Of a stretch of 64,000 nucleotides of DNA, positions 1 through 64,000 are shown one piece after another. Each line of letters opens with the position of its first letter. The first letter of the stretch is position 1. The notes below the pieces were generated by a model that saw only the letters and a list, made by a program, of their open reading frames with translations, did no database searches and was not told where the DNA came from. Source of the stretch: Candidatus Micrarchaeum acidiphilum ARMAN-2. Its GTDB lineage: Archaea > Micrarchaeota > Micrarchaeia > Micrarchaeales > Micrarchaeaceae. Position numbers and translations under genes: made by a program. The DNA is taken from positions 1-64,000 of the forward strand of contig GG697237.1 of assembly GCA_009387755.1 (NCBI GenBank), given 5' to 3'.

Positions 1-290
1 TAGTATACCATGTCATTGCATTTTTCCACATTGCTGATAAATTCGTCCTTTCCGAAATTCTCAGCTGTCGCTCTGGCCTTGTCCATTTCCTCAAGAAAAT
101 TTTCTGCTCTGTCAAGTAGCGCCTTTATGTCCCTGCCTATGAACGCCATTTCTGCCGCGCACCTCTTATACACTTGGAGAGTGTATCCTATCATCTCCTT
201 AGAGTCTACTACCTTGTCTTCAAAGGTCTTCCTGTACTGGACGACATCTTCAAAGTTTCTTGAAGGCACCGGGACAAATAACGTTCTCAT
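1..290 (-). CDS. hypothetical protein, N-terminal part (cut by left edge)
   Basis: An open frame runs from ATG at 290 on the minus strand to the window edge, giving 96 residues without a stop. The protein begins MRTLFVPVPSRNFEDVVQYR and continues as charged, helix-prone sequence rich in Glu, Lys and Ala, with a coiled-coil-like stretch near residues 60-90. The ATG is supported by a TATA-like element (TTTATA on the minus strand, about 314-319) some 25 nt upstream, as expected for a leaderless archaeal transcript. It is transcribed divergently from ileS. No family is recognised, and the C-terminal part is outside the window. Confidence 0.6.
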   Translation of the reverse strand, partial: MRTLFVPVPSRNFEDVVQYRKTFEDKVVDSKEMIGYTLQVYKRCAAEMAFIGRDIKALLDRAENFLEEMDKARATAENFGKDEFISNVEKCNDMVY

Positions 291-390
291 CCAAATAAGG
301 TTATTCCAATAGCATATAAATTGCTTTTGTGCAATTTCGTCTAGTGTATAATGTCCAAAGCCACCCATAAATATCGCGGCGGAATAAAAG

Positions 391-466
391 TATTTTATAC
401 TGATTGTTCAAATATTAACTACACGATGGAGTGCACCTGGCTGCATGCCGGGTTTATGGTGTAATA
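391..466 (+). promoter_or_regulatory. ileS promoter and leader with a 12-codon mini-ORF
   Basis: A TATA-like box (TATTTTATAC, 391-400) predicts transcription start near 421-426. An ATG at 426 opens a 12-codon frame (MECTWLHAGFMV) ending in TAA at 462-464, two bases before the ileS ATG at 467. GGTG at 458-461 could serve as the ribosome-binding site for ileS. The mini-ORF holds no isoleucine codon, so a classic attenuation peptide is unlikely. It may be chance or a coupling device. Confidence 0.4.
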
Positions 467-3400
467 ATGTTGGATATAAATTCCAGGGAAGAAGAGATTC
501 TGGGGTTCTGGGAAAGCTCTAAAGTTTACGAGAAGATAAAGGAGGCAAACAAGTCCGGCAAAAAGTATTACTTTCTAGACGGTCCGCCATACGTGACCGG
601 CAGCCTTGGCAGCTACCACATATGGGTCGAGACGGTAAAGGACGCAGTATTAAGGTACAAAAGGTACAAGGGCTTCTTTGTGCACGACAGAGCCGGTTTT
701 GACGTGCATGGCCTGCCCATCGAGCACAAGGTCGAGAGCAATCTAAAGCTGAAGTCGAAAGACGACATAGAAAAGGGCATAGGCATAGCAAAGTTCATAG
801 CCGAATGCAAGGAATACGCCGACCTGCAGATCGCATCTGCCGTAAAAACCTACAAGAGATTCGGTTCTTCACTTGACTTCAAGAATGTGTACCTGCCATA
901 CAAAAACGAATACATAGACAAGGCGTGGAGGGCTATAGCCGCAATGCACAAAAAAGGCCTGCTCTACAGAGGCAAGGCGTCCTTGGCGTACTGTCCCCAC
1001 TGCGAAACCGTGCTTTCCTCGCAGGGCCCTGAAATAGAATATGCCGACACCACAGATCCATCGATGTTTGTAAAGTTCGAGGTAATCGACAGGCCGGATG
1101 GCGGCCTAGAAATCAGCGACAGTACCTACCTGGTCATATGGACTACTACTCCATGGACCATCCCATCCAACATTGCGGTCGCGGCCAATCCAGATGCGAT
1201 ATATGTGTTCGCGAGTTCCGGCACAGAGCACTACATAGTAGCAAAGGACAGGCTTGACCTGTTTATAGAATCCGTAGGCAAGAGCATGGTGGTAGAAAAG
1301 GAAGTATACGGCGCGGAGCTGCGCGGCCTGCACTACAAGAATCCGCTGGAGCAGAAAATAAAGATGCAGAAGGAATTCAGGAAATATCACAAGGTGCTGC
1401 TTAGCAAATCCCTGGTCTCCCTGGGCGAAGGCACCGGCCTTGTGCACATAGCGCCAGGCCACGGCCCCGAGGACTACCGCCTTGGCGTAGAATCAAAACT
1501 GCCGATATTTTCTCCAGTGGACCAGCATGCGCGCTATACTGAGGACGCGGGCGCCTTCGCCGGCCTGGCTGTACCTGAAGAGGCGAACAAGGCCGTAATA
1601 AATGCATTGAAGGAAGCAGGGGCGCTGCTCTTCCTTGGAAGCATAACCCACAGCTATCCTCACTGCTGGAGATGCAATTCAAAGCTGATATTCCGGGCCA
1701 CCGACCAGTGGTTCATAAACATAAAGAAAATAAAGGCAAGGACTGTGCGTGAAAACAGGAAGGTGAAATGGCATCCGCAGGCCGCGCAGAAGTGGCAAGA
1801 GGAGACGCTGGAAAATTCGCCCGACTGGTGCATATCACGGCAAAGGTACTGGGGTACTCCAATCCCGATATGGGAATGCCACAAATGCGGAAACATTGAG
1901 GTAATAGGCTCGGCAGAGGAGCTCAAAAAAGTTGCGGACCTGCAAGCCGTGCCGCAGGACCTGCATAAACCGCACATCGACAGGATAACGTTCAAATGCA
2001 GAAAATGCGAAGGCGTAATGCACCGCGTACCGGACATATTCGACGTATGGTACGATTCCGGGGTAGCGCATACTGCAAGCCTTTCCGAGGGGGAGTTCAA
2101 GAAGCTGTTTCCGGCAGACTGGATCACAGAAAGCCGAGACCAGATACGCGGATGGTTTTCTGTGCTGCTGAGGACTTCGGTTGCGATGTATGGCAAATCG
2201 CCATTCAAGGAGGTAACCATAGGCGGAATAATATTCGATGAACTCGGCAGGGAGATGCACAGGCACCTCGGCAACGTGATGCTCGCGGAAGACATGCTGT
2301 CTGTAATCTCTGCTGATGGATTCAGGGTATGGTGCCTTAGCAAGCCACGCTGGCAGGATATAAAGCTCAAGCGCAAGGACCTCCAGGAGGCGAACAACAA
2401 CATAATAACCATGTACAACATAGCTGAGCTTGCGAAGGAGATGGCGAGCTTGTCGGGAATAGATCCCAAAGAGGTTAAAAGGCCACGGCTCTCAAACGCG
2501 CCTCCGGAAGACGTCTGGATAGTGTCAAAGCTGAATTCTCTTGTAGAATATACAACATACAACATGGACAGATACGAAATAGACGCGTCAATAAATGCGA
2601 TCAGGAATTTCATAATAGAAGACCTGAGCAGGTTCTACCTGAAACTGCTCAAAAAGCGCACAGAGTCCTCAAGCAAGGCCGAGCTGCGCATGGCAGCGAA
2701 CAACTTCCTTTATGTATTGAGGAATACTCTTATAGTGTCTTCAATAGCGATGCCGTTCTCCGCAGAATACATATACAGGGAGCTGTTTTCAAAGACCGGC
2801 CAAAGCATATTCCTCGAAAGGTGGCCGAAACCCTCAGGTAAGCAGGTCAACAAGACCGCAGAGGGCGACTTCGAAGTTGCAAAGGAGATATCCAGCGCAA
2901 TCCTGGCAATACGCGAAAAGGAAGGCGTGAAGCTGCGTCAGCCCATAAATTCGGCAACAGTCGAGACTGCCAGCGACGCAGTAGTGGCATCCCTGGAAAG
3001 GCTGTCAGGCCTAATCGAGTCGTACGCAAATATAAAAGCACTAAAGATAGTAAAGTCCTCATCTTCTACAAAGGAAATAAGGCCCGCATTCCAAAGAATA
3101 GGCCCGGACTTCAAGGAATCCGCAAACGCAGTGGCCGAGGCGATAAAGACCGCGGATCCGGACGTCCTGCTCTCCGAGATCGACAGGAGCGGACATTACC
3201 AGCTGCACACCGAAAGCGGAACGTTCTCTATAGGTCCGGAGCATTTTGTAGTCCTGGAAAAGCCTGCCGCAGAGGGCTCAATGCGCACCAGATACGGCAC
3301 AATAAGCATAGACTCCAAGATCACCGAGGCGCTGAAGGAGGAGCTTTTTGTCAGGGAGATAATAAGAGCTGTGCAGTCGATGAGAAAGGAACTGGGAATG

Positions 3401-3634
3401 AAAAAGACCGAGAGCATAGGCCTTGGCATAATCTTAGATGCCGGATCAAGTGAAATGGTATCAAAGCGTCTGGGCGAGATAAAATCGATAGTGAGGGCAA
3501 AGACTGCACGAATTCTAGATTCGAGGGACAAAATAAAGGAAAAGATAGAGCTTTCAAAGTCGGTCAGCTTGGATAACATAAACGTCGAGCTCTGCGTAAT
3601 CAGGCAGGGCAAGACGCAAGACCAAGAAAACTAG
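467..3634 (+). CDS. ileS: isoleucyl-tRNA synthetase with altered HIGH and KMSKS motifs
   Basis: The 1055-residue protein has the layout of archaeal/eukaryotic-type IleRS, which charges tRNA-Ile in the cytoplasm. The ATP-binding N-terminal fold is followed by the CP1 editing domain (TTTPWT near residues 226-231), a zinc-type CxxC segment, the WCISRQRYWGTPIP stretch, an anticodon-binding helical domain and a C-terminal extension. The length is normal. Oddly, both class I signatures are changed. The HIGH position, after PPYVTG, reads GSYH, and the KMSKS position, in the context DELGR...LGN, reads EMHRH. ATG 467 was chosen because GGTG precedes it; a GTG at 431 is in frame but adds 12 residues unlike the family. 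Its stop overlaps that of the convergent zinc-finger gene. It may be a divergent but working enzyme or a paralogue. Confidence 0.9.
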   Translation: MLDINSREEEILGFWESSKVYEKIKEANKSGKKYYFLDGPPYVTGSLGSYHIWVETVKDAVLRYKRYKGFFVHDRAGFDVHGLPIEHKVESNLKLKSKDDIEKGIGIAKFIAECKEYADLQIASAVKTYKRFGSSLDFKNVYLPYKNEYIDKAWRAIAAMHKKGLLYRGKASLAYCPHCETVLSSQGPEIEYADTTDPSMFVKFEVIDRPDGGLEISDSTYLVIWTTTPWTIPSNIAVAANPDAIYVFASSGTEHYIVAKDRLDLFIESVGKSMVVEKEVYGAELRGLHYKNPLEQKIKMQKEFRKYHKVLLSKSLVSLGEGTGLVHIAPGHGPEDYRLGVESKLPIFSPVDQHARYTEDAGAFAGLAVPEEANKAVINALKEAGALLFLGSITHSYPHCWRCNSKLIFRATDQWFINIKKIKARTVRENRKVKWHPQAAQKWQEETLENSPDWCISRQRYWGTPIPIWECHKCGNIEVIGSAEELKKVADLQAVPQDLHKPHIDRITFKCRKCEGVMHRVPDIFDVWYDSGVAHTASLSEGEFKKLFPADWITESRDQIRGWFSVLLRTSVAMYGKSPFKEVTIGGIIFDELGREMHRHLGNVMLAEDMLSVISADGFRVWCLSKPRWQDIKLKRKDLQEANNNIITMYNIAELAKEMASLSGIDPKEVKRPRLSNAPPEDVWIVSKLNSLVEYTTYNMDRYEIDASINAIRNFIIEDLSRFYLKLLKKRTESSSKAELRMAANNFLYVLRNTLIVSSIAMPFSAEYIYRELFSKTGQSIFLERWPKPSGKQVNKTAEGDFEVAKEISSAILAIREKEGVKLRQPINSATVETASDAVVASLERLSGLIESYANIKALKIVKSSSSTKEIRPAFQRIGPDFKESANAVAEAIKTADPDVLLSEIDRSGHYQLHTESGTFSIGPEHFVVLEKPAAEGSMRTRYGTISIDSKITEALKEELFVREIIRAVQSMRKELGMKKTESIGLGIILDAGSSEMVSKRLGEIKSIVRAKTARILDSRDKIKEKIELSKSVSLDNINVELCVIRQGKTQDQEN

Positions 3635-3831
3635 GCCGACATCTCCCTATCAGACTTGTAGGCCTTCCTCTTCGGCATGTCAGACCAGCAGTCCTTGCAT
3701 ATCACAAGTTTTACTGTCTTGGATTTGCGTTTTGAGCTTTTCACGCAGTTCCTGCAGAGATTCCTTCCGCAATAATTGCATTTGAAAGTCCTGAATATCT
3801 CGCGCTTGCATCTTTCACACAGAATAGCCAT
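3631..3831 (-). CDS. small zinc-knuckle protein
   Basis: This 66-residue protein has four CxxC knuckles (Cys5/8, 18/21, 26/29, 45/48), enough to bind two zinc ions in a treble-clef or RING/FYVE-like arrangement. A basic loop (SSKRKSKTVK) lies between the third and fourth knuckles, and the C-terminal tail is charged. The ATG is preceded by AAAGGTG about 9 nt upstream and an AT-rich TATA-like stretch. The gene converges on ileS, and the stop codons overlap by four bases. Small proteins of this kind are common in archaea and often bind nucleic acid or protein partners, but no specific function can be given. Confidence 0.75.
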   Translation of the reverse strand: MAILCERCKREIFRTFKCNYCGRNLCRNCVKSSKRKSKTVKLVICKDCWSDMPKRKAYKSDREMSA

Positions 3832-3941
3832 TTCAATAACACCTTTAAAATCACAAATTATTTATTTTATCAATCCTTAATCTTAGCTGCGGTTCTGCCG
3901 CTTCGCATCGTAACTAGACACAAAAATAAACATATGATATA

Positions 3942-5213
3942 ATGCAAACATATATAAAAACTTATGGCTGCACGCTGAACCAGGCGGATAGCGACATAAT
4001 AAATTCGGTGCTGGATTCCGCAAACATCGGGCAAGCGGAGTCGATGCAGGACGCGGACGTTATTATAGTAAACACGTGCACGGTAAAGAATCCCACAGAG
4101 CAGAAAATATCCGATTTACTGAAGAAGCTGGAAAGCGAGAAGAGGAAGGTCCTGGTTACCGGCTGCATGGCGGCAGCCAATCCCGACATAATATCCAATG
4201 CCTCGCCAAGCGCATCCATAGTCACCATAAGCAACCTTGAGGACATGCCTGATGCCGTATCGCGCACGGCATCCGGAGAACGAGTCGTCATGTCCTCGCT
4301 GCAGAAGCGCGACAGGCTTGCCAGTTTCAAGCCCAGGCAGGGTCCCGTGGCGCGCATACCTGTAAGCGACGGATGCATGAGCAGCTGCTCATTCTGCGAG
4401 ACAAAGTTCGCGAGAAGCGCGCTAAACAGCTTTTCAGAGGACCTGATACTGAACGCCGTAAAATACAGCGTGAAGTCCGGCGCAGTTGAGATAGACATAA
4501 CCTCTCAGGACATCGGCGCATACGGTGCGGACAGGAAGAGCAACATAGCTTTGCTAATGGAAAAGATATCGCGCATCGAAGGCTTTTTCAAGGTCAGGAT
4601 AGGCATGCTAAATCCTGAAAGGCTTGCCGGATACATAAACGAATTCGCCTCCGCCCTAGGCAATGAGAAATTCTACAAATTTGCGCACCTTCCACTACAG
4701 TCAGGAAGCGATTCTGTGCTCAAGTCAATGAGAAGGAACTACACTGTCGATCAGTACCTCGAATTCGTTGACGTACTGCGCTCATACGTGCCCGGCATAA
4801 GCATAGAAACCGACATGATAGTAGGATATCCAACAGAAACGGACGAGGATTTCACTAATAGCATTGAAGTTCTGAAAAGCTTCAGGCCTGACGTGACAAA
4901 CATATCCAGGTTCGGTGCAAGGCGCCACACCGCCGCACACAAAATGAAGCAGCTGGATCAGACTCTTATAAAGGAAAGAAGCTCCGAGATGTACAGCGCC
5001 GTGCGCGGCATACAGCACGGCATAAACGGGAAATTCGTAGGGCAGCGCATTACCGCGCTGATGACCGAATCAACCGGAGTTTCGATAAATGGAAGGACCG
5101 ACTCGTACAAGCAAGTGGTGCTGCGCGGTGCAAGCAGCGATTTAATTGGCAAGCTTATAAATGTAAGCGTGCATTCTGCTACTGCAAATGCGCTTTACTG
5201 CTCCGTAGCCTGA
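3942..5213 (+). CDS. tRNA threonylcarbamoyladenosine methylthiotransferase (MtaB/CDKAL1-type)
   Basis: This 423-residue radical SAM enzyme likely adds a methylthio group to t6A37 of tRNAs that read ANN codons. The N-terminal UPF0004 domain carries the three auxiliary-cluster cysteines Cys10 (YGCTLNQ), Cys46 (NTCTVKNP) and Cys75 (TGCMA). The radical SAM cluster is CxxxCxxC at Cys145/149/152 (GCMSSCSFC). The C-terminal part (about 360-423) fits a TRAM domain. Length and order match the archaeal e-MtaB group rather than bacterial MiaB, which modifies i6A. It lies 10 nt before gatD and is likely co-transcribed with gatDE, forming a tRNA-maturation operon. Confidence 0.85.
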   Translation: MQTYIKTYGCTLNQADSDIINSVLDSANIGQAESMQDADVIIVNTCTVKNPTEQKISDLLKKLESEKRKVLVTGCMAAANPDIISNASPSASIVTISNLEDMPDAVSRTASGERVVMSSLQKRDRLASFKPRQGPVARIPVSDGCMSSCSFCETKFARSALNSFSEDLILNAVKYSVKSGAVEIDITSQDIGAYGADRKSNIALLMEKISRIEGFFKVRIGMLNPERLAGYINEFASALGNEKFYKFAHLPLQSGSDSVLKSMRRNYTVDQYLEFVDVLRSYVPGISIETDMIVGYPTETDEDFTNSIEVLKSFRPDVTNISRFGARRHTAAHKMKQLDQTLIKERSSEMYSAVRGIQHGINGKFVGQRITALMTESTGVSINGRTDSYKQVVLRGASSDLIGKLINVSVHSATANALYCSVA

Positions 5214-5223
5214 GGCGACGCAA

Positions 5224-6558
5224 ATGTATTCCGAAAAAATACGCGATTTGTTGGAAAGGGAGGGCATAGATACCGGAGACACAGTCGAATTCGAGAAAGG
5301 CAAAACAAAAATAATCGGAACGCTGATGCCTAACACGGAAGCAAATGGCGAGGACATTCTGGTAATAAAGCTTGCCAACGGATACAACGTCGGCGTATCA
5401 TTTTTGGGATCCAGGCTCAAGCTCGTCAAAAAAGGCTCCGGCAATTTCGACTTCCCCAAGGCGGCCATGGCCCAGGATTCCAGGCTCCCGAAGATATCGC
5501 TGATATACACCGGCGGCACAATAGGCAGCAAGATAGACTACAAAACCGGCGGCGTGTACATGCTGCTCAAGCCGGAGGAGCTGCTATACGAAATACCGGA
5601 GCTTTCCAAAATCGCGAGAATATCGGTTGCAAAGCTCTTCAGCATGTCCAGCGAGGACATGTCATACAGGGAATGGCAGGCCATAGCGGAAAGGGTGGCA
5701 TCTGAGATAAACAACGGCGCAAGGGGGGTCGTGGTAACGATAGGCACCGACACAATGCACTACGCATCCGCCGCGCTGAGCTTCATGCTGCAGGATCTTA
5801 ACGCCCCGGTTGTCCTGACCGGATCCCAGAGAAGCAGCGACAGAGGCTCAAGCGACGCCTTCATGAACATAATTTGCGCTACAACCATAGCTGCAACGTC
5901 GGACATAGCCGAGGTCGGCATATGCATGCACGATTCAAGCTCGGATTCCAGGTGCTCATTCATACGCGGTACAAAGGCGAGGAAGATGCATACCTCCAGG
6001 AGGGATGCATTCAGGGCAATAAATGACAAGCCCATAGCATACGTCGATATCAATGGAAATTTATCCTACAACAACGACTACAGGAGAGTGAACCGCAATC
6101 AAAAGAAAGCAGTTTCGGCAGTGACAGGATACAGCAGCAAGGTCGCCATGGTAAAGGCGTATCCCGACGCAGATCCATCCATACTGAAATTTTACGAAGA
6201 CAAAGATTACGATGGCATAATAATAGAAGGCACAGGCCTCGGCCACGTTCCTGTAGCGCCGTCTTCCAAGGAGATGTCATGGCTGCCCTGGATAAAATCA
6301 GCAGCGGACAAAGGCGTTATAGTGGGAATAACCTCGCAGTGCATATACGGCAGGGTGAACCGCAGCGTTTACAGGAATCTCAGGCTGATAAGCTCCGCTG
6401 GCGCGGTGTATTGCGAAGACATGACTGCCGAGACGGCATATGTAAAGCTTTCCTGGCTAATCAAGAACTACGGAAAAGAAAAGGCGAGGGAGATGCTGCC
6501 GAACAACCTTCGCGGCGAGATAACCTCGCGCACAAGGTTTGAAACTTTCATGGTGTAG
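5224..6558 (+). CDS. gatD: Glu-tRNA(Gln) amidotransferase subunit D
   Basis: This 444-residue subunit releases ammonia from glutamine for the archaeal GatDE amidotransferase, which converts Glu-tRNA(Gln) to Gln-tRNA(Gln). An N-terminal beta-barrel-like domain (about 1-80) precedes an L-asparaginase-type domain. The catalytic threonines are visible: YTGGTIG at 95-101 and GTDT at 174-177. GatD pairs with GatE, encoded next with a small overlap or 4-nt gap depending on start choice. The pair is an archaeal hallmark and implies that Gln-tRNA is made indirectly here. Confidence 0.95.
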   Translation: MYSEKIRDLLEREGIDTGDTVEFEKGKTKIIGTLMPNTEANGEDILVIKLANGYNVGVSFLGSRLKLVKKGSGNFDFPKAAMAQDSRLPKISLIYTGGTIGSKIDYKTGGVYMLLKPEELLYEIPELSKIARISVAKLFSMSSEDMSYREWQAIAERVASEINNGARGVVVTIGTDTMHYASAALSFMLQDLNAPVVLTGSQRSSDRGSSDAFMNIICATTIAATSDIAEVGICMHDSSSDSRCSFIRGTKARKMHTSRRDAFRAINDKPIAYVDINGNLSYNNDYRRVNRNQKKAVSAVTGYSSKVAMVKAYPDADPSILKFYEDKDYDGIIIEGTGLGHVPVAPSSKEMSWLPWIKSAADKGVIVGITSQCIYGRVNRSVYRNLRLISSAGAVYCEDMTAETAYVKLSWLIKNYGKEKAREMLPNNLRGEITSRTRFETFMV

Positions 6559-6562
6559 ATGC

Positions 6563-8482
6563 ATGCAGGAAGCAAAAGCGCAGGCAAATCAAAAGGCCAA
6601 TGGCGAGAAAAACGACTCCTTCTTTGAGGGCATAGGCTTCAAATGCGGACTAGAGGTGCATCAAAGGCTGCTCACATCGGAAAAGCTTTTCTGCGGTTGT
6701 TCAGCAGGGCAGGATCAAGACAGCGAGCTGTACACAATAGAAAGGTACCAACGGGCCGTTGCGGGCGAGCTGGGCTCGCTTGACAGGGCAGCCCTCTTCG
6801 AAGAGCTAAAGAAGAAGAAATTCATATACCACATATTTGACAGGAAAACCTGCCTGGTGGACATCGACGAGGAACCGCCAAAGGAGATGAACGCAGATGC
6901 TCTTTCGATAGCAATTTCAGTGGCGTCCGCACTGAACATGCACATACTGGACGAACTCGAGCCCATGCGCAAGGAGGTTGTCGACGGAAGCAATCCAACC
7001 GCATTCCAAAGGACAACGGTTGTCGGGATAGATGGGTTTTTAGACGTGGGGGGAAGCAGGATAGACATCCCGATGCTTTCGCTAGAGGAGGAGTCTTCTG
7101 GCATAAGGGCGTCATCAGATTCTGAAATAGCCTACGACACAGACAGGGTAGGCATACCTCTTGTAGAGATAGATACCGGCCCCACAATAAAATCACCGAC
7201 CGAGGCGAAGGCCGTTGCATTGTACATAGGCATGCTGCTTAGGCTTACAATGCGCGTTCAGAGGGGCATAGGCACAATAAGGCAGGACGTAAACGTGTCA
7301 GTCAGAGGCGGCGCAAGGATAGAAATAAAAGGCCTGCAGGACCTGGACAACATGGACAAGTTCGTCGAAAATGAGGTTTCAAGGCAGCTGGCCTTGATAG
7401 AAATATCAAAGGAACTAGCTCGCAGAAAGGCAACTGTTGACGAAGATATAGTGGACGTGTCAGGTGTATTCAAAGGCACAAAGGCAAAGATTCTGTCGCA
7501 GACACCTGGCAGTGCAATAATAGCCATAGGGCTAAGAGGATTCAAGGGCATGCTCGGCAAAGAGGTAAATCCAGGCAGGCGCCTGGGCACCGAAATCAGC
7601 GACTATGCAAAGATGGGCGGGGTAAAAGGGCTAATGCACGGAGACGAGAACCTGGCAGGATACGGCATTTCGGATTCGGAGATCGCCGAGCTGGAAAAGC
7701 AGCTTTCTATTTCTGAAAAGGATTCTTTCATGCTCATAGCCGCAAGGCACGAGACTGCATACAAGTCCATGGCTGTGGCGGCTGAACGGGCCCGCCAGGC
7801 AATAAAAGGGGTCCCGGAGGAGACGCGCGCAGCCATAAACGACGGCAAGTTCCAGACAAGGTTCATAAGGCCGCTTCCCGGGGGCGCCAGGATGTATCCC
7901 GAAACTGACGCCAGGCCGGTAAGGATAACTGACAAGCTACTTGGGGCTGCCGAGGCGTCTGCGCCAAGCGTAGAGCGGGAGATGCAGAAGCTTGAATCAG
8001 AACTCAAAAGCAGGGAACTTGCCAGGCAGCTGCTTATGTCGCCGAGACTTCCGGTCTACAAGGCAGTAACCACGGAGACCAAGGCCGACAAAGAATTTGT
8101 CGCGAACTTTCTGATCCAAAAGCTAACCGAGCTGCGCAGGTCTGGAGTGAACATCGACAACGTCTCAGAAGGCCAGATTGTGGGCATATTCGCGCTTTAT
8201 GCATCGCGCGGGCTCACAAAGAACGGCGTAGAAGAAGTGTTCAAGCTTTCCGCATCCGGCAAAACAGGAACTGCAAGCGAGCTTGCTGAGGAGAACGGGT
8301 TGAAAAGGATATCCGGCGAAAGACTCAAGAAGCTTGTGGCAGAGGCTTCTGCCGGATCAAAGAGGCCCGAATCCGAACTGATAAAGGAGATAATGTCCAG
8401 GTACCGCCTTGTGGTAGACGGTCAGGAAGTGCGTGATGTCATAAGCGGGCACGACAAAAGCCCACACAAGGGCGCTTCATAG
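6563..8482 (+). CDS. gatE: Glu-tRNA(Gln) amidotransferase subunit E
   Basis: About 639 residues. GatE activates Glu-tRNA(Gln) and transfers ammonia from GatD. Seen: the GatB/E core signature near the N-terminus (GLEVHQRL), an aspartate-rich insertion typical of GatE in the middle third, and a C-terminal YqeY-like helical tail. A TTG at 6539 overlaps gatD and would give 647 residues. ATG 6563 was chosen because it follows the gatD stop closely and the extra residues look non-conserved. The 3' end overlaps the convergent peptidase gene by six bases. Confidence 0.93.
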   Translation: MQEAKAQANQKANGEKNDSFFEGIGFKCGLEVHQRLLTSEKLFCGCSAGQDQDSELYTIERYQRAVAGELGSLDRAALFEELKKKKFIYHIFDRKTCLVDIDEEPPKEMNADALSIAISVASALNMHILDELEPMRKEVVDGSNPTAFQRTTVVGIDGFLDVGGSRIDIPMLSLEEESSGIRASSDSEIAYDTDRVGIPLVEIDTGPTIKSPTEAKAVALYIGMLLRLTMRVQRGIGTIRQDVNVSVRGGARIEIKGLQDLDNMDKFVENEVSRQLALIEISKELARRKATVDEDIVDVSGVFKGTKAKILSQTPGSAIIAIGLRGFKGMLGKEVNPGRRLGTEISDYAKMGGVKGLMHGDENLAGYGISDSEIAELEKQLSISEKDSFMLIAARHETAYKSMAVAAERARQAIKGVPEETRAAINDGKFQTRFIRPLPGGARMYPETDARPVRITDKLLGAAEASAPSVEREMQKLESELKSRELARQLLMSPRLPVYKAVTTETKADKEFVANFLIQKLTELRRSGVNIDNVSEGQIVGIFALYASRGLTKNGVEEVFKLSASGKTGTASELAEENGLKRISGERLKKLVAEASAGSKRPESELIKEIMSRYRLVVDGQEVRDVISGHDKSPHKGAS

Positions 8483-9556
8483 CATTTTTGCCCCGCTCTT
8501 TGTTATAAGCACGTCGTCTTCTATCCGGACGCCTCCGAAGCCCTTGACATAAATGCCAGGCTCGTCGCTTACTACCATGCCGCTCCTTAGTATTTTTTGC
8601 GCCCTTGACATGCCTATGCCGTCGTGCACCTCTATCCCTATCTGGTGGCCCAGGCTGTGTATAAACATACCCTTATACGCGCCGTGCGCAGCATGGTCTA
8701 TGTAGTCCTCAACTGCACGCTGCGCAGAGCTTCCGTCTGCGCCGTCCTTCAGAATCCTGAAGCCTATGTCCTGGGCGCGCTTTACCGTATCATAAATCCG
8801 CTCCATGCGTTTGTATCGTGCAGACTTCTTATCCGGCTTGAACACGAATGTGCGCGTTATGTCCGCGCAGTAATTCCTGTACTTGGCCCCCACATCAAGC
8901 AAAACATACTCGTTAGGCTTGAGCCTGGTGTTGTCGGGCATGTGGTGCGGCAGAGCAGAATTTTTACCGAAAGAGACTATGCTGTCAAACGCCTTTCCCT
9001 GCGCCCCGTTTTCTCCCATCAAGTAATCAAATCTCGCGGCAAGCTGCGTCTCCTTGATGCCGTATTCGAAATAATCCTGAATCTGGTCCAGCGATTTCTT
9101 TGTTATCTGTATCGCGCGCCTTATCCTGCCTATTTCCTCGTCGTCCTTTATCTCCCTTGTCTCTCCAAGTCTTGCGGCGGCGTCAACCATTCTTTTAGGC
9201 GCCCCGTATTTTTTTATGAAGGAATAATATCCGAACGGCATGAATGAGCTGTTGAAACCGACCGTTTTCCCTTCAAGAAGGCTTTTTAGCTCTCTTCTGT
9301 TCTTCTCGGCAGTGTCCGCCATAAGCACTTCGAGCCCGGGCCTTGCACTTGCCGAGGCAATGCCATACTCCAATGCACTTGTGATCAAAGTAGCCCGGTT
9401 CCTTGAAAGCACTAGGATATCATTCTCGAATATCCCGCCTTCAATGTCTGTAAAATACAAGAAGTTAGGGTCCTTGTTGGAGCTGTTCACTATTACGGCG
9501 GAATCGAATGCTGAGCCCGCAAAAAGGCGCTGCAGCCTCATTTTGATATCAGCCAT
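8477..9556 (-). CDS. Xaa-Pro aminopeptidase/dipeptidase (M24 family)
   Basis: A cytoplasmic metallopeptidase of about 359 residues expected to cleave an N-terminal residue from Xaa-Pro peptides. The N-terminal creatinase-like domain (about 1-130) precedes the pita-bread catalytic domain. Metal-ligand motifs are visible: LLDVGAKY and ADITRTF (two Asp), HSLGHQIG (His), DEPGIY (Glu) and RIEDD (Glu). ATG 9556 is preceded by GAGG; a TTG at 9580 would add eight residues. Its 3' end overlaps gatE, and the gene is divergent from nreA. Prolidase versus aminopeptidase P cannot be decided from sequence alone. Confidence 0.88.
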   Translation of the reverse strand: MADIKMRLQRLFAGSAFDSAVIVNSSNKDPNFLYFTDIEGGIFENDILVLSRNRATLITSALEYGIASASARPGLEVLMADTAEKNRRELKSLLEGKTVGFNSSFMPFGYYSFIKKYGAPKRMVDAAARLGETREIKDDEEIGRIRRAIQITKKSLDQIQDYFEYGIKETQLAARFDYLMGENGAQGKAFDSIVSFGKNSALPHHMPDNTRLKPNEYVLLDVGAKYRNYCADITRTFVFKPDKKSARYKRMERIYDTVKRAQDIGFRILKDGADGSSAQRAVEDYIDHAAHGAYKGMFIHSLGHQIGIEVHDGIGMSRAQKILRSGMVVSDEPGIYVKGFGGVRIEDDVLITKSGAKML

Positions 9557-9609
9557 AAAACCCTCGCAAATAATTGTCAAGGCAAATCTAAAAGCATAAC
9601 CGCCAAAAT

Positions 9610-9642
9610 ACCTATAAATATCTCGATTCCGAATATAAGGGT
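9610..9642 (+). promoter_or_regulatory. nreA TATA box (leaderless promoter)
   Basis: CTATAAATAT at about 9611-9620 lies about 27 nt before the GTG at 9643, the standard distance from TATA to transcription start in archaea. The mRNA probably begins at or next to the start codon, which supports GTG 9643 over the in-frame ATG at 9661. Confidence 0.5.
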
Positions 9643-10899
9643 GTGAGGAAATTGGACAGGATGGAAATAATAAGCAAGCTTCCTGGCCTTAACGTCGGCA
9701 TCAAGCGCTCAACCATAGTTTACAGCCACATGAGGGATCCTGCGCTGCTCAGGTACTACTATAAAGTCAAGATGCTGCCCGTAATCGACAAGCTTGAAAT
9801 GTCAGGTTCATCTCCAACAGACATATTTATAGGAAGATTCGGATACCCAAAGGTCTTCATAGGTCCGATGCTGCCTCCGGAGCACGGCGACACCTCTATA
9901 CTGAACACACCGGAAAGGTGGCGCTCAATGTCGATAGAAAGGATAGTCGAAATGAGATCGAAGCTGGTAAGGGGCATGTATCCGACAAGCGTGCATGCGG
10001 TGGAGTCTGGCAGGATGGAGGAGCAGATAATGGAGCTCGCGCTTGCCGAAAGGCCATCCGATGCCGAGATGGTCTTCAAGAAGAAGCCAATGATAAAGAT
10101 GGAGACGAACGACGAGGTCCAGCCGTTCGGCCCTAGCGTGCCCATAAACAATTTCAGGCTGTACAACATAAAAGCAGACAGGAGCATGGAAAAGATGCAT
10201 CTTGATTACGATGCAACTGCAACCACCTCAATGAAAGAGCTGTACCAGAAAGGGCTTCCTGTGTCACAGATATCAAAAGGGCTTTCGGCCGGGCTTTTCG
10301 GGCTAAAGGGCAAAAGGAAATTCGTGCCGACCAGGTGGAGCATAACCGCTGTAGACGATACGCTCTCTAAGGGCATCAGAGAAAAGATAAAGGAGTACGA
10401 CAGCGTCGACGCAATATACGCCTACTACAAAGTCGCGCTGGACAACCGCTGGCTTATATTCTTCATGCCTGGAAACTGGGAATATGAATCCATAGAGGCG
10501 TGGTATCCAAATACGATATGGAACGCAGGCGGCTCTGAAATATCGATTTATTCGTCCTACGAAGGCTACAAGGGCCGCAAGACCTACGCCGAGATAGGGG
10601 GCTGCTATTACTCTGCAAGGCTGGCAGTGACCGAGAAACTTGACGGTATGAAAAGGCAGGGCAGGGTGCTCATACTCAGGGAAGTGCACGACGGATATAT
10701 AATGCCCGTAGGGGTATGGAACGTAAGGGAGCATGTAAGGGAAACCCTGGAAAGTGAGCCAACAGTGCTAAACGGGATCAAGGACGTATTCGGGTTCATA
10801 AGGCAAAAGCTTGAGATACCTCCAAACGCGTGGGTTGCAAACAGCGGCCTGCTAAGCCGCATAATAAAGCAAAGGAGAATAGGCGACTATCTGCGCTGA
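9643..10899 (+). CDS. nreA: NreA-type DNA repair protein
   Basis: A 418-residue member of the archaeal Nre family (DUF650/DUF651). In haloarchaea NreA takes part in DNA damage repair and binds PCNA. The N-terminal region matches the family (SHMRDPALLRYYYKVK, IGRFGYPKVFIGP, LNTPERW). The last eight residues before the final Arg, QRRIGDYL, fit a PCNA-interacting (PIP) box, Q-x-x-[hydrophobic]-x-x-[aromatic]-[hydrophobic]. A zinc-binding Cys cluster found at the N-terminus of some Nre proteins is not visible here. The gene ends five bases before the stop of the convergent HerA-like gene. Confidence 0.88.
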   Translation: MRKLDRMEIISKLPGLNVGIKRSTIVYSHMRDPALLRYYYKVKMLPVIDKLEMSGSSPTDIFIGRFGYPKVFIGPMLPPEHGDTSILNTPERWRSMSIERIVEMRSKLVRGMYPTSVHAVESGRMEEQIMELALAERPSDAEMVFKKKPMIKMETNDEVQPFGPSVPINNFRLYNIKADRSMEKMHLDYDATATTSMKELYQKGLPVSQISKGLSAGLFGLKGKRKFVPTRWSITAVDDTLSKGIREKIKEYDSVDAIYAYYKVALDNRWLIFFMPGNWEYESIEAWYPNTIWNAGGSEISIYSSYEGYKGRKTYAEIGGCYYSARLAVTEKLDGMKRQGRVLILREVHDGYIMPVGVWNVREHVRETLESEPTVLNGIKDVFGFIRQKLEIPPNAWVANSGLLSRIIKQRRIGDYLR

Positions 10900-10903
10900 T
10901 GCG

Positions 10904-13165
10904 CTACGCATGCATTGAAATCTCGCGGCCGGCGAAAAAATCAGATCCCCATACGGGCTTTAACTTTTGGTCTAAAAGCTCGATTCTGTATTTCCTGCCC
11001 ACCATCAATTCCGCCCTGACCCGTATCTCGCCGCCTTCAAGCCTTGCATCTGCAGAGCAAACTACATCATCCAAATAGAGAATCCTGGCATAGCATATCC
11101 TTTCAACTGCCAGGCCCTGCCCTATTCGGCTTTCGGGTGCCACAGAGATAAGGCAGTCCTCGGTTTTTGGCTCAACTCTGTGCAAATGCAGTTCGCCAAC
11201 GCCTTTATCCGTGCCCTTTATGTAGCCGCTTGAATCGTGCGTCCTTACAAACACCGTGTCGTGCGAGTGCTTTTCACCTCCGTCCTTGGTTATGTAAGTC
11301 AGCGCACACACCCTTTCGTCAAGGTGTTTCAACTTCGATACTACACTGTCCTCGTCAGAATATGTGAATATCAGGTCCTTGGATGCCGGCACTGCAACGT
11401 CCGGCGCCTGCTTGAAATACAGCTTGGTCTGACACAGCCTTCTTATCCTTGGGTCTATGTCCATCGCGTTGTGCGTCAACAGCACAAGGCCGATGCCCTT
11501 TTTCCTGAAGTCCTGGATTTTGTATATCACGTCTTCAACTGCGGCCGAGTTTTTCTCACCGAATATAAGCTGCGCTTCTTCTAGGCATATAATCATACGC
11601 AGGCTTCCCTCTCCGTCATTGTCAAAGGCCTCTGCAGCCATGTAGAGTTGGTTCAGTATCGCGGCGTAATAATATCCCCTAGAATTGCCGCTGGCATTGG
11701 AAAGATCAAACACAACACCCTTTCCAAGCAGGCTGCCTAACTGCACACCCTCTTCAGTCGAGTACTCAAGCCTGTTTAAAATCTCAACCAGCGTCTCCAG
11801 CGAGGACTTTATATTTTCGCCGTGCTTTGTATATTTAATCCCGGCATTTGTCCTTTTCCCATGCATTGCAACCACAGAATCCATTATTGCCCTATACACA
11901 TCCACAGGGTGCGGATTTTTGGTGTCTGAATATATTTTCCTGAATGCGTTAATCAGGCACTTCTCAAGGGGCTCCTTGTACGGCCCGGCCTTTACCGCAG
12001 ATGCCAGTATCAGCGCCAGGTTATGATAAAAGAATTCAGCTTCCACCTCTTCGGGGCACGAAAAAAAGTTTATAGGCACTCCGTCAGCGCATATCCTTAT
12101 CTGATTCATACCATGGCCTGATGCAAAGGCGTTCCATTCATCTGTTGGGGCGATTATTGCTATGAGCGGTCTTGATAAGGCCGCAGAGTCCTTCCCTGAA
12201 ACTCCGCCGGTTGCTGCAATTTGGTGCATTATATTCATGGTTTCCATGGTCTTGCCAGATCCTGGCAGCCCGCTTATAATGCAGCCTAAGTTCAATGTAG
12301 AAAGCTCAAGCCTCATCTCCTCTCCAGTATCAAAAACTCCGTTTTTCATTATTGTGCCGACAGCAATGTTTCCGCCGGATACGTGCCCAGCTGTTTTTAC
12401 CACATAACTTATTGCACGCGTTTCAGGGAATGAGAGCAGTTGCCTTGCATGGGCGGCACCGACTGACAGGCTATTAAAGCTCCTACACAAATCAAAAATG
12501 CCGTCAGCGCCGCCTACGCGGAACGTTTTGCTTCCAAGCACCACAAACCTGGAGCTAAGGTACTGCCGCATTCTAAGATCTCCGGCCTCTGTAAAAATTG
12601 CTGTCTTGTAAGCAACGCCGTTTTTCAGAACAGACTCGTTTATCGAATAAAGCAAATCCTGCATCATCGCCCCGTCTCCGGAGCCGTAGAAGATCTCGAA
12701 CTGTGAAGAAACTCCCCCGCCGAACCCAAGCGCTCCCCTTCCCGACTGCCTGCTTTCCCTGATTCCGCGGTTGCTCAGCGCGCCCTCTATTTGTGCCTTA
12801 AGCCTTTCAATACCCCTTTCATCTTGCGGCAGAAATGTTATCCCCAAAATCCCGGAATCCAGTCCAAGATCGAATATGTCTTCAAACAAGCTGTTCTCTT
12901 GCTGCCCCGCCTTCCTGTAAATCGAATATAACTGCAGCTTTTCCGGAGCCTCGAAGCGCATCTCCTCGAACCTAATTCCATTGGATGCGTTTGATAGCAT
13001 CCTGATCCTGAATTCTGGATCTGCTGATTCCAATAAAAGCAAGGTCCTTTTGTCAGAAATCGTGTTGACAATTGCAAATCCGTCGGTTCCCATTGCTTCC
13101 AGGAATGCGTCCCTGCCTATTCCCGAACTCGGCAGTTTGGTTATTTCAAATGCTCTGCAGTCCAT
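10904..13165 (-). CDS. HerA/FtsK-like conjugation-type ATPase, distal gene of the Ced-like cluster
   Basis: A 753-residue P-loop ATPase. Seen: Walker A GLPGSGKT at 299-306, Walker B-like MIICLEEAQ ending about 531, and a downstream sensor-like LLTHNAMD. The roughly 290-residue N-terminal region resembles the preface domain of HerA/VirB4/TraG-like motors, and the C-terminal 200 residues form a beta-rich tail. The start ATG 13165 overlaps the upstream stop in TGATG; an upstream in-frame extension is longer but codes within the neighbouring gene. As the last gene of a tightly overlapped ten-gene operon with VirB2-, VirB6- and VirB4-like members, it could act like a coupling or second motor ATPase. 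The family level is sure, the role inferred. Confidence 0.75.
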   Translation of the reverse strand: MDCRAFEITKLPSSGIGRDAFLEAMGTDGFAIVNTISDKRTLLLLESADPEFRIRMLSNASNGIRFEEMRFEAPEKLQLYSIYRKAGQQENSLFEDIFDLGLDSGILGITFLPQDERGIERLKAQIEGALSNRGIRESRQSGRGALGFGGGVSSQFEIFYGSGDGAMMQDLLYSINESVLKNGVAYKTAIFTEAGDLRMRQYLSSRFVVLGSKTFRVGGADGIFDLCRSFNSLSVGAAHARQLLSFPETRAISYVVKTAGHVSGGNIAVGTIMKNGVFDTGEEMRLELSTLNLGCIISGLPGSGKTMETMNIMHQIAATGGVSGKDSAALSRPLIAIIAPTDEWNAFASGHGMNQIRICADGVPINFFSCPEEVEAEFFYHNLALILASAVKAGPYKEPLEKCLINAFRKIYSDTKNPHPVDVYRAIMDSVVAMHGKRTNAGIKYTKHGENIKSSLETLVEILNRLEYSTEEGVQLGSLLGKGVVFDLSNASGNSRGYYYAAILNQLYMAAEAFDNDGEGSLRMIICLEEAQLIFGEKNSAAVEDVIYKIQDFRKKGIGLVLLTHNAMDIDPRIRRLCQTKLYFKQAPDVAVPASKDLIFTYSDEDSVVSKLKHLDERVCALTYITKDGGEKHSHDTVFVRTHDSSGYIKGTDKGVGELHLHRVEPKTEDCLISVAPESRIGQGLAVERICYARILYLDDVVCSADARLEGGEIRVRAELMVGRKYRIELLDQKLKPVWGSDFFAGREISMHA

Positions 13166-13455
13166 CACACCACCAGCAGAATTGCCAAAGAAAGCACCGC
13201 AATCAGAGCCATCGCATACTTTAATGGTCTCGAAATTTTGTATGGCGGGCCGGTTGCCCTTAGATAAGCAAATCCGGCAAATGCTGCAGCGCCGGCTACA
13301 AGATACTGGTTCATCCCGATGCGTAATCCAGGTAGGACGCGGCAAATGCTAAATGCAATGCCGAAAATCGAAGCCAAGATTATAGACAACCTGAAAGCAA
13401 GCTCTAACTTTCCAGGCGCCATGATATACGAAGCTGCTCTTTTTACCATATCCAT
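13165..13455 (-). CDS. small three-TM membrane protein of the Ced-like cluster
   Basis: About 96 residues with three hydrophobic segments: around 20-38 (LAFRLSIILASIFGIAF), 47-65 and 78-96, the last ending in the C-terminus LAILLVV. A basic/polar turn (RATGPPYKISRPLKY) separates the last two. In-frame starts are TTG 13461, ATG 13455 and ATG 13449; ATG 13455 is chosen. It overlaps both neighbours. The size and helix-loop-helix layout recall the small membrane subunits of archaeal Ced systems (CedA1/CedA2 type), but no sequence motif proves it. Confidence 0.6.
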   Translation of the reverse strand: MDMVKRAASYIMAPGKLELAFRLSIILASIFGIAFSICRVLPGLRIGMNQYLVAGAAAFAGFAYLRATGPPYKISRPLKYAMALIAVLSLAILLVV

Positions 13456-13640
13456 TCCCAATAAATCAAGGCGGATACCATAATCAGAAATGCTGCTCCT
13501 GCAACCATTTCCGAAAATCGTTTAGTGGAAAAACTGCACGAAGGCGCAGCGTTTAGCGCGGCGTAGGCGTTTGCAACGTTTAGCAGCACAGTCCCAAAAA
13601 CAATACCGTAAAATGCGACGTCCTTGGCGCTCAGCAATAA
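13443..13640 (-). CDS. small two-TM membrane protein of the Ced-like cluster
   Basis: About 65 residues with two hydrophobic helices (VAFYGIVFGTVLLNVANAYA and MVAGAAFLIMVSALIYW) separated by a short polar, Lys/Arg-containing loop. TTG at 13640, preceded by GGTGG, is the likeliest start; a TTG at 13664 is also in frame. It overlaps the upstream gene by 10 nt and the downstream one by 13 nt. The two-helix layout is shared by VirB2/CedA1-type pilins and by many unrelated small membrane proteins, so the assignment stays open. Confidence 0.55.
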   Translation of the reverse strand, partial: LLLSAKDVAFYGIVFGTVLLNVANAYAALNAAPSCSFSTKRFSEMVAGAAFLIMVSALIYWEWIW

Positions 13641-14338
13641 ACCACCTTTGCAAATTTGCAACAAACCAGCACTGCGGTAACCAGCCCTACTGGCCCACGG
13701 CGCGCGATGTCGTCAACAAGTTTTCTGGATGAATCACGGCCTGGCAAAAGCAAAAGCGTTGCGCTTTCGCGCCCTTGCAGCTTTCTGTAACTGCTCAGGT
13801 CTGCCCTGGAATATGCCAACATTCCTGTAGTCGCATTGCGCTTTCGCGTCCTGCTGGAACGGCGCGCCGTTCCCTCCCCTCTCCTGATTGCCGCAATGCC
13901 TATCGAGCATTTCTCGCACTCGGGGCCCAGAACCCAAACTCCATAAAATTTCAGCAACAATCTTGAATCCTGCAGAGCAAGAAAATGCCGCAGCTCCTCG
14001 TCTTCGAGCTTTGATACGCTCTTCAGACCCAACCTCGCAGCCAGATGCTCCTTTAAATCGTTAAAATGAATGCAGCCTTCGTTCTCTTTGAGGGCAGTGC
14101 CAATCGCTTCAAGTAACACTTTTTCTTCAAACACATTGACGCTCCTTGCAGGCTTTCCCAGACTTATGGTAACGCGTCCCTTATCTGCGCCAGAGTCTAC
14201 AGCAATTTTTGTTATAAGAAGCGCCCCAGCTCCAAGAAAAATAATGTAAAGGTCAGAATGCCGAGCATAGATTTCAAAATAAAAGACTGCCAGCGCAAGC
14301 AGGCCGAGCATTGCAAAATATGCACTCTTGCGAATCAA
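13631..14338 (-). CDS. membrane-anchored protein of the Ced-like cluster, unknown family
   Basis: This 235-residue protein has two N-terminal transmembrane helices (about 7-24 and 30-47) and then a soluble, probably cytoplasmic domain. A winged-helix-like stretch (CIHFNDLKEHLAARLGLKS) and a basic linker (SSRTRKRNAT) are visible. The C-terminal end has another hydrophobic patch (GPVGLVTAVLVCC). A TTG at 14338 follows the upstream stop by four bases and is the only suitable start before the first helix. No family is recognised. It lies in the middle of the operon, so a structural or regulatory role in the same complex is inferred. Confidence 0.6.
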   Translation of the reverse strand: MIRKSAYFAMLGLLALAVFYFEIYARHSDLYIIFLGAGALLITKIAVDSGADKGRVTISLGKPARSVNVFEEKVLLEAIGTALKENEGCIHFNDLKEHLAARLGLKSVSKLEDEELRHFLALQDSRLLLKFYGVWVLGPECEKCSIGIAAIRRGEGTARRSSRTRKRNATTGMLAYSRADLSSYRKLQGRESATLLLLPGRDSSRKLVDDIARRGPVGLVTAVLVCCKFAKVVYC

Positions 14339-14342
14339 ATAA

Positions 14343-14972
14343 TCACTTCGAATTATTCAGCACGGACGAAATCCTCTCAAGAAGCCGTCTGTCTACGCCA
14401 ATGCTCCTTAGCATTACGTCTCCTGCCCCATCGCCAAGCTTCTTCATATATTCGAATACCCTTTTCGAGAAATTAAGCAAGTCGGCGTTAAGCTCTGAGT
14501 ATTCCCTGTTAAGCTTATCCAGTCTAATTATCTCCTTGGAAAGGTTCCAGTTGGCATCTGAAAGCAATTCGATCCTTCTGTCCCTGCTGCCTCCTCCGCC
14601 CCCCACACCGGGCAAAATACCGTAATAATCGAAATAGCCCATATATTCCACAATGTACGGATAAAGGGATTCCATGGACACATCATAGAAATCCTTCAAC
14701 AGCGCAACTAACGTGACGAACACATATATCCTGGCCATCTTTTTGGCGTCGCTTTCAGAATCAAAATAATATTTGAGACAGATGCGGTCTGCGCCAAACT
14801 CCGCATATATGTCACTGAATTCTGAAGAGCCTATCCTATACCTGAGCAGAGTGCCGTGGCCCACATTAACGAAGTTCGGAATGCAGGACAGGAAACTTTT
14901 CAAGCTTAAAAAATTTGAAGTGAACCGCGCTTTTACTGCTATTACGGAAATATAGATAGACTCGCTTTTCAT
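14343..14972 (-). CDS. soluble protein of the Ced-like cluster, unknown family
   Basis: A 209-residue soluble protein. A mixed alpha/beta N-terminal part (1-120) is joined by a glycine run (GVGGGGGS) to a helical C-terminal part (about 130-209) with coiled-coil character. ATG 14972 follows GGTG and overlaps the preceding stop in ATGA, which suggests translational coupling. No motif or family is recognised. The glycine hinge between two domains fits an adaptor, but that is only a guess from shape and context. Confidence 0.6.
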   Translation of the reverse strand: MKSESIYISVIAVKARFTSNFLSLKSFLSCIPNFVNVGHGTLLRYRIGSSEFSDIYAEFGADRICLKYYFDSESDAKKMARIYVFVTLVALLKDFYDVSMESLYPYIVEYMGYFDYYGILPGVGGGGGSRDRRIELLSDANWNLSKEIIRLDKLNREYSELNADLLNFSKRVFEYMKKLGDGAGDVMLRSIGVDRRLLERISSVLNNSK

Positions 14973-15262
14973 TTGTCAACACCTATGCGTAGTTCGCAGC
15001 ATGCCTGCAATGCCAGCGCAGCTTCCTGCGCTGCAATTCCGATATCTTCCATAAGGGCAATCGAATCTGTCCGATTCAATCCCAGCCTTTTGAAGAGCAG
15101 GCCGAGCTGCTGCAGCTCTATCCTGCCCCCATTCTCATTTATAAACTGTATGACCGCGCCTTTTTCCGCGGCATCTGCCAGAGCCGCGTCTATGGCCTTG
15201 AGGAAAGCCGTGCGGCTGACATTTATCCTGAGTCTGCTTCTTCCTCTTTCAATAATGCGCAT
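14969..15262 (-). CDS. small soluble protein of the Ced-like cluster
   Basis: About 97 residues, helical, without membrane segments. It begins MRIIERGRSRLRINVSRTAF and has a possible helix-turn-helix or winged-helix segment (GGRIELQQLGLLFKRLGLN). ATG 15262 comes one base after the stop of the VirB4-like ATPase gene. Its own stop overlaps the next start in ATGA. The function is unknown. Tight coupling to the ATPase gene suggests that the products are made in fixed ratio. Confidence 0.6.
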   Translation of the reverse strand: MRIIERGRSRLRINVSRTAFLKAIDAALADAAEKGAVIQFINENGGRIELQQLGLLFKRLGLNRTDSIALMEDIGIAAQEAALALQACCELRIGVDK

Positions 15263-15263
15263 A

Positions 15264-16340
15264 TCAAATGACCCTTGCAAGAATGAAATTGTCGCGAGCC
15301 TCAGAGTCGCGGCGCGCCATAGACACTATGCAGCTTCCCCTTCCAAGATTTCCTGCAGCCTCGATATTCGAGCCTATCCTTTCCGAGAACTCTGCAGAGC
15401 CGCCATCCATCCTGTTAAGTTTGAATACAAAACAGCATCCTATGTTCGAAAGCGCCTCTGCGTTCATGTCCATTGCCTGCTGAGTAGCCAGGACAACTGA
15501 AATCCCGTATTTTCTGCTTTCCCTGAGCAGCTCGTTTAGCGCGCGATGGTCGCAGAGTTTCCATGCCTCATCCAGCACAAGAAGCGTGTCGGTGCGGTCC
15601 GAGATGCTTCTGGAATGCATTGCGTCAGATATAGCATTAACCAGAAGCTTTCCTGCCGCAACCCTTTCGCTTCCGCTCGCTATGCCTGAGAGATCAACCG
15701 TGCATGCACCATCAAATACTCTGTTGAGTCTAAATCCGCTTCCGCCCGGCAATATGCATCCCCTTTCGGCCGCACCGAGCTTTGCCGCGGTGTTCACGCC
15801 ACCGCTTCCGAAGCTGCGAAGGCCGTCTATAATGCCGTCAAGCGAAATCGGCCCCCTGCGTGGCATGCCAATCACGTCTTTTACCTCTCTTACATCAGCG
15901 CCATCAAGCCCGTAAAGGTCGGTTAAAATCCATTCCATCTCCGCGCAAAGCCGAACAGGGTTCCTGCAGTACATGCCAACCAGCCCAATTCCGGAGCCGC
16001 GGCCCACCTTCCACACCTTGCCGCCTAAAGACCTGAAAAGGTCTGCATATTCTCCGCTCCAATCCAAAGCTATGGCATTATATCCAAGGTCTATCACATA
16101 GCTGGATATTAGCGATTTAAGCAAGAATGTCTTTCCAGAACCGCTCATGCCAACCGCTGCTATGTGCGGATTTACAAGCTTGCCTGTATTGAGCAAGAAT
16201 GGCATTCCGTATATCTTTGTATTGCCTAGATAAACTCCCTCGTCAAGGTCTTTGCCGTCGAAGACAGGTTCAGACATGCGCACAATCGGCAGGGATGCCG
16301 AAAGAGCCCTGCTGTTGGAAATTATTTCGAAGTCATCCAT
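15264..16340 (-). CDS. VirB4/CedB-like ATPase, motor half
   Basis: A 358-residue P-loop ATPase. Seen: Walker A GMSGSGKT at 64-71, a following VirB4-like strand (ALDWSGEY), Walker B LLVLDEAWKL with Asp-Glu at 257-258, and VVLATQQ downstream. The DEAW form of motif B is characteristic of VirB4/TraC motors of type IV secretion and of related archaeal proteins. The protein begins only about 60 residues before Walker A and so lacks the N-terminal VirB4 domain. That part appears to be the separate upstream gene, overlapped by eight bases. ATG 16340 is chosen over GTG 16349. It likely powers pilus assembly or DNA transfer at the inner face of the membrane. Confidence 0.78.
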   Translation of the reverse strand: MDDFEIISNSRALSASLPIVRMSEPVFDGKDLDEGVYLGNTKIYGMPFLLNTGKLVNPHIAAVGMSGSGKTFLLKSLISSYVIDLGYNAIALDWSGEYADLFRSLGGKVWKVGRGSGIGLVGMYCRNPVRLCAEMEWILTDLYGLDGADVREVKDVIGMPRRGPISLDGIIDGLRSFGSGGVNTAAKLGAAERGCILPGGSGFRLNRVFDGACTVDLSGIASGSERVAAGKLLVNAISDAMHSRSISDRTDTLLVLDEAWKLCDHRALNELLRESRKYGISVVLATQQAMDMNAEALSNIGCCFVFKLNRMDGGSAEFSERIGSNIEAAGNLGRGSCIVSMARRDSEARDNFILARVI

Positions 16341-17085
16341 CCATACCACGATAGTCTATTTTAAGGAAATCCAGCAGTTCATTGCCATACAACTGCTTAC
16401 CCTGCACCCCGAATCCGGCTTCGAACTCAGAGATCACCCTTAGCAGTGCAGATTTCGCGGCCTCCACTGCGCCGTACCTGCTTTCAGAGACAGCGTTTAC
16501 CACAACATAATAAACCAGCCTGAGGGCTCTGCGGCCCTCCGAAACGCCCCGTATCTGCTCCTGTATGCGCTTTATCTCGTTTTCAAGGGTTTCCATCCTG
16601 ATTCTATTCCTTTTCGACTTCCTGTAAGAAATATCAGCTGACTTCATTTGCTTCATCCTGAGCCGCGTTTCTAGCCGGTCAAGCAGTCCCCTCTTGTCCA
16701 AATACTCGACCGAGACAACAAGCCTGAAAGGCGTATTTATCCTATCTATCATACCTTCAAACTTGTCTCTGTCAACGTTAGCTTCGCTAAGCCCGCGGAA
16801 CGCGCACACTGCTACCGAATTAAAAGCATCCCCCTCCCGAAGCACCGCGGCGCTTCGCTCATCGCCAAGCTCGTAGCTGCCGACTACCTGTACAATTCCT
16901 GTGCCCTCAATGATTTTGGCTTCAAATATATACCAGCCCTTGTACACGGCCATGGCTCCGAACGTAAAAGCGGCTGCAGCGGCAACTGCCAGCGCATTAA
17001 GCGTGAAAAGGCTTATCAGAAACAGGCCTGCGCTTGAAGAAAGCAGGAAATAGTCAACAATTTTGCTTAAATGCAGGCGCAACAC
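16333..17085 (-). CDS. VirB3/VirB4-N-like membrane protein (other half of a split CedB)
   Basis: 250 residues. Two N-terminal transmembrane helices (about 10-28 and 31-48) are followed by a soluble alpha/beta domain with a long charged helix (about 125-175). This matches the part missing from the downstream ATPase: in CedB-like proteins two N-terminal helices and a preface domain precede the motor domain. The two products together are about 608 residues, near the usual size of CedB-like proteins. GTG 17085 follows GAGG and lies three bases after the upstream stop. It ends inside the start of the ATPase gene. Whether it is a true split or a frameshift in the assembly is open. Confidence 0.6.
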   Translation of the reverse strand: MLRLHLSKIVDYFLLSSSAGLFLISLFTLNALAVAAAAAFTFGAMAVYKGWYIFEAKIIEGTGIVQVVGSYELGDERSAAVLREGDAFNSVAVCAFRGLSEANVDRDKFEGMIDRINTPFRLVVSVEYLDKRGLLDRLETRLRMKQMKSADISYRKSKRNRIRMETLENEIKRIQEQIRGVSEGRRALRLVYYVVVNAVSESRYGAVEAAKSALLRVISEFEAGFGVQGKQLYGNELLDFLKIDYRGMDG

Positions 17086-17088
17086 CTC

Positions 17089-18132
17089 TCATATCATCCC
17101 GAACCTGCCAAAGGCGACTTCTGTTCCAAGCACCCTAGCCAGCTCGCGTATAGATATTACTGTAAGAATGACGCTGAAGACCGGGAAAAATATAACCTCT
17201 ACAAACAGTATGGAGATGCCGTATGATTCCTCTTCAATGATATTTTCGAAATATTTGAATATGCCGCTTGCAAGACTCTCAACCCCACCTATAATCGAGG
17301 TAGCTGCGCTTTTGTTTGCTGCTCCGAGCGCCCCTGCCTGTGACCCGAATTCGTTTACCGTGCCCTGCGCATTTTGAAGCATTACCTGACTCATGCTTCC
17401 GTAGTAACTTGCCGTTATCTGCGCGTCCAGCACGTAGGTAAGCGGGAAAACGGCAAAAAGGCCTATGGCTATGGCCATTATTGCGCCTCCAAGCCTTCTT
17501 GTAAAATAAAAGCTCCTGAGCACCATCCCCAGTGGTATTAGCAGCGGCATCGCTATGGCCGCTATTACATTAATCAATACGCCCTGCATGTATATGCTTA
17601 TCACTGAGAAAGTAAGGGCGCTGATTATGTAGTTCTGCTGGCTCAGCAGCGGGTTGAACAATGTCGAGAATGTGAAAGAGGCAAGCCCCACGCTGAGAGT
17701 TGTCGAGGCTATAATTCCGATTGCTACATATATGCCAGACACTGCTATAAGCATGCCCAAGGCTATCGAAAGCAGGCTCGGATATTGTACACCGCCGATG
17801 CTTACCGTGCCTATACCCATTAGGTACGAATGGGAAAAACACAGCGCATAGTTATAGCCAAGCGTGCCGCTGCACGACGCCGAAGCGTTTACCGAAGACA
17901 CCACTCCGTTCACAACAGAATTGAGAAGTCCGTGCGCTCCGAATATCAGTATCAAAGATCCAAGTATCGCGCCATTTATCAAGGACTGCATAACCTCATC
18001 CCTGCCAAACTCCTTCATCTTCCTATGGTCGAGAGATATCCCCAGGCCGTATACTATGCCGCCCACAGAAAGCATTATTCCTATAACGCTTACTGCAATG
18101 TCATAACCAAGCATTGATTCACGCCGTGACAT
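17089..18132 (-). CDS. VirB6/CedA-like polytopic membrane channel protein
   Basis: 347 residues with about seven hydrophobic segments and a Ser/Gly/Ala-rich, probably external loop at about 245-290. The stretch IPLGMVLRSFYFTRRLGG (about 198-215), followed by a long helix ending FPLTYVLD, is typical of a family of archaeal VirB6/CedA-like proteins as I know it. The last residues (RELARVLGTEVAFGRFGMI) form an amphipathic tail also seen in that group. Known: CedA is the putative DNA channel in Sulfolobales and is related to VirB6 of type IV secretion. It overlaps the pilin-like gene by 14 nt. The assignment rests on topology, motif and neighbours. Confidence 0.65.
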   Translation of the reverse strand: MSRRESMLGYDIAVSVIGIMLSVGGIVYGLGISLDHRKMKEFGRDEVMQSLINGAILGSLILIFGAHGLLNSVVNGVVSSVNASASCSGTLGYNYALCFSHSYLMGIGTVSIGGVQYPSLLSIALGMLIAVSGIYVAIGIIASTTLSVGLASFTFSTLFNPLLSQQNYIISALTFSVISIYMQGVLINVIAAIAMPLLIPLGMVLRSFYFTRRLGGAIMAIAIGLFAVFPLTYVLDAQITASYYGSMSQVMLQNAQGTVNEFGSQAGALGAANKSAATSIIGGVESLASGIFKYFENIIEEESYGISILFVEVIFFPVFSVILTVISIRELARVLGTEVAFGRFGMI

Positions 18133-18508
18133 TTGACGTTACGTTTGAAAGAAGGTGCGTGGAGGCGACCGCCAGCGAGCTGGACGCGAAGCTCAAGACA
18201 CCAACTACAACGGCCCCGATTATTATGTTTATCGCGGTGGTATGGAAGTTGGCTCTCTTGTCCGGCGGGAGCATCTGCCCCACTGCATAGAATATTCCTG
18301 CGACAACAAAAAGCATTGCGCTCAAGGCGGGCCCAACCTGCGCCAAGACATTTTTTACATAAGCCAGCTCGCCTATTATGCCGTATTGCGCACTTCCACC
18401 GAAGCTTATTCCAGAGGCAGCCACCACTGCTATGGCGCCCAGCGGCAGCAATACATGCTTCACAAATCCCGCCACATCGCCGCCAAAATCCAAGTTACGG
18501 AAAACCAT
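18119..18508 (-). CDS. VirB2/TedC-like pilin or membrane subunit, first gene of the Ced-like cluster
   Basis: 129 residues. A first hydrophobic segment (about 19-40) may be a signal or extra helix. Then come two helices (about 60-78 and 88-110) separated by a short basic loop with PPDKRANF, and a polar Ser/Asn-rich end. Two helices around a small positively charged loop are the hallmark of VirB2/TrbC conjugative pilins and their archaeal counterparts CedA1/TedC. ATG 18508 lies just downstream of a very AT-rich promoter region. As the first gene it would be the most expressed, as expected for a filament subunit. The family is inferred from topology and context. Confidence 0.62.
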   Translation of the reverse strand: MVFRNLDFGGDVAGFVKHVLLPLGAIAVVAASGISFGGSAQYGIIGELAYVKNVLAQVGPALSAMLFVVAGIFYAVGQMLPPDKRANFHTTAINIIIGAVVVGVLSFASSSLAVASTHLLSNVTSNVTA

Positions 18509-18676
18509 TCTATTACCCAGATAAATTATATTTACTTTAGTATATAAATTTATAGATAAATAAATATTTAAATACTTCTGTAAAAAAACAAGAAAGCAAA
18601 ATTAATCGGAAGGCTTTATATTATATTGTGCAATAATGCAATACAGCGCAAAACACGACGGTGTACGGTTGGTCAA
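18509..18676. promoter_or_regulatory. divergent AT-rich promoter between the Ced-like operon and the M50/pilus side
   Basis: This is one of the most AT-rich intergenic stretches in the window, with several TATA-like elements (TATATAAATTTATAG around 18540-18555, ATTTAAATAC around 18566-18576, TTTATATTATA around 18615-18625). The left ones are placed to drive the minus-strand operon from 18508, and the right one the plus-strand protease gene. A short ATG frame (18636-18694) ends in an ATGA overlap with an internal M50 ATG. It is probably not a gene. Confidence 0.5.
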
Positions 18677-19390
18677 ATGTCCGGAATGCGAATGAACATA
18701 CCATTGAAAACAGAGATAAAGGAGATACTGGTAGCCGATATAGTCCTGATAATAGCGTTCAGCCTGACGCTCGTTGGCGGGATCTTCGGCGCTGGAAGCA
18801 GCATCGGCCTCGAGAAGCTGCTGATCCTGATGCCGATCATGGCCGTCGCAGTCACGCTGAGCTTCGTGCTTCATGAGCTCATGCACAAGTTCTCCGCTCA
18901 GCACTACGGTGCAATCGCGGCTTTCAGGACCTCAAAAATGGGCCTAGGGATAACCCTTATAACTGGAATTTTCGGCTTTCTCCTCGGGATACCCGGCGCC
19001 ACCGTAATATATGCAAGCAACTTTACAAGAAGGGAGAACGGCATAGTATCTCTTGCCGGGCCCCTTACTAATTTTACGGTTTTCGCAGTCGTCCTTGCAA
19101 TATACCGGCTGGTACCCCTGCCTCCATACTTCGCGCTTATGGCGGAAATAACGCTGTTTATAAGCATACTGCTGGCATTCTTCAACATGCTTCCGATAAA
19201 CCCGCTTGATGGAAGCAAGGTGCTGGCATGGAACAAGGAGGTATACATGGTCGCAATGGGAGTCATATTCGTGCTTACCGGGCTTTCGTATTACCTGCTT
19301 TTCGGAAACATATACGCGATGCTCGAGGAGGTGGTCTTCATGATATTCATAGCGTTCATATTCTCAATGTTCTATCGCGGCATGTTTTGA
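18677..19390 (+). CDS. M50 family membrane metalloprotease (site-2 protease-like)
   Basis: About 237 residues and six transmembrane segments. The zinc-binding HELMH motif lies near residues 66-70 inside the second helix. The second M50 signature NMLPINPLDGSK, which provides the Asp ligand, lies near residue 180. Such enzymes cut membrane proteins within the bilayer, often in signalling. In-frame starts are TTG 18626, ATG 18677, ATG 18686 and ATG 18692; 18677 is chosen but uncertain. It stands between the DNA-transfer-like operon and the pilus operon. No PDZ or CBS domain is attached, so the substrate is unknown. Confidence 0.85.
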   Translation: MSGMRMNIPLKTEIKEILVADIVLIIAFSLTLVGGIFGAGSSIGLEKLLILMPIMAVAVTLSFVLHELMHKFSAQHYGAIAAFRTSKMGLGITLITGIFGFLLGIPGATVIYASNFTRRENGIVSLAGPLTNFTVFAVVLAIYRLVPLPPYFALMAEITLFISILLAFFNMLPINPLDGSKVLAWNKEVYMVAMGVIFVLTGLSYYLLFGNIYAMLEEVVFMIFIAFIFSMFYRGMF

Positions 19391-19544
19391 CCGTTTCTCA
19401 ATTCAACCTTCCTTTGGAAAAGGCTGGCCGCCAAAAGGCCGCGGAACCGTGTTTTGCGGCTGTCAGCGCATACGGCAAGCGCAATAGTAAAGTTATTTAT
19501 GCTTTTATTCATATTTTTAATAGTTTTAAGAATAAGGTGCAAAG

Positions 19545-20834
19545 ATGGGAGAAGGCAGCGCCGGCGAGCAGGCCACCACCACCATAGACTCTATGGTCGA
19601 GCTTATAAAAGCCAAGGGCAAGATAGACGTTACCAGCATAGCCGTCGCACTTGACATATCACCAGCAGTAGTGGAAGACTGGGCAAGAGTCCTCGAATCC
19701 GGAAACATGGTAAAGATAACCTACGAGGTAGGCAAGATGTTTGTGGCGCCCATGAACGTGGGCAAGGAAGAAGCCGAAGAGATGCAGAAAAAGCTGGAAA
19801 TGCAGATGGGCACGCTGAACGAGCGCCTAGACGTTGAGAAGCTTACCCTGGACAAGATAACCGACAGCATAAAGAAGATAAGCTCTGCGACGCAGGAAGT
19901 CGACAAGGAATTCGAGAAAGGTGCACCGGGCATACACAAAGCTCTCTCTGAGATAGCAAAGCTTGAAAAGGAAGCTGAGAAGAACAGCGACGAACTCATA
20001 AAGATAAAAAACAAGGCAGCCTCTGACTACGAACTTGTCAACAAGAAATTCTCCGAGCTGTCATCAAAGATGGCATCCCTCACCTCTGGCGAGTTCAACG
20101 TAAACCTTACTGCAAACCAGCAGAAGGTTGAGGCTGCAGTTGCAAGCGCGCACGCGAAGCTCGGCGAGATCGACGCGATGCGCAAGGAAAAGGACAGGGC
20201 GCTGGACGAGCTCAGGAAGTCTATGCAGGAAGAAATGAAGAAGCTGAACGACCAAGTTTCTGAGTTCTCAAAATCCGCAAACAAGGAATTCGACGACACA
20301 AAGAAGGCCGTCGAGGAGCAGATAAAGCTGATGCACGACCAGATAAACGAGCACAAGAAGGCGTTTCAGGAGCTGCACGACCTGAGCGAGAACGAAAAGA
20401 AGATAACGAACACTATAAAGGAGGACAACGCCAGGTTCAACGACCTTTACAACAAGATAAACAAGGAAATGGACAACCTTGTCAAGTCATTGGAGGGCAA
20501 AAAGAAGGAATCCGACGCCCAAATAAGCGCGATGAAGGAGAAGTTTGGCCAGGCCAGCGAGATATTCGATACCATAGAGCGCACCAAGAACGATACGGAA
20601 GAGGCGTCAAAGCGCGTCGCAGAGCTGAGCAAGGAGCTTACAAAGATAAGCGAGCAGCTTTCTGCGCTTTCCACGCTCAAGGAGCTGAAATCCAAGCAAG
20701 TCGACGAAAAAATGCAAATAGTAAGCGCGCTTTCCAAAAAGGACAAGAAGGTTGACTCAAACATAAAGGATCTGGAGAAGAAGCTCAGCAGGTCCGCAAA
20801 GCGCATACAGGGAGAGAAAGAGGTCGATAGCTGA
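19545..20834 (+). CDS. winged-helix plus long coiled-coil protein, first gene of pilus operon
   Basis: 429 residues. The N-terminal 70 residues look like a winged-helix domain (MVELIKAKGKIDVTSIAVAL, then VVEDWARVLESGNMVKI). The remaining roughly 350 are almost unbroken coiled coil rich in Lys, Glu and Ser, without membrane segments. The gene ends in TGATGG, overlapping the ATG of the assembly ATPase gene. AAGGTG precedes its own start. The constant neighbour position suggests a cytoplasmic scaffold or regulator of the pilus machine. I know no characterised homologue. Confidence 0.75.
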   Translation: MGEGSAGEQATTTIDSMVELIKAKGKIDVTSIAVALDISPAVVEDWARVLESGNMVKITYEVGKMFVAPMNVGKEEAEEMQKKLEMQMGTLNERLDVEKLTLDKITDSIKKISSATQEVDKEFEKGAPGIHKALSEIAKLEKEAEKNSDELIKIKNKAASDYELVNKKFSELSSKMASLTSGEFNVNLTANQQKVEAAVASAHAKLGEIDAMRKEKDRALDELRKSMQEEMKKLNDQVSEFSKSANKEFDDTKKAVEEQIKLMHDQINEHKKAFQELHDLSENEKKITNTIKEDNARFNDLYNKINKEMDNLVKSLEGKKKESDAQISAMKEKFGQASEIFDTIERTKNDTEEASKRVAELSKELTKISEQLSALSTLKELKSKQVDEKMQIVSALSKKDKKVDSNIKDLEKKLSRSAKRIQGEKEVDS

Positions 20835-22393
20835 TGGCAGATAAAGATCCCCAAAACCAAACTGTCAACGTCGCCCAGCCGCCCAAGCCTGCGGAAAGTG
20901 AGAGGGGAGACAAGACAATGGCGGAGTACCACTTGGACGTGCACGGTCTGGACGTCAAGGTGCGCATACACGTATCAACAGAGGACTTCAATCCAGAATA
21001 CGAGGTAACGTTCATAGGCGTGAGCAACGCCACAAGGCTGCTTCTGCTGTCGTTCAGGAGGCAGCTGCTATCGCTGGTTCCTGTAGATCCTACAAAGATA
21101 GAAAACAAGGCGTACATAGAGCAGCTCAACCAGACATATCTTAAGGAGAGTAACACCCTGATAGATAGGTACCTTCCAGACACGCCCCCGGAAACAAGAA
21201 AGGTGCTCACTGCGTACATACTTAACATGATGCTGGGCCTCGGCGACCTAGAGGTGCCGGTTGCCGACGACAACCTGGAAGAGATAACCGTGAACGGGTC
21301 AAAGACACCGATATGGGTATTCCACAAGAAGTACGGCTGGTGCCAGACAACGATAAAGCCTATGAGCGAGGAGGAGATATACGACCAGGCGGAGCAGATC
21401 GGCAGGAGGGTCGGAAGGGAGCTGAACAACCTGGCGCCGCTGATGGACGCCGAACTCATCGACGGGTCTAGGGTAAACGCCACGCTGTTTCCTATCTCGC
21501 AGGTCGGAAACACAATAACCATAAGGAAGTTTTCTAAGAACCCTTGGACCATGCCTGCCCTTATAAAGACGGGAAGCATAAGCGCAGAGGTCGCGGCACT
21601 TATCTGGCTATGCATACAGAACGAAATATGCATACTGATATCTGGGGGAACTGCAAGCGGAAAGACCAGCTTCCTCAACGCCATGAGCATTTTCTTTCCG
21701 AGCACCAGGAGGGTCATATCAGTCGAAGATACGAGGGAGCTTTCTCTGCCGGAATTCATGCAGTGGGTCGCCATGCTTTCAAGGCAGCCAAATCCTGAAG
21801 GCAAGGGCGGGGTCACAATGTACAATCTGATGATAAACGCATTGAGGCAGAGGCCGGACATAATGCTGGTCGGAGAAATAAGGACGTCCAAGGACGCCGA
21901 GACGTTCTTCGAGGCCATACACACCGGACACGCGGTGTACGGCACGCTCCACGCTGACAATGTGCAGGATACTGTGGTGAGGATGACAAACCCGCCGATA
22001 GACACGCCCAAGAGCACGATGAACGCGCTCGGCGTTATAGTGACGGTGTTCAGGCACAGGGCCAAGGGCATAAGGAGGATGCTTGAGCTCGGAGAAATAA
22101 TGAAGAGCGGAGACGCAAACGTGCTCTACAGGTGGAACATGCGCGACGACACGTTCCTGCAGACGAGCGAGATGTCAAGCTTAGCAGAGACGCTTGACCT
22201 GTATGGGGGCCTTACAAAGAAGGAGATAGCCGCGGAAATACAGGAAAAGGCAAAAATATTATCGTGGATGGTAAAGAACGGCCTGACCGGTGTCAACGAT
22301 GCCGGGTTCGTTGTCGCAAACTACTACAAGGACAGGGCGCACGTGGTTGACATAGTAAGCCGCGACCAGCCTTTTTCAAGGGAAGCATTTTAG
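20834..22393 (+). CDS. type IV pilus/Tad-type assembly ATPase (GspE/CpaF/VirB11 superfamily)
   Basis: 519 residues, the hexameric secretion ATPase that drives pilin polymerisation at the cytoplasmic membrane. Seen: Walker A SGGTASGKT at 270-278, an Asp box-like VEDTREL, Walker B-like DIMLVGEIR and the His box TGHAVYGTLHADN. The layout is that of archaeal T4P/archaellum/Tad-like ATPases. No Cys4 zinc site is seen, unlike GspE/PilB. It is followed by a Gln-rich gene and two platform-protein genes. No retraction ATPase (PilT-like) lies nearby, so a one-motor system is likely. Confidence 0.9.
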   Translation: MADKDPQNQTVNVAQPPKPAESERGDKTMAEYHLDVHGLDVKVRIHVSTEDFNPEYEVTFIGVSNATRLLLLSFRRQLLSLVPVDPTKIENKAYIEQLNQTYLKESNTLIDRYLPDTPPETRKVLTAYILNMMLGLGDLEVPVADDNLEEITVNGSKTPIWVFHKKYGWCQTTIKPMSEEEIYDQAEQIGRRVGRELNNLAPLMDAELIDGSRVNATLFPISQVGNTITIRKFSKNPWTMPALIKTGSISAEVAALIWLCIQNEICILISGGTASGKTSFLNAMSIFFPSTRRVISVEDTRELSLPEFMQWVAMLSRQPNPEGKGGVTMYNLMINALRQRPDIMLVGEIRTSKDAETFFEAIHTGHAVYGTLHADNVQDTVVRMTNPPIDTPKSTMNALGVIVTVFRHRAKGIRRMLELGEIMKSGDANVLYRWNMRDDTFLQTSEMSSLAETLDLYGGLTKKEIAAEIQEKAKILSWMVKNGLTGVNDAGFVVANYYKDRAHVVDIVSRDQPFSREAF

Positions 22394-22401
22394 CTGATAA
22401 T

Positions 22402-23121
22402 ATGGCGGAGGAGCTAGAAACAAATTACGAAAGCATGGTCAAGGAGATAACGGAAATAGAGGCCTCCGCGCAGAAGCCCGAATTCTCCAGCGCAGACGTA
22501 TCGTCGGTGTTTTCCCCGGCCACTAATGAAAAGGTCGTCACTTACAGGGACATGGTAAGCATTGTAGAGTCTATAGAGTCGAAGAAGGTGGAATCAAGGC
22601 AGAAGGTGGTAAACCCGCAGGTGCTGCTCCAGCAGCAGGCGCAGCCGCACATGGTGATGACCGGGCTGAAGCAGATGACGACCTCGCAGGTCCTGCCTAA
22701 CGTGCAGCAGCCCATGCAGCCGCAGCAACAGCCCAAGCCAGAATATGTAGAGCAAAAGCAGAAGATGCAGGCCAAGAGCGAGATGAAGTCCGCAACATCA
22801 AAACTGCAGAGAAAGTCGGCCAAGGTCAACGTGAAGCACATAAACGTAAGCGACATGGTGCTGCCGAGCCTTTCGATGGCAGACCAGATATCCGAGCTGG
22901 AAAGGATAATAGAGGGCCTGCGCGAGCGCGTGTTTGACCAAGAGCATCTGGAGATAGTGGTGCAGGAGGTATATGCCCTCAAGCAAGTTGTAGAGAAGCA
23001 GGACAAGGAAATGAAAAAGCAGCATGCAAACCTAACGGCTCTGGAGCAGTCGATGTGGCAGGTCCGCGCGCAAAGGCTTAACGATGCGCTATCAATAATA
23101 GCGCTGCAGGGTGTGGTATGA
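22402..23121 (+). CDS. Gln-rich/coiled-coil protein of pilus operon
   Basis: 239 residues with no membrane segment. The acidic N-terminal part is followed by a Gln/Pro/Met-rich low-complexity linker (about 70-125), a basic patch (about 130-150) and a C-terminal coiled coil (about 155-225). No family is recognised. It sits between the ATPase and the first platform gene, overlapping the latter by four bases (ATGA type). Its start is eight bases after the ATPase stop. A cytoplasmic linker between motor and platform is a reasonable guess from position only. Confidence 0.7.
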   Translation: MAEELETNYESMVKEITEIEASAQKPEFSSADVSSVFSPATNEKVVTYRDMVSIVESIESKKVESRQKVVNPQVLLQQQAQPHMVMTGLKQMTTSQVLPNVQQPMQPQQQPKPEYVEQKQKMQAKSEMKSATSKLQRKSAKVNVKHINVSDMVLPSLSMADQISELERIIEGLRERVFDQEHLEIVVQEVYALKQVVEKQDKEMKKQHANLTALEQSMWQVRAQRLNDALSIIALQGVV

Positions 23122-24215
23122 TGTTTGGCAAGAAGAAGACGCAGCCCAAGACTGTAGAAGTCGACGGCAAGATAATCGCGCTGCAGCCCAAGCCCAAAAA
23201 AGGGCTGTTCGGAGGCGGAAAGGCGAAGTCAAAGCAAAAGCCAAACCTGCAGCAGAAACCTGGCCAGTCCATACCAAGTGCGCAGACATTCGCCCAGCCC
23301 TCGCAGCCGCAGCAGCCAAATGCCACAACCATACCAAATGCGTCGCCTCAGGGAAAGAGGCCGTCGCAGAGAAAGAAGCCCGGCAAGTTCGAAAACTACG
23401 TAGAAAAGCTAGCGCTGAAGCAGAAAGGCCTAGAGGAGGCGCTCAGGGCGCAGGACATAAAAGAGACGCCCAAGCAGTTCGTAAAGCGCATGGTCATGAC
23501 ATCCATGCTGCTCGCGGTAGTGATAGGCCTAACCCTTATAATTCTGTTTATACACCTCAACCTTTCCCCTGCCCTTGGCGTTGTCATGGGCGGCGGCATA
23601 GGCTTCGTAATGTATATGATGCTGCTCAACAATTTCCTAAGGTTCCCGATACAGAAATCCAACAAGGGCGCAAAGAAGGTAGAGCGCGACATACTCTTTG
23701 CCGCAAGGGACATGATAATATCGCTGCGTTCCGGAATGCCTCTTTTCAACGCCATAGTCTCGATAAGCACAGGATACGCCGACGCCAGCAAGGAATTCGC
23801 CAAGATAGTTGAGAGGGTACAGCTTGGAATGCCGCTGGAGGAGGCAATAGACCAGACGATAGCAGATACCAAGAGCGATTCGTTCAGGCGAATAATGCTG
23901 CAGGCATCAGTAAGCATAAAGGCCGGCGCGGACATAGTGTCTGCCCTGCAGACTGTCATAGACCAGCTTTCGCAGGAAAGGTACATAGAGCTGAGGCGTT
24001 ACGGCCAGAGGCTGAACGCCATAGCCATGTTCTACATGCTTTTCGGCGTTATACTGCCGAGCATGGGAATAGCTGTAGTAACCATACTGACAACGTTCAT
24101 AGCGCTGTTCACAGTAACTCCCATACTGTTGTACGCGGTGCTGGTCGGCATAGGATTCCTGCAGGTTGTGTTCCTAATAATGATATCTTCGTCAAGGCCT
24201 GTATTCAGCATGTGA
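23118..24215 (+). CDS. pilus platform protein (TadC/GspF-like), first copy
   Basis: 365 residues. A long polar, Lys/Gln/Pro-rich N-terminal tail (about 1-100) precedes two transmembrane helices (about 130-175), a cytoplasmic T2SSF domain (about 190-305, with AARDMIISLRSGMPLFNAIV) and two C-terminal helices (about 305-355). It anchors the assembly ATPase in the membrane. The basic tail is longer than usual and could contact the ATPase or the Gln-rich neighbour. It is followed after four bases by a second platform gene, a pairing also found in Tad systems (TadB/TadC). Confidence 0.85.
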   Translation: MMFGKKKTQPKTVEVDGKIIALQPKPKKGLFGGGKAKSKQKPNLQQKPGQSIPSAQTFAQPSQPQQPNATTIPNASPQGKRPSQRKKPGKFENYVEKLALKQKGLEEALRAQDIKETPKQFVKRMVMTSMLLAVVIGLTLIILFIHLNLSPALGVVMGGGIGFVMYMMLLNNFLRFPIQKSNKGAKKVERDILFAARDMIISLRSGMPLFNAIVSISTGYADASKEFAKIVERVQLGMPLEEAIDQTIADTKSDSFRRIMLQASVSIKAGADIVSALQTVIDQLSQERYIELRRYGQRLNAIAMFYMLFGVILPSMGIAVVTILTTFIALFTVTPILLYAVLVGIGFLQVVFLIMISSSRPVFSM

Positions 24216-24219
24216 TTCA

Positions 24220-25254
24220 ATGGCAATAAGTTTCGAAAAACTGGTTTCAAGGGACCTCGCAAGAAGGCTCTCAAGGCTGCTCGACCTGGCAGGCATGAAG
24301 ATGCCTGTGGGAAAGCTGATAGAGTACGGCGTGTTCGGGTTCTTCGCCATACTAATAATACTGCCTATAGCGCTGTCAATACTTAAATACGTCTTCATAC
24401 TCGCCATAATCCTTGGAATAGTCGGGGGCGTAATGTACCTGGTCGCAATATACATGGTCATAAACTACAAGATAGACGACAGGAAAACAAAGATGGAAGG
24501 AATGCTGTCGGATTATTTCCAGATAGCATCGGCAAACCTGAGGAGCGGAATAGCAATGGACAGGTCGCTTCTCCTTGCGGCAAGGCCTGAGTTCAAGTTC
24601 TTCGCAGATGACATAAAGGAGATGAATAGGCAGATATTCAGCGGCCAGACCATGGAATCTGGGCTGAAGTATCTCGCAGGCAGGTACAAGTCGTTTACGC
24701 TGGACCACGCCATAAGGATGATGATCGAGGCGCAGAGATACGGAGGCGCAATGGCAGACCTGCTGGACCAGCTCTCAAAGGACATAAGGAATCAGCAGCT
24801 AATGCAAAAGGAGGTCGCAGGCCAGCTCTTCATGTACAGCATATTCATAGCGTTCGCAGGACTGGTTGCAGCACCTGTGCTTTACGGACTGACCAGCCAG
24901 ATGATTACAATAACGGATGCGGTGTGGAAGGGAATACTTGCATCAAACCCGGGCGGGCTGCCAACAACCGGCCTGTCGTTCCTAAAGCCGAGCCCGCCAA
25001 AGATAAGCCCCGGCACATACAAGACATTCGCCCTGCTGGCGATATCTGTAATAACCGGTTTCGCGGCGCTGATAATGTCGGCAATATCATCGGGCTCGCC
25101 CATCAGGGGCATAAGGCTGCTTCCTGCATTCATAGTCATAGGGATACTCATATACCTGGCAGTATCCGCAGTCATAGCAGGGCTCTTCTCGACCCTGGGC
25201 GCTTCAGGCTACACTCTGGCGCTAGGGGCAAAATATATAAGTTTATTCATATAG
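24220..25254 (+). CDS. pilus platform protein (TadB/GspF-like), second copy
   Basis: 344 residues. Two helices (about 40-85) are followed by a cytoplasmic T2SSF domain (about 95-200, with IASANLRSGIAMDRSLLLAA and MIEAQRYGGAMADLL), a helix near 205-225, and three further helices toward the C-terminus (about 245-340). It is partner to the previous gene and the two likely form a heterodimeric platform. The next gene, a pilin-like secreted protein, starts 38 nt later in the same direction and is probably in the same transcript. Confidence 0.87.
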   Translation: MAISFEKLVSRDLARRLSRLLDLAGMKMPVGKLIEYGVFGFFAILIILPIALSILKYVFILAIILGIVGGVMYLVAIYMVINYKIDDRKTKMEGMLSDYFQIASANLRSGIAMDRSLLLAARPEFKFFADDIKEMNRQIFSGQTMESGLKYLAGRYKSFTLDHAIRMMIEAQRYGGAMADLLDQLSKDIRNQQLMQKEVAGQLFMYSIFIAFAGLVAAPVLYGLTSQMITITDAVWKGILASNPGGLPTTGLSFLKPSPPKISPGTYKTFALLAISVITGFAALIMSAISSGSPIRGIRLLPAFIVIGILIYLAVSAVIAGLFSTLGASGYTLALGAKYISLFI

Positions 25255-25292
25255 GTTATTCACGAGATTGCTGTTAAAACAGGTGCATTGGC

Positions 25293-27467
25293 TTGGCAAG
25301 GAAAAAAATGCAGTCGGCTCTTGAATTCATTACTACCTATGCATGGGCTCTGCTGATAATATCCCTATTCGTAGTAATGGTGCTCCTGCTGGCCGCATCC
25401 AGGCCTCCGACATACTACCTCTCGTCGTCCTGCAGCATAGAGCCCCTGCTGCCGTGCGTGCAGACGCTGCTGATATTCAATGCAACCGCCCCCATGGAAT
25501 ACATACTGCTTTTCAAGGACGACCTCGGCGTGGGCATGGAGCTGCCGAGCAACGCCCTTACAGTAACGTTTACTAATGTGGGTCATTCCGGGCAGTCAAG
25601 CTACATAGGCAATTGCACTCCCTACTTCGCCCCAACGGGCTCGGAGATCATATGTACTTCGAAGATAGCCGGCCCGCTCAAGCCGACAATCGGCTCGCAG
25701 GTTTCCGACACACTAAAGCTCTCGTACAATCTCTGCAAGGGAAGCAGCGCAAGCAGCTGCACTGCTGCCGTGTACACAGTGACAGGAATCTCCTCGCAGA
25801 CCGTTGCGCCATCAAGCATACGCCTGTATGCGCTCACGCTGCAGACTCATGTTCCCTCGACATTTACAACAAGCACAACAACAACCTCTACTTCAACTAC
25901 GACCACAAATTACTGCACCGCAGGCGGGTACACTTCTAAAAACGACTGCAGCGGCGGGATCTGCTCTCTTTTTGGCTTTGACTGTTATTCATCCTACAGC
26001 TGCGCTACTGGAGCATCTACTGGCTGTGTCAACACCCCGTCAAATACATGCTTCCCCACAGGTTGCACAATAGGCCCAGCACCTCCAACTACCACAACAT
26101 CAACTATAGCAACCACCACTATAATACAGGTTTCTCCCGGCTACATAATCTTCCAGGGCTCCGAGTATCCGAGCGGCGAAACGCTTTATTCGGTGGGCGG
26201 CAATTACTCGGTCTACGCTGTGCCTCCGCCCGGCCTGGGCTTTTCGAGCTGGTCAGTTTCGCCATCCTCCCTGAAAATAGGCTCGGCTCTGCTGCAGCAT
26301 ACTTTTATCATACTCAACGAAAATTCCACACTTACTGCCAACTTCGGCACTGTCGCAGCGACTTCTACCACCGTATACACCACATCAACTACAATATCGC
26401 CAAGCACCAGCACAAGCACCTCAACTTCAACCTCTACCACAACATCCACCACAACCTCAACTACAACATCAACTTCGACCTCAACTTCTACCACAACTTC
26501 AACTACAACTTCAACCTCCACTACAACTTCAACCTCCACCACAACCTCTACCACTACCTCTACATCAACTTCGACTACGACCTCTACATCCACGACGACA
26601 TCCACCAGCACTACAACAATAATATTCATATACGCAAGGGCGAATGCAGCAACTTCAATTTCTGGAAAGGCAAATGTTTCGGTTTCAAGCGCTTACACGT
26701 CATATCTTTGCGACGGCGGCGCAGGTAACGGCGGCGCAGGCTTCTCCTGGACCTCCGATGCAACTTCAAATAACAACTACGCCTCTGCCGGGCATTCATC
26801 TTCCGATACCTGCACTATAAGCACCGGCAACCCAGATTTGGCCGAAGCAATAATAGGATTGGAAAATGCGCCAGGATATACTCTCTACAAAACAGCTACA
26901 ACATCCGATTCAGGAAGCTTGAGCCTTTCATATACTGTATCAACCTCCCCATCTGCAGTAGTCCTTATGGTGGGCTGCGGATGGTACGAATGCTCCAGTG
27001 TAAGCCTGCCTTCGGGTTGCACGCAGTGGGTATATTCGCACGGCAACGACTACTTCGAAACAGGATATGTTGCGCTGTGCAACCAGAATTCCGGGTCGTA
27101 TACTGTCACAGCGCATTCAAGCTTCTCTGGTGGCATTGCCATAGGCGCATACGTGTATTCTGGATCTAGCATAACCGGCAAGGCGCCAGAATGTACTATA
27201 CAAAACTATGCGGTGGCAGTATCCGGAAATGATAACAACGGCTGGTGCTACTGGCCCGGCGGCACGATGAACATATCATCAGGAGGCGGAAACTCCGGAT
27301 ACGACGTGATTTGGGTTGAAGGACCCGTATCATACAGCACTTCAAACACGAATTGGTGCCCTGGGCTAGATACAAGAATCAGCGCCCCTGCAGGATGGTA
27401 CTACCTGTCAATACATACTGGCGGCGGAGGAGGCAGCTGCGGACCGGGAATACTGCAGATAAACTAG
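25293..27467 (+). CDS. large mucin-like type IV pilin/adhesin with Cys-rich module
   Basis: 724 residues. The N-terminus carries a class III (type IV pilin) signal: MARKKM before QSALEF, then a hydrophobic helix (about 13-35), so a FlaK/PilD-like peptidase would cut after KKM. Order: head region to about 185, short Thr linker, a compact module with eight cysteines (about 206-260, likely disulfide-bonded), a second Thr linker, an InlB-B-repeat-like module (about 275-352), a Ser/Thr repeat stalk (about 357-445), and a Gly/Ser-rich C-terminal domain. The stalk suits O-glycosylation. The start is TTG 25293; the first ATG (25308) would remove the Lys residues needed for cleavage. Confidence 0.75.
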   Translation: MARKKMQSALEFITTYAWALLIISLFVVMVLLLAASRPPTYYLSSSCSIEPLLPCVQTLLIFNATAPMEYILLFKDDLGVGMELPSNALTVTFTNVGHSGQSSYIGNCTPYFAPTGSEIICTSKIAGPLKPTIGSQVSDTLKLSYNLCKGSSASSCTAAVYTVTGISSQTVAPSSIRLYALTLQTHVPSTFTTSTTTTSTSTTTTNYCTAGGYTSKNDCSGGICSLFGFDCYSSYSCATGASTGCVNTPSNTCFPTGCTIGPAPPTTTTSTIATTTIIQVSPGYIIFQGSEYPSGETLYSVGGNYSVYAVPPPGLGFSSWSVSPSSLKIGSALLQHTFIILNENSTLTANFGTVAATSTTVYTTSTTISPSTSTSTSTSTSTTTSTTTSTTTSTSTSTSTTTSTTTSTSTTTSTSTTTSTTTSTSTSTTTSTSTTTSTSTTTIIFIYARANAATSISGKANVSVSSAYTSYLCDGGAGNGGAGFSWTSDATSNNNYASAGHSSSDTCTISTGNPDLAEAIIGLENAPGYTLYKTATTSDSGSLSLSYTVSTSPSAVVLMVGCGWYECSSVSLPSGCTQWVYSHGNDYFETGYVALCNQNSGSYTVTAHSSFSGGIAIGAYVYSGSSITGKAPECTIQNYAVAVSGNDNNGWCYWPGGTMNISSGGGNSGYDVIWVEGPVSYSTSNTNWCPGLDTRISAPAGWYYLSIHTGGGGGSCGPGILQIN
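26386..26622 (+). repeat. Ser/Thr-coding tandem low-complexity repeat
   Basis: This imperfect tandem array of ACN/TCN codons encodes the mucin-like stalk of the pilin. The coding strand is nearly free of G, so the opposite strand shows a long open frame of Val/Glu/Asp codons that is an artefact. Such tracts change length easily by slippage. Confidence 0.85.
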
Positions 27468-27487
27468 AGTCATATTTGGTGGTATAA

Positions 27488-28285
27488 ATGTCAAAACACA
27501 TTGGCAGTTTGATGTGCATTACAGCCATACTATTCAGCATGGTCGGAATAGCCTACTCCGCAAGCACTCCGCAGTTTTCAACGCTGCAGCAACCAAGGTT
27601 CTCATTCAACGCCGAAAATTTTACTGCGGTAAATGCAGCTGACGGTGCGCAGCTGAGTTTTATAACAACCAGATTGATAGTAAGCCCTGGCACATATGTG
27701 AAGACTAGCAGCGGCATACTTTCAACATATAACCTTTCCCTAATTTCATTTTCAATACAGGGCGTTCCGATACCGGCATCAAACAGCAGCATAGTCGAAG
27801 CTACCGGCGCGTTCGGCATAGCAGTCAATGGTCAGATAAACAATTCGATAGAGTTTGTAAATTCCAGCGGCGCTCCAAAACCCGTCATATTGCGTACTGG
27901 CGGACAGAGCAAGACCCTGTCTTCATGGCTCTGGTCCGGCGGCAACTTCGTAAATCTAACTTATCTAGGCGGCGGATATGTTAAGCCGGATACCTGGTCA
28001 CAATATAACTCCACCATAATCCAGACCCGCATTTCCAGCTCAGGTATGCACGTCCTCGTTTCCATGAACAAACAAATACTCAATTCTACGACTGTACCAC
28101 CCACTACAACAACAAAGGCGGCTGTACCGAGCACTACTCTGCCGCAGACCACTACCCCATACACTACAATAGAAAATACAAATTCCTACGTTTATATTTC
28201 GATAATAGCAATAGAAACGATAATAATAATCGCCTTGGTGCTCTCGAGAGCAAGGAGGAAGCCGGCAGTTGGTATTGCATCGTAA
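27488..28285 (+). CDS. secreted, C-terminally membrane-anchored Thr-stalk protein
   Basis: 265 residues. An N-terminal signal peptide (MSKHIGSLMCITAILFSMVG..AYSAS) is followed by an extracellular beta-rich domain with many N-x-S/T sequons (about 30-195), a Thr/Pro-rich stalk (about 198-228), one transmembrane helix (about 233-251) and a basic stop-transfer tail (RARRKP). The design is that of an S-layer-like or archaeosortase-independent surface protein. It follows the mucin-like pilin by 20 nt and probably shares its mRNA, so it may tether or decorate the pilus. No family name can be given. Confidence 0.72.
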   Translation: MSKHIGSLMCITAILFSMVGIAYSASTPQFSTLQQPRFSFNAENFTAVNAADGAQLSFITTRLIVSPGTYVKTSSGILSTYNLSLISFSIQGVPIPASNSSIVEATGAFGIAVNGQINNSIEFVNSSGAPKPVILRTGGQSKTLSSWLWSGGNFVNLTYLGGGYVKPDTWSQYNSTIIQTRISSSGMHVLVSMNKQILNSTTVPPTTTTKAAVPSTTLPQTTTPYTTIENTNSYVYISIIAIETIIIIALVLSRARRKPAVGIAS

Positions 28286-28294
28286 GTTAGCAAC

Positions 28295-28312
28295 GTGGGC
28301 GGGAAACCCCAC
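28295..28312. terminator. hairpin between convergent surface-protein operons
   Basis: GTGGG and CCCAC arms enclose a short loop in the 69-nt gap between two convergent genes. No clear T-tract follows, so the terminator role is tentative. Confidence 0.3.
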
Positions 28313-28354
28313 ACCGTTTATGGATGATGCCACAAATAAAGTTACAGCCCGTAC

Positions 28355-31300
28355 TCACGGCTGCCCGTACTCAACGCCGCAGAATCCATCCACTACCTGG
28401 CTTTCAGTGCAAGCCTTGCCGTTGCTGTAAAGATAGCCGGTGTTGCCTGAAATCACGTCTGGAGTCTCGTTGTAGGTTCCGTTGAGCCCTGTGCTAAGCG
28501 GCCAGTAAGCTGCAGGCTGCGCGCCTATTACGCTGTTGTTGAGGTAAAGCTGGTCTACCTGTTGGTTAGTAAGGTACGTGTCATAAATCTGCACGTCTGC
28601 TATGCTTCCATTCCACCTAGGTCCACTTGAGCCATACGCACCTATTCCCAATGGCGAAGAGGAGCTCATAGTAGTGGTAAAAGTGTAAGAGCCCACGTTT
28701 GTGCCATTGATATACTCTGTTGCAGTGCTTCCGTTGTATGTGACCAACACGAAGTACCAATGATTGTAGTAGACGTTTGCCAAGGTGTTGAAGTTGCATG
28801 AATTACCATTTCCATTACTGTTTATCCAGAACGTTATCGTTGTGCCGCTGGCTTCTCCAGGCTGGCATGCCTGGATCGTATATGCTGCGTTTGTCTTTGA
28901 AACAATCGTAGGCCAGTCGCCGCTCGGCATAGGCCCCATCGGCTTTATCCATGCAGCTACTGTTATCTCATCGCTCGGATTCAGCGCTGCGCTTCCAGGC
29001 CCTGCGGTTGTTATATAACCACCGTTGCCATAAAAATCTGCAACGTCCGGAACGACGCCAAACTGGAATCCAAGTGCAGCGCTCTGGTTTTCGAAGCCGC
29101 CATTCTCATGTTCAAGGGGTGTTGACGCGAGATACAAGTGCTGCAGTTCTGCTTTGCTGCAATTGTTGCTTTCGTAAAGCAAGTTGTTGCAGTTTCCGGC
29201 GCCTTCGACAAGGTTAGTTGTAGGGTCGTTCGGCAGGTTTACAGATGTAATATTATTGAGCTGCCCATTGTTTCCATTCCCGCTGTAGTCGTTCGCATTC
29301 CCGTTCAGCGGGTACCACCCAAGTAGCGCTTGGCGGTCGACCGGTCCGCCATTAAGGCCATACTGATATTCCTGTTGTATCTGGCTTTGCGTTAATGGTG
29401 CATCATAAATCTGCACGTTTTTCACGTATCCGAAAAACTGGTTTCCACCGTTGCCATACTCTGTCGTAGAGCCTATTTCGAAATTGCCTTTTGTCGCGCT
29501 AGAGAGCGATTCTGCCTTGCTCCATATCAGCACCCCGTTTAGATATACGTTGTATGCAGTGCCGTTGTAGACTGCTGTGACAAGGTTCCAAGTCCTGAGC
29601 GGGAAATTCGGCTGCACCGAGAACCATCCGCCGGTGCCATATCCGTTTATGTATACTTGCGTTGCCCCTCCTGTTGCAAGCTCTATAGCGCCAACATCCC
29701 CTGCACTTGTTGCAAGCACTCTTGAATAGCTTTCGGGGCTGGTGGCGTAAAACCATGCTGAATAGGAAAACTCTGGGTAGTCAAGCGGAACTACTGGTGT
29801 GTTTACGAAAGCCCTTGGCGTCGTCGCGCCACCCGGATTAAAGCTTGCTACCTTTGTGCTGTATGCACCTTCCCCTATCGAAATCAGAGGGTTGCCGTCA
29901 TATCCTTTTATATCTGCAAACAATGCGTTGTAATTGGTGCCGTTGTTCCCTTTTCCGCTGTAGTCCAAGGTATTATTGTAAAGCGGCCACCAGCCTATCA
30001 AGCCCAGCGTATTTGCCGGTCTTCCAGATATGCCGGACTTGTACTGGCGCATTATTTGCGAAGGGTAAAGGGTCTGATTGTAGAGCTGGACATTGGCTAT
30101 CGAGCCGTTGAAGGTGCTGTTGCCAATGTAAAAATTGTCATCCGCAAGGTTCATTTTTCCAAGTTTTACCGCGCTGCCTAGCAGGGCTCCATTAAGGTAC
30201 ACTGAACCTGTTTCCGCAGGCGGCGGACCTGCAGAAGTATTCCTCTCCAGCGCTATAAAATTCCATTTCCCTGGCGTTACATTTGCAGTATATGTATATG
30301 TTATGCTTTTTCCATAATTTACCGATATCGTGTCCGGACCGGCCAGGGAAATCTGAATCCGGCCCTTGTCCGCAGTAAATATTGTCTGGGGCCTTACAAT
30401 GCTGTTGCTCAGGAACCACAGCGATAGCGTAAAGTTTCCAGTAGACTGTATAGAATACAGTGAAGTCGAAGGAGGTATAAGTACCTGTGAGTCAACCCCG
30501 TTGAAAGTTGCAACTTCCCTTCCATACTCGCCGAATGAGAATATTCCTTGATTGGACTTGTTGTAGAGATCGCCGTTCGCCATGTCGAGATAGCTGCTCG
30601 CATACGGCGAAGCATAGTAATAGCCCTGCTGCATCGCAAGATCTAGAGGGGTTATATTCAGAAGTTCAAGGCCAGGCCCATAAAGCAGGGCGCTAGGCCC
30701 GCTCTTCGTATAATTCATTATTGCATTGCTGCTGTAAACCAAGTACGGTTTGTCCGGCGGCGAACCGCCGAGTGTGTGCGTTATAAGTCCTCCCATGCCG
30801 CATATGTTGGGCAGCACGTTAACCGAATTGTTAACTGCAAGTATGTAGTTCTGGTTTTGGTAACTCGAAGGAACGCTGGTGCATGTCGGGGGAGTAACCG
30901 TGCCGCTTACAACCGTGGGCCCTACATACAAGACCTTCCCATATACGAACATAAACGGCGCCCTGCTGCCCGATTCCGCCGTCATGTTTCCTATGACCTC
31001 AGCACGCGGCAATTCGCTTCCAGGAATCAGGGTCGAATTCAGGCCCTGTTCGTAGGATGGAATGTTAGGAAGATAGCCTAGGGCTACGGTCGCATTGGCG
31101 CTGATAGGATAGGTTGATATCGTACCGCTGGAATTTATCAACGCTATGGCGTAATACTGCGCGCTTATGCTGAACGGGCTGTACTGTCTTATGCTGAGAT
31201 TGCCGCTTTCAAATGTCAGGTTTATATTTTGCAGCAGCGCTGAATCCTCAAGCTGCGATATGTATTCCTGCAAGGTCGGTCCCTGCGCTGCGGCAACGCT

Positions 31301-31651
31301 GCTTCCAAATATCTCGTCGTTCTGGATGGCGCCATACAAAGTAAGCGCGGTGTCGTTAAGGAAATTAATGCCCCTGGCCTTTGTGTTGCCCTCGTATGCT
31401 GCAGTTTCAAGCACGGCGTTCTTGAGTGCAGTGTGAAGGAAGTCAGATATGCTTTGATTGACTTCGGCGCCATAAGCCCCGCTGTTGAACGCGCTGGTTG
31501 CCTGTGCAACTGTGTTGTCGTAGTTTATGTTCAAGGTAACATACGTTATCAATTCTGCAAGCATAAGTATGAACAGCACTATGGTAATCAAAGTCAGGAG
31601 TATCGCCTTGCTACTGCGGCGCGCTGCCCTGCCCTTGCTCTTATGCGTCAT
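28355..31651 (-). CDS. pseudopilin-like surface protein with three LamG domains
   Basis: About 1098 residues. A basic N-terminus (HKSKGRAARRSSK) and one hydrophobic helix (about 18-42) resemble a pilin-type anchor. A mixed region to about 350 is followed by three LamG/concanavalin A-like domains at about 384-540, 600-767 and 860-1037, linked by the recurring motif WxPLxxNxxDYSGxGNxG. LamG domains bind sugars or proteins. ATG 31651 overlaps the upstream stop in ATGA; TTG 31657 is the alternative. It is last in a four-gene pseudopilin operon. It is probably an adhesin at a pilus tip or on the cell surface; N-glycosylation sequons are numerous. Confidence 0.75.
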   Translation of the reverse strand: MTHKSKGRAARRSSKAILLTLITIVLFILMLAELITYVTLNINYDNTVAQATSAFNSGAYGAEVNQSISDFLHTALKNAVLETAAYEGNTKARGINFLNDTALTLYGAIQNDEIFGSSVAAAQGPTLQEYISQLEDSALLQNINLTFESGNLSIRQYSPFSISAQYYAIALINSSGTISTYPISANATVALGYLPNIPSYEQGLNSTLIPGSELPRAEVIGNMTAESGSRAPFMFVYGKVLYVGPTVVSGTVTPPTCTSVPSSYQNQNYILAVNNSVNVLPNICGMGGLITHTLGGSPPDKPYLVYSSNAIMNYTKSGPSALLYGPGLELLNITPLDLAMQQGYYYASPYASSYLDMANGDLYNKSNQGIFSFGEYGREVATFNGVDSQVLIPPSTSLYSIQSTGNFTLSLWFLSNSIVRPQTIFTADKGRIQISLAGPDTISVNYGKSITYTYTANVTPGKWNFIALERNTSAGPPPAETGSVYLNGALLGSAVKLGKMNLADDNFYIGNSTFNGSIANVQLYNQTLYPSQIMRQYKSGISGRPANTLGLIGWWPLYNNTLDYSGKGNNGTNYNALFADIKGYDGNPLISIGEGAYSTKVASFNPGGATTPRAFVNTPVVPLDYPEFSYSAWFYATSPESYSRVLATSAGDVGAIELATGGATQVYINGYGTGGWFSVQPNFPLRTWNLVTAVYNGTAYNVYLNGVLIWSKAESLSSATKGNFEIGSTTEYGNGGNQFFGYVKNVQIYDAPLTQSQIQQEYQYGLNGGPVDRQALLGWYPLNGNANDYSGNGNNGQLNNITSVNLPNDPTTNLVEGAGNCNNLLYESNNCSKAELQHLYLASTPLEHENGGFENQSAALGFQFGVVPDVADFYGNGGYITTAGPGSAALNPSDEITVAAWIKPMGPMPSGDWPTIVSKTNAAYTIQACQPGEASGTTITFWINSNGNGNSCNFNTLANVYYNHWYFVLVTYNGSTATEYINGTNVGSYTFTTTMSSSSPLGIGAYGSSGPRWNGSIADVQIYDTYLTNQQVDQLYLNNSVIGAQPAAYWPLSTGLNGTYNETPDVISGNTGYLYSNGKACTESQVVDGFCGVEYGQP
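29261..29317 (-). repeat. 57-bp near-identical LamG linker repeat, copy 1
   Basis: This segment matches 32665-32721 in 55 of 57 positions, by eye. It encodes the WYPLNGNANDYSGNGNNGQ linker in the 1098-residue protein. The surrounding sequence of the two genes is far less alike. Confidence 0.85.
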
Positions 31652-33564
31652 CTCCAAGTTATCACACTGATGTTATAAAGCCTCGTAACGTTCTTTGAAG
31701 TCGTATAATTGTAAAGCCTGAGCGCAATTGGGATTCCATACCTGCTCACCACGAATGCATTCTGAAGCGAAGCCGGACTGAAATTGCTGATATCATAAGG
31801 TAAAGCCCCTCCTCCCGTAATTCCGGCGTTGCCATATCCACTGTAGTCTTGGGTATTGCCCAGCAGCGGCATCCAAAGTATCAGGCTTTTGGTCCCGGTA
31901 TTTACCGGCATGCCCTCAATCCCCGCCTGGTAAATGTCTGCCGCCTGCGCCTGGTCAAGGCTCGTATTGTATACTTGGACGTTTGCAATGTGCCCTACAA
32001 AGTTGCCTCCAAGGGAGCCGCCTCTGCACTGCATTCCAGTGCCCACCGTATACGTATTTGCCCAGTTGAATCCGCTGCACCCTATGCCGCAGTTTGAGGT
32101 TGCGCCTTTGTCCTCCGCATATAGCTTGCCATTCAGGTATGCATATGTGCCGTTGTCCTGGTTCAAGACATAAACTATATTGTTCCATTGCCCGTTGTTC
32201 ACAGGCACATTGCCGCTGAAGTCTATCCCGCTCCACACGTTGAAGTTTAGTATGCCGTTGTCAAGCCATATAATCCTGTCGCAGCCGCTTGCCGTAGGGT
32301 CGCTAGCAGTCCCGTTTCCTACCACCTGAAGCCCTCCGCTGGTGCTCGTTGTATTGAACCAAATTGAAAATGCGAGATCGCCCTGCGGTATGTAAACGCC
32401 ATCCTTGTTCTTTGCAGTGCCTGGAAATATGGAAGTAACGTAGCTGTCGGAAAAGTTGGCAACGCGCAAAGCAGGTGCGTAACTGTCATTTATGAATATC
32501 CCTGCTCCAGACTGCAGGTTTGACCTGTTCATAAGAATGTCGGCAGTGGCTGCCTGGCCGTTCAGGTACATTTCGCCCAATGTCTCAAGCAGGCTCTGAT
32601 TGAGGGAGGCGTTGTAATCTCCTACGTTAAGGTAGTTTGAAGTTGAAAAAGTCGTATTGACGGCCTGCCCATTGTTCCCGTTCCCGCTGTAGTCGTTCGC
32701 ATTCCCGTTCAGCGGGTACCATTCCAGAAGCCCTGCCCCATTGATAGGGGTTGAGACTATGCCCTCGCCAAACAGCTGTCTGACCTGGGACTGCGTAAGT
32801 GCATGCTTATAAATCTGCACGTTTGCGAGATTGCCTGAAACAGGGTTGCATCCTCCCCCACTGGTTACCGGGTTTGTGCCGCTTATGAGCGCCCCGTCGA
32901 ACCTTATGAATCCGCTAGCGGCTACAGAAGAGCCGATTTTTGTTCCGTTAAGGTATACAGACAAGTCCGAGCCGTTGTAAACGCCGACGAGCTGCTGCCA
33001 TCTTCCTGGCTTGAGTGTTGCACCTGGGAAATCCCTGTACTGCTGTCCTGCTATGTTGGTTATGCTCCAAGATTCAACTGGCGGAGAGCTGCCGGCCTCT
33101 ATGAAAAAGTAAAAGTTGTTAAAGCAAGAAGTACCGCTTCCTCCGACAACATTTTCCCAGTAGTTACCGGGCTTGCCCCAGTACGTGTTGTTCACAGGAT
33201 CCACCCAGAATGATACTGTTATGTTATTCAGAAGCGAAGGTGCTGCAGATGATACTATATAGCCCGCGGGTGCCTGGGAAAAGCTTGCGAATCCGAACCG
33301 CTGGTTGATAAAACGCTGCCCGTATCCGAATCCATACTCGGGAAATCCTATCATGTTGCTGTATGAGAACAGGCCGGAGCCGGCTATGCTTCCGAACTTG
33401 GAGAACAAAAATGTCTTCAGGACTCCGGACGCGAGGCTTGTGGATGCCTGGAAGGATGTCGGAGGAGTAAAGTGGACGTAAAGGAGTATTGACACTGCGG
33501 CGCTGGCTACTACTAATGAGAATATCGCGTCAAGCGTAAATATGAAGGCCTTGCTGTTTCTCAT
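31648..33564 (-). CDS. pseudopilin-like surface protein with two LamG domains
   Basis: 638 residues. The N-terminus MRNSKAFIFTLDAIFSLVVA is a short basic tail plus hydrophobic helix of the pseudopilin kind (compare FTLDAIFS with SFDVIFA in the neighbouring 179-residue protein). LamG-like domains lie at about 88-265 and 391-545, each followed by the DYSGxGNxG linker motif. It starts four bases after the previous gene's stop and overlaps the next start. It is likely a minor pilin carrying lectin-like heads. The exact ligand cannot be predicted. Confidence 0.75.
   Translation of the reverse strand: MRNSKAFIFTLDAIFSLVVASAAVSILLYVHFTPPTSFQASTSLASGVLKTFLFSKFGSIAGSGLFSYSNMIGFPEYGFGYGQRFINQRFGFASFSQAPAGYIVSSAAPSLLNNITVSFWVDPVNNTYWGKPGNYWENVVGGSGTSCFNNFYFFIEAGSSPPVESWSITNIAGQQYRDFPGATLKPGRWQQLVGVYNGSDLSVYLNGTKIGSSVAASGFIRFDGALISGTNPVTSGGGCNPVSGNLANVQIYKHALTQSQVRQLFGEGIVSTPINGAGLLEWYPLNGNANDYSGNGNNGQAVNTTFSTSNYLNVGDYNASLNQSLLETLGEMYLNGQAATADILMNRSNLQSGAGIFINDSYAPALRVANFSDSYVTSIFPGTAKNKDGVYIPQGDLAFSIWFNTTSTSGGLQVVGNGTASDPTASGCDRIIWLDNGILNFNVWSGIDFSGNVPVNNGQWNNIVYVLNQDNGTYAYLNGKLYAEDKGATSNCGIGCSGFNWANTYTVGTGMQCRGGSLGGNFVGHIANVQVYNTSLDQAQAADIYQAGIEGMPVNTGTKSLILWMPLLGNTQDYSGYGNAGITGGGALPYDISNFSPASLQNAFVVSRYGIPIALRLYNYTTSKNVTRLYNISVITWR
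32665..32721 (-). repeat. 57-bp near-identical LamG linker repeat, copy 2
   Basis: Partner of 29261-29317, encoding the same linker motif in the 638-residue protein. Two mismatches were counted by eye. The identity at DNA level points to recent gene conversion or module shuffling. Confidence 0.85.
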
Positions 33565-33568
33565 AAGA

Positions 33569-34108
33569 TCATTCCACCGCCGTGGGCTCCGCGGTCCACA
33601 GAATTACCTCAACCTGCACGGGCTGGCCAGAGAGTATGCTGCTGCTCCTCGCCACATACGTCGTGAGAGACCTGCCCAGCGGGCTGCGCCCTATCCTTAT
33701 ATTGATATTCTTCCCATCAATAATTATATAATAATTGTATCCTATTCCAAGCGGCTGCTCTGTAGCTTCTGGATTGTAATTAGACATTGCGACCAGCGCA
33801 TAGAGCTTCGACATCGAAATCTCGCCGTTGCCGCCGAGTATGCCGATGCCGACGCTGCCCCAGGTGCTGGTATTGGTTGTGTTGACCTGGTCCTGCCACG
33901 AAGACGGCGATCCCTGAGATAGAAGCGAAGAGACAAGTGCATGGTCCTGCAACTGCATCGTCAATGCGCCGTTGCCATAAGCCAGCGATAGCTGGTTGTT
34001 TATGTTGTACCATGTAAATGTAAGTATAGTTATCGCAACCGTGAATATCACTATTGCGAAAATCACGTCAAAGCTCCAAAACTGCCCTTTTAGATTATTC
34101 TGGCCCAT
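33569..34108 (-). CDS. small pseudopilin-like protein
   Basis: 179 residues. The N-terminus MGQNNLKGQFWSFDVIFAIV has a Lys-Gly-Gln cleavage-like site and a long hydrophobic helix (about 12-33), as in class III signal sequences of archaeal pilins. The remaining part is a single small globular head with no LamG domain. Its gene lies between two LamG genes with gaps of 4 and 6 nt. By analogy with minor pseudopilins of type II secretion it may prime or cap the filament; that is inference. Confidence 0.72.
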   Translation of the reverse strand: MGQNNLKGQFWSFDVIFAIVIFTVAITILTFTWYNINNQLSLAYGNGALTMQLQDHALVSSLLSQGSPSSWQDQVNTTNTSTWGSVGIGILGGNGEISMSKLYALVAMSNYNPEATEQPLGIGYNYYIIIDGKNINIRIGRSPLGRSLTTYVARSSSILSGQPVQVEVILWTAEPTAVE

Positions 34109-34114
34109 AAAAGA

Positions 34115-36871
34115 TCAACTGCTAGATGAAACATTAAACAGGCTGTGCAGCGGGAAGCCCTGCTCATAAATCTGCTGCACTTGGGTGGGGCTAAGCGCGG
34201 TGTCGTAAATCTGCACGTCCGTCAAGTACCCATGGAAATGCGCCGGCGTGTCTGTCGGTTCTGCGCCGGACACATAAGTCGTGAAATAATTTGCTGAGGA
34301 TCCGGGCGCGTATACCCCTGTTTTATAACCTACAAGCTGACCGTCTACATAAAAGTACATGACACCCGCCGCTGCATCATATGTAACAGTTGCCAGGTAC
34401 CAGTGGTCCATGTTACCCTTGTAACTTACGCTGCCGATTCCCGGAACCGAGCCGGATATGTAGCCGGATGAATTCATGCTAAGAAGCGCTGCGTATCCTC
34501 CCGATGGCGTCGCGGAACCAGAAAGTCCCACAACAGGCCCGCCTCCAGTTCCGTAGAACCATGCCGATGCGGTAAAATCGTGGTTGGTTCCGAGCCATGG
34601 ACCTATTCCGATTCCGTATATAAAGCTGTACGCATTCAGGTACGGCACTTTGACTGTATCGTTGCTGGTAAAGTTGAACACCACGTTTTTGAATGTTACA
34701 TTGTAGTTGACCTTGCCGTCTGCTCCTCCTGCGCTGAAATCGTTGGCGTTGCCGTCCAGGGGCCACCAGCCAACAAGCCCTGCGCTCTGCAGCGGCGCGG
34801 AATCTATGCCCCTATAATAAATGCTGCTTACCTGTGCAGGCGTAAGATACGCCGCATAAAGCTGCACGTTCGCAATACTGCCATTGAAAGAATCGTAGCC
34901 TCCAGGCTGCCATGCGTCGTCTCCAATGTAATAAGGTATGACTTGTGTAAGGTATAAGCCTTCGGGCAGCGTTGCGCTTGAAAATAGCGTGTTGTTCACG
35001 TATACGTTAGCCTGGCCTGTAAATCCGTTGTACTGCGCCGTAACCATTACCCACCTGTCTTTCGGGATGGAGCTCACCCCTGCAGGCCATGGGACAACGT
35101 CGCTGCTGGCATTTACTATCAAAGGCCCTGCGCCTCCCCAGCCGACGACTTGGAAGCCTGGATAGCCAGTGTAGTTCCAGTCGCCAAAAATGCCTTGCAT
35201 ATGCGAAGGCGTTCCGCCCTTATAATATACCCACGCAGTTACTGTAAACGTGTCGTTTCTTGCGACATCCAAAAGCCTGTTTGTGGTATTAATGGTGACG
35301 AAGCCGTCATACACGTTGCTATCCTGGACGTTGTTGGTGTCCCCAGGAAATGCAGCTGCCTGCAGGCTCGTAGTGTTAGGCAATCCGCTCCACCTCGGGC
35401 TTAAAAGAGTTCCGGTATTGTCTTCGATTCCAAGGTTGTAAACTATGTTTCCATATCCCAGATCCAGCGGCAGCCATGTCATCAGGTCTGCAGTAGTTGA
35501 TATATTCCCATTGAACGCGTCTACAGTAAGATTGTTGTCGCTTATGCTGCCATTAGATGAAGTTAACACAGTAAAATTACCATTTTTATCAGCGAATCCC
35601 AACAGGAATCGCTGCAAGGATGAAGTTAAGTATCCCGCGCTCGTGATAAATCCTATCATGGCTCCATACTCGCCTATTCCGGATGTCGTCGACACATGCG
35701 CCACTTCCTGGGCAACGTTTGTATAGTTCAAGTTGTAGCCAAATCCTGCATCGCCATAGCCGCTGTAGTCCTTTAGGTTACCGTTAAGTGGCCACCACCC
35801 TGTTATATTTTCAGGCAGCACCGGTGCCCCGCTTATGCCCTCGTTGTAAAGCTGCTGCACCTGCGTCTTAGTGAGTGTGGTATTGTAAAGCTGCACGTTA
35901 GCAATGCTGCCGTTGAAAAAGTCTGAATTTGAGCTGCCAGTGTCGAGGTTGCCTATGCCGTATGGGCATACATTGATTGAATGGGTGTTTGTGGTTCCGC
36001 TCTTGCTATTTACTTTCGCCCCATCCAAGTAAAGAGACATGTTTCCAGTACTTGGGTCATATTCACCGACCACCATATGCCACGAGTTGGCTGGCACGCT
36101 GTCTGCAGGCACGGGCCAGCTCAGGTCTCCCGAGCTTGTAACAATGGCTGTTGAAGTCTTGTTGAACGCAGAAAGCCTTATTCCTGGCCCAGGCGATTTG
36201 CACCAAATTGTGAAGATGTCCTGTTCGTTAAGGCTCGGCGATCCCCTGAAGTATACCCACGCAGATATCGTTACTGCGTAGTTTGTCTGGGAATTCGAGA
36301 CGTTAATATAGCTGCTTATGCCATTGAAGGTTGCAGCTTCTTGATTCCCTTTCTGCTTGACATAAAGCGCTCCCGCAAGATAGCTTGTTGTAACCGGCTG
36401 CTCGTCAATATATATCGTGTTCCTGAAATTCGTTATCCTTATGCTGCCAGTGTATGTCGGCACCTCATACAATTCCACACCGTTACCAGATTCGTTGAGC
36501 GTACCGTTTATCTGCAGGTTTCTTGCGTTGCTGTATGATACTGCCTCCTGCCCTGAATTAAGCCTGACCTCCACAACTCCGCTTGAAGATATAAAAAGCT
36601 GGTATGGTATGAGTGACGAGCTGGTGGGCAGCAGCGATACTGTGCTGTATCCGCTCCCTGAACTCAGGGCCTGGTTTATGTGCCCAGCTATATCTTCGGA
36701 TATTAGCTGCACCTCTGAATATTGCTGCTGATAGAGCGTTGCCGCCCTCTGGCTTGCAATAAGGGCGAAAAGCACCAGGAATATGAGCAGCACTACTGTA
36801 TATACTATGAGGAATTCAAGCGCTATCTGGCCCCTTCCCTTCCTTGCATGCAAAATGCTACCCTGAAACAT
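34115..36871 (-). CDS. type IV pilin-like adhesin with three LamG domains, first gene of operon
   Basis: 918 residues. The N-terminus MFQGSILHARKGRGQIALEF is a class III pilin signal (cleavage likely after RKGRG) followed by a hydrophobic helix (about 19-40). LamG domains lie at about 180-340, 505-687 and 730-902, with WWPLxGNxxDYSG-type linkers. ATG 36871 was chosen because it places the basic signal directly at the N-terminus; the frame stays open 42 codons upstream but that stretch has no conserved look. It is the first gene of the LamG pseudopilin operon, divergent from asnS. It is likely secreted and assembled by the nearby pilus machine. Confidence 0.75.
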   Translation of the reverse strand: MFQGSILHARKGRGQIALEFLIVYTVVLLIFLVLFALIASQRAATLYQQQYSEVQLISEDIAGHINQALSSGSGYSTVSLLPTSSSLIPYQLFISSSGVVEVRLNSGQEAVSYSNARNLQINGTLNESGNGVELYEVPTYTGSIRITNFRNTIYIDEQPVTTSYLAGALYVKQKGNQEAATFNGISSYINVSNSQTNYAVTISAWVYFRGSPSLNEQDIFTIWCKSPGPGIRLSAFNKTSTAIVTSSGDLSWPVPADSVPANSWHMVVGEYDPSTGNMSLYLDGAKVNSKSGTTNTHSINVCPYGIGNLDTGSSNSDFFNGSIANVQLYNTTLTKTQVQQLYNEGISGAPVLPENITGWWPLNGNLKDYSGYGDAGFGYNLNYTNVAQEVAHVSTTSGIGEYGAMIGFITSAGYLTSSLQRFLLGFADKNGNFTVLTSSNGSISDNNLTVDAFNGNISTTADLMTWLPLDLGYGNIVYNLGIEDNTGTLLSPRWSGLPNTTSLQAAAFPGDTNNVQDSNVYDGFVTINTTNRLLDVARNDTFTVTAWVYYKGGTPSHMQGIFGDWNYTGYPGFQVVGWGGAGPLIVNASSDVVPWPAGVSSIPKDRWVMVTAQYNGFTGQANVYVNNTLFSSATLPEGLYLTQVIPYYIGDDAWQPGGYDSFNGSIANVQLYAAYLTPAQVSSIYYRGIDSAPLQSAGLVGWWPLDGNANDFSAGGADGKVNYNVTFKNVVFNFTSNDTVKVPYLNAYSFIYGIGIGPWLGTNHDFTASAWFYGTGGGPVVGLSGSATPSGGYAALLSMNSSGYISGSVPGIGSVSYKGNMDHWYLATVTYDAAAGVMYFYVDGQLVGYKTGVYAPGSSANYFTTYVSGAEPTDTPAHFHGYLTDVQIYDTALSPTQVQQIYEQGFPLHSLFNVSSSS

Positions 36872-37000
36872 CGCATCAGCTTTGTTATTAAAATAGATAG
36901 CAAAGATTAAATAAATAATCAGATTCTCCTTCCTAGAAATAAACTTCAATGCACGCCCGCAAGCACGCGCGGATTGTATCTCATTCCGCATTCGCACAAA

Positions 37001-37042
37001 ACTATTTAAAATGCAAATGGGAATAATCTTAGCGTGGTAATT
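37001..37042 (+). promoter_or_regulatory. asnS promoter
   Basis: CTATTTAAAAT at about 37002-37012 is a good archaeal TATA box. Transcription would begin near 37030, leaving a leader of about 12 nt before ATG 37043, or none before GTG 37034. Confidence 0.45.
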
Positions 37043-38350
37043 ATGTCCTATACTTATACCTCTTCGGTCCCAGAATATGTCGGAAAGAAGGTAAAGCTGC
37101 GCGGCTGGATATACAGGAAAAGAACAAGCGGCGGAATCCTGTTCTTGGTCATAAGAGACCGCACCGGCATAGTGCAGGCTGCGGCCAAGAAGGATTCCAT
37201 AGACAAAAGATCATGGGATGCTGCTGAAAAGGCAACAATAGAGTCCAGCATAGAACTTTCGGGCACGGTCAAAAAGGACGAGCGCGCACCCACTGGCTTT
37301 GAGGTGTCGGTTGATTCCTTCAAGCTTACTGGCCTGTCAGAGCCGTTTCCAATAACAGAATACCAGAGCACGGAGTTGCTGCTCGACAAAAGGCATCTCT
37401 GGCTTAGGAGCATGAAAATGATAAGCATAATGAAGGCAAGGTCCTACATATTCAGGTACCTGCGTGAATTCCACGACAAGAAAGGTTTCTACGAGATAAC
37501 CCCTCCTCTGATAACAAGCGTGGCCGGGGAGACCGGCGCCGACATGTTCAAGGTAGACTATTTCGGCCAGGAAGCCTTCCTTACAGAGTCCTCGCAGCCA
37601 TATGCCGAGGCCATGGTGTATGCACTGGAGAAGGTGTATTCGTTTGCGCCATCATTCAGGGCCGAAAAGTCCAGGACGACAAAGCACCTCGCAGAATACT
37701 GGCACCTGGAAATGGAGGCTGCGCATTACAATTTGAAAAAGCTTATGGACTTCGAAGAGAGGATGGTGGGCAGCGTAGCCCAGAAGCTCGCTGATAAGAA
37801 CCAGGACATACTGGCGCAGCTTGGCGTGGACCCTGCTTTGCTCAAGAAGATAAAACCGCCATTCAAGAGGCTGACCTATGAGCAGGCGATAGACCTGCTG
37901 AACCAGAAGGGCAAGAGCCTGAAATGGGGCGACGACCTAGGGGTCGAGGAAGAGAAGCTGCTAACCGAAGAAGAGGACAAGCCAGTCTTCGTAATGTACT
38001 GGCCAAAAGAGCTGAAGCCTTTCTACTCGCCGATAAACCCGAAGGACCCGCGCACCACCTTGAGCGTAGACCTCCAGGCTCCGCACGGTCATGGAGAAAT
38101 AATAGGCGCCAGCGAGAGGGTCTGGAAATACGACGAGCTCATGGACAGGTTCCACGAAGTCGAGGCCGCAAAAGGCGTCAAGTTCAACATCAAGAACTAC
38201 GAGTGGTACATAGACCTGAGAAGATACGGGAGCGTGCCACATGCCGGGTTCGGGCTTGGCACAGAGCGCCTTATAAAATGGCTGCTTAACCTAGACCACA
38301 TCCGCGACGCCATACCTTTCCCGAGGATGGTGAACAGAATTGCGCCGTAG
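37043..38350 (+). CDS. asnS: asparaginyl-tRNA synthetase
   Basis: 435 residues, class IIb synthetase. An N-terminal OB-fold anticodon-binding domain (about 1-100) precedes the catalytic core. Motif 2 reads APSFRAEKSRTTKHLAEYWH, the AsnRS form rather than the AspRS form. Motif 3 is GFGLGTERLIKWLL, followed by IPFPRMVNR. A true AspRS is encoded separately at 56073-57365, which confirms the split. Asn-tRNA is thus made directly, whereas Gln-tRNA is made through GatDE. GTG 37034 is an alternative start. Confidence 0.93.
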   Translation: MSYTYTSSVPEYVGKKVKLRGWIYRKRTSGGILFLVIRDRTGIVQAAAKKDSIDKRSWDAAEKATIESSIELSGTVKKDERAPTGFEVSVDSFKLTGLSEPFPITEYQSTELLLDKRHLWLRSMKMISIMKARSYIFRYLREFHDKKGFYEITPPLITSVAGETGADMFKVDYFGQEAFLTESSQPYAEAMVYALEKVYSFAPSFRAEKSRTTKHLAEYWHLEMEAAHYNLKKLMDFEERMVGSVAQKLADKNQDILAQLGVDPALLKKIKPPFKRLTYEQAIDLLNQKGKSLKWGDDLGVEEEKLLTEEEDKPVFVMYWPKELKPFYSPINPKDPRTTLSVDLQAPHGHGEIIGASERVWKYDELMDRFHEVEAAKGVKFNIKNYEWYIDLRRYGSVPHAGFGLGTERLIKWLLNLDHIRDAIPFPRMVNRIAP

Positions 38351-38366
38351 CGAGCAGCGGCATAGC

Positions 38367-38720
38367 TCAAGCAATTCCGTGATCTGCCGTGCTGCCTGCA
38401 TCTGCGCGTGCATGCGCCAGGCTGCGCGCCTTTCCTTTAGCCTTGGCATGCCTGAATTTACGCCTCCTGCCGCTTATCGAATAGGTCTTTATCTTGATGT
38501 GCCTTGCAAGGTCTATGTCAGAGCCCCGTATCAACTTTTTCCTGCCCGCATAGTTCGCATAGATCTTGGCCTGCTCGACCAGCTCGTCAAGCATGCACTC
38601 CAGCTCCTTCTCAAATTCAAAAACCGCGTTCTCGTTTATCTTTTCGGCGCCCGCCTCCTTAAGAAACTGCTCTATGTCGTAAGGACTAAACCCCCTCTGT
38701 TTTGACAATATAACACCCAC
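38367..38720 (-). CDS. histone-fold protein with basic C-terminal tail
   Basis: 117 residues. Residues about 11-78 match the archaeal histone fold: FSPYDIEQFLKEAGAEKINE, a long central helix, and the end motif YAGRKKLIRGSDIDLA. Archaeal histones normally stop there; this one continues with about 35 residues rich in Arg, Lys, His and Ala (GRRRKFRHAKAKGKARSLAH), like a nucleosomal tail. GTG 38720 is the first possible start, and TTGs downstream are alternatives. TATA-like TTTAAAG lies upstream on the minus strand. It is probably a DNA-packaging protein beside Alba, which is also encoded in this window. A TAF-like function cannot be excluded. Confidence 0.78.
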   Translation of the reverse strand: MGVILSKQRGFSPYDIEQFLKEAGAEKINENAVFEFEKELECMLDELVEQAKIYANYAGRKKLIRGSDIDLARHIKIKTYSISGRRRKFRHAKAKGKARSLAHARADAGSTADHGIA

Positions 38721-38802
38721 AGAAAATGTAAATATTCTTTAAAAGAAAGACTTTTAAATACAACTCAACTATAGCGAATAGCGGCAGTCATGCGCAAGGT
38801 TT

Positions 38803-39777
38803 CTAAAGCCCTGCCAGGTAAAATGCGCCCAGCAGCACAGAAAGGAGTATGTTGTCGTCTACGTGCCGAAGTTTCAAGCTTTCTGCTATGCCGAGCGCTA
38901 TACCAAGGGCGATGCCTGCATATCCCAGCAGCCCGTAACCGAAAATACAGGATACCAGCACAAAAGCCAGCGTGCCTGCAACTGTCTTGCCCTTGTTATA
39001 GTAAAGTTTTGTCCTGCCGAACTTTATTCCGAATATTGTGGCCGCAGAATCAGAAAAGAAAAGCACCACCATTGCAAACTCGACGAACCTCAGGCCTGTA
39101 ACAATGCCTATTACAAGCATCGTGCCTATTGCCAGAAACATGGCACCAGAACCGTAGAAGTCCGCATCCCTCTCGAAGCTGCCTAAGAAGTCTGAGACCG
39201 CAGATTTCGGCCTGCCGAGCGCGAACGCGTTTACAGAATATCCAAGAAGTATAAGGGCGAAGGCAATCAGGAATCCCAAAGCTCCCCCAAGCCCGAAGGC
39301 AGCAATTATTATTATGCCGAACGTTATCTGAACGTAATCGCGCTTTACCTCAACCTTTTTGTTGTCTCTGGCCCGCGTGGTGCTGCGCTTCAGGTACTCC
39401 GGGAAGAATCCGACAAGGGTGCCTATTGCAAAAGGCAGCACGATATAGTGCTGGAACCCCTGGGTCGTAGAGACCTCCAGAGCGCCGTAGACCAGCAGGA
39501 AAGCGAGAATTAGCCCGAACTTGCCCGCGCTCCTTAAATAATAATATACAAGTATCTCCGGAATCAGGAGTGCGAAGAGCAGGAATACTGAAATGGATAC
39601 GCCCGGATATCCGTAAAGCCCAACAAGGAGGACCCAAACCGAGAGCAGTAAAAGAATGCTTTTGGCTTCAACAGACCTGGATTTGCCCTTCATGAAGTAG
39701 ACGTGGAAGCCTGCCAAAAGTCCGGAAGCAATGGCGAAAAGCGCCGCAAATATAACATAAATGCCCATTCCCTGCAC
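38803..39777 (-). CDS. dolichol/phytol kinase-like membrane protein (CDP-alcohol type)
   Basis: 324 residues with about ten hydrophobic helices. The segment FFSDSAATIFGIKFGRTKLY, followed by NKGKTVAGTLAF, matches the D-s/a-x-A-x-x-x-G-x-x-x-G ... GKTxxG signature of SEC59-type dolichol kinases, phytol kinases and CdsA-like proteins. The substrate is probably a polyprenol phosphate precursor. The GTG at 39777 follows the DUF2070 stop directly; ATG 39768 is the alternative. Its neighbours are DUF2070 and a cis-prenyltransferase, giving a polyprenol-carrier operon that could feed glycosylation of the surface proteins nearby. Confidence 0.7.
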   Translation of the reverse strand: MQGMGIYVIFAALFAIASGLLAGFHVYFMKGKSRSVEAKSILLLLSVWVLLVGLYGYPGVSISVFLLFALLIPEILVYYYLRSAGKFGLILAFLLVYGALEVSTTQGFQHYIVLPFAIGTLVGFFPEYLKRSTTRARDNKKVEVKRDYVQITFGIIIIAAFGLGGALGFLIAFALILLGYSVNAFALGRPKSAVSDFLGSFERDADFYGSGAMFLAIGTMLVIGIVTGLRFVEFAMVVLFFSDSAATIFGIKFGRTKLYYNKGKTVAGTLAFVLVSCIFGYGLLGYAGIALGIALGIAESLKLRHVDDNILLSVLLGAFYLAGL

Positions 39778-41637
39778 CTATAAGTCGGATATAACTATCG
39801 CAGCAACAAGGAATCCAGCAATCACGATTATCGGTATTATGAGCTTGGCCAGCGCTATCATCGAGCTGAGCGCAGTCATCACCTTGTCCCTCTGGTTCGC
39901 ACCCCATACCCTGAACCTCTTTATTACCTGCCTGGAATGGCATACATCAACCGTCTCGGCGTCGAGGATTGCGGCTTCTACTGCCTTGTCTATTACGGGT
40001 GCGAGCTTCCTGTAGCTTGTCTTGCTGCCAAGCACGTTGCTGGCAGTGGATCCAAGTGAATTCACGTAGTGGGTGTCTGTGGTATACACCTCGCATCTAA
40101 TCCCGAACTTCTCTTCGACATGCCTTATTATCGCAGACCTCAATTTCGGGGCCATGTTATTGGCGTTGAAATGAATCATTGCAAATCCAAGGTCTCCGAA
40201 CTTGTAAAATCCCACATTGAGGTTTCCTGGTCCAAGGTCGTCAGGCATGCCCAGTGCGTGGTAAAGCTCTGTTTTTGCCGATCCGAAGATCAGCCTTTCC
40301 GTCTTCCTGCCTGCATCAGACATGCAGGCTTTCAGCGCCGCCGCATATTCCGCACCCGCAATGGAATTGGGCTTTACTGATGCGAGCTCTTCCTTCGGAG
40401 CCGACTCGTACCTGGAATTGTGCGCATCTATTAGTATCGGGTACCTGAAGCGCTCTTCCATCATCTTTCCAAACACTGCAGCCGCGCCTGCACCTATGTC
40501 CTCAGTCACCCTAGGCCCTCGCGTAAATGTGGCCATTGCAACATCGCCAAACGAAAACATCTTTATCTCGGCGCTGCCTGACCTTCCCATAGCAAATGCA
40601 AAATGCTTTGCATGCACTGGCTCGCAGCTCCTAATTCCTGCGTCGAGCGCAGCCCTTACCTTTTGGTACTGGTCCGAAGATACGGCATTGTTGTCCTCGG
40701 TGACTGCGGTATGCATGACAAATCCTCCGCAGCCGTATCTGCTGTTTATGTACCTCTCAAGCATGTACGGAAAGTTGCTGCTCCCGAGCGTGCCAACAGG
40801 TCCGTAATGTATGTTAGGTATGAATAATATGGCCTTGAGCTTTTTGCCCGCCTTAAATGCCACTACATCGGCATTTATGTCCGCGTATGCGTCCATGCCT
40901 GAGCCCCTGTCCTTTTCCGCCATCGACATGTTTATGGAAAATAGCCAGTTCTGCAGGAACCCTGAAAACATGTCTATGCCGCTGAATCCGAGGCTTTTCT
41001 TCAGCGGCGTATCAAGCACGTACATGATCATGTAGCTGATAAGGAGGAACACGAATATGCCTGCGTATAGCTTTATTATCAGCAGGTTGAGCGGCTCCCT
41101 CAGCACGAACACGAGGTTATTCGAAGGTATGAAAAACAGCACGTTGAGAGTGGGCTGTATGATTGCAATCGGCACGAGATTCAGCCTCTTGTTTATGAGC
41201 ATCTTGTTGACGAACATCCACCACGCGAATATGGCTGCGTCGCCCAGCAGTATGACCAGTATGTTAAAAGAGTAGATCCCGGTTATGAAGTATATCGAAG
41301 AAGCCAGCATGGCGAATATGGCGTATGTGAAAGAGGCTATGATGGTCACAAAAAGTATGTACCTGACCTGTATATACCTTTTCAGCGTCTTTACCATCAG
41401 CATGGTCAAAGAGGCAGGGAGCATTATGGCTATGATGCCCCAGAGCAGGCCGCTTATTATTATGTGCTCTGCAAGTGTCCCAAGCAGGTTGTAATGGAGG
41501 AGCACTGATGAAACTATGCCAGCCCCTATGGATATTAGGAAAAGGATAAGCACTAATGCGCCGTTGCTGGGAAGGTTCTTGGAAAACAAGCCAATATACC
41601 TAAAAGGTCCCTCATAGGATTTGTCAGCCATTACCAC
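39778..41637 (-). CDS. DUF2070 membrane protein
   Basis: 619 residues. The N-terminal half has about seven transmembrane helices (first at about 27-47). The C-terminal soluble half (about 240-590) contains conserved polar motifs (FIPNIHYGPVGTLGSSNFPY, DAHNSRYES, HFNANNMAP) suggestive of a metal- or phosphate-binding enzyme. A last helix lies at about 598-617. This is the archaeal DUF2070 family as I recognise it, of unknown biochemical role and often near lipid or glycosylation genes. It is followed at once by the dolichol-kinase-like gene and preceded by the prenyltransferase gene with a 15-nt gap. Confidence 0.85.
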   Translation of the reverse strand: MVMADKSYEGPFRYIGLFSKNLPSNGALVLILFLISIGAGIVSSVLLHYNLLGTLAEHIIISGLLWGIIAIMLPASLTMLMVKTLKRYIQVRYILFVTIIASFTYAIFAMLASSIYFITGIYSFNILVILLGDAAIFAWWMFVNKMLINKRLNLVPIAIIQPTLNVLFFIPSNNLVFVLREPLNLLIIKLYAGIFVFLLISYMIMYVLDTPLKKSLGFSGIDMFSGFLQNWLFSINMSMAEKDRGSGMDAYADINADVVAFKAGKKLKAILFIPNIHYGPVGTLGSSNFPYMLERYINSRYGCGGFVMHTAVTEDNNAVSSDQYQKVRAALDAGIRSCEPVHAKHFAFAMGRSGSAEIKMFSFGDVAMATFTRGPRVTEDIGAGAAAVFGKMMEERFRYPILIDAHNSRYESAPKEELASVKPNSIAGAEYAAALKACMSDAGRKTERLIFGSAKTELYHALGMPDDLGPGNLNVGFYKFGDLGFAMIHFNANNMAPKLRSAIIRHVEEKFGIRCEVYTTDTHYVNSLGSTASNVLGSKTSYRKLAPVIDKAVEAAILDAETVDVCHSRQVIKRFRVWGANQRDKVMTALSSMIALAKLIIPIIVIAGFLVAAIVISDL

Positions 41638-41652
41638 GCGCCGCGAGAAACG

Positions 41653-42408
41653 TCATTTTCCATATCTCCTTTTTCTCTTTTGGAATTCCGTTAGCGCTTT
41701 TTTGAGGTCGTCAATTTGAAACTCAGGCCAGTACTTCTCAGCAAAATAAAGTTCAGAGTAGGCGGTCTGCCATGGCAGAAATCCGGACAGCCTCATCTCT
41801 CCCGAAGTCCTTATGACAAGGTCCGGATCAGGCACGGCGTACGTCCTCAGGCTGGAGCGCAGGACGTCCTCATTCACTGCAATCCGCCTGCCGATTTTCA
41901 TCGCATGTGCATAAAACTTCTTAAATGCGTATATTATGTCGTCCCTGCCTCCGTATCCTATGAGCAGGTTTATCTTGAAGCCCTTGTTGTTGCGCGTGTC
42001 GTGCTCAAGCCCCTTCAGCGCATTTCTAACCTTGTCCGGAAGCAGGTTCATGTTTCCTATTACCCTTATCTTTACCTTATTGTCTCTTATTATTCCGAGC
42101 GCCCTTTTATCCTTCGTCGTCTTTATGTAGAGCTTGTAAAGTGCGTTCAGTTCGTTCTTTTTCCTGTTCTTTATGTTCTCGGTAGAGAGCGCCCATACTG
42201 TTAGCGTTTTTGCGCCGAAATCCCTTAGCCAGAGGCTGAAGTCAAGAAACTTGTTTATGCCCGCATCGTAGCCTCTAAGGAGGTCCATCTTGTGGGTCTT
42301 GGCCCATCGCCTGTTACCATCAGGTATCAATCCTACGTTTTCCGGTATTGCCTCAATATTGCTCTCCATGCAATGCCCTTGTCTATGCAGTTGTGCTTCC
42401 AAAGCCAT
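41653..42408 (-). CDS. uppS: cis-prenyltransferase (undecaprenyl/dolichyl diphosphate synthase)
   Basis: 251 residues. It condenses isopentenyl diphosphate onto farnesyl or geranylgeranyl diphosphate to make long cis-polyprenols that carry glycans. Motifs: LIPDGNRRWAK with catalytic Asp30, GYGGRDD, DPDLVIRTSGEMRLSGFLPW and YSELYF. The residue before the usual V in the P-x-H-V stretch is Asn, not His. ATG 42408 is favoured by a TATA element (ATTTAAATA, minus strand near 42430) about 25 nt upstream; ATG 42369 is possible. It is the first gene of a three-gene polyprenol operon. Confidence 0.92.
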   Translation of the reverse strand: MALEAQLHRQGHCMESNIEAIPENVGLIPDGNRRWAKTHKMDLLRGYDAGINKFLDFSLWLRDFGAKTLTVWALSTENIKNRKKNELNALYKLYIKTTKDKRALGIIRDNKVKIRVIGNMNLLPDKVRNALKGLEHDTRNNKGFKINLLIGYGGRDDIIYAFKKFYAHAMKIGRRIAVNEDVLRSSLRTYAVPDPDLVIRTSGEMRLSGFLPWQTAYSELYFAEKYWPEFQIDDLKKALTEFQKRKRRYGK

Positions 42409-42528
42409 AATTAATTAATATAATAAGATATTTAAATAGCAAAGTAAAATACCTGCCAAAAACCCCAAGAAAAGCCATTCCAGCTATTTGTGCATTAAAA
42501 ATAAATTCCTGCCCCACCAAATATAAGT

Positions 42529-43749
42529 ATGGACTTCGATGAGCTTTTTGCCCTTGACTCGATAGACCAAATTGTCGGGAACGCACCGTCGATGCGGAGC
42601 TTGGCAGAGTACTGCATTGAAGTAGAGAACGGCGGCTCTCCAAAACCTCTAATGGTCTACGGCCCGTCCGGCGTGGGGAAGAGCGCCGCCGCAAGGCTGC
42701 TCGCCAAGTCGAAGGGCTGGAACATCGTAGAAAAAAATGCAAGCGATTACCGCGACAAGGACTCCATATCGAAGCTTATCGCATCAGCCGCAATATCGAG
42801 AAACCTGTTCGGAAGCAGGAACATAATAATAATGGATGAGATAGACGAGCTAAACTCCAGGTTTGACAAGGGCGCCCAGGCGGCCATAAGCGAGCTGGTA
42901 GCCAAGTCAAAGAACCCTATAATATTCATCGCAAATGATATGTGGGACCAGAGCATATCATTCCTCAGGGGAAAGACAACTCCTGTTCAGTTCAAGAAGT
43001 TGGCAAAGCCGGAGGTCGCGCTAGCGCTAAAAAACCTCAGGGCCAGGCACAAGCTAGACATAGACGATGATTTCATAGAAGCCATAGCTTCAAGATCCGA
43101 CGGCGACGTCAGAAGCGCCATAAACGACACGATAGCGCTGCTTGGTGCAAAATCGGAAAGCGCTATGGACTCGATAGGCACAAGGGACAAAAAATACGAC
43201 ATATTCAAGGTTCTTGACTCCATATTCTTCTCGAATACGATGGCCATGCCCATGAAGTCCGTATCAAGTTCTGACGTGTCAATGGACATGCTGATAAACT
43301 GGATAGAGGAGAACATTCCAAGGAGATACTACGCTCAGGACATGCCAGGCGCGTTCGACTGCCTGTCAAAGGCGTCCGAATATCTGTCCAAGGCTACGCG
43401 CAAGCAGTACTACACCTACTGGAGATACGCAAGCGCGCTCATGAGCAGCGGCGTGGCGCTTTCAAAGTCGAGCTACCCGAAAAACTTCCAGCGCTACGAA
43501 TTCCCTAAATCCATAAAGTACCTGAGCCAGTCAAGGCAGGAGCGCCAATCAAGCTCTAAGATAATAGCGAAGCTGCAGCGCAAGATAAAGACCAACCGCA
43601 GGACAATAGGGACGATATACCTGCCCCTGATAAGCTCTATGCTGTCGAACGAAATAAAGTCCGGCGCAAAGAAATCCGCTGTGGTAGAATCCGCGATGCG
43701 CACGTTTGGGCTGGACGACAAAGAAGCTGAATCCCTAGTTGCCGCGTAG
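42529..43749 (+). CDS. rfcL: replication factor C large subunit
   Basis: 406 residues, AAA+ clamp-loader subunit that opens PCNA at primer ends with RFC-S. Walker A GPSGVGKS at 45-52 and Walker B IIMDEIDEL around 103-104 are intact. A lid region with a sensor-2-like segment and a helical collar follow. The protein is shorter than typical RFC-L, and the C-terminus (LDDKEAESLVAA) has no visible PIP box, which many archaeal RFC-L proteins carry at their end. ATG 42529 is close behind a TATA-like AAATATAAG, suggesting a leaderless mRNA. RFC-S is not in this window. Confidence 0.9.
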   Translation: MDFDELFALDSIDQIVGNAPSMRSLAEYCIEVENGGSPKPLMVYGPSGVGKSAAARLLAKSKGWNIVEKNASDYRDKDSISKLIASAAISRNLFGSRNIIIMDEIDELNSRFDKGAQAAISELVAKSKNPIIFIANDMWDQSISFLRGKTTPVQFKKLAKPEVALALKNLRARHKLDIDDDFIEAIASRSDGDVRSAINDTIALLGAKSESAMDSIGTRDKKYDIFKVLDSIFFSNTMAMPMKSVSSSDVSMDMLINWIEENIPRRYYAQDMPGAFDCLSKASEYLSKATRKQYYTYWRYASALMSSGVALSKSSYPKNFQRYEFPKSIKYLSQSRQERQSSSKIIAKLQRKIKTNRRTIGTIYLPLISSMLSNEIKSGAKKSAVVESAMRTFGLDDKEAESLVAA

Positions 43750-43761
43750 CCCTCTCGGAGC

Positions 43762-43956
43762 TTACCGATAAATGGCTCGCATAGATGACGGAACGTATTC
43801 AGAAGGACGATTAAAGATTTGCTTCAGCATATAATGGGTATTATAAGAGGAGAATTCAGAAAGCGGTTTTTCGGTAGATAAAAGAATGCCTGGATGGAAA
43901 ATATAGCAAAAAAGAACCGATAGAATTGACACTGCGATAAACAGTATTGCAACCAT
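43762..43956 (-). CDS. possible small membrane protein
   Basis: An ATG frame of 64 codons. The N-terminal 20 residues are hydrophobic (MVAILFIAVSILSVLFCYIF), followed by a polar tail without a recognised motif. It lies in a 306-nt gap between rfcL and the vapBC pair. No convincing ribosome-binding site is visible, and the region has the lower GC of the toxin-antitoxin patch. It may be real or chance; otherwise nothing coding is seen in this gap. Confidence 0.3.
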   Translation of the reverse strand: MVAILFIAVSILSVLFCYIFHPGILLSTEKPLSEFSSYNTHYMLKQIFNRPSEYVPSSMRAIYR

Positions 43957-44018
43957 CTATAACCTTTTCAGAGTTGGTTACGGATGACTTTTGTCCCAAA
44001 ATTCGCACCATAAAAAGA

Positions 44019-44043
44019 AATAAATATGTATATAGTCTATATA
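44019..44043 (+). promoter_or_regulatory. vapBC promoter with palindromic operator
   Basis: The perfect inverted repeat TATATAG-T-CTATATA (44029-44043) lies just before ATG 44056, behind a TATA-like AATAAATAT at about 44019-44027. The placement over the likely transcription start fits autorepression by the VapB-VapC complex. Confidence 0.5.
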
Positions 44044-44055
44044 TAGATTGATATT

Positions 44056-44274
44056 ATGAAGACTGTCATGCTAAGCGACGAGGCGTACAAGAAGCTTGCT
44101 TCAATAAAAGGTTCCAAAAGTTTCACCGAGCTCGTTTCAGAGCTTGTTGATAAAGTCAAGGGCGTAAAGCTTGCCGACATAGACAAATTTTTTGGAATAA
44201 TCAGTAGCGATGAGGCTCGATCGCTTCAGATGAATGCAGCTAAGATCAGGAGGCGCTTCAAGGTGAGGGCCTGA
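44056..44274 (+). CDS. vapB: VapB-type antitoxin (DUF217 family)
   Basis: 72 residues. It begins MKTVMLSDEAYKKLASIKG and continues KSFTELVSELVDK, the pattern of archaeal DUF217 antitoxins: N-terminal DNA-binding ribbon-helix-helix-like part and a C-terminal toxin-binding tail (KIRRRFKVRA). It neutralises the VapC RNase encoded next and likely represses the operon through the palindrome upstream. Its TGA overlaps the probable toxin start. Confidence 0.85.
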   Translation: MKTVMLSDEAYKKLASIKGSKSFTELVSELVDKVKGVKLADIDKFFGIISSDEARSLQMNAAKIRRRFKVRA

Positions 44275-44672
44275 AACTTTTTCTCGACTCTTCAGCTGTG
44301 ATAGAGTTCCTTAAAGGCAACAAACTAGTACGGGAAAAGATGAAAGAGGCGGAATCATTATACACAAGCACCTTATGCGCGTACGAGGTCTTGCTTGGCG
44401 AAAAATATAATGAAGTCAAGGGCTTAAAGTCTTCTTACATACAGGTTTCGCTTTTATTCGCGCAAATTGAAACAATAGCTCTCGCTTACGACGATGCGAT
44501 TAAAGCATCGGAAATAGCCGCAAAACTCATCGGCAAGGGCAAGAAAGTAGATGATATTGACATACTTGTAGCTGCGCAGGCATTGAAGATAGGGGCAACA
44601 GTACTTACAAGAGATTTCAGGCATTTTGAAATTCTTGGCAAGGAAACAGGCTTGCCTGTAGAGAGAATCTGA
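44271..44672 (+). CDS. vapC: VapC-type PIN domain toxin (non-AUG start)
   Basis: About 133 residues, a PIN-domain ribonuclease. The family's first catalytic Asp sits in LFLDSSAVIEFLKG. Later acidic residues are in the middle (YEVLLGEKY) and near the end (DDIDILVAAQALKIGATVLTRD). The first ATG/GTG/TTG in frame is GTG 44298, which would delete the catalytic LFLDSS segment. The whole domain is kept only if translation begins at CTG 44271, overlapping the vapB TGA and preceded by GGTGAGG. A rare CTG start or coupled re-initiation is therefore likely; a sequencing error is the alternative. Confidence 0.8.
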   Translation: MKLFLDSSAVIEFLKGNKLVREKMKEAESLYTSTLCAYEVLLGEKYNEVKGLKSSYIQVSLLFAQIETIALAYDDAIKASEIAAKLIGKGKKVDDIDILVAAQALKIGATVLTRDFRHFEILGKETGLPVERI

Positions 44673-44711
44673 TCTTAGAACTTCGCATTTCTGAGTATGG
44701 CGCGCGGCTCC

Positions 44712-44744
44712 CAAATGCGTAAAGTCATTATTTAAGCGCATTTG
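44712..44744. repeat. inverted repeat downstream of vapBC
   Basis: CAAATGCG (44712-44719) and CGCATTTG (44737-44744) are perfect 8-nt arms around an AT-rich loop, in the 169-nt gap between vapC and the convergent RHH gene. It could be a bidirectional terminator. No coding sequence is seen in this gap. Confidence 0.4.
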
Positions 44745-44841
44745 AGAATATCTGCTATCTAAAACTAGCCTCTGGGGCAGTATCTTACGTCAACAAACCT
44801 CTCAGGGCAGCCTGCAAGCGATTTGTCGAGTAGATAATATA

Positions 44842-45081
44842 TCAAATACTCGATTTGGACCTCCTTAAATGGCGGATATGGTCTGAACCGACTGCACTTG
44901 GATTCACGTTTTCCTCACTTTCAGAATATTCCCTTGCCTTAATCAGAAACTTCTGACAATCGGGTGAATTTCTTAACAAATCTTCTATAGTCCTAGATAT
45001 GCTTGCGTCGTTTTTTGTTGAAGCTATTATTATGGCGCTATGTAGTTCAGGAGTTATGCTTATTGTTATTTTATCTCTCAT
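44842..45081 (-). CDS. ribbon-helix-helix (CopG-like) regulator or antitoxin
   Basis: About 79 residues. It begins MRDKITISITPELHSAII and continues ISRTIEDLLRNSP, the beta-strand plus two helices of a CopG/Arc-type ribbon-helix-helix DNA-binding domain, with a polar tail of about 35 residues. ATG 45081 places the strand at the N-terminus; a further in-frame start at 45108 is unlikely. It lies next to a decayed PIN-domain frame (45190-45360) and 170 nt from vapBC. It may be an orphan antitoxin of a lost toxin. Confidence 0.65.
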   Translation of the reverse strand: MRDKITISITPELHSAIIIASTKNDASISRTIEDLLRNSPDCQKFLIKAREYSESEENVNPSAVGSDHIRHLRRSKSSI

Positions 45082-45584
45082 TCGAATCCCCTTTTCGGTC
45101 GCGTGCACTTTCGCTGGCAGACTTTAAATGTCTTTTGTTGAGCAGGATACCTGTCGTAGTCCTGCGTCCAGATGTACAAAATACTATAATCAAATAGCAG
45201 CCTTATCTTTGCCTGCCGCGATCTTAGTCACTTCCGGAGTGGCGCAGACAGGCAAGTTCCTATTCCTTAAAAGCATGAAAATTTCGATCGCTTTATGTTT
45301 CCGAAAATAACATAGTAAACAATATGAAACTGATAAACGAACATCAGGGTCAAGCACTACAGTCTAGAAAACGAAACTGCGAAAACAGAGATCATGGTGC
45401 AATTCAATATGTAATACCACGGAAAACGACGTGTCGCAGAGGTGCATGGAGCCTGCCATGGTGGGAGCGAGAATGCAGGCTTGTACAGTAAAGGAGGTCG
45501 AAGAGGAAAAGAGTGATTTTGTTTTACCATAAAGTCGAATAGATATGTCGCCCGGTCGCACTTTAGGGCTTTCCGAAGCTTTGC
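45082..45584. other. gene-poor gap with toxin remnant
   Basis: About 500 nt between the RHH gene and the radical SAM gene. Apart from the PIN-like remnant (45190-45360) I see no convincing gene. A 65-codon minus-strand frame at 45364-45561 has no recognisable features. Confidence 0.4.
45190..45360 (-). pseudogene. remnant of a PIN-domain toxin
   Basis: A 56-codon open stretch, no start codon and a stop directly upstream, reads VVLDPDV at its beginning and IEIFMLLRNRNLPVCATPEV in the middle. This is like the first strand (with catalytic Asp) and following helix of COG1569/PIN_3-type toxins. It ends in TGA after about half a PIN domain. It is on the same strand as the RHH gene. The match is by eye and short, so other origins are possible. 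Confidence 0.4.
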
Positions 45585-46709
45585 CTATGGCATTGCCCCT
45601 GCAGGCTTTTTAAAGTGTGACATTTCTGCGGCAAATACGCAGGCGGGATCAGAGCCAAGCATATCTTTGTTATAGGAAAATGCCCTGGCACGGCTTCCGC
45701 CACAGGCATATTTATAATCACATTCTCCACACGGCCCTGAAAATTTTCTGCCCCGGATACTTAGGAGATCTTTGTTTCCCCTATAAATGTCAATGATGCT
45801 GGAACTTTTTACGTTCCCCAGTACAACAGGTAGAAATCCGCCGGGACTGACAGCACCGTCATGCGAAACAAATATTATACCATCTCCGTCAAGCGTGCCG
45901 CGCTGCAGTATCGAGGTCTTCCCTTTTGGTACGCCGCACCTTAAAAACAGCTCAGAGCGCATCGCCTCGTATATTTTGCTTGTCCAATATGGACCTTCTT
46001 CCTTCCTCTGCACGGCGATGCGTCTTATGAACGGGGCTTCAACGGTCCGAACCAGCATCCCATATTGCGAGGCGTCGTACAAGAAATTGCACACGCTTTC
46101 GTAGTATTCGGGATCCATGTCACTGGCACTATTGCCCCTTCCTGTGGCTATTAGGAAAAAAACTTCCCAGATTTGCACGCCGAGACTCTTGATAAGCTGG
46201 AATATTGCAGGAAGTTCCAGCACATTCTGTTTCATCACCACAGTATTGATCTGCACGCCTAGGCCTATCTCTAATGCATATTCAATCGCGTCTATTGTCC
46301 TGGCATATGTCCCTTTTACACCTCTTATCGAATCGTGTAGTTCAGCGCGGCTGCTGTCAAGACTCACAGATATCGAAGAAACTCCGAATTCTTTGAGCTG
46401 GTATAAGGCTTTTTTGTCCAGATTCTGCGATACTGCAGGCGCAACTGCGGATTTGATACCTTTGCTTGAAGCGTAGGAAATGAGAGTGCCTAGATCAGCC
46501 CGCATCATTGGATCGCCGCCAGTAAAAACTATGATGGGTGGCGGATTTCCAAATGACGCAATCTGGTTTATCAGATTCATTCCGGATTTGGTATCCATCT
46601 GTCCCTCGGCTGGCGAAGCTATAGCGTCTGCCCTACAATGGATACAACACAATGGACATGCTTTTGTAAGCTCCCAGAATACGAGCATAGGCTTGTTCTC
46701 GAATGCCAT
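45585..46709 (-). CDS. radical SAM/SPASM protein (TIGR04053-like)
   Basis: 374 residues. The radical SAM cluster CxxxCxxC is in TKACPLCCIHC near residues 15-24. The core has the GGDP motif (FTGGDPMM), and the C-terminal SPASM-type region has several cysteines (CGVPKG, CGECDYKYACGG, DPACVF) for auxiliary clusters. It is close to the TIGR04053 group and to heme-modifying radical SAM proteins such as NirJ/AhbD; the exact substrate is unknown. A TATA-like TTTAAAATA lies upstream on the minus strand. A second radical SAM protein is 1.3 kb away on the same strand. Confidence 0.85.
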   Translation of the reverse strand: MAFENKPMLVFWELTKACPLCCIHCRADAIASPAEGQMDTKSGMNLINQIASFGNPPPIIVFTGGDPMMRADLGTLISYASSKGIKSAVAPAVSQNLDKKALYQLKEFGVSSISVSLDSSRAELHDSIRGVKGTYARTIDAIEYALEIGLGVQINTVVMKQNVLELPAIFQLIKSLGVQIWEVFFLIATGRGNSASDMDPEYYESVCNFLYDASQYGMLVRTVEAPFIRRIAVQRKEEGPYWTSKIYEAMRSELFLRCGVPKGKTSILQRGTLDGDGIIFVSHDGAVSPGGFLPVVLGNVKSSSIIDIYRGNKDLLSIRGRKFSGPCGECDYKYACGGSRARAFSYNKDMLGSDPACVFAAEMSHFKKPAGAMP

Positions 46710-46758
46710 ATATGGAATTATAGGTAAAAGTATTTTAAAGTGATGATGACAGTGGGTG

Positions 46759-47241
46759 CTACATTAGCGTGGCAATCACGGTTATAAACAGCATTATGGC
46801 TAGATTGGTATATGATATAATGGTACTTTTCTTCCTTACAATAGCAAGCTTTTCCAGGTCCCCGGCCCTACCGTATTTGGCAATCTGCCGTCCGTAATAC
46901 CTACCCGGACCATAAAGCAGGATTATAAGTATCGCAGTTGAGAGCACCATAGCTACCGTAAGATACGCGCCTGCGTTGCCTGTAGCCGTTCCCTCCGGCA
47001 GGTACCAGAGCGCATTTATAATCCCGGTAATTATCAAAGTTGACAGGAGCATCCATGTGAGCCTCGCAAACTTCTTGGATATCTTTGCCAGGAGTACGGT
47101 GCGCATGGCCTCGTCCTTTATCGCTTCTTTGGACCACGGTACGACGACAAGCCACATGAAGAATGAGCCGCCTATGAACAGCATTGCACTGAACAGGTGT
47201 GCCCAGAGGAAAAAATATTTGAGGACGGCTAACGCAAACAT
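46759..47241 (-). CDS. CopD/DUF2269-like four-TM membrane protein
   Basis: About 160 residues with four transmembrane helices. The first carries His in LWAHLFSAMLFIGGSFF, a His-then-GG pattern found in CopD-like and related heme/copper membrane proteins. The C-terminal half has a basic cytoplasmic loop (GRYYGRQIAKYGRAGD). The ATG at 47241 follows AAAGGA; ATG 47295 and TTG 47352 are upstream in-frame options. Together with the radical SAM neighbours it could belong to heme or metal handling, but that is inference. Confidence 0.65.
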   Translation of the reverse strand: MFALAVLKYFFLWAHLFSAMLFIGGSFFMWLVVVPWSKEAIKDEAMRTVLLAKISKKFARLTWMLLSTLIITGIINALWYLPEGTATGNAGAYLTVAMVLSTAILIILLYGPGRYYGRQIAKYGRAGDLEKLAIVRKKSTIISYTNLAIMLFITVIATLM

Positions 47242-47395
47242 TGTATCCTTTAATTGATAAAAATCACTTAATAATAACTTTACTCTTTCCGACATTATTA
47301 AAATAAGGGTCCGTAATGTCACCGCCTTGGCGCTTATCTGGCGACAAAACATTGCCCGCCAAATTTATTCTGGCATGATCCCCAGAAGCCTGCCG

Positions 47396-47980
47396 TCACG
47401 ATTCACTTTTTGAATTTATTATGCCCATAATTTCTTCAATAACCTCATTTCTGCTTTTGCCACGGGTTGAGATGATTGAATCGAATACCTGCATGTCCTT
47501 CTTTATGTCGAATCCGTAGACCCTTTTGAAAAGTTTTCTGGTGCCCTCGTCCTTTATTCCTATTGCCTTTAATGCAGTTCTGTATGGGATGTGATCGCGC
47601 AGTGCCACCCGCCTTGCCCTTGTCGCTGCGTCTGCTTTCAGATAAATTTTTATGCCGACCTTGGCCAGCCATGGCAGGCTCCAACTGTCTATGACTACAT
47701 CGCCCTTCTTAGCCTCCCGCAGGATTATCCTGTCAGAAGCAACATCGGGAGGCACCTTATCGTTTAGTCGGCCGATAAACATATCCATTCCTTCCGGACT
47801 CTCCCAGAAGCCTTCGTTATGCACAGTGTTTTTGGTATCCACTTCTCTTTTTTCAATGATATTCCTCAGTATGCTCGAAGGGTGTATCACCCTGAGCTTA
47901 AGCAGTTCGCCAAGTGCGTTTGCGGCTGTTGATTTCCCAGATCCTGAAAACCCAAATATTATAATTGTCTTGCCTGCCAT
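47396..47980 (-). CDS. cytidylate/adenylate kinase-like P-loop kinase
   Basis: About 194 residues. Walker A GFSGSGKST near residues 9-17 is followed by GELLKLRVIHPSSILR, the archaeal CMP kinase-like pattern (compare GSGKTTVA...L...SAG), a lid with Arg residues (ATRARRVALRD), and a helical C-terminus. It phosphorylates a nucleoside monophosphate or acts as a related small-molecule kinase. ATG 47980 follows the HemW-like stop by four bases. CMP kinase is the best guess; adenylate kinase of Fap7 type is less likely. Confidence 0.72.
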   Translation of the reverse strand: MAGKTIIIFGFSGSGKSTAANALGELLKLRVIHPSSILRNIIEKREVDTKNTVHNEGFWESPEGMDMFIGRLNDKVPPDVASDRIILREAKKGDVVIDSWSLPWLAKVGIKIYLKADAATRARRVALRDHIPYRTALKAIGIKDEGTRKLFKRVYGFDIKKDMQVFDSIISTRGKSRNEVIEEIMGIINSKSES

Positions 47981-47984
47981 TGTC

Positions 47985-49289
47985 TCACGCAGTTGCCCGG
48001 TATACGCTTTCCAGCGCCTCGACATTGCCTGAAAAGAACTGCCTTGCTATCAGATCCCTGAAGAGCAGGCCCTTCGGAGTTAATTTCAATTCGTTGCTCG
48101 TTTCGTATGCGCAGCCTGACCAAAGCATTTCCGTGTACAACTCCGGGAACGCCACACCGAATTTTACTCCGAAAAGGCTGCCGAACTTGTACAGGTCAAG
48201 CGATTCTATATTTCCTATCGCATATCTCCGCATCCTTTCGTCTTCGGATAGGAAAATGCCCGTTTCCACGGCTAAACCATCCGAATTTATTTTGCTTATA
48301 TACCTGGAAATTGCGACCCTTCCATCTAAGCTGTCGGACGGGTTTCTATAATGGATATTCTGCGCATAGCTTCTTGCGCCAGCGCCCATGCCTATAAGGC
48401 TGGTGCCCCTGAATATCGTGTCTTCTTGCACATATCCGCCGTCCTTAAGCTTAGAGTACCTGTTGTGGCAGGACTGCAAATACCCTTTTTCCAAGAATTT
48501 TTTACGCGCTATTTCGTAGCATTCGTATTTCTGCCGGTTGCCCATAAGGCCTTCTGGTCTGCGCTTCCCTATTACCGTGCTTGGAATAACCCCTAGCGCG
48601 TATATCTCTACAGTATCGGGATCAAGGTCGAGCAGTGTGTCTACGGAATCCGAAAATGTTTTTGTTGTCTGGCCCTCTATCCCTATCATCAGGTCGCAGA
48701 CAACGTTGTCAAAACGTATCTCTTTCAAGGTCTTTATTGCATCTGATGATATGTTGCCTGCATTGTGCCTGCCAGACATTTTGATCTCGCTATCCGCAAA
48801 GGACTCAATCCCAATGCTTACGCGGTTTATTCCTAGTGCCTTGTACTCCATGAATTTGTCGTATTCCACCGATTCCGGAGTGGCCTCTATGCTGACCTCC
48901 TTTGCAGTGCCCAGCATGTTTCTGTTGGCTTTCTTCAGTGTGTCTATGATCTCGCCAAGCTCGTTTGGCTGCAGCAGGGATGGCGTGCCACCGCCTATAT
49001 TTAGGGATATTACTTTCTTGGCGCCGAGGATGCCCGCATACATTTCAATTTCCCTTTTAAGGGCGGATACGTACTCCTTTCGCAGTTCCTCGGAATTCAG
49101 TGTCTTCAGATAGCCGCAAAAGGTGCAGAGCTGCCTGCAGAAAGGTATGTGCAGGTACACATTAATCTCGTTCGTGAATTCCGGCTGAGTGATTGAGAAT
49201 CCTTCCAGCCGTTTGTAGCACCTTGCAGTGGGATATGCGTACACCTCCGGCTGGAATTCACAGTTTTCTATTTTTTCGCTCAGTTTCAT
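47985..49289 (-). CDS. HemW/HemN-like radical SAM protein
   Basis: 434 residues. The cluster motif is IPFCRQLCTFC (CxxxCxxC). Oxygen-independent coproporphyrinogen oxidase HemN has a fourth Cys two residues later (CxxxCxxCxC); here that position is Tyr (CGY). This argues for a HemW-like heme chaperone or another porphyrin enzyme rather than true HemN. The GGGTPS motif (NIGGGTPSLL) and a C-terminal HemN-type winged domain are present. ATG 49289 follows GGTGAGG. It shares a divergent promoter with the TrmB-like gene, which may regulate it. Confidence 0.82.
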   Translation of the reverse strand: MKLSEKIENCEFQPEVYAYPTARCYKRLEGFSITQPEFTNEINVYLHIPFCRQLCTFCGYLKTLNSEELRKEYVSALKREIEMYAGILGAKKVISLNIGGGTPSLLQPNELGEIIDTLKKANRNMLGTAKEVSIEATPESVEYDKFMEYKALGINRVSIGIESFADSEIKMSGRHNAGNISSDAIKTLKEIRFDNVVCDLMIGIEGQTTKTFSDSVDTLLDLDPDTVEIYALGVIPSTVIGKRRPEGLMGNRQKYECYEIARKKFLEKGYLQSCHNRYSKLKDGGYVQEDTIFRGTSLIGMGAGARSYAQNIHYRNPSDSLDGRVAISRYISKINSDGLAVETGIFLSEDERMRRYAIGNIESLDLYKFGSLFGVKFGVAFPELYTEMLWSGCAYETSNELKLTPKGLLFRDLIARQFFSGNVEALESVYRATA

Positions 49290-49323
49290 GCCCTCACCAG
49301 TACATACTATTATATCTGTTCTC

Positions 49324-49371
49324 ATATAATATAATCTGCTCTCCAATTAAGGAGAGTTATATGGTGATTAT
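49324..49371. promoter_or_regulatory. divergent promoter with palindromic operator (hemW-like / trmB)
   Basis: CTCTCCAATTAAGGAGAG at 49339-49356 has perfect 6-nt arms. It lies beside a TATA-like ATATAATATA (49324-49333) between two divergent genes. The TrmB-type regulator encoded just to the right is the natural candidate to bind it. Confidence 0.5.
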
Positions 49372-50112
49372 TTGGACGAGGAACAGATGCTTGCCGAGCT
49401 CGGTTTTACTAACGCAGAAAGCAGGGTTTATATGGACCTTTTGAAGTTTGGAGATTCAAAAACCGGTTCCATAATGGCGCGCTCCGGGCTTTACAGCTCC
49501 GTGGTGTATAACAGCCTCAAGCACTTAATGGAAGAAGGTTTTGTCGCCTTTTACACAAGGGGCAGGATAAAGTATTTTTCCGCGGCAGATCCGTCAAGGA
49601 TTGTGGACGCAGAAAAAGAGAAGATGGAGCTTGCAGAGGCCATGGCAGGAAAGCTTTCGCTTATCCGGACGGCCACTGAAGGACGTAGCAGAGTTTTCAT
49701 ATTTGAAGGCAGGAAGGCAGTCAGGACCATATTTAACGATATTTTGAGCACACTTGGCAAGGGCGACGAGCAGCTCGTGATAGGCATCTCCGACACCGGC
49801 AGCGGAATGGGCGAATTCATAAGGAGGTGGGAGGAAAAAAGGGTGCGAAGCGGCATAAGAAAAAGGGTGCTTGTATCAAACAAATCCAAGGAATGGCTTT
49901 CGTATTACGGCATGCAGAAATTGGTAGACATAAGGACCATATCGAACTCGCTTTACATAAACATGTCAATAAACATATATGACAGCAAGGTCGTTCTGAT
50001 ATTATGGGCCCGCGAGCCCACATACATATTGATAGAAGGCAAAGAGATTTCAAAAAATTTCAGGAGTTACTTTGAAATGCTCTGGCAAAAAAGCAAAAGG
50101 CCGCGGATTTAA
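49372..50112 (+). CDS. TrmB family transcriptional regulator
   Basis: 246 residues. The N-terminal winged helix is typical of TrmB: LAELGFTNAESRVYMDLLKF, then SIMARSGLYSSVVYNSLKHL and the wing FYTRGRIKYF. A coiled linker follows, then a C-terminal sensor domain like that of sugar- or metabolite-responsive TrmB proteins. The start is TTG 49372, preceded by GGTGAT. It probably controls itself and the divergent radical SAM/kinase genes through the palindrome in between. The effector is unknown. Confidence 0.85.
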   Translation: MDEEQMLAELGFTNAESRVYMDLLKFGDSKTGSIMARSGLYSSVVYNSLKHLMEEGFVAFYTRGRIKYFSAADPSRIVDAEKEKMELAEAMAGKLSLIRTATEGRSRVFIFEGRKAVRTIFNDILSTLGKGDEQLVIGISDTGSGMGEFIRRWEEKRVRSGIRKRVLVSNKSKEWLSYYGMQKLVDIRTISNSLYINMSINIYDSKVVLILWAREPTYILIEGKEISKNFRSYFEMLWQKSKRPRI

Positions 50113-50242
50113 TCATAGACTCAGTTCGGCTCGACAATATCGATCCTGTTGCTTTATGCGGATCGCCTCCTGTATAGTCTGCGGGATAAATAGATGGATG
50201 GAAAAGAGCGGGAGGCGTGGATTGGCATCGGGTTCTGCGAAC

Positions 50243-50617
50243 CTATATCCTTCCATATATTGTACTGAACTCCATCATCCTCTTTCTTATCTCCTTTGCT
50301 GATTTTTCATAGTCGGAAAGCGCCGTTGTGCCCTTTTTCGTTATCGAGTACTGCTTCCTGGTTTTTTCCGGCCTGTTCTCTTGGCTATCCGACTTTATGT
50401 AGCCGTTGCTTTCGAGCCATTCCAATGCAGGGTATATTGCTGCCGGGCCCGGCCTCCACATGCCTCCGGTCCTCTCAAATATCTGCTCCATGAGCTCAAA
50501 GCCGTGCATGGGTCTTTCTGACAGGAGCCTGAGCACAAGGGGCCTGAGCAGCCCCTTGGGCACTATGTCGACCCTGAACGGGCCGCAATTGCAGTAGCCT
50601 CTTGGCATTTTATTCAT
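50243..50617 (-). CDS. PadR family transcriptional regulator
   Basis: 124 residues. The PadR winged-helix pattern is clear: LVLRLLSERPMHGFELMEQI, WRPGPAAIYPALEWLESNGY and YSITKKG. Two Cys are near the N-terminus (YCNCGPF), possibly metal- or redox-sensitive. It follows a Met/His/Cys-rich gene by four bases in the same operon. A palindrome upstream of that gene is its likely operator. The ligand is unknown; metal or toxic-compound response is inferred from the neighbour. Confidence 0.85.
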   Translation of the reverse strand: MNKMPRGYCNCGPFRVDIVPKGLLRPLVLRLLSERPMHGFELMEQIFERTGGMWRPGPAAIYPALEWLESNGYIKSDSQENRPEKTRKQYSITKKGTTALSDYEKSAKEIRKRMMEFSTIYGRI

Positions 50618-50621
50618 CCCT

Positions 50622-50900
50622 TTACTTGGATTCGGATGATCCCTTTTGAATCTCGTCTATGCGCTTTCCGATGAACTTTGCCTGCGCCTCCAGATCCTCC
50701 TTGTAGAGCTTGAGCTTTTCTACAAGCTTTTCCTTGTGCAGAGGACCCATCTCATCGACAGAGTCTTCCGTCCCAAAGCCCGGGCCCATGCCAGCCATGT
50801 GCATTCCCATGCGGCTGTGCATTCTCCCGTGCATGCCTCCGCGACCCTCGCCGCATCCGCAGCCGCAATCCTCTTCATCTTCATTCATGTCGTTTTTCAT
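50622..50900 (-). CDS. Met/His/Cys-rich small protein
   Basis: 92 residues. The acidic start with CGCGCGEG is followed by a Met/His-rich stretch (GGMHGRMHSRMGMHMAGM) and a C-terminal coiled coil (about 55-88). The soft-ligand composition suggests binding of Cu(I) or another metal. It lies upstream of and next to the PadR gene. No family is assigned with certainty; it recalls small DUF5320-type proteins only in style. Confidence 0.65.
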   Translation of the reverse strand: MKNDMNEDEEDCGCGCGEGRGGMHGRMHSRMGMHMAGMGPGFGTEDSVDEMGPLHKEKLVEKLKLYKEDLEAQAKFIGKRIDEIQKGSSESK

Positions 50901-50902
50901 AT

Positions 50903-50941
50903 TATATCACCACTGATATAATTAGTTATATAGATATTTAA
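50903..50941 (-). promoter_or_regulatory. PadR operon promoter and operator
   Basis: The perfect inverted repeat TATATCA-CCAC-TGATATA (50903-50920) lies between the ATG at 50900 and a TATA-like ATTTAAATA (about 50933-50941). A repressor bound here would block initiation, so autoregulation by PadR is likely. Confidence 0.55.
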
Positions 50942-51031
50942 ATGTTTGCAAAAAGAAAGGATACGCATGTGGCTAACCTGCACAAAAGCAATTTATACCT
51001 AACCTGACTATCCTCTCAATAGGCGACAGGG

Positions 51032-51673
51032 ATGGATGTGAGTATAGTCGACAGGGAAGAATTCGAAAAGAGCAGGAACGCTCTTGCCGGCTTCAGGCGC
51101 AATGAAGTCATGACCATAGACAATGCCATGTACAGGCTGGAGAGCTTCTACACAAACACAATAATACTTAAGTACGGCGAATACAGGGAAAGGATCCTTA
51201 CCTCAAAAAGGAGGCTGAATAAGCTGTCGAGACTGGACAACGAAGTGCTCGAGATGGAAGACGAGCTCAAGGCGGACGCGGCAGTCCTAAGTAAAAAAGA
51301 GTTTATAGAAAAGCTCAATAATTGCGAGGAAAAGCTGGACAGAGACAGGGAGATAGTGATAAGGCTTAAGAGCGAGGTAAAGAGCGCAGAGGACTGCATA
51401 AACGGCCTAGTAGTGAGCTTTGCGAACTTCGTTTTCGATAACTACCGCAGAGTAGCCTTCGGGCAGGGAGACGAACTTGTGCTGGATGTCGTAGACAGGC
51501 TTGCCTTGGGCGAGGCGTACCAGGATGAGATGCGCATGCAGTTCACCGAGTCGATACTGGACGAGATAGCGCTGAGGGTGAACGATAATGCCGAGCTTAC
51601 CAAAAAAGTCAACGATGTAAGGACCAGAGACTCCATATACGTAGACAAAATATTGCGCTCCAGGCAGACGTGA
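51032..51673 (+). CDS. coiled-coil protein of unknown function
   Basis: 213 residues, highly charged and nearly all helical, with a long coiled coil at about 60-135 (RRLNKLSRLDNEVLEMEDEL and on). No membrane segments or catalytic motifs are seen. It stands alone with its own promoter region after the PadR operon and is followed by a hairpin terminator. I know no homologue. Confidence 0.7.
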   Translation: MDVSIVDREEFEKSRNALAGFRRNEVMTIDNAMYRLESFYTNTIILKYGEYRERILTSKRRLNKLSRLDNEVLEMEDELKADAAVLSKKEFIEKLNNCEEKLDRDREIVIRLKSEVKSAEDCINGLVVSFANFVFDNYRRVAFGQGDELVLDVVDRLALGEAYQDEMRMQFTESILDEIALRVNDNAELTKKVNDVRTRDSIYVDKILRSRQT

Positions 51674-51727
51674 AGGTTTTACTCCTGGCAGATGTTTCTG
51701 AAAAGCGCACGGAGCCTGGTGGAGGGC

Positions 51728-51753
51728 GGCGCAGCCTTCGGCGCCTTTTTATT
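51728..51753 (+). terminator. hairpin with T-tract after the coiled-coil gene
   Basis: GGCGC (51728-51732) pairs with GCGCC (51741-51745) around an 8-nt loop, directly followed by TTTTTATTT. This is a terminator-like structure about 55 nt past the stop at 51673. Confidence 0.5.
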
Positions 51754-51911
51754 TAGAAAATATTAAATATGGTGCGCTCGTAAATTTATTGCGGGCATGC
51801 AGTATTGACCGTTCCGCTTTGTATTTATAAATTTGCGTTCATTATATATAATCATTAATTATACGTCTAAGGGCTTGGACTGCGCCATATGCAGCCATAA
51901 GCCTAGATTTA

Positions 51912-51922
51912 TTTTTATAAAA
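51912..51922 (+). promoter_or_regulatory. cdc48 TATA box
   Basis: TTTTTATAAAA is centred about 27 nt before ATG 51944, giving a leaderless transcript. A second TATA-like site (about 51823-51833) lies further upstream. Confidence 0.5.
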
Positions 51923-51943
51923 GGTCAAAACAGAGAGATTGTC

Positions 51944-54103
51944 ATGGTAAACGGCATAGAGCTTAATGTTGTAGGCGCGCTGGTAACTGATGACGGCAAG
52001 GGAATTGCCAGAATCGATTCTAAGGCCAGGAAGCTGCTCAACGTGATATCCGGAGACATCATAGAGATAAAGGGCAAACGCAGGTCCACGGCTGCAATAG
52101 TGTGGCAGGCGCACCAGCAGGACGAGGGCTTGGACTTCATAAGGATAGACGGTTATATAAGGCAGAACATAGGCATAGGCATAGGGGACAAGGTGTTCGT
52201 GACAAAGGCGGAAGTATCAAACGCCGAGAAGGTTGTCCTTGCCCCGCCGCAGAACCAGCGCACTCCGCCGTATTCTCCGGATTTTCCGGAATATGCAAAA
52301 AGCAAGTTGGAGAACAAACCGTTGGTAAAGGGAGATGTTGTCCCTGTCGCCATGTTCGGGTATGTGTTCAATTTCGTGGTGGCGCAGGTGACTCCTCACG
52401 GGGTGGTCAAGGTCACGCGGGATACGGACGTGATAGTGAAGACAGAGCCTGTATCCGAATCCATGGTCAGGATAGGCGACGTGCATTATGAGGACATAGG
52501 CGGCCTGAAGAACGAGATACAGAAGATAAGGGAGATGGTAGAGCTCCCTATAAGGTACCCAGAGCTTTTCGAGAAGCTTGGAATAGAGCCTCCGAAAGGG
52601 GTGCTGCTGTACGGGGCTCCTGGAACCGGAAAGACGCTGCTAGCCAAGGCGGTCGCGAACGAAAGCGATGCCAATTTCATAGACATATCGGGGCCTGAGC
52701 TTGTCAGCAAGTTCGTAGGCGAGAGCGAGGAGAGGCTCAGGAGCATATTCATAGAAGCCAAGGAGAAGGCGCCTACCATAATATTCATGGATGAGATCGA
52801 CGCAATAGCGCCAAGGAGGGAAGAGGCGACCAACGAGGTGGAGAGGAGAATGGTTTCGCAGCTTCTGACGCTCATGGACGGAATGGGCTCGAGGGGCCAG
52901 GTCATAGTTATAGGCGCTACAAACAGGCCGGACGCGATAGATCCCGCGCTCAGGAGGCCGGGAAGGTTCGACAGGGAGATAGAAATAGGAGTTCCGGACA
53001 GGAACGCAAGGAAGGAGATACTCCAGATACACACCAGGAACATGCCGCTGGCTAAGGATGTCAACATAGACGACTTGGCGGACATAACGCACGGGTATAC
53101 CGGAGCCGACCTTACCGCGCTGGCCAGGGAAGCCGCAATGGCGACGCTCAGGAAAATACTTCCCGAAGTGCTCAACAAGAAGTCGATACCCAACGAGGTT
53201 CTTGTAAGCCTCGAAGTCAGCAAGGAGGACTTTGTCAGAGCCTTCAACAGCGTGCAGCCCAGCGCCCTGCGCGAAGTTTTCGTGGAAAGGCCGAACGTCC
53301 ACTGGAGCGACGTTGGAGGCCTTGACCGGGTCAAAGAACAGCTTAAGGAGGCCGTTGAACTGCCGATAAAAAGCCCGGAGATGTTTACCAAGATGGGGAT
53401 AAGGCCCATAAAGGGCGTGCTGCTCGTAGGGGCTCCTGGAACCGGAAAGACAATGCTGGCCAAGGCGGTCGCAACAGAGCGCGAATCAAACTTCATATCG
53501 ATAAAGGGCCCTGAGTTCCTGAGCAAGTATGTCGGCGAGAGCGAAAAGGCAGTAAGGGAGGTCTTCAGGAAGGCGAAGATGGCCGCACCGTGCATAATAT
53601 TCATAGACGAGATAGACTCCGTCGCATATTCCAGGGGGACTGACACTGGAGACAGCATGGTAAGCGAGCGGGTTGTTGACACCCTGCTTACCGAGATGGA
53701 CGGCCTGCAGGAGCTCAAAAATGTCATAGTGATAGCTGCCACGAACAGGCCGGACATAATTGATCCGGCGCTGCTCAGGCCGGGAAGGTTCGACAAGATA
53801 ATAGAAATTCCTATGCCGGACGAAAAGACAAGGATCAGCATATTCAACGTGCATACTAAGCGCATGCCCCTGGACAAGGACGTGAACATAGAGCAGCTTG
53901 CCAAGGAAACCGAGGGCTACACCGGCGCCGAGATAGAGAACATTTGCAGGGAGGCTGGCATGAACGCCATAAGGACCAAGAAGGACAGGATATCTAAAGC
54001 CGACTTCGACTTCGCGATAAAGGAAATAAAGCCCGCAATCCCGAAGGAGATGGAGGACAGGATAAAGAGGTTCAAGGATGAGCCCGAAAGCATGTACAGG
54101 TAG
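51944..54103 (+). CDS. CDC48/VCP-like AAA+ unfoldase
   Basis: 719 residues. The N-terminal double-psi barrel domain (about 1-175) is followed by two AAA+ modules. D1 has Walker A GAPGTGKT at 224-231 and Walker [12 protein letters not shown]2 has Walker A GAPGTGKT at 496-503 and Walker [11 protein letters not shown]. Arginine-finger and SRH stretches ([20 protein letters not shown] and [20 protein letters not shown]) are intact. It unfolds proteins for degradation or complex remodelling. ATG 51944 is supported by a TATA box at leaderless distance; upstream in-frame sequence is not conserved. It heads a likely operon with S6e and aIF2-gamma. Confidence 0.95.
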
Positions 54104-54113
54104 TTAGCGATTT

Positions 54114-54524
54114 ATGTTAGGTGATTTATTGAAACTGGTATATTCCGATAAGAAAACGGGAAGGTCTGCTCAGATCGAATTGAGCAAGGATATGGAAGCG
54201 GCGCTCCTTAACCGCAAGATAGGCGACGTAGTGGAAGGCGCATTCGCGGGGCTGCCCGGGTTCAAGCTCAAGATAACCGGCGGCTCGGATAGCAGCGGCT
54301 TCCCGATGAAAAAGAATGTCACCGGAACCGCAAAGCGCAAGATACTGACACAGGCAGAGCCATCCGGAAGGAGCAAGGGCGAAAGAAGGAGGTCTACGGT
54401 GGTGGGCAACACCATATCTGCCTCGACAGCTCAGGTCAACGCCGCGATAGAGGAATACGGGGACAAAAGCCCCGACGAGATATTCCCTAAGAAGGAGGCC
54501 GAGAAGAAAGAGGATAAAAAATAG
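54114..54524 (+). CDS. rps6e: 30S ribosomal protein S6e
   Basis: 136 residues. The conserved S6e segment includes GLPGFKLKITGGSDSSGFPM, followed by a basic loop (SKGERRRSTVVGNTIS) and an acidic-basic tail. Length is typical for archaea. It is located between cdc48 and the aIF2-gamma gene with short gaps, and a linkage of S6e to aIF2-gamma is common in archaea. Confidence 0.93.
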   Translation: MLGDLLKLVYSDKKTGRSAQIELSKDMEAALLNRKIGDVVEGAFAGLPGFKLKITGGSDSSGFPMKKNVTGTAKRKILTQAEPSGRSKGERRRSTVVGNTISASTAQVNAAIEEYGDKSPDEIFPKKEAEKKEDKK

Positions 54525-54546
54525 AAGGTAGATTCGGACGGAAGGC

Positions 54547-55755
54547 ATGAAACAGAGCATGATTAACATAGGCACGCTGGGCCATATCGATCATGGAAAG
54601 ACGTCGCTGGTCAAGGCAATAACAAACATCTGGACCGACAGGCACAGCGAAAGCATAAAGAGGAACATGACCATAAAGCTCGGCTATGCCGATGCAATAA
54701 TAAAGAAATGCGAGCACTGCGAGGGCGCAGAGGCATACACCATAGGAGACAGGTGCGAGCACTGCGAGGGCGTGCCGAAGCCGGTGGTCAGGATTTCGAT
54801 ACTTGATGCGCCCGGCCACGAGACCCTCATGGCTACGGCAATCGCCGGCGCCAACATAATAAACGCCATACTCTTCGTGATAGCGGCCAATGAGCCGTGC
54901 CCAATGCAGCAGACACGGGAGCATCTCATGATTATCAACCTTCTCGGCATAAAGAATGTAATCGTAGTGCAGACAAAGGTCGACATTGTGGGCAAGGAGG
55001 CAGCGATAGCGCACTACAAGCAGATCAGGGAGTTTTTGAAGGGCAGCATAATAGAGAATGCACAGATAGTCCCGGTAATGACAAACAGGAACATAAACAT
55101 AGACGAGCTGCTAAAGTTGATCGCAGAGATACCTCTGCCGAAGCATGACCTGTCTGCTGAGCCGCTCATGTACATTGCAAGGTCGTTCGACATAAACAAG
55201 CCGGGTACGCGGCCCGGCGGCATTTCAGGCGGGGTCATAGGCGGCACAATAGTCAAGGGCGTGTTCAGGAAGGGCGACAAGATAGAGATACGCCCCGGCA
55301 TAAACATGTCGCACTCGTCCAAGAAGGAGACTTACAAGCCGATAGTGACAGTGATAACCGGCATAAGCAGCGGAACCTCTGAGCTTGATGAAGCTGTGCC
55401 AGGCGGGCTGATAGGCATCTCCACGGAGCTTGACCCGTCGTATACCAAGGCTGACGGGCTGGTGGGAAACGTCGCGGGCCACATTGGCGGGCTTCCAGAA
55501 TCTGCTTTGAACCTTGGCCTGAAATATTACTCCATGAACAGAAAGGACATTGAGGAAAAGGGATTTTCAGAGAACGAGCCGGTAATACTCAGCGTGGGCA
55601 CGCTCACGGTTGTAGGATACGTCAGAAGCAGCAAAAAGAACATGCTGAAGGTTGAGCTGAAGCATCCGGTATGCGCAGAGCCGGGGTCAAAGATTGCCGT
55701 GATGCGCAACGTGTCGCAGAGATGGAAATTGACAGGCTACGCTCTTATGCAGTAA
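54547..55755 (+). CDS. translation initiation factor aIF2 gamma subunit
   Basis: 402 residues, GTPase that brings initiator Met-tRNA to the ribosome together with alpha and beta subunits. G1 GHIDHGKT at 12-19, G3 DAPGHE, G4 TKVD and a zinc-type pair of CEHC knuckles between switch regions are visible; the knuckle is characteristic of aIF2-gamma. Domains II and III follow. It lies 22 nt after S6e. Confidence 0.95.
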   Translation: MKQSMINIGTLGHIDHGKTSLVKAITNIWTDRHSESIKRNMTIKLGYADAIIKKCEHCEGAEAYTIGDRCEHCEGVPKPVVRISILDAPGHETLMATAIAGANIINAILFVIAANEPCPMQQTREHLMIINLLGIKNVIVVQTKVDIVGKEAAIAHYKQIREFLKGSIIENAQIVPVMTNRNINIDELLKLIAEIPLPKHDLSAEPLMYIARSFDINKPGTRPGGISGGVIGGTIVKGVFRKGDKIEIRPGINMSHSSKKETYKPIVTVITGISSGTSELDEAVPGGLIGISTELDPSYTKADGLVGNVAGHIGGLPESALNLGLKYYSMNRKDIEEKGFSENEPVILSVGTLTVVGYVRSSKKNMLKVELKHPVCAEPGSKIAVMRNVSQRWKLTGYALMQ

Positions 55756-55807
55756 TAGCGACGCATGCCCTGCCGATGTTTTTATTTTGGAAATTTCCAG
55801 AATGAGT

Positions 55808-55966
55808 TCAGTTTTCTTCGGTAGGGAGTATCCTGTACGTATTTATTGACGGGCTCTTTGTCTCGTGCACAACCTTTACCTTCATGCCCATCAGCTTGTC
55901 GTTTTCAAGATACCTGTCCAGCTTTTTCCAGTGCTTTCTTACAAGCATGTTGCTTACAAAATTCAT
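55808..55966 (-). CDS. 52-residue basic protein
   Basis: An ATG frame of 52 codons, preceded by AAGGTG about 10 nt upstream and a TATA-like TTATATA further up. It begins MNFVSNMLVRKHWKKLDRYL and ends SINTYRILPTEEN. The codon use and ribosome site look genuine, and the protein is basic and compact, like a small RNA-binding or ribosomal protein. No family is recognised. It is convergent with the aIF2-gamma gene. Confidence 0.6.
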   Translation of the reverse strand: MNFVSNMLVRKHWKKLDRYLENDKLMGMKVKVVHETKSPSINTYRILPTEEN

Positions 55967-56072
55967 AAATATTACACCTTACAATTTGTCCGCAATGTAT
56001 ATAAGGGTTTCTCCAATATAAATACTTTTCTTATTTTTAAATTTTTAAGCAAATAGTTTGATGGTTTGCAAA

Positions 56073-57365
56073 TCATGGGCTAACGCGTTTCCTGTCCCTC
56101 GGGAAAAGCGAGCATTCCCGTATGTTGCTTGATCCGGTTATCTTCATGACTATGCGCTCCAGACCTATGCTCCACCCCGCATGCGGAGGTGCGCCGCACC
56201 TGAAAGCGTTTATATAAAATTCGAAACTTTTGGGGTCCATCCCCTTCTTCTTTATGGCCTCAATCAGAAGCTCCGGCTGGTGTATCCTCTGCGCGCCGCT
56301 GGATATCTCGATGCCTTTGTATATGAAGTCATAGCTATTTGATATGTTTGGATTTTCGTCGTTCGGCATTGAATAGAAGGCCCTTATTGCAGTAGGGTAA
56401 TCCCTCACTATGACCGCGTCGCCGAACAGCCTTGCTATGCCGACCTCGGCCTCCCTGGTAAAGTCCTGCCCAGCCTCGATCTGCACTTTGCCCTCGCTTT
56501 TCAGCGCGTCTACGGCTTCCTCGTATGTTACTGTCTTTATCTTCGGCACTTCAATGTCGACGTTGAGCTGGTTGAGCGCATGCTTTTCCTTTGATTTCAC
56601 CGCTTTTATTATGTCGGTAACGGTTTCGGACAGCAGGGCTATCGCGTCGTTGTGGTCCGCGAACCCGATCTCTATATCCATCTGCGTTGATTCGTTAAGG
56701 TGGTAGACGTCGTTGGATTTCTCGGCCCTGTAAGCCGGCACTATCATGAACACCTTGTCCATGCCTCCGATTATTGCAAGCTGCTTATAAAGCTGCGGCG
56801 ACTGAGCCAGGTATGTTTTGTATTCGAAATACTGCACGGGAAAAAGCTCTGCGCCGCCTTCGGTAGCCTCGGCAACTATGCCGGGAGGCCTTATCTGGCT
56901 GAATCCCCTGGCGTACATGCCTTCGGTGAACGCCCGGAGCACGGTGGACTCTATTGAGAATATCGCTGATGTGTTTAGCCTGCGCATGTCTATGTACCTG
57001 AAGTTCAGCCTGGTGTCTAACTCTACGGGAACCTTTCCGGTTACCTCAAAAGGGATGTTTGTAGAAAGCGGGTTGAGATTCTCCACCTCCTCTGGAATAA
57101 GCTCAAAGCCGGCCTTTGCCTCCTTGTTGACCTTTACCTTGCCCCTTACCTTTATCACGCTTTCTTTTGGCAGCGAAAGGTCCTTGATTATGGATTCGCC
57201 GACCACGCCGCGCTTCCCTATCACCTGTATTATCCCGGTGCTGTCCCTCAAGAGCAGAAACGTCAGGTTGCCGAGCTCCCTTACTTCGTGCACCCAGCCC
57301 GCCAGGGTTACCTCCTTGCCGTCCAGCGACTGGCTCAGGTCCTTTATGTAATGAGTCCTTATCAT
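56073..57365 (-). CDS. aspS: aspartyl-tRNA synthetase (archaeal type)
   Basis: 430 residues, class IIb. The N-terminal OB fold (about 1-100) includes GWVHEVRELGNLTFLLLRD. Motif 2 reads VPAYRAEKSNDVYHLNEST, and motif 3 is GWSIGLERIVMKITG with the end SLFPRDRKR. This form (AEKSNDVYH) is the AspRS kind, distinct from the AsnRS at 37043. With a separate AsnRS present, the enzyme is probably specific for tRNA-Asp. Confidence 0.94.
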   Translation of the reverse strand: MIRTHYIKDLSQSLDGKEVTLAGWVHEVRELGNLTFLLLRDSTGIIQVIGKRGVVGESIIKDLSLPKESVIKVRGKVKVNKEAKAGFELIPEEVENLNPLSTNIPFEVTGKVPVELDTRLNFRYIDMRRLNTSAIFSIESTVLRAFTEGMYARGFSQIRPPGIVAEATEGGAELFPVQYFEYKTYLAQSPQLYKQLAIIGGMDKVFMIVPAYRAEKSNDVYHLNESTQMDIEIGFADHNDAIALLSETVTDIIKAVKSKEKHALNQLNVDIEVPKIKTVTYEEAVDALKSEGKVQIEAGQDFTREAEVGIARLFGDAVIVRDYPTAIRAFYSMPNDENPNISNSYDFIYKGIEISSGAQRIHQPELLIEAIKKKGMDPKSFEFYINAFRCGAPPHAGWSIGLERIVMKITGSSNIRECSLFPRDRKRVSP

Positions 57366-57447
57366 TTACTTACCTTTACAACAAGATGCATTATATTTTT
57401 TGTAATACTATTTAATATTTTTGTTATTCATAAAATTATTTGATCGG

Positions 57448-57822
57448 ATGGCATCAAAACCTGCAGGCATAGAAGACATGATTTCAAAGAAGCTTGTTGC
57501 GGTGAGCCGCACCACAAGCGTAAGGAACGCAGTGGCGCTTGCAAAAGGCTCTAATGTTGACATGCTCCCGGTCCTTGACGGCGAAGTGCTTGTCGGAATA
57601 GCGCGGCTTGAAAAGCTGGAGGGGGCTGGCGAAGGAACGGTTGAAAAAGCGATGGACAAGCCGGTTTTTGTGGAGCGTGACAGCACGATAGAAAACGCTT
57701 CGGTGGAGATAATCAATTCCGGCCTTGGCAGAATACCTGTGGTGGATTCAAGGTCGAGCATGAAGTGCATAGGGATAGTGGCTGCAACAGACCTGCTGGC
57801 CGCAAGAATTGGGAAAAAATAA
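57448..57822 (+). CDS. CBS-pair domain protein
   Basis: About 124 residues forming two CBS motifs (about 8-60 and 70-120; for example VSRTTSVRNAVALAKGSNVD and GLGRIPVVDSRSSMKCIGIV). CBS pairs bind adenosine nucleotides such as AMP, ATP or SAM and regulate partners. As a stand-alone protein its partner is unknown. ATG 57448 is chosen; a TTG at 57421 is in frame. It is convergent with the alba gene. Confidence 0.85.
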   Translation: MASKPAGIEDMISKKLVAVSRTTSVRNAVALAKGSNVDMLPVLDGEVLVGIARLEKLEGAGEGTVEKAMDKPVFVERDSTIENASVEIINSGLGRIPVVDSRSSMKCIGIVAATDLLAARIGKK

Positions 57823-57841
57823 AATAAGGGACGCACTGGGC

Positions 57842-58144
57842 CTACTTGCCCAGGACTATCTGTATCGCACTGACTTTCGATTTCGTGCCATCCTCGTTGG
57901 TCAGCTCCTCAGAAGACGTCTTTATGCTCCTTTCCTTGACGTTGGGCATAAACTTGTTCTGCACGATTTCCTTAACGTCTACGGCCCTGGATATGGCATT
58001 GCCCCGCGCCTTTATCGTAACTTCATTCATGCCATTGTTGAACTGGGTCACTACAGCAAGCACATAGTTCATCGTCGGCTTCTTGCCTATGTATACTACG
58101 TTCTCCTTCTCCTCCTTGTTTACAATTTGTTCTTCTTCTGGCAT
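57842..58144 (-). CDS. albA: Alba-family DNA/RNA-binding chromatin protein
   Basis: About 100 residues from ATG 58144. The Alba core begins [20 protein letters not shown], with [17 protein letters not shown] and the final beta-strand SAIQIVLGK. It binds double-stranded DNA and RNA as a dimer. A longer form from TTG 58207 would add 21 polar residues; the TATA element at about 58251-58260 would fit either. With the histone-fold protein in the same window, the organism seems to use both types of chromatin protein. Confidence 0.9.
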
Positions 58145-58297
58145 ATCTATCACATGTTTATTTTTTGATGTATCAGTGCCAACCTTTGAGACTTGAACCG
58201 CCGCCAAAATACGCTGATCAGCTCACTTTCGTTTTACTAATGGGTCTAAACATATTTAAATTTTTACTACGCCGGTCCGAGCCATGCGAAGCTGCGC

Positions 58298-59170
58298 CTA
58301 CCTTGACGCCATTTTCAGTATCTTCGAGAGTTCGGCCTTCATGTCGAGCCTTATACCGGCCTCCTCGAGCGAATGCAGAGGATATACAACGGCTATGGTC
58401 TTGAGCAGCTCCGCTTCGTTTGTTATTTTCGAAGCCTTTGCAATCTTCATTTCGCTGTTTATGGACGCCACGATGCGTGCAAGGAACTCTTCGCTCAGGT
58501 TAAGCATGTGGGCCTGGTCTTCCGTGCTCGCGATTATTCCGGCGGCGAGCTCCTCTCCCCTCTTTATTTCTGGAAATCCTTCCTTGAACGCCTTGCCGAA
58601 TGTGCGCATGTATTCCGGAAGGACGGGATAAAAAGCCTTGTAGAATGGCATTCCGAATGAAACCCCGTACGAGTACCTGAGCAGCATGTCCCCCGCAACA
58701 ATCCTGTCGCTCCATTCCTGCAGCGTCTCCAGGTACGAGAAAACCTCGCGCATCTCCTTTGTGGGCTCTGCCGGCTTATGGCCCAAGCCGTCAAGGAGGT
58801 TCTTTATGGCCCTGGCGTGCTTCATCTGTATCTCCGCGACGCTGGTAAAATGCTGCAAATATTCGGGATTTGAATGGTCGCTGCTTTGTGCCCATCCCTC
58901 GGATATCCTGGCAAACTCCATGGTGCCGTAAAGGAACAGGCTGAGAAGGTGCACAACGTTCTCCATCTTGAAGGTTATCCCGTTGGGCAGCCTGACGTAC
59001 TGGGGGGTTACTTCGCCCTTTTTCCTTTTAACGTCTATGAAGCTGAGCGCGCGCCTTGCCGCGTTTATCGGGTCGCTTTTGATGTAACCTATCAGGAATG
59101 GCCTAAGCCAGTCCGGCAGGCCGTATTTTTTGAATATTGGATTCAATATCTTATCGTATGCGGATGCCAT
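58298..59170 (-). CDS. helical protein, possibly ferritin-like
   Basis: 290 residues, mostly long helices. Repeated Glu/His pairs (TMEFARISEGW, AEIQMKHARAI, STEDQAHML) recall the ExxH-type iron ligands of ferritin-like proteins, but spacing is not canonical, so this is tentative. No membrane segment is clear, although some helices are amphipathic (DWLRPFLIGYI, VVHLLSLFLYG). The ATG at 59170 lies downstream of a promoter carrying a long palindrome. No named family is assigned. Confidence 0.6.
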   Translation of the reverse strand: MASAYDKILNPIFKKYGLPDWLRPFLIGYIKSDPINAARRALSFIDVKRKKGEVTPQYVRLPNGITFKMENVVHLLSLFLYGTMEFARISEGWAQSSDHSNPEYLQHFTSVAEIQMKHARAIKNLLDGLGHKPAEPTKEMREVFSYLETLQEWSDRIVAGDMLLRYSYGVSFGMPFYKAFYPVLPEYMRTFGKAFKEGFPEIKRGEELAAGIIASTEDQAHMLNLSEEFLARIVASINSEMKIAKASKITNEAELLKTIAVVYPLHSLEEAGIRLDMKAELSKILKMASR

Positions 59171-59217
59171 TGAACCACAACCGCGCAGCAGGCAAGCCGC
59201 TGCACAACCTTAAGGGT

Positions 59218-59240
59218 AATTTATAACCGGATTATAAATT
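59218..59240. promoter_or_regulatory. palindromic operator over TATA box
   Basis: Arms AATTTATAA (59218-59226) and TTATAAATT (59232-59240) are perfect inverted repeats around CCGGA. They contain TATA-like sites on both strands. The left gene starts at 59170, about 50 nt away. It could be an operator or simply paired TATA boxes. Confidence 0.4.
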
Positions 59241-59313
59241 ATTATACCTTTGCGGAATCGCCGAATGCGGTCCGCGCACTGCCGGCGTGCGGATTTCCAG
59301 TGCTGATGCACCG

Positions 59314-60738
59314 TTATATCTTTCCGGCTTCTGATGTATAAAGCAGAAGGCTGTCGTACCTTCTGGATATCTGGCTTGCGCGTATGCCATATATCGCCTT
59401 TACGCCGTGCGAATACGCCAGTTCTATCAGCCTCTGTGTTATTATCCCATCGAATACTATCGCATCTATGCCATCTACTTCCTGCACGCTCTGTATCAGC
59501 TCCCTTATTGGAATTTCTGATATCATCTTCATATCAGTTCCGTATAGCCTTCCGCGCAGCGTGTTCTTTAGCTCCTTGAGCGAATTAACATATTCGTCTT
59601 TGGGCGCAATGGCGTTCTTTTGGGGCGGCTCGGCAGGCCGCTTCTCCTGCTCTGAATCATAGAATTCCACCTTTTCTATCTGGTCAGAGTCCGAAGGCGA
59701 CGTGCCGCGCTCTTCGCGGCTTTCCGGATGCGTGTCTGCTTCGCGCCTCTTGTCCATCATGTTGTTGGCTATCTCCGAAGGGCTCAGCACACTGCTGGGC
59801 TGCTCTTGGCCCGGCGGATTCTGCGGAGGGCCCCTCTGCCTCCTGAACCTGTCTTCCTGGCGGTGGAAGTCGCGCCTGTCATCCTGGTGGTTGTGCCCGT
59901 TCTTCGACAGCGCCGAGATCTGCTCGTACGGCACCTTTGACCTTAGCGCCTTTATTATCTCCTTCCTTGTGAGCTCTTCGACCTCCTTGCCGTCCGGAGC
60001 CCTTGCTACGTAGTCTATTTCGGATACGTTCGACAGGCTCTTCAGTATCATGTCTCCGCCGTGGTCGCCGTCCAGGAACACAGTGACCTCCTTCTGCGCG
60101 CACAGGTCGGTTATGGTCTTCGGTATCTTCCCGGTTGCCCCGCCCACTGCTATGCAGTTCGCTATGTCGCTTTTCAGCAGGTTTATTACATCGGCCCTGC
60201 CCTCGACCAGTATTACGCTCTCGCTCTTGGCTATCTCCGGTCCTGCCGGAAGGTTGTCCGGGCCGTATGTTACTACGGTGCTGGATTTTACGTCAGAAGA
60301 TACCAGTTCGCTTATCTCCTTGCTGTCCGGTATCACGTTGTTGAGCAGATCCTTGACCAGCTCCTTGGCCCTCTTTATGACCTTGCTCCTCTTTTCGTTC
60401 CTAGTGTCCTCTACCTTGTCCACCTTGAAAACTGTTTCGAACGGGCCTACCCTGTCAACAGACTCTATGGCGGCAGCTATTATGCAGGTTTCGACTCTGC
60501 CCAGCGATGAGGGCAGCATGAGCTTTCCATATGTCTTGTTGTTGCTGCTTCCGCTCTCTATCTCAATCCTGCCTATCTTGCCGTTCTTCTGCAGCTCCCT
60601 GAGATCAAGGTCCTCACCAAGAAGTCCCTCGGTCTGGCCGAATATGGCCCCTATTATGTCTGGTTTTTCAACCGATCCAGATATGTCGAATCTGGCTTCT
60701 ATCATGTATTTTACTATGTCTATGTAAGTCTTTGCCAT
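59314..60738 (-). CDS. dnaG: archaeal DnaG primase-like protein
   Basis: 474 residues. The N-terminal archaeal DnaG region (about 1-165) is followed by a TOPRIM domain: VILVEGRADVINLL with catalytic Glu, then FLDGDHGGD with two Asp. A Gln/Arg/Pro-rich linker (about 285-365) leads to a C-terminal conserved part. Known: archaeal DnaG has primase activity in some species and joins the exosome in RNA processing. ATG 60738 is preceded by GGTGATT and a leader hairpin. Hjc and a Hef-like helicase lie upstream on the same strand. Confidence 0.92.
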   Translation of the reverse strand: MAKTYIDIVKYMIEARFDISGSVEKPDIIGAIFGQTEGLLGEDLDLRELQKNGKIGRIEIESGSSNNKTYGKLMLPSSLGRVETCIIAAAIESVDRVGPFETVFKVDKVEDTRNEKRSKVIKRAKELVKDLLNNVIPDSKEISELVSSDVKSSTVVTYGPDNLPAGPEIAKSESVILVEGRADVINLLKSDIANCIAVGGATGKIPKTITDLCAQKEVTVFLDGDHGGDMILKSLSNVSEIDYVARAPDGKEVEELTRKEIIKALRSKVPYEQISALSKNGHNHQDDRRDFHRQEDRFRRQRGPPQNPPGQEQPSSVLSPSEIANNMMDKRREADTHPESREERGTSPSDSDQIEKVEFYDSEQEKRPAEPPQKNAIAPKDEYVNSLKELKNTLRGRLYGTDMKMISEIPIRELIQSVQEVDGIDAIVFDGIITQRLIELAYSHGVKAIYGIRASQISRRYDSLLLYTSEAGKI

Positions 60739-60967
60739 ATAATCACCGTGTCCGCGCAGCGGACCGCGTGCTCTTGCAGAAATAGGCGCATTTAGGAATA
60801 GCGATTGCCGTAATGGCTGAATATGCCAGAATATATGATATGATTGTCTATAATATTAGACATATAATTGCCACAGTGTTTTACACTATCCAAATGTGAC
60901 TATTTCCGATTAAATGATTGATTACTTAAATATATAAACTTTTAGGGACCCTTGCGACTCAGGATGC
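60739..60967 (-). promoter_or_regulatory. dnaG leader with hairpin and inverted repeat
   Basis: GTCCGC-GCA-GCGGAC (60750-60764) forms a tight hairpin just upstream of the GGTGATT ribosome site of dnaG. Further up, TGTCTA-TAATAT-TAGACA (60844-60861) is a 6-nt-arm inverted repeat in an AT-rich promoter-like stretch. No coding sequence is seen in the 229 nt. Confidence 0.45.
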
Positions 60968-61411
60968 CTACGCATCTGCGAGCTCTGATGCGGCCGTCGC
61001 AGCCTCCCTGACTTGTGCGACGATTTCGCCTTTTATCAGGCTGCTCAGAGTCCTGTTTATGGCGGTTGCGGTCCTGCGCGTCACAGTGTAATTCTTCTTT
61101 GCCTTCTTCATCTCATCCAGCCTTATGAAAAACCATCCGCGGCCGTTCATCCTCCACGCTATGAAGGTTTCCATACCGCTGTTGAGCTTCCATCTCTTCA
61201 GCTCTTCGAATTTTTCAACCTCTATAGAAACAGTTGACTTGTCCCATGCCTTGCACTCGAATGCCATGCCCCTGGCGCCCTTGAACACGATTATGTCAGG
61301 GCTCAGCGAATTTACCCCGCTGCCGGCTGCGCGCATAACCGAGTAGTCGTTATTGTAAAATTCGTTTATCAGTTCCCTTTCGCTTCTGGCGCCCTTTACG
61401 TACCTGTGCAA
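60968..61411 (-). CDS. hjc: Holliday junction resolvase Hjc
   Basis: 147 residues. The archaeal Hjc nuclease core is clear: GARSERELINEFY with Glu11 and Glu13, RAAGSG with Ser31, Asp39 in SPDIIVF, and Glu52/Lys54 in FECKAW. It cuts four-way DNA junctions during recombination as a dimer. The C-terminal 45 residues are an extension beyond the usual core and end in an Ala-rich tail. It neighbours dnaG and, beyond one gene, a Hef-like helicase. Confidence 0.9.
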   Translation of the reverse strand: MHRYVKGARSERELINEFYNNDYSVMRAAGSGVNSLSPDIIVFKGARGMAFECKAWDKSTVSIEVEKFEELKRWKLNSGMETFIAWRMNGRGWFFIRLDEMKKAKKNYTVTRRTATAINRTLSSLIKGEIVAQVREAATAASELADA

Positions 61412-61456
61412 TTGACCACATATTATTTTTGCTGCTAAAGATTAATAAACAGAGCG

Positions 61457-62731
61457 TCACGCCGCCGGCTTCTTTGGGGCACTGTCGTAATCGCGGTATG
61501 CAAAGAATATGCCTATGGTGGACACCACGTTGGTGAAGAGTATCACCATGAATATTGCGTCTAGGAATCCTGGTATGACTATCCCGGCGGCCAGCGGCAG
61601 CGTGGCCACTATCGATGGGGACAGTCCTCGCGCAACGTTGTATGATATGAGAGAACTCTGCTTGCCTCTGTAGTGCGGGTCCTTGTCCATATAGCCTTTT
61701 AGCATAGGCACGAACGCGCTCCTGACCAGTATTATTATCAATGCGAGCATTACCGTCAGCAGCACGGCGAGCAAAGTCGCGCTGCTCACGCTGAATAGCA
61801 TGCCTATGTAGACGAAGAAGAACGTGCTGGTAAACAGAGCTACCTCGCGCTGGTAGCTCTTGATATGCTCTACGTCGTCGGGCAGCGAGAGGTATTTCTC
61901 TGCGAACGACGGCTCGTGGGCCGGGCCAGCATTTGACGATGAGTTAGATCCGACCGCCGTGAATATTATTCCGAATACGAAAACAGTTATCAGCCCGTTC
62001 AGCCCTACAATCTCGGAAATTCCGTATGCTGCCAGGACCACGGCTATGGTGAGCATCCAGCTGTATTCCCTGCTATAGGATTTGAACCGGTTCATGATGA
62101 AGAGCCATATTATTGCAGCTGCCACGCCGAATATTATAGAGCCGAATATCGTTGCGATAACAAGCCCGAACACGCCTACTGGCGTAAGGTTGGACTGGAC
62201 CAGTATCTCGAGAAGTATTATTGGTATTATGAGCTCAACGGTGTCGGATGACACACTCTCGTATAAAAGCGTCGTCTTGAGGTCGTCAGGCGCCCTTATC
62301 ACCTTTACCAGAGTGGGCACTATGATGCTGCTCGGCCCTGAAAGCGCGAAGCCGAACATCATCGACTCGACGAGGTTCCAGCCAAACGTGAGGTATGCTA
62401 TTGCGCCGAGCACTAGGCCCGTGCTTATTGCTGCTACAAAAGTGAACTTTGTGGCCGTGTAGAAAACTTTCCTCAGCCTTTTTGGGTCCATGTTCAGACC
62501 GACGTCGAAAAGTATGAACGCTATTGCAAGGGCGCTTATGTAAGGAGTAAGGGACTGTACCACGCTTCCGGGGCCGGTGTTTATTAGGTGCAGGGCTGGG
62601 CCTATTACGAGCCCTATCAGCATCAGCGGCAGTATGCTGGTTATCTTTATCTTGTCGAAAAGCGAGTTGAGTATGAAGCCCAGTATGGCCACCGCGGCCA
62701 CGAAGACGAACAGTATGTTGACGTTTATCAT
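61457..62731 (-). CDS. Kef/NhaP-type cation:proton antiporter
   Basis: 424 residues with about 12 transmembrane helices. The CPA-family signature is around residues 75-90 (FILFDVGLNMDPKRLRK), with GPSSIIVPTLV in a broken-helix region and a small cytoplasmic end. No NAD-binding TrkA domain is attached. It exchanges K+ or Na+ for protons. It sits oddly between the Hef-like helicase gene (5-nt gap) and hjc, so it probably shares their transcript. Confidence 0.85.
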   Translation of the reverse strand: MINVNILFVFVAAVAILGFILNSLFDKIKITSILPLMLIGLVIGPALHLINTGPGSVVQSLTPYISALAIAFILFDVGLNMDPKRLRKVFYTATKFTFVAAISTGLVLGAIAYLTFGWNLVESMMFGFALSGPSSIIVPTLVKVIRAPDDLKTTLLYESVSSDTVELIIPIILLEILVQSNLTPVGVFGLVIATIFGSIIFGVAAAIIWLFIMNRFKSYSREYSWMLTIAVVLAAYGISEIVGLNGLITVFVFGIIFTAVGSNSSSNAGPAHEPSFAEKYLSLPDDVEHIKSYQREVALFTSTFFFVYIGMLFSVSSATLLAVLLTVMLALIIILVRSAFVPMLKGYMDKDPHYRGKQSSLISYNVARGLSPSIVATLPLAAGIVIPGFLDAIFMVILFTNVVSTIGIFFAYRDYDSAPKKPAA

Positions 62732-62736
62732 CTATA

Positions 62737-64000
62737 TCACAGCTTCTTCTGCCGGTACTGGCTCTGGCCATATGGGTTCCTGTCCATGCTCGCGCCCATC
62801 CTGCGCAGTATGTCGAACATCCTTTTTTCCTTTAGCCTTGAAACCATTAAATAGGCTTCGTCCTTCGTGCCTCTTGTGACGAGGATCATGACCTCTCCGA
62901 AGCGAAACCTCCCAGTCCTACCCTTGCGCTGTATGTTCCTTATCGCACTTGGTATGGGTTCGTAGAAGATTACCATGTCGACGCTGGGTATGTCAAGACC
63001 TTCTTCGCCTATCGATGAAGCTACAAGCACCTTGAACTTGCCCGACCTGAATTTTTCGAGCGTGCTGGACTGCATTTCCTGCGTTACCCCGTTGTTCTTG
63101 CCCACGAACGCCATGGCGCTTATGCCCTCGCCGTTGAGGATGTCAACGAGCTTCTTTATGGTGGAGCGATACTGCACGAATATTATTGTGCTCTTCGAAG
63201 CGCCCTGCTGCCGAAGTATGTCGGCTATCATCCACATCTTGGGATGCTCCTCCCCTGCTGCGGCTGCGTGCATGGCTATATCTATGGCCCTTTTCACCTC
63301 CGCATTCTTCAGCATGCTCTCGAGGCTCCTGCTCTTCTTTTCCCTAGACTGCAGCGACTCGAAGTAGTTGAGGAAAGGGTATATGCCCTCGGTCGATATG
63401 AGGTCGTAGGCATGCACGAGATTGAGCAGGTAGACGTAGTTGAACATTGCGTTGAACCTGTAGTTCTTTGCCTCTATCTTGCTTATGTTGTTGCCTATCT
63501 CTATGAGCTTGCCCTTCGGCATGTGCTCGAACTCCTTGAAGGGGCTCATGCCTATCTTGTACAGATTGTGCAGGTGTTCGTCTATTACCGGCTTAAGCAC
63601 CGCAGTTATTGCCTTTATAGGTTCGCTTTTCTCCACGTAAACTGTCCTAGTGCTGGTGCCCATGACATAAGGTGATACGTCTTCGTCGAGGGAACTCCTG
63701 GCCTCTATCTTCTCTATACCGAGCGCGGCGACGAGCTCCCTTATCCGTTTCTGGTCGCTTCCGGGCGAGGCGGTAAGGCCCAGGACCTGTATGCCGCGCT
63801 CCTTGCACTCGTTGGCTATGTAGGTGTAGGAGTATTTTCCGACTGCCTTGTGGCATTCGTCGAATATCACTATGCCGAAATCTGAGAGCGAAAGCCTGCC
63901 CTTGATCATGTCGTTGTATATTGTCTGCGGTGTCGCGACAACCACCCTTGACGCGGACTCAAGCTCCTGCCGCTTTGAGCCTCTGACGCTACCGGTTGCC
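62737..64000 (-). CDS. Hef/FANCM-like DNA helicase, N-terminus outside window
   Basis: At least 420 residues, open to the right edge. Visible SF2 motifs: VVVATPQTIYND, motif II FDECHKA, motif III LTASPGS, and in the second RecA domain QYRSTIKKLV, SIGEEGLDIPSVDMVIFYEP and QRKGRTGR. The helical insert between domains is present. This matches the helicase half of archaeal Hef. The protein stops shortly after the helicase core (end SQYRQKKL), so the XPF-type nuclease and HhH part found in euryarchaeal Hef is missing. Motif I lies beyond the edge. Confidence 0.87.
   Translation of the reverse strand, partial: ATGSVRGSKRQELESASRVVVATPQTIYNDMIKGRLSLSDFGIVIFDECHKAVGKYSYTYIANECKERGIQVLGLTASPGSDQKRIRELVAALGIEKIEARSSLDEDVSPYVMGTSTRTVYVEKSEPIKAITAVLKPVIDEHLHNLYKIGMSPFKEFEHMPKGKLIEIGNNISKIEAKNYRFNAMFNYVYLLNLVHAYDLISTEGIYPFLNYFESLQSREKKSRSLESMLKNAEVKRAIDIAMHAAAAGEEHPKMWMIADILRQQGASKSTIIFVQYRSTIKKLVDILNGEGISAMAFVGKNNGVTQEMQSSTLEKFRSGKFKVLVASSIGEEGLDIPSVDMVIFYEPIPSAIRNIQRKGRTGRFRFGEVMILVTRGTKDEAYLMVSRLKEKRMFDILRRMGASMDRNPYGQSQYRQKKL

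Follow-up and report, generated by a model that had tools for sequence, protein, structure and literature searches.

Gene content and conservation of the cluster

Ten open reading frames occupy the minus strand from position 18508 down to 10904 of the window, a 64,000-nucleotide stretch of contig GG697237.1 of Candidatus Micrarchaeum acidiphilum ARMAN-2, with spacings between neighbors of −34 to +4 bases (Table 1). This agrees with the preliminary description, which had reported ten touching or overlapping genes and had proposed a Ced/Ted-like DNA transfer system in a DPANN-type genome; the lineage is Micrarchaeota. For g10, a start at 13165, which overlaps g9 by one base, is more likely than a start at 13345. 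No published description of this cluster was found in the literature searched.

Table 1. Coordinates and predicted products of the ten clustered genes (window positions).
Gene	Coordinates	Strand	Length	Predicted product
g1	18119..18508	(-)	129 aa	Putative VirB2-type pilin; first helix resembles a signal peptide, the next two flank a basic loop
g2	17089..18132	(-)	347 aa	Polytopic, about 8 TM; candidate VirB6/CedA-type channel
g3	16333..17085	(-)	250 aa	Predicted VirB3-like TM hairpin fused to VirB4/CedB N-terminal domain
g4	15264..16349	(-)	361 aa	Putative VirB4/CedB-type ATPase motor domain
g5	14969..15280	(-)	103 aa	Predicted detached C-terminal helical tail of g4
g6	14343..14972	(-)	209 aa	Soluble helical accessory protein
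g7	13631..14338	(-)	235 aa	Membrane-anchored accessory protein; position conserved
g8	13443..13664	(-)	73 aa	Small two-TM protein; position and topology conserved
g9	13165..13461	(-)	98 aa	Small membrane protein, two or three TM; position and topology conserved
g10	10904..13165	(-)	about 753 aa	Second FtsK-HerA superfamily ATPase with its own N-terminal domain

Two families within a single Micrarchaeota order repeat the gene order in 40 related loci, so the ten-gene arrangement is not a product of chance; some of these loci lack or have relocated g10 and some of the small genes. Other orders keep the core g1–g4 or g2–g4 together. The compact cluster is patchily distributed, with about 39 carriers among the 51 near-complete genomes of the order; its flanks vary from genus to genus, and NreA and a peptidase M24 adjoin it in both families. 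The DNA-repair gene nreA is its neighbor in ten loci, the window's included, where it is convergent to the cluster and not co-transcribed with it. A type IV pilus-type locus also adjoins the cluster in the same genome. Although g10 is often unlinked or far off, its occurrence tracks that of the cluster: of the 51 near-complete genomes, 37 have both g10 and g2 and 11 have neither, so that 48 agree (Fisher p = 2e-8).

A search for PF03432, the relaxase family covered here, returned no match in any of the 85 family genomes. The VirD4 model (PF02534) exceeded its cut-off in one of the 85, and that match (G028:C41) was g4 itself; a VirD4 coupling protein distinct from g4, a component that some T4SSs lack, was thus not found in the set. 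Relatives of g2 were not found on plasmids, nor were relatives of g1 or g2 found in viral contigs. The cluster is chromosomal, as first proposed, and its order is conserved.

Pilin, motor and channel candidates

Orthologues of g1 matched the Pfam models T4SS_pilin (29 of 38) and TrbC/VirB2 (24 of 38). With the widened family as query, the top match among PDB sequences was TrwL/VirB2 of R388 (E = 0.12), and an hhalign comparison of g1 with TrwL gave E = 4.9e-5. By profile, g1 is therefore a predicted VirB2-type pilin. The VirB2/CedA1-style protein of the preliminary description keeps that assignment and its basic loop (PPDKRANFH), but it has three hydrophobic segments, the first signal-peptide-like, rather than two.

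The Walker B motif of g4 is a DEAW box. Its orthologues matched the NCBIfam models for CedB (21 of 21, best 1e-23), CedD (20 of 21) and VirB4_CagE (19 of 21); the window's own g4 reached 46 of the 700 bits of the CedB equivalog cut-off, far under it. Plasmid matches to g4 were to TraC/VirB4 only, and the archaeal conjugative plasmid pNOB8 gave matches to g4 alone, with none of meaning to g1–g3. The motor matches HerA helicases as well. We assign g4, from these profile matches, as a putative VirB4/CedB-type ATPase, in line with the VirB4-like ATPase recognized earlier. One of the three genes then described as linkers, g5, is instead the split-off C-terminal tail of this ATPase: it matches the C-terminus of the fused g4 proteins (440–465 aa) of several relatives, and is a separate gene in the sister species G074 as well.

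The AlphaFold2 model of g3 had a mean pLDDT of 89.4, and in Foldseek each of its top eight matches among PDB folds was a TrwK/VirB4 chain from R388, the best at E = 8.6e-4; TM-scores were low (0.34–0.40) and one match only fell under E = 0.001. A distant g3 orthologue aligned with the CedB N-terminus (residues 9–205, E = 0.012). There was no signal between the g3 family and the single TrwK sequence in hhalign, and the Pfam VirB4 N-terminal model (PF03135) gave nothing convincing over 85 genomes. Because the g3 model matches the VirB4 N-terminal domain, if at weak scores, VirB4 is predicted to be split over two genes, with the N-terminal domain and a membrane hairpin in g3 and the motor in g4. 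The two-TM plus soluble build described earlier for g3 was correct, the former being an N-terminal two-helix hairpin; a separate VirB3 match was absent, and the protein would be more than VirB3-like.

Across loci the g2 gene sits between the pilin and VirB4 genes. The protein carries the IPLGMVLRSFYFTRRLGG stretch noted when it was first described, and its N-terminus is weakly similar to the pilin family. Searches bearing on VirB6 were negative or nonspecific: Pfam on 38 orthologues, NCBIfam, PDB sequences, AlphaFold with Foldseek, hhalign to TrwI, and the VirB6 model PF04610 over 85 genomes. No CedA-type match to g2 or its relatives appeared in NCBIfam at E up to 1, a library that may hold no CedA model. 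A resemblance of the widened g2 profile to the membrane region of ABC transporters (PDB, E = 5e-6) covered a helical stretch only and was unsupported by the fold search; we attribute it to composition. The proposed VirB6/CedA-type role thus went unconfirmed by profile and fold searches, and it is position and topology that suggest such a channel.

As previously proposed, g10 is a second, HerA-like ATPase of the FtsK-HerA superfamily; it matches HerA profiles and aligns with g4 in hhalign (97.9%, E = 6e-13), while its N-terminal domain has no match to g3. It may substitute for a VirD4 coupling protein. The two tiny membrane proteins described earlier are present as g8 and g9, and some relatives of g7 bear an extra N-terminal segment, presumably extracellular. 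The ATPase matches are not confined to HerA-NurA, a VirB2-type pilin profile is present, and gene order is conserved; the conditions that the preliminary description set for its own refutation did not refute it.

A second, larger cluster in Micrarchaeota

The same genome holds a second, larger cluster with a parallel gene order, which in relatives includes six VirB6-like genes in tandem that are related to g2. Orthologues of g6 were found at the same position, and g6 also matches its positional counterpart in the large cluster (hhalign, 97%, E = 8e-11); the C-terminus of g7 is weakly similar to the large cluster's 785–811 aa protein (E = 2e-3). Of 301 Micrarchaeota genomes, 264 have relatives of g3, and a tree of g3 places the compact copies in one clade. 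Loci of other orders were considered as orthologues of the window's cluster and rejected, as the tree groups them with the large system. Weak g2 matches had likewise been considered noise; several adjoin the second VirB4 and are its VirB6-like genes.

The larger set is found nearly throughout the phylum, and the window's set is its compact sister copy, retained patchily. The two have diverged within one phylum-wide system, and the window's cluster is not the sole Ced relative of this genome. Many Micrarchaeota carry two different versions of the machine and almost all carry at least one, chromosomally fixed, as a reworked form of the apparatus by which other microbes transfer DNA between cells.

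Proposed function and comparison with known systems

The cluster probably encodes an envelope machine of the type IV secretion/conjugation kind, domesticated in the Micrarchaeota chromosome and kin to Ced and Ted yet distinct from them. In the mechanism we propose, g1 would form a VirB2-type pilus, g4 with its tail g5 would act as the VirB4/CedB motor, and g3, a VirB3/VirB4-N membrane anchor made as a separate protein, would tether the g4 hexamer to a VirB6/CedA-type channel formed by g2. The motor would power pilin extraction and pilus growth, g6–g9 might serve as lineage-specific scaffold parts, and the co-inherited g10 could be a dedicated substrate motor in the role of CedD or a coupling protein. 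Macromolecules would then be moved between touching cells.

Among cargoes and directions we lean toward import of DNA from host or kin, a tentative choice at somewhat under an even chance. Ced imports DNA, and CedB/CedD have been proposed to replace VirB4 in Crenarchaea (PMC9905601, PMC11868833). DNA is a tentative cargo because no separate VirD4 and no PF03432 relaxase were found in the family, which also speaks for the next candidate: contact-dependent export of proteins, or of DNA with or without protein, to the archaeal host, a role like the one suggested for the T4SS of Patescibacteria. That system offers a precedent, with VirB2-like pilins, an essential role in epibiotic growth and, in Ca. 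S. epibionticum, no recognizable relaxase or coupling protein (PMC10633639, PMC12102498), and the second Micrarchaeota system is near-universal in the phylum, as a host-interaction organelle would be. However, the best scores of g4 are with the DNA importers CedB and CedD, and a non-systematic look beside the cluster identified no secreted effector gene; export is possible but rather unlikely.

A VirB2-type pilus serving only host attachment or contact signaling, without cargo transfer, would suit a host-dependent lifestyle and the reports of thin filaments on ARM-1 cells and of ARMAN cells linked by filaments to Thermoplasmatales (PMC11329633). We regard it as improbable, as two motors and a polytopic channel candidate (six such proteins in the large system) exceed the needs of an adhesion pilus, and this genome already has the adjoining type IV pilus-type locus. 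Slightly less probable again is a DNA-repair or genome-segregation module of HerA-like helicases with unrelated membrane proteins. The HerA matches of g4 and g10 and the proximity of nreA point that way, but we rejected it: the pilin profile, the VirB4-like fold of g3 and its hairpin do not suit a pairing of HerA with NurA, neither the ten genes nor their Pfam-scanned neighbors included a NurA, and NreA is convergent. A resident conjugative element (ICE or plasmid) is very improbable and was also rejected, since the patchiness, the variable flanks and VirB4/VirB2-type genes typical of such elements are outweighed by the lack of a PF03432 relaxase in 85 genomes, membrane proteins for which no viral or plasmid relatives were found, the NreA and peptidase M24 flanks common to both families, a g10 kept in step even elsewhere in the genome, and the single clade of compact copies.

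How DPANN symbionts and hosts exchange material is a long-open question, and a T4SS-type machine on the chromosomes of nearly the whole phylum, its pilin and motor recognizable, supplies named genes for testing it; Micrarchaeota symbionts may swap DNA or other molecules with neighboring cells through it. More speculatively, and with a likelihood we put below that of export, it could be a core organelle of the phylum, comprising one or two conduits of T4SS origin in which VirB4 is split and of which the larger has six different VirB6-like channel proteins, and taking part in the filaments or tubes seen between DPANN archaea and hosts, where it would carry DNA, nucleotides or effectors across; this would help explain the life of such reduced cells and the passage of genes between symbiont and host. 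The data suggest that the domestication of conjugation machines in archaea is not confined to Thermoproteota, that a domain border of VirB4 can become a split, with the N-terminal part joined to the membrane anchor, and that a parallel exists in Patescibacteria, whose lifestyle makes them the bacterial counterpart of DPANN and whose T4SS is essential.

With Ced of Sulfolobales/Desulfurococcales (CedA, CedA1, CedA2, CedB, CedD) the cluster shares a chromosomal location, no known relaxase, a VirB2-like pilin, a polytopic membrane protein, a putative CedB-type ATPase and a VirB4 function divided over more than one protein (PMC9905601, PMC11868833). It differs in encoding the putative VirB4 N-terminal domain and hairpin apart from the motor; g6–g9 and the N-terminal domain of g10 lack a recognizable Ced counterpart, and g2 had no CedA-type match in NCBIfam. 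The T4SS of Patescibacteria, related to MPF-FATA, likewise belongs to ultra-small, host-dependent cells, is chromosomal, mostly relaxase-less and found very widely in its phylum, and has VirB2-like pilins (PMC12102498, PMC10633639). There, VirB4 is found by its own profile along with PrgI/VirB3, VirB6 and TrsD homologues, whereas here the latter three are unrecognizable by profile and VirB4 appears split.

Ted of Thermoproteales (TedA, TedB, TedC) also has a pilin gene followed by one for a polytopic membrane protein, a VirB4-type ATPase, a HerA-like ATPase nearby and, in TedC, a signal-peptide-like pilin N-terminus; it differs in its undivided VirB4 and its accessory genes, and the cluster described here showed neither a ParA/VirC1 nor a Rad50 gene. 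In the R388 machine (TrwL/VirB2, TrwM/VirB3, TrwK/VirB4, TrwI/VirB6), TrwL aligns with g1 and TrwK matches the predicted g3 fold, but the VirB3/VirB4 parts are divided otherwise, and VirB5, VirB7-B11, VirD4 and a relaxase are not recognized in the cluster. The rvh T4SS of Rickettsiales has duplicated VirB6 and VirB4 genes, as does the large Micrarchaeota cluster; it belongs to an unrelated lineage and has VirB8-B11, and the likeness would be convergent. Among these systems, the Micrarchaeota machine is a T4SS-type transporter variant with a predicted split VirB4, related to Ced and Ted yet apart from both.

Layout and distribution of the compact cluster

The ARMAN-2 genome comprises 1.01 Mb in 8 contigs; one of these, C4, is 100,656 bp long, and its first 64 kb make up the window. 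Most neighbors among the ten genes of the conjugation-like cluster (g1 first, g10 last) overlap or are separated by gaps of 3–4 bases, and the features named in the preliminary description, from a small VirB2-like protein to a HerA-like second ATPase, are present in its sequence. The start of g10, which encodes the second ATPase, is best placed at 13165, where the profile match begins, giving about 753 aa. A further DUF87 ATPase at the end of C4 adjoins two apparent neighbors, a GHKL-type ATPase and a DNA cytosine methyltransferase by the look of their sequences; this region looks like a defense island.

Coordinates of the cluster, its neighborhood, and two further regions of the same genome
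Feature	Position	Strand or orientation	Content
g1 to g10	18508 to 10904	minus	ten genes
nreA	9643-10899	convergent to cluster	NreA DNA-repair protein
M50 protease gene	18626-19390		precedes type IV pilus-type locus
Type IV pilus-type locus	20834-25254	divergent from cluster	T2SSE ATPase and two T2SSF proteins
Surface protein region	28355-36997		large proteins with Laminin_G_3 domains; such proteins linked to host interaction in Mia14
End of C4 (L232)	G000:C4:85001-100656		DUF87 ATPase
Second cluster (L220)	G000 C5:1-11492		C5 begins inside it

A search found the ATPase to be widespread among 85 genomes of the same family. Comparison of the genes in 20 loci revealed a conserved order, g1-g2-g3-g4-g6-g7-g8-g9-g10. 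Orthologues of g2 were recovered throughout the order (profile search of 164 genomes), from which 20 further loci gave an identical gene map; in part of the resulting 40 loci g10 is absent or distant, and in some g8 or g9 likewise. Scanning named GTDB genomes yielded 80 loci; the titles are Candidatus Micrarchaeota MAGs in nearly every case and Marsarchaeota in a few. Given that strong g2 matches (E below 1e-30) occurred in 39 of 51 genomes more than 90% complete, the compact cluster is common but not universal.

The flanks of the cluster are variable, yet nreA adjoins it here and in nine further loci spanning both families; in most of these cases a peptidase M24 gene lies on the far side of nreA. 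A tblastn search of g4, the first ATPase, against 72,556 plasmids returned four matches, all TraC. Because g2 had no match on plasmids, neither g1 nor g2 matched any of 2.9 million viral contigs, the relaxase PF03432 was found in none of 85 genomes, the only VirD4-type match above the cut-off was g4 itself, and neighbors are common to two families, a resident cellular system is favored over a mobile element.

Pilin, candidate channel, and split VirB4

At the sequence level, g1 is a VirB2-type pilin. Among 38 orthologues, and at E up to 0.1, 29 matched Pfam T4SS_pilin (best 4e-7) and 24 matched TrbC/VirB2 (best 4e-5). TrwL, the VirB2 pilin of R388, was the top, though weak, PDB sequence match (E 0.12) of a g1 profile widened to other orders, and hhalign with TrwL gave E 4.9e-5. 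The g2 gene, encoding a protein with about eight hydrophobic segments, sits between the pilin and g3 genes; none of the searches assigned it to VirB6 or CedA, of which it would be an analogue by inference.

The AlphaFold2 model of g3 (38-sequence alignment) had a mean pLDDT of 89.4, and the top eight matches in a fold search of the PDB were all TrwK/VirB4 chains of R388 (best E 8.6e-4; TM-score 0.34–0.40; probability 1.00 for the top four), with the next unrelated match at E 0.097. In the NCBIfam CedB model, residues 9–205 align with 20–230 of a distant g3 orthologue (E 0.012), and the C-terminal part aligns with g4. Thus g3 comprises a two-helix hairpin followed by the VirB4/CedB N-terminal domain and g4 the motor, together forming a VirB4 split at the domain border. 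Orthologues of g4 matched CedB (21/21), CedD (20/21), and VirB4_CagE (19/21), as well as HerA models. The short g5 corresponds to the C-terminus of g4 in relatives whose g4 is longer. Both species of the window's genus have it as a separate gene, so the split of g4 is a genus-level one and no sequencing error.

The second motor and a second, larger system

The second ATPase, g10, is an FtsK-HerA superfamily motor (hhalign to g4, E 6e-13), and we found no likeness between its N-terminal domain and g3. Some genomes, among them G020, G022, G100, G101, and G148, encode it at a distance from the cluster or on a different contig. Of the 51 near-complete genomes, 37 have both g10 and g2 and 11 lack both, so that the two agree in 48 (Fisher p 2e-8, which ignores kinship). 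Since it is inherited with g2 even where unlinked, g10 is functionally tied to the machine.

A paralogue match led to contig C5 of the same genome, and the larger, T4SS-like cluster truncated there is intact in relatives, including loci L221 (in a genome that is one contig of 952,257 bp) and L222. It starts with a pilin and a 7-TM protein, followed by a tandem run of six g2-like (VirB6-like) genes and then by two that resemble g3. Next come g4 (about 505 aa), a g5-like tail, a 2-TM protein, a homologue of the soluble helical g6 (hhalign 97%, E 8e-11), and a membrane-anchored protein of 785–811 aa with a big, presumably extracellular N-terminal part and a C-terminus weakly like that of the membrane-anchored g7 (E 0.002). 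By our own reading, it ends beside topoisomerase VI subunit B. In two groundwater Micrarchaeota loci (L183, L184), the genes after g4 encode a pair of large proteins that are anchored in the membrane and whose long N-terminal parts are presumably extracellular; this pair may correspond to g7.

In the g3 tree, all 40 compact copies group in a single clade (SH-aLRT 99) apart from large-system and other-order copies. A g3 profile built from the latter two matched 264 of 301 Micrarchaeota genomes (88 of the 96 near-complete ones), and the pilin profile matched 220 of the 301. From these results we conclude that the window's cluster belongs to a pair, of which it is the compact one, and that the phylum as a whole keeps such a machine.

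Proposed working and comparison with known systems

Sequence or fold comparisons show the pilin, the VirB4 motor, the split N-domain with its membrane anchor, and the co-inherited second motor. In the proposed working, g3 would dock g4 onto the g2 channel, g4 would pull pilins out of the membrane into a pilus, g6–g9 may serve as scaffold, and g10 would deal with the substrate. DNA import is the favored candidate function because the motor is nearest to CedB/CedD. The main rival, by analogy, is export into the host, as Patescibacteria, which live in a similar way, depend for growth on theirs on a T4SS that has pilins but no relaxase (PMC10633639; PMC12102498). Tubes have been seen by cryo-tomography between Microcaldus ARM-1, a DPANN archaeon, and its host (PMC11329633); since the authors assign their origin to the host, any link with this machine is speculation.

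In full-text searches confined to an open library, we found no description of a T4SS-type system in Micrarchaeota. The genome paper on Mia14 reports two type IV pili systems and considers, as speculation, that DNA might be exchanged via pores, pili, or genomic-island membrane proteins; we found no mention of "VirB" in it, nor any of DPANN or Micrarchaeota in a 2025 T4SS review that includes an archaeal section. Nanohaloarchaea, another DPANN group, reportedly have VirB4/TraG-like ATPases associated with giant surface proteins (PMC10266531), in an arrangement unlike g1–g10. Two features resemble the crenarchaeal importers: most Micrarchaeales-type pilins share the signal-peptide-like first helix published for TedC (most other orders have short pilins), and the g2 N-terminus is faintly similar to the pilin (hhalign E 0.04 and 0.007), much as a relation between CedA and CedA1 has been published. 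The Ced system of Sulfolobales divides VirB4 differently, as CedB and CedD each combine part of the VirB4 N-domain with a motor (PMC11868833), unlike g3 and g4.
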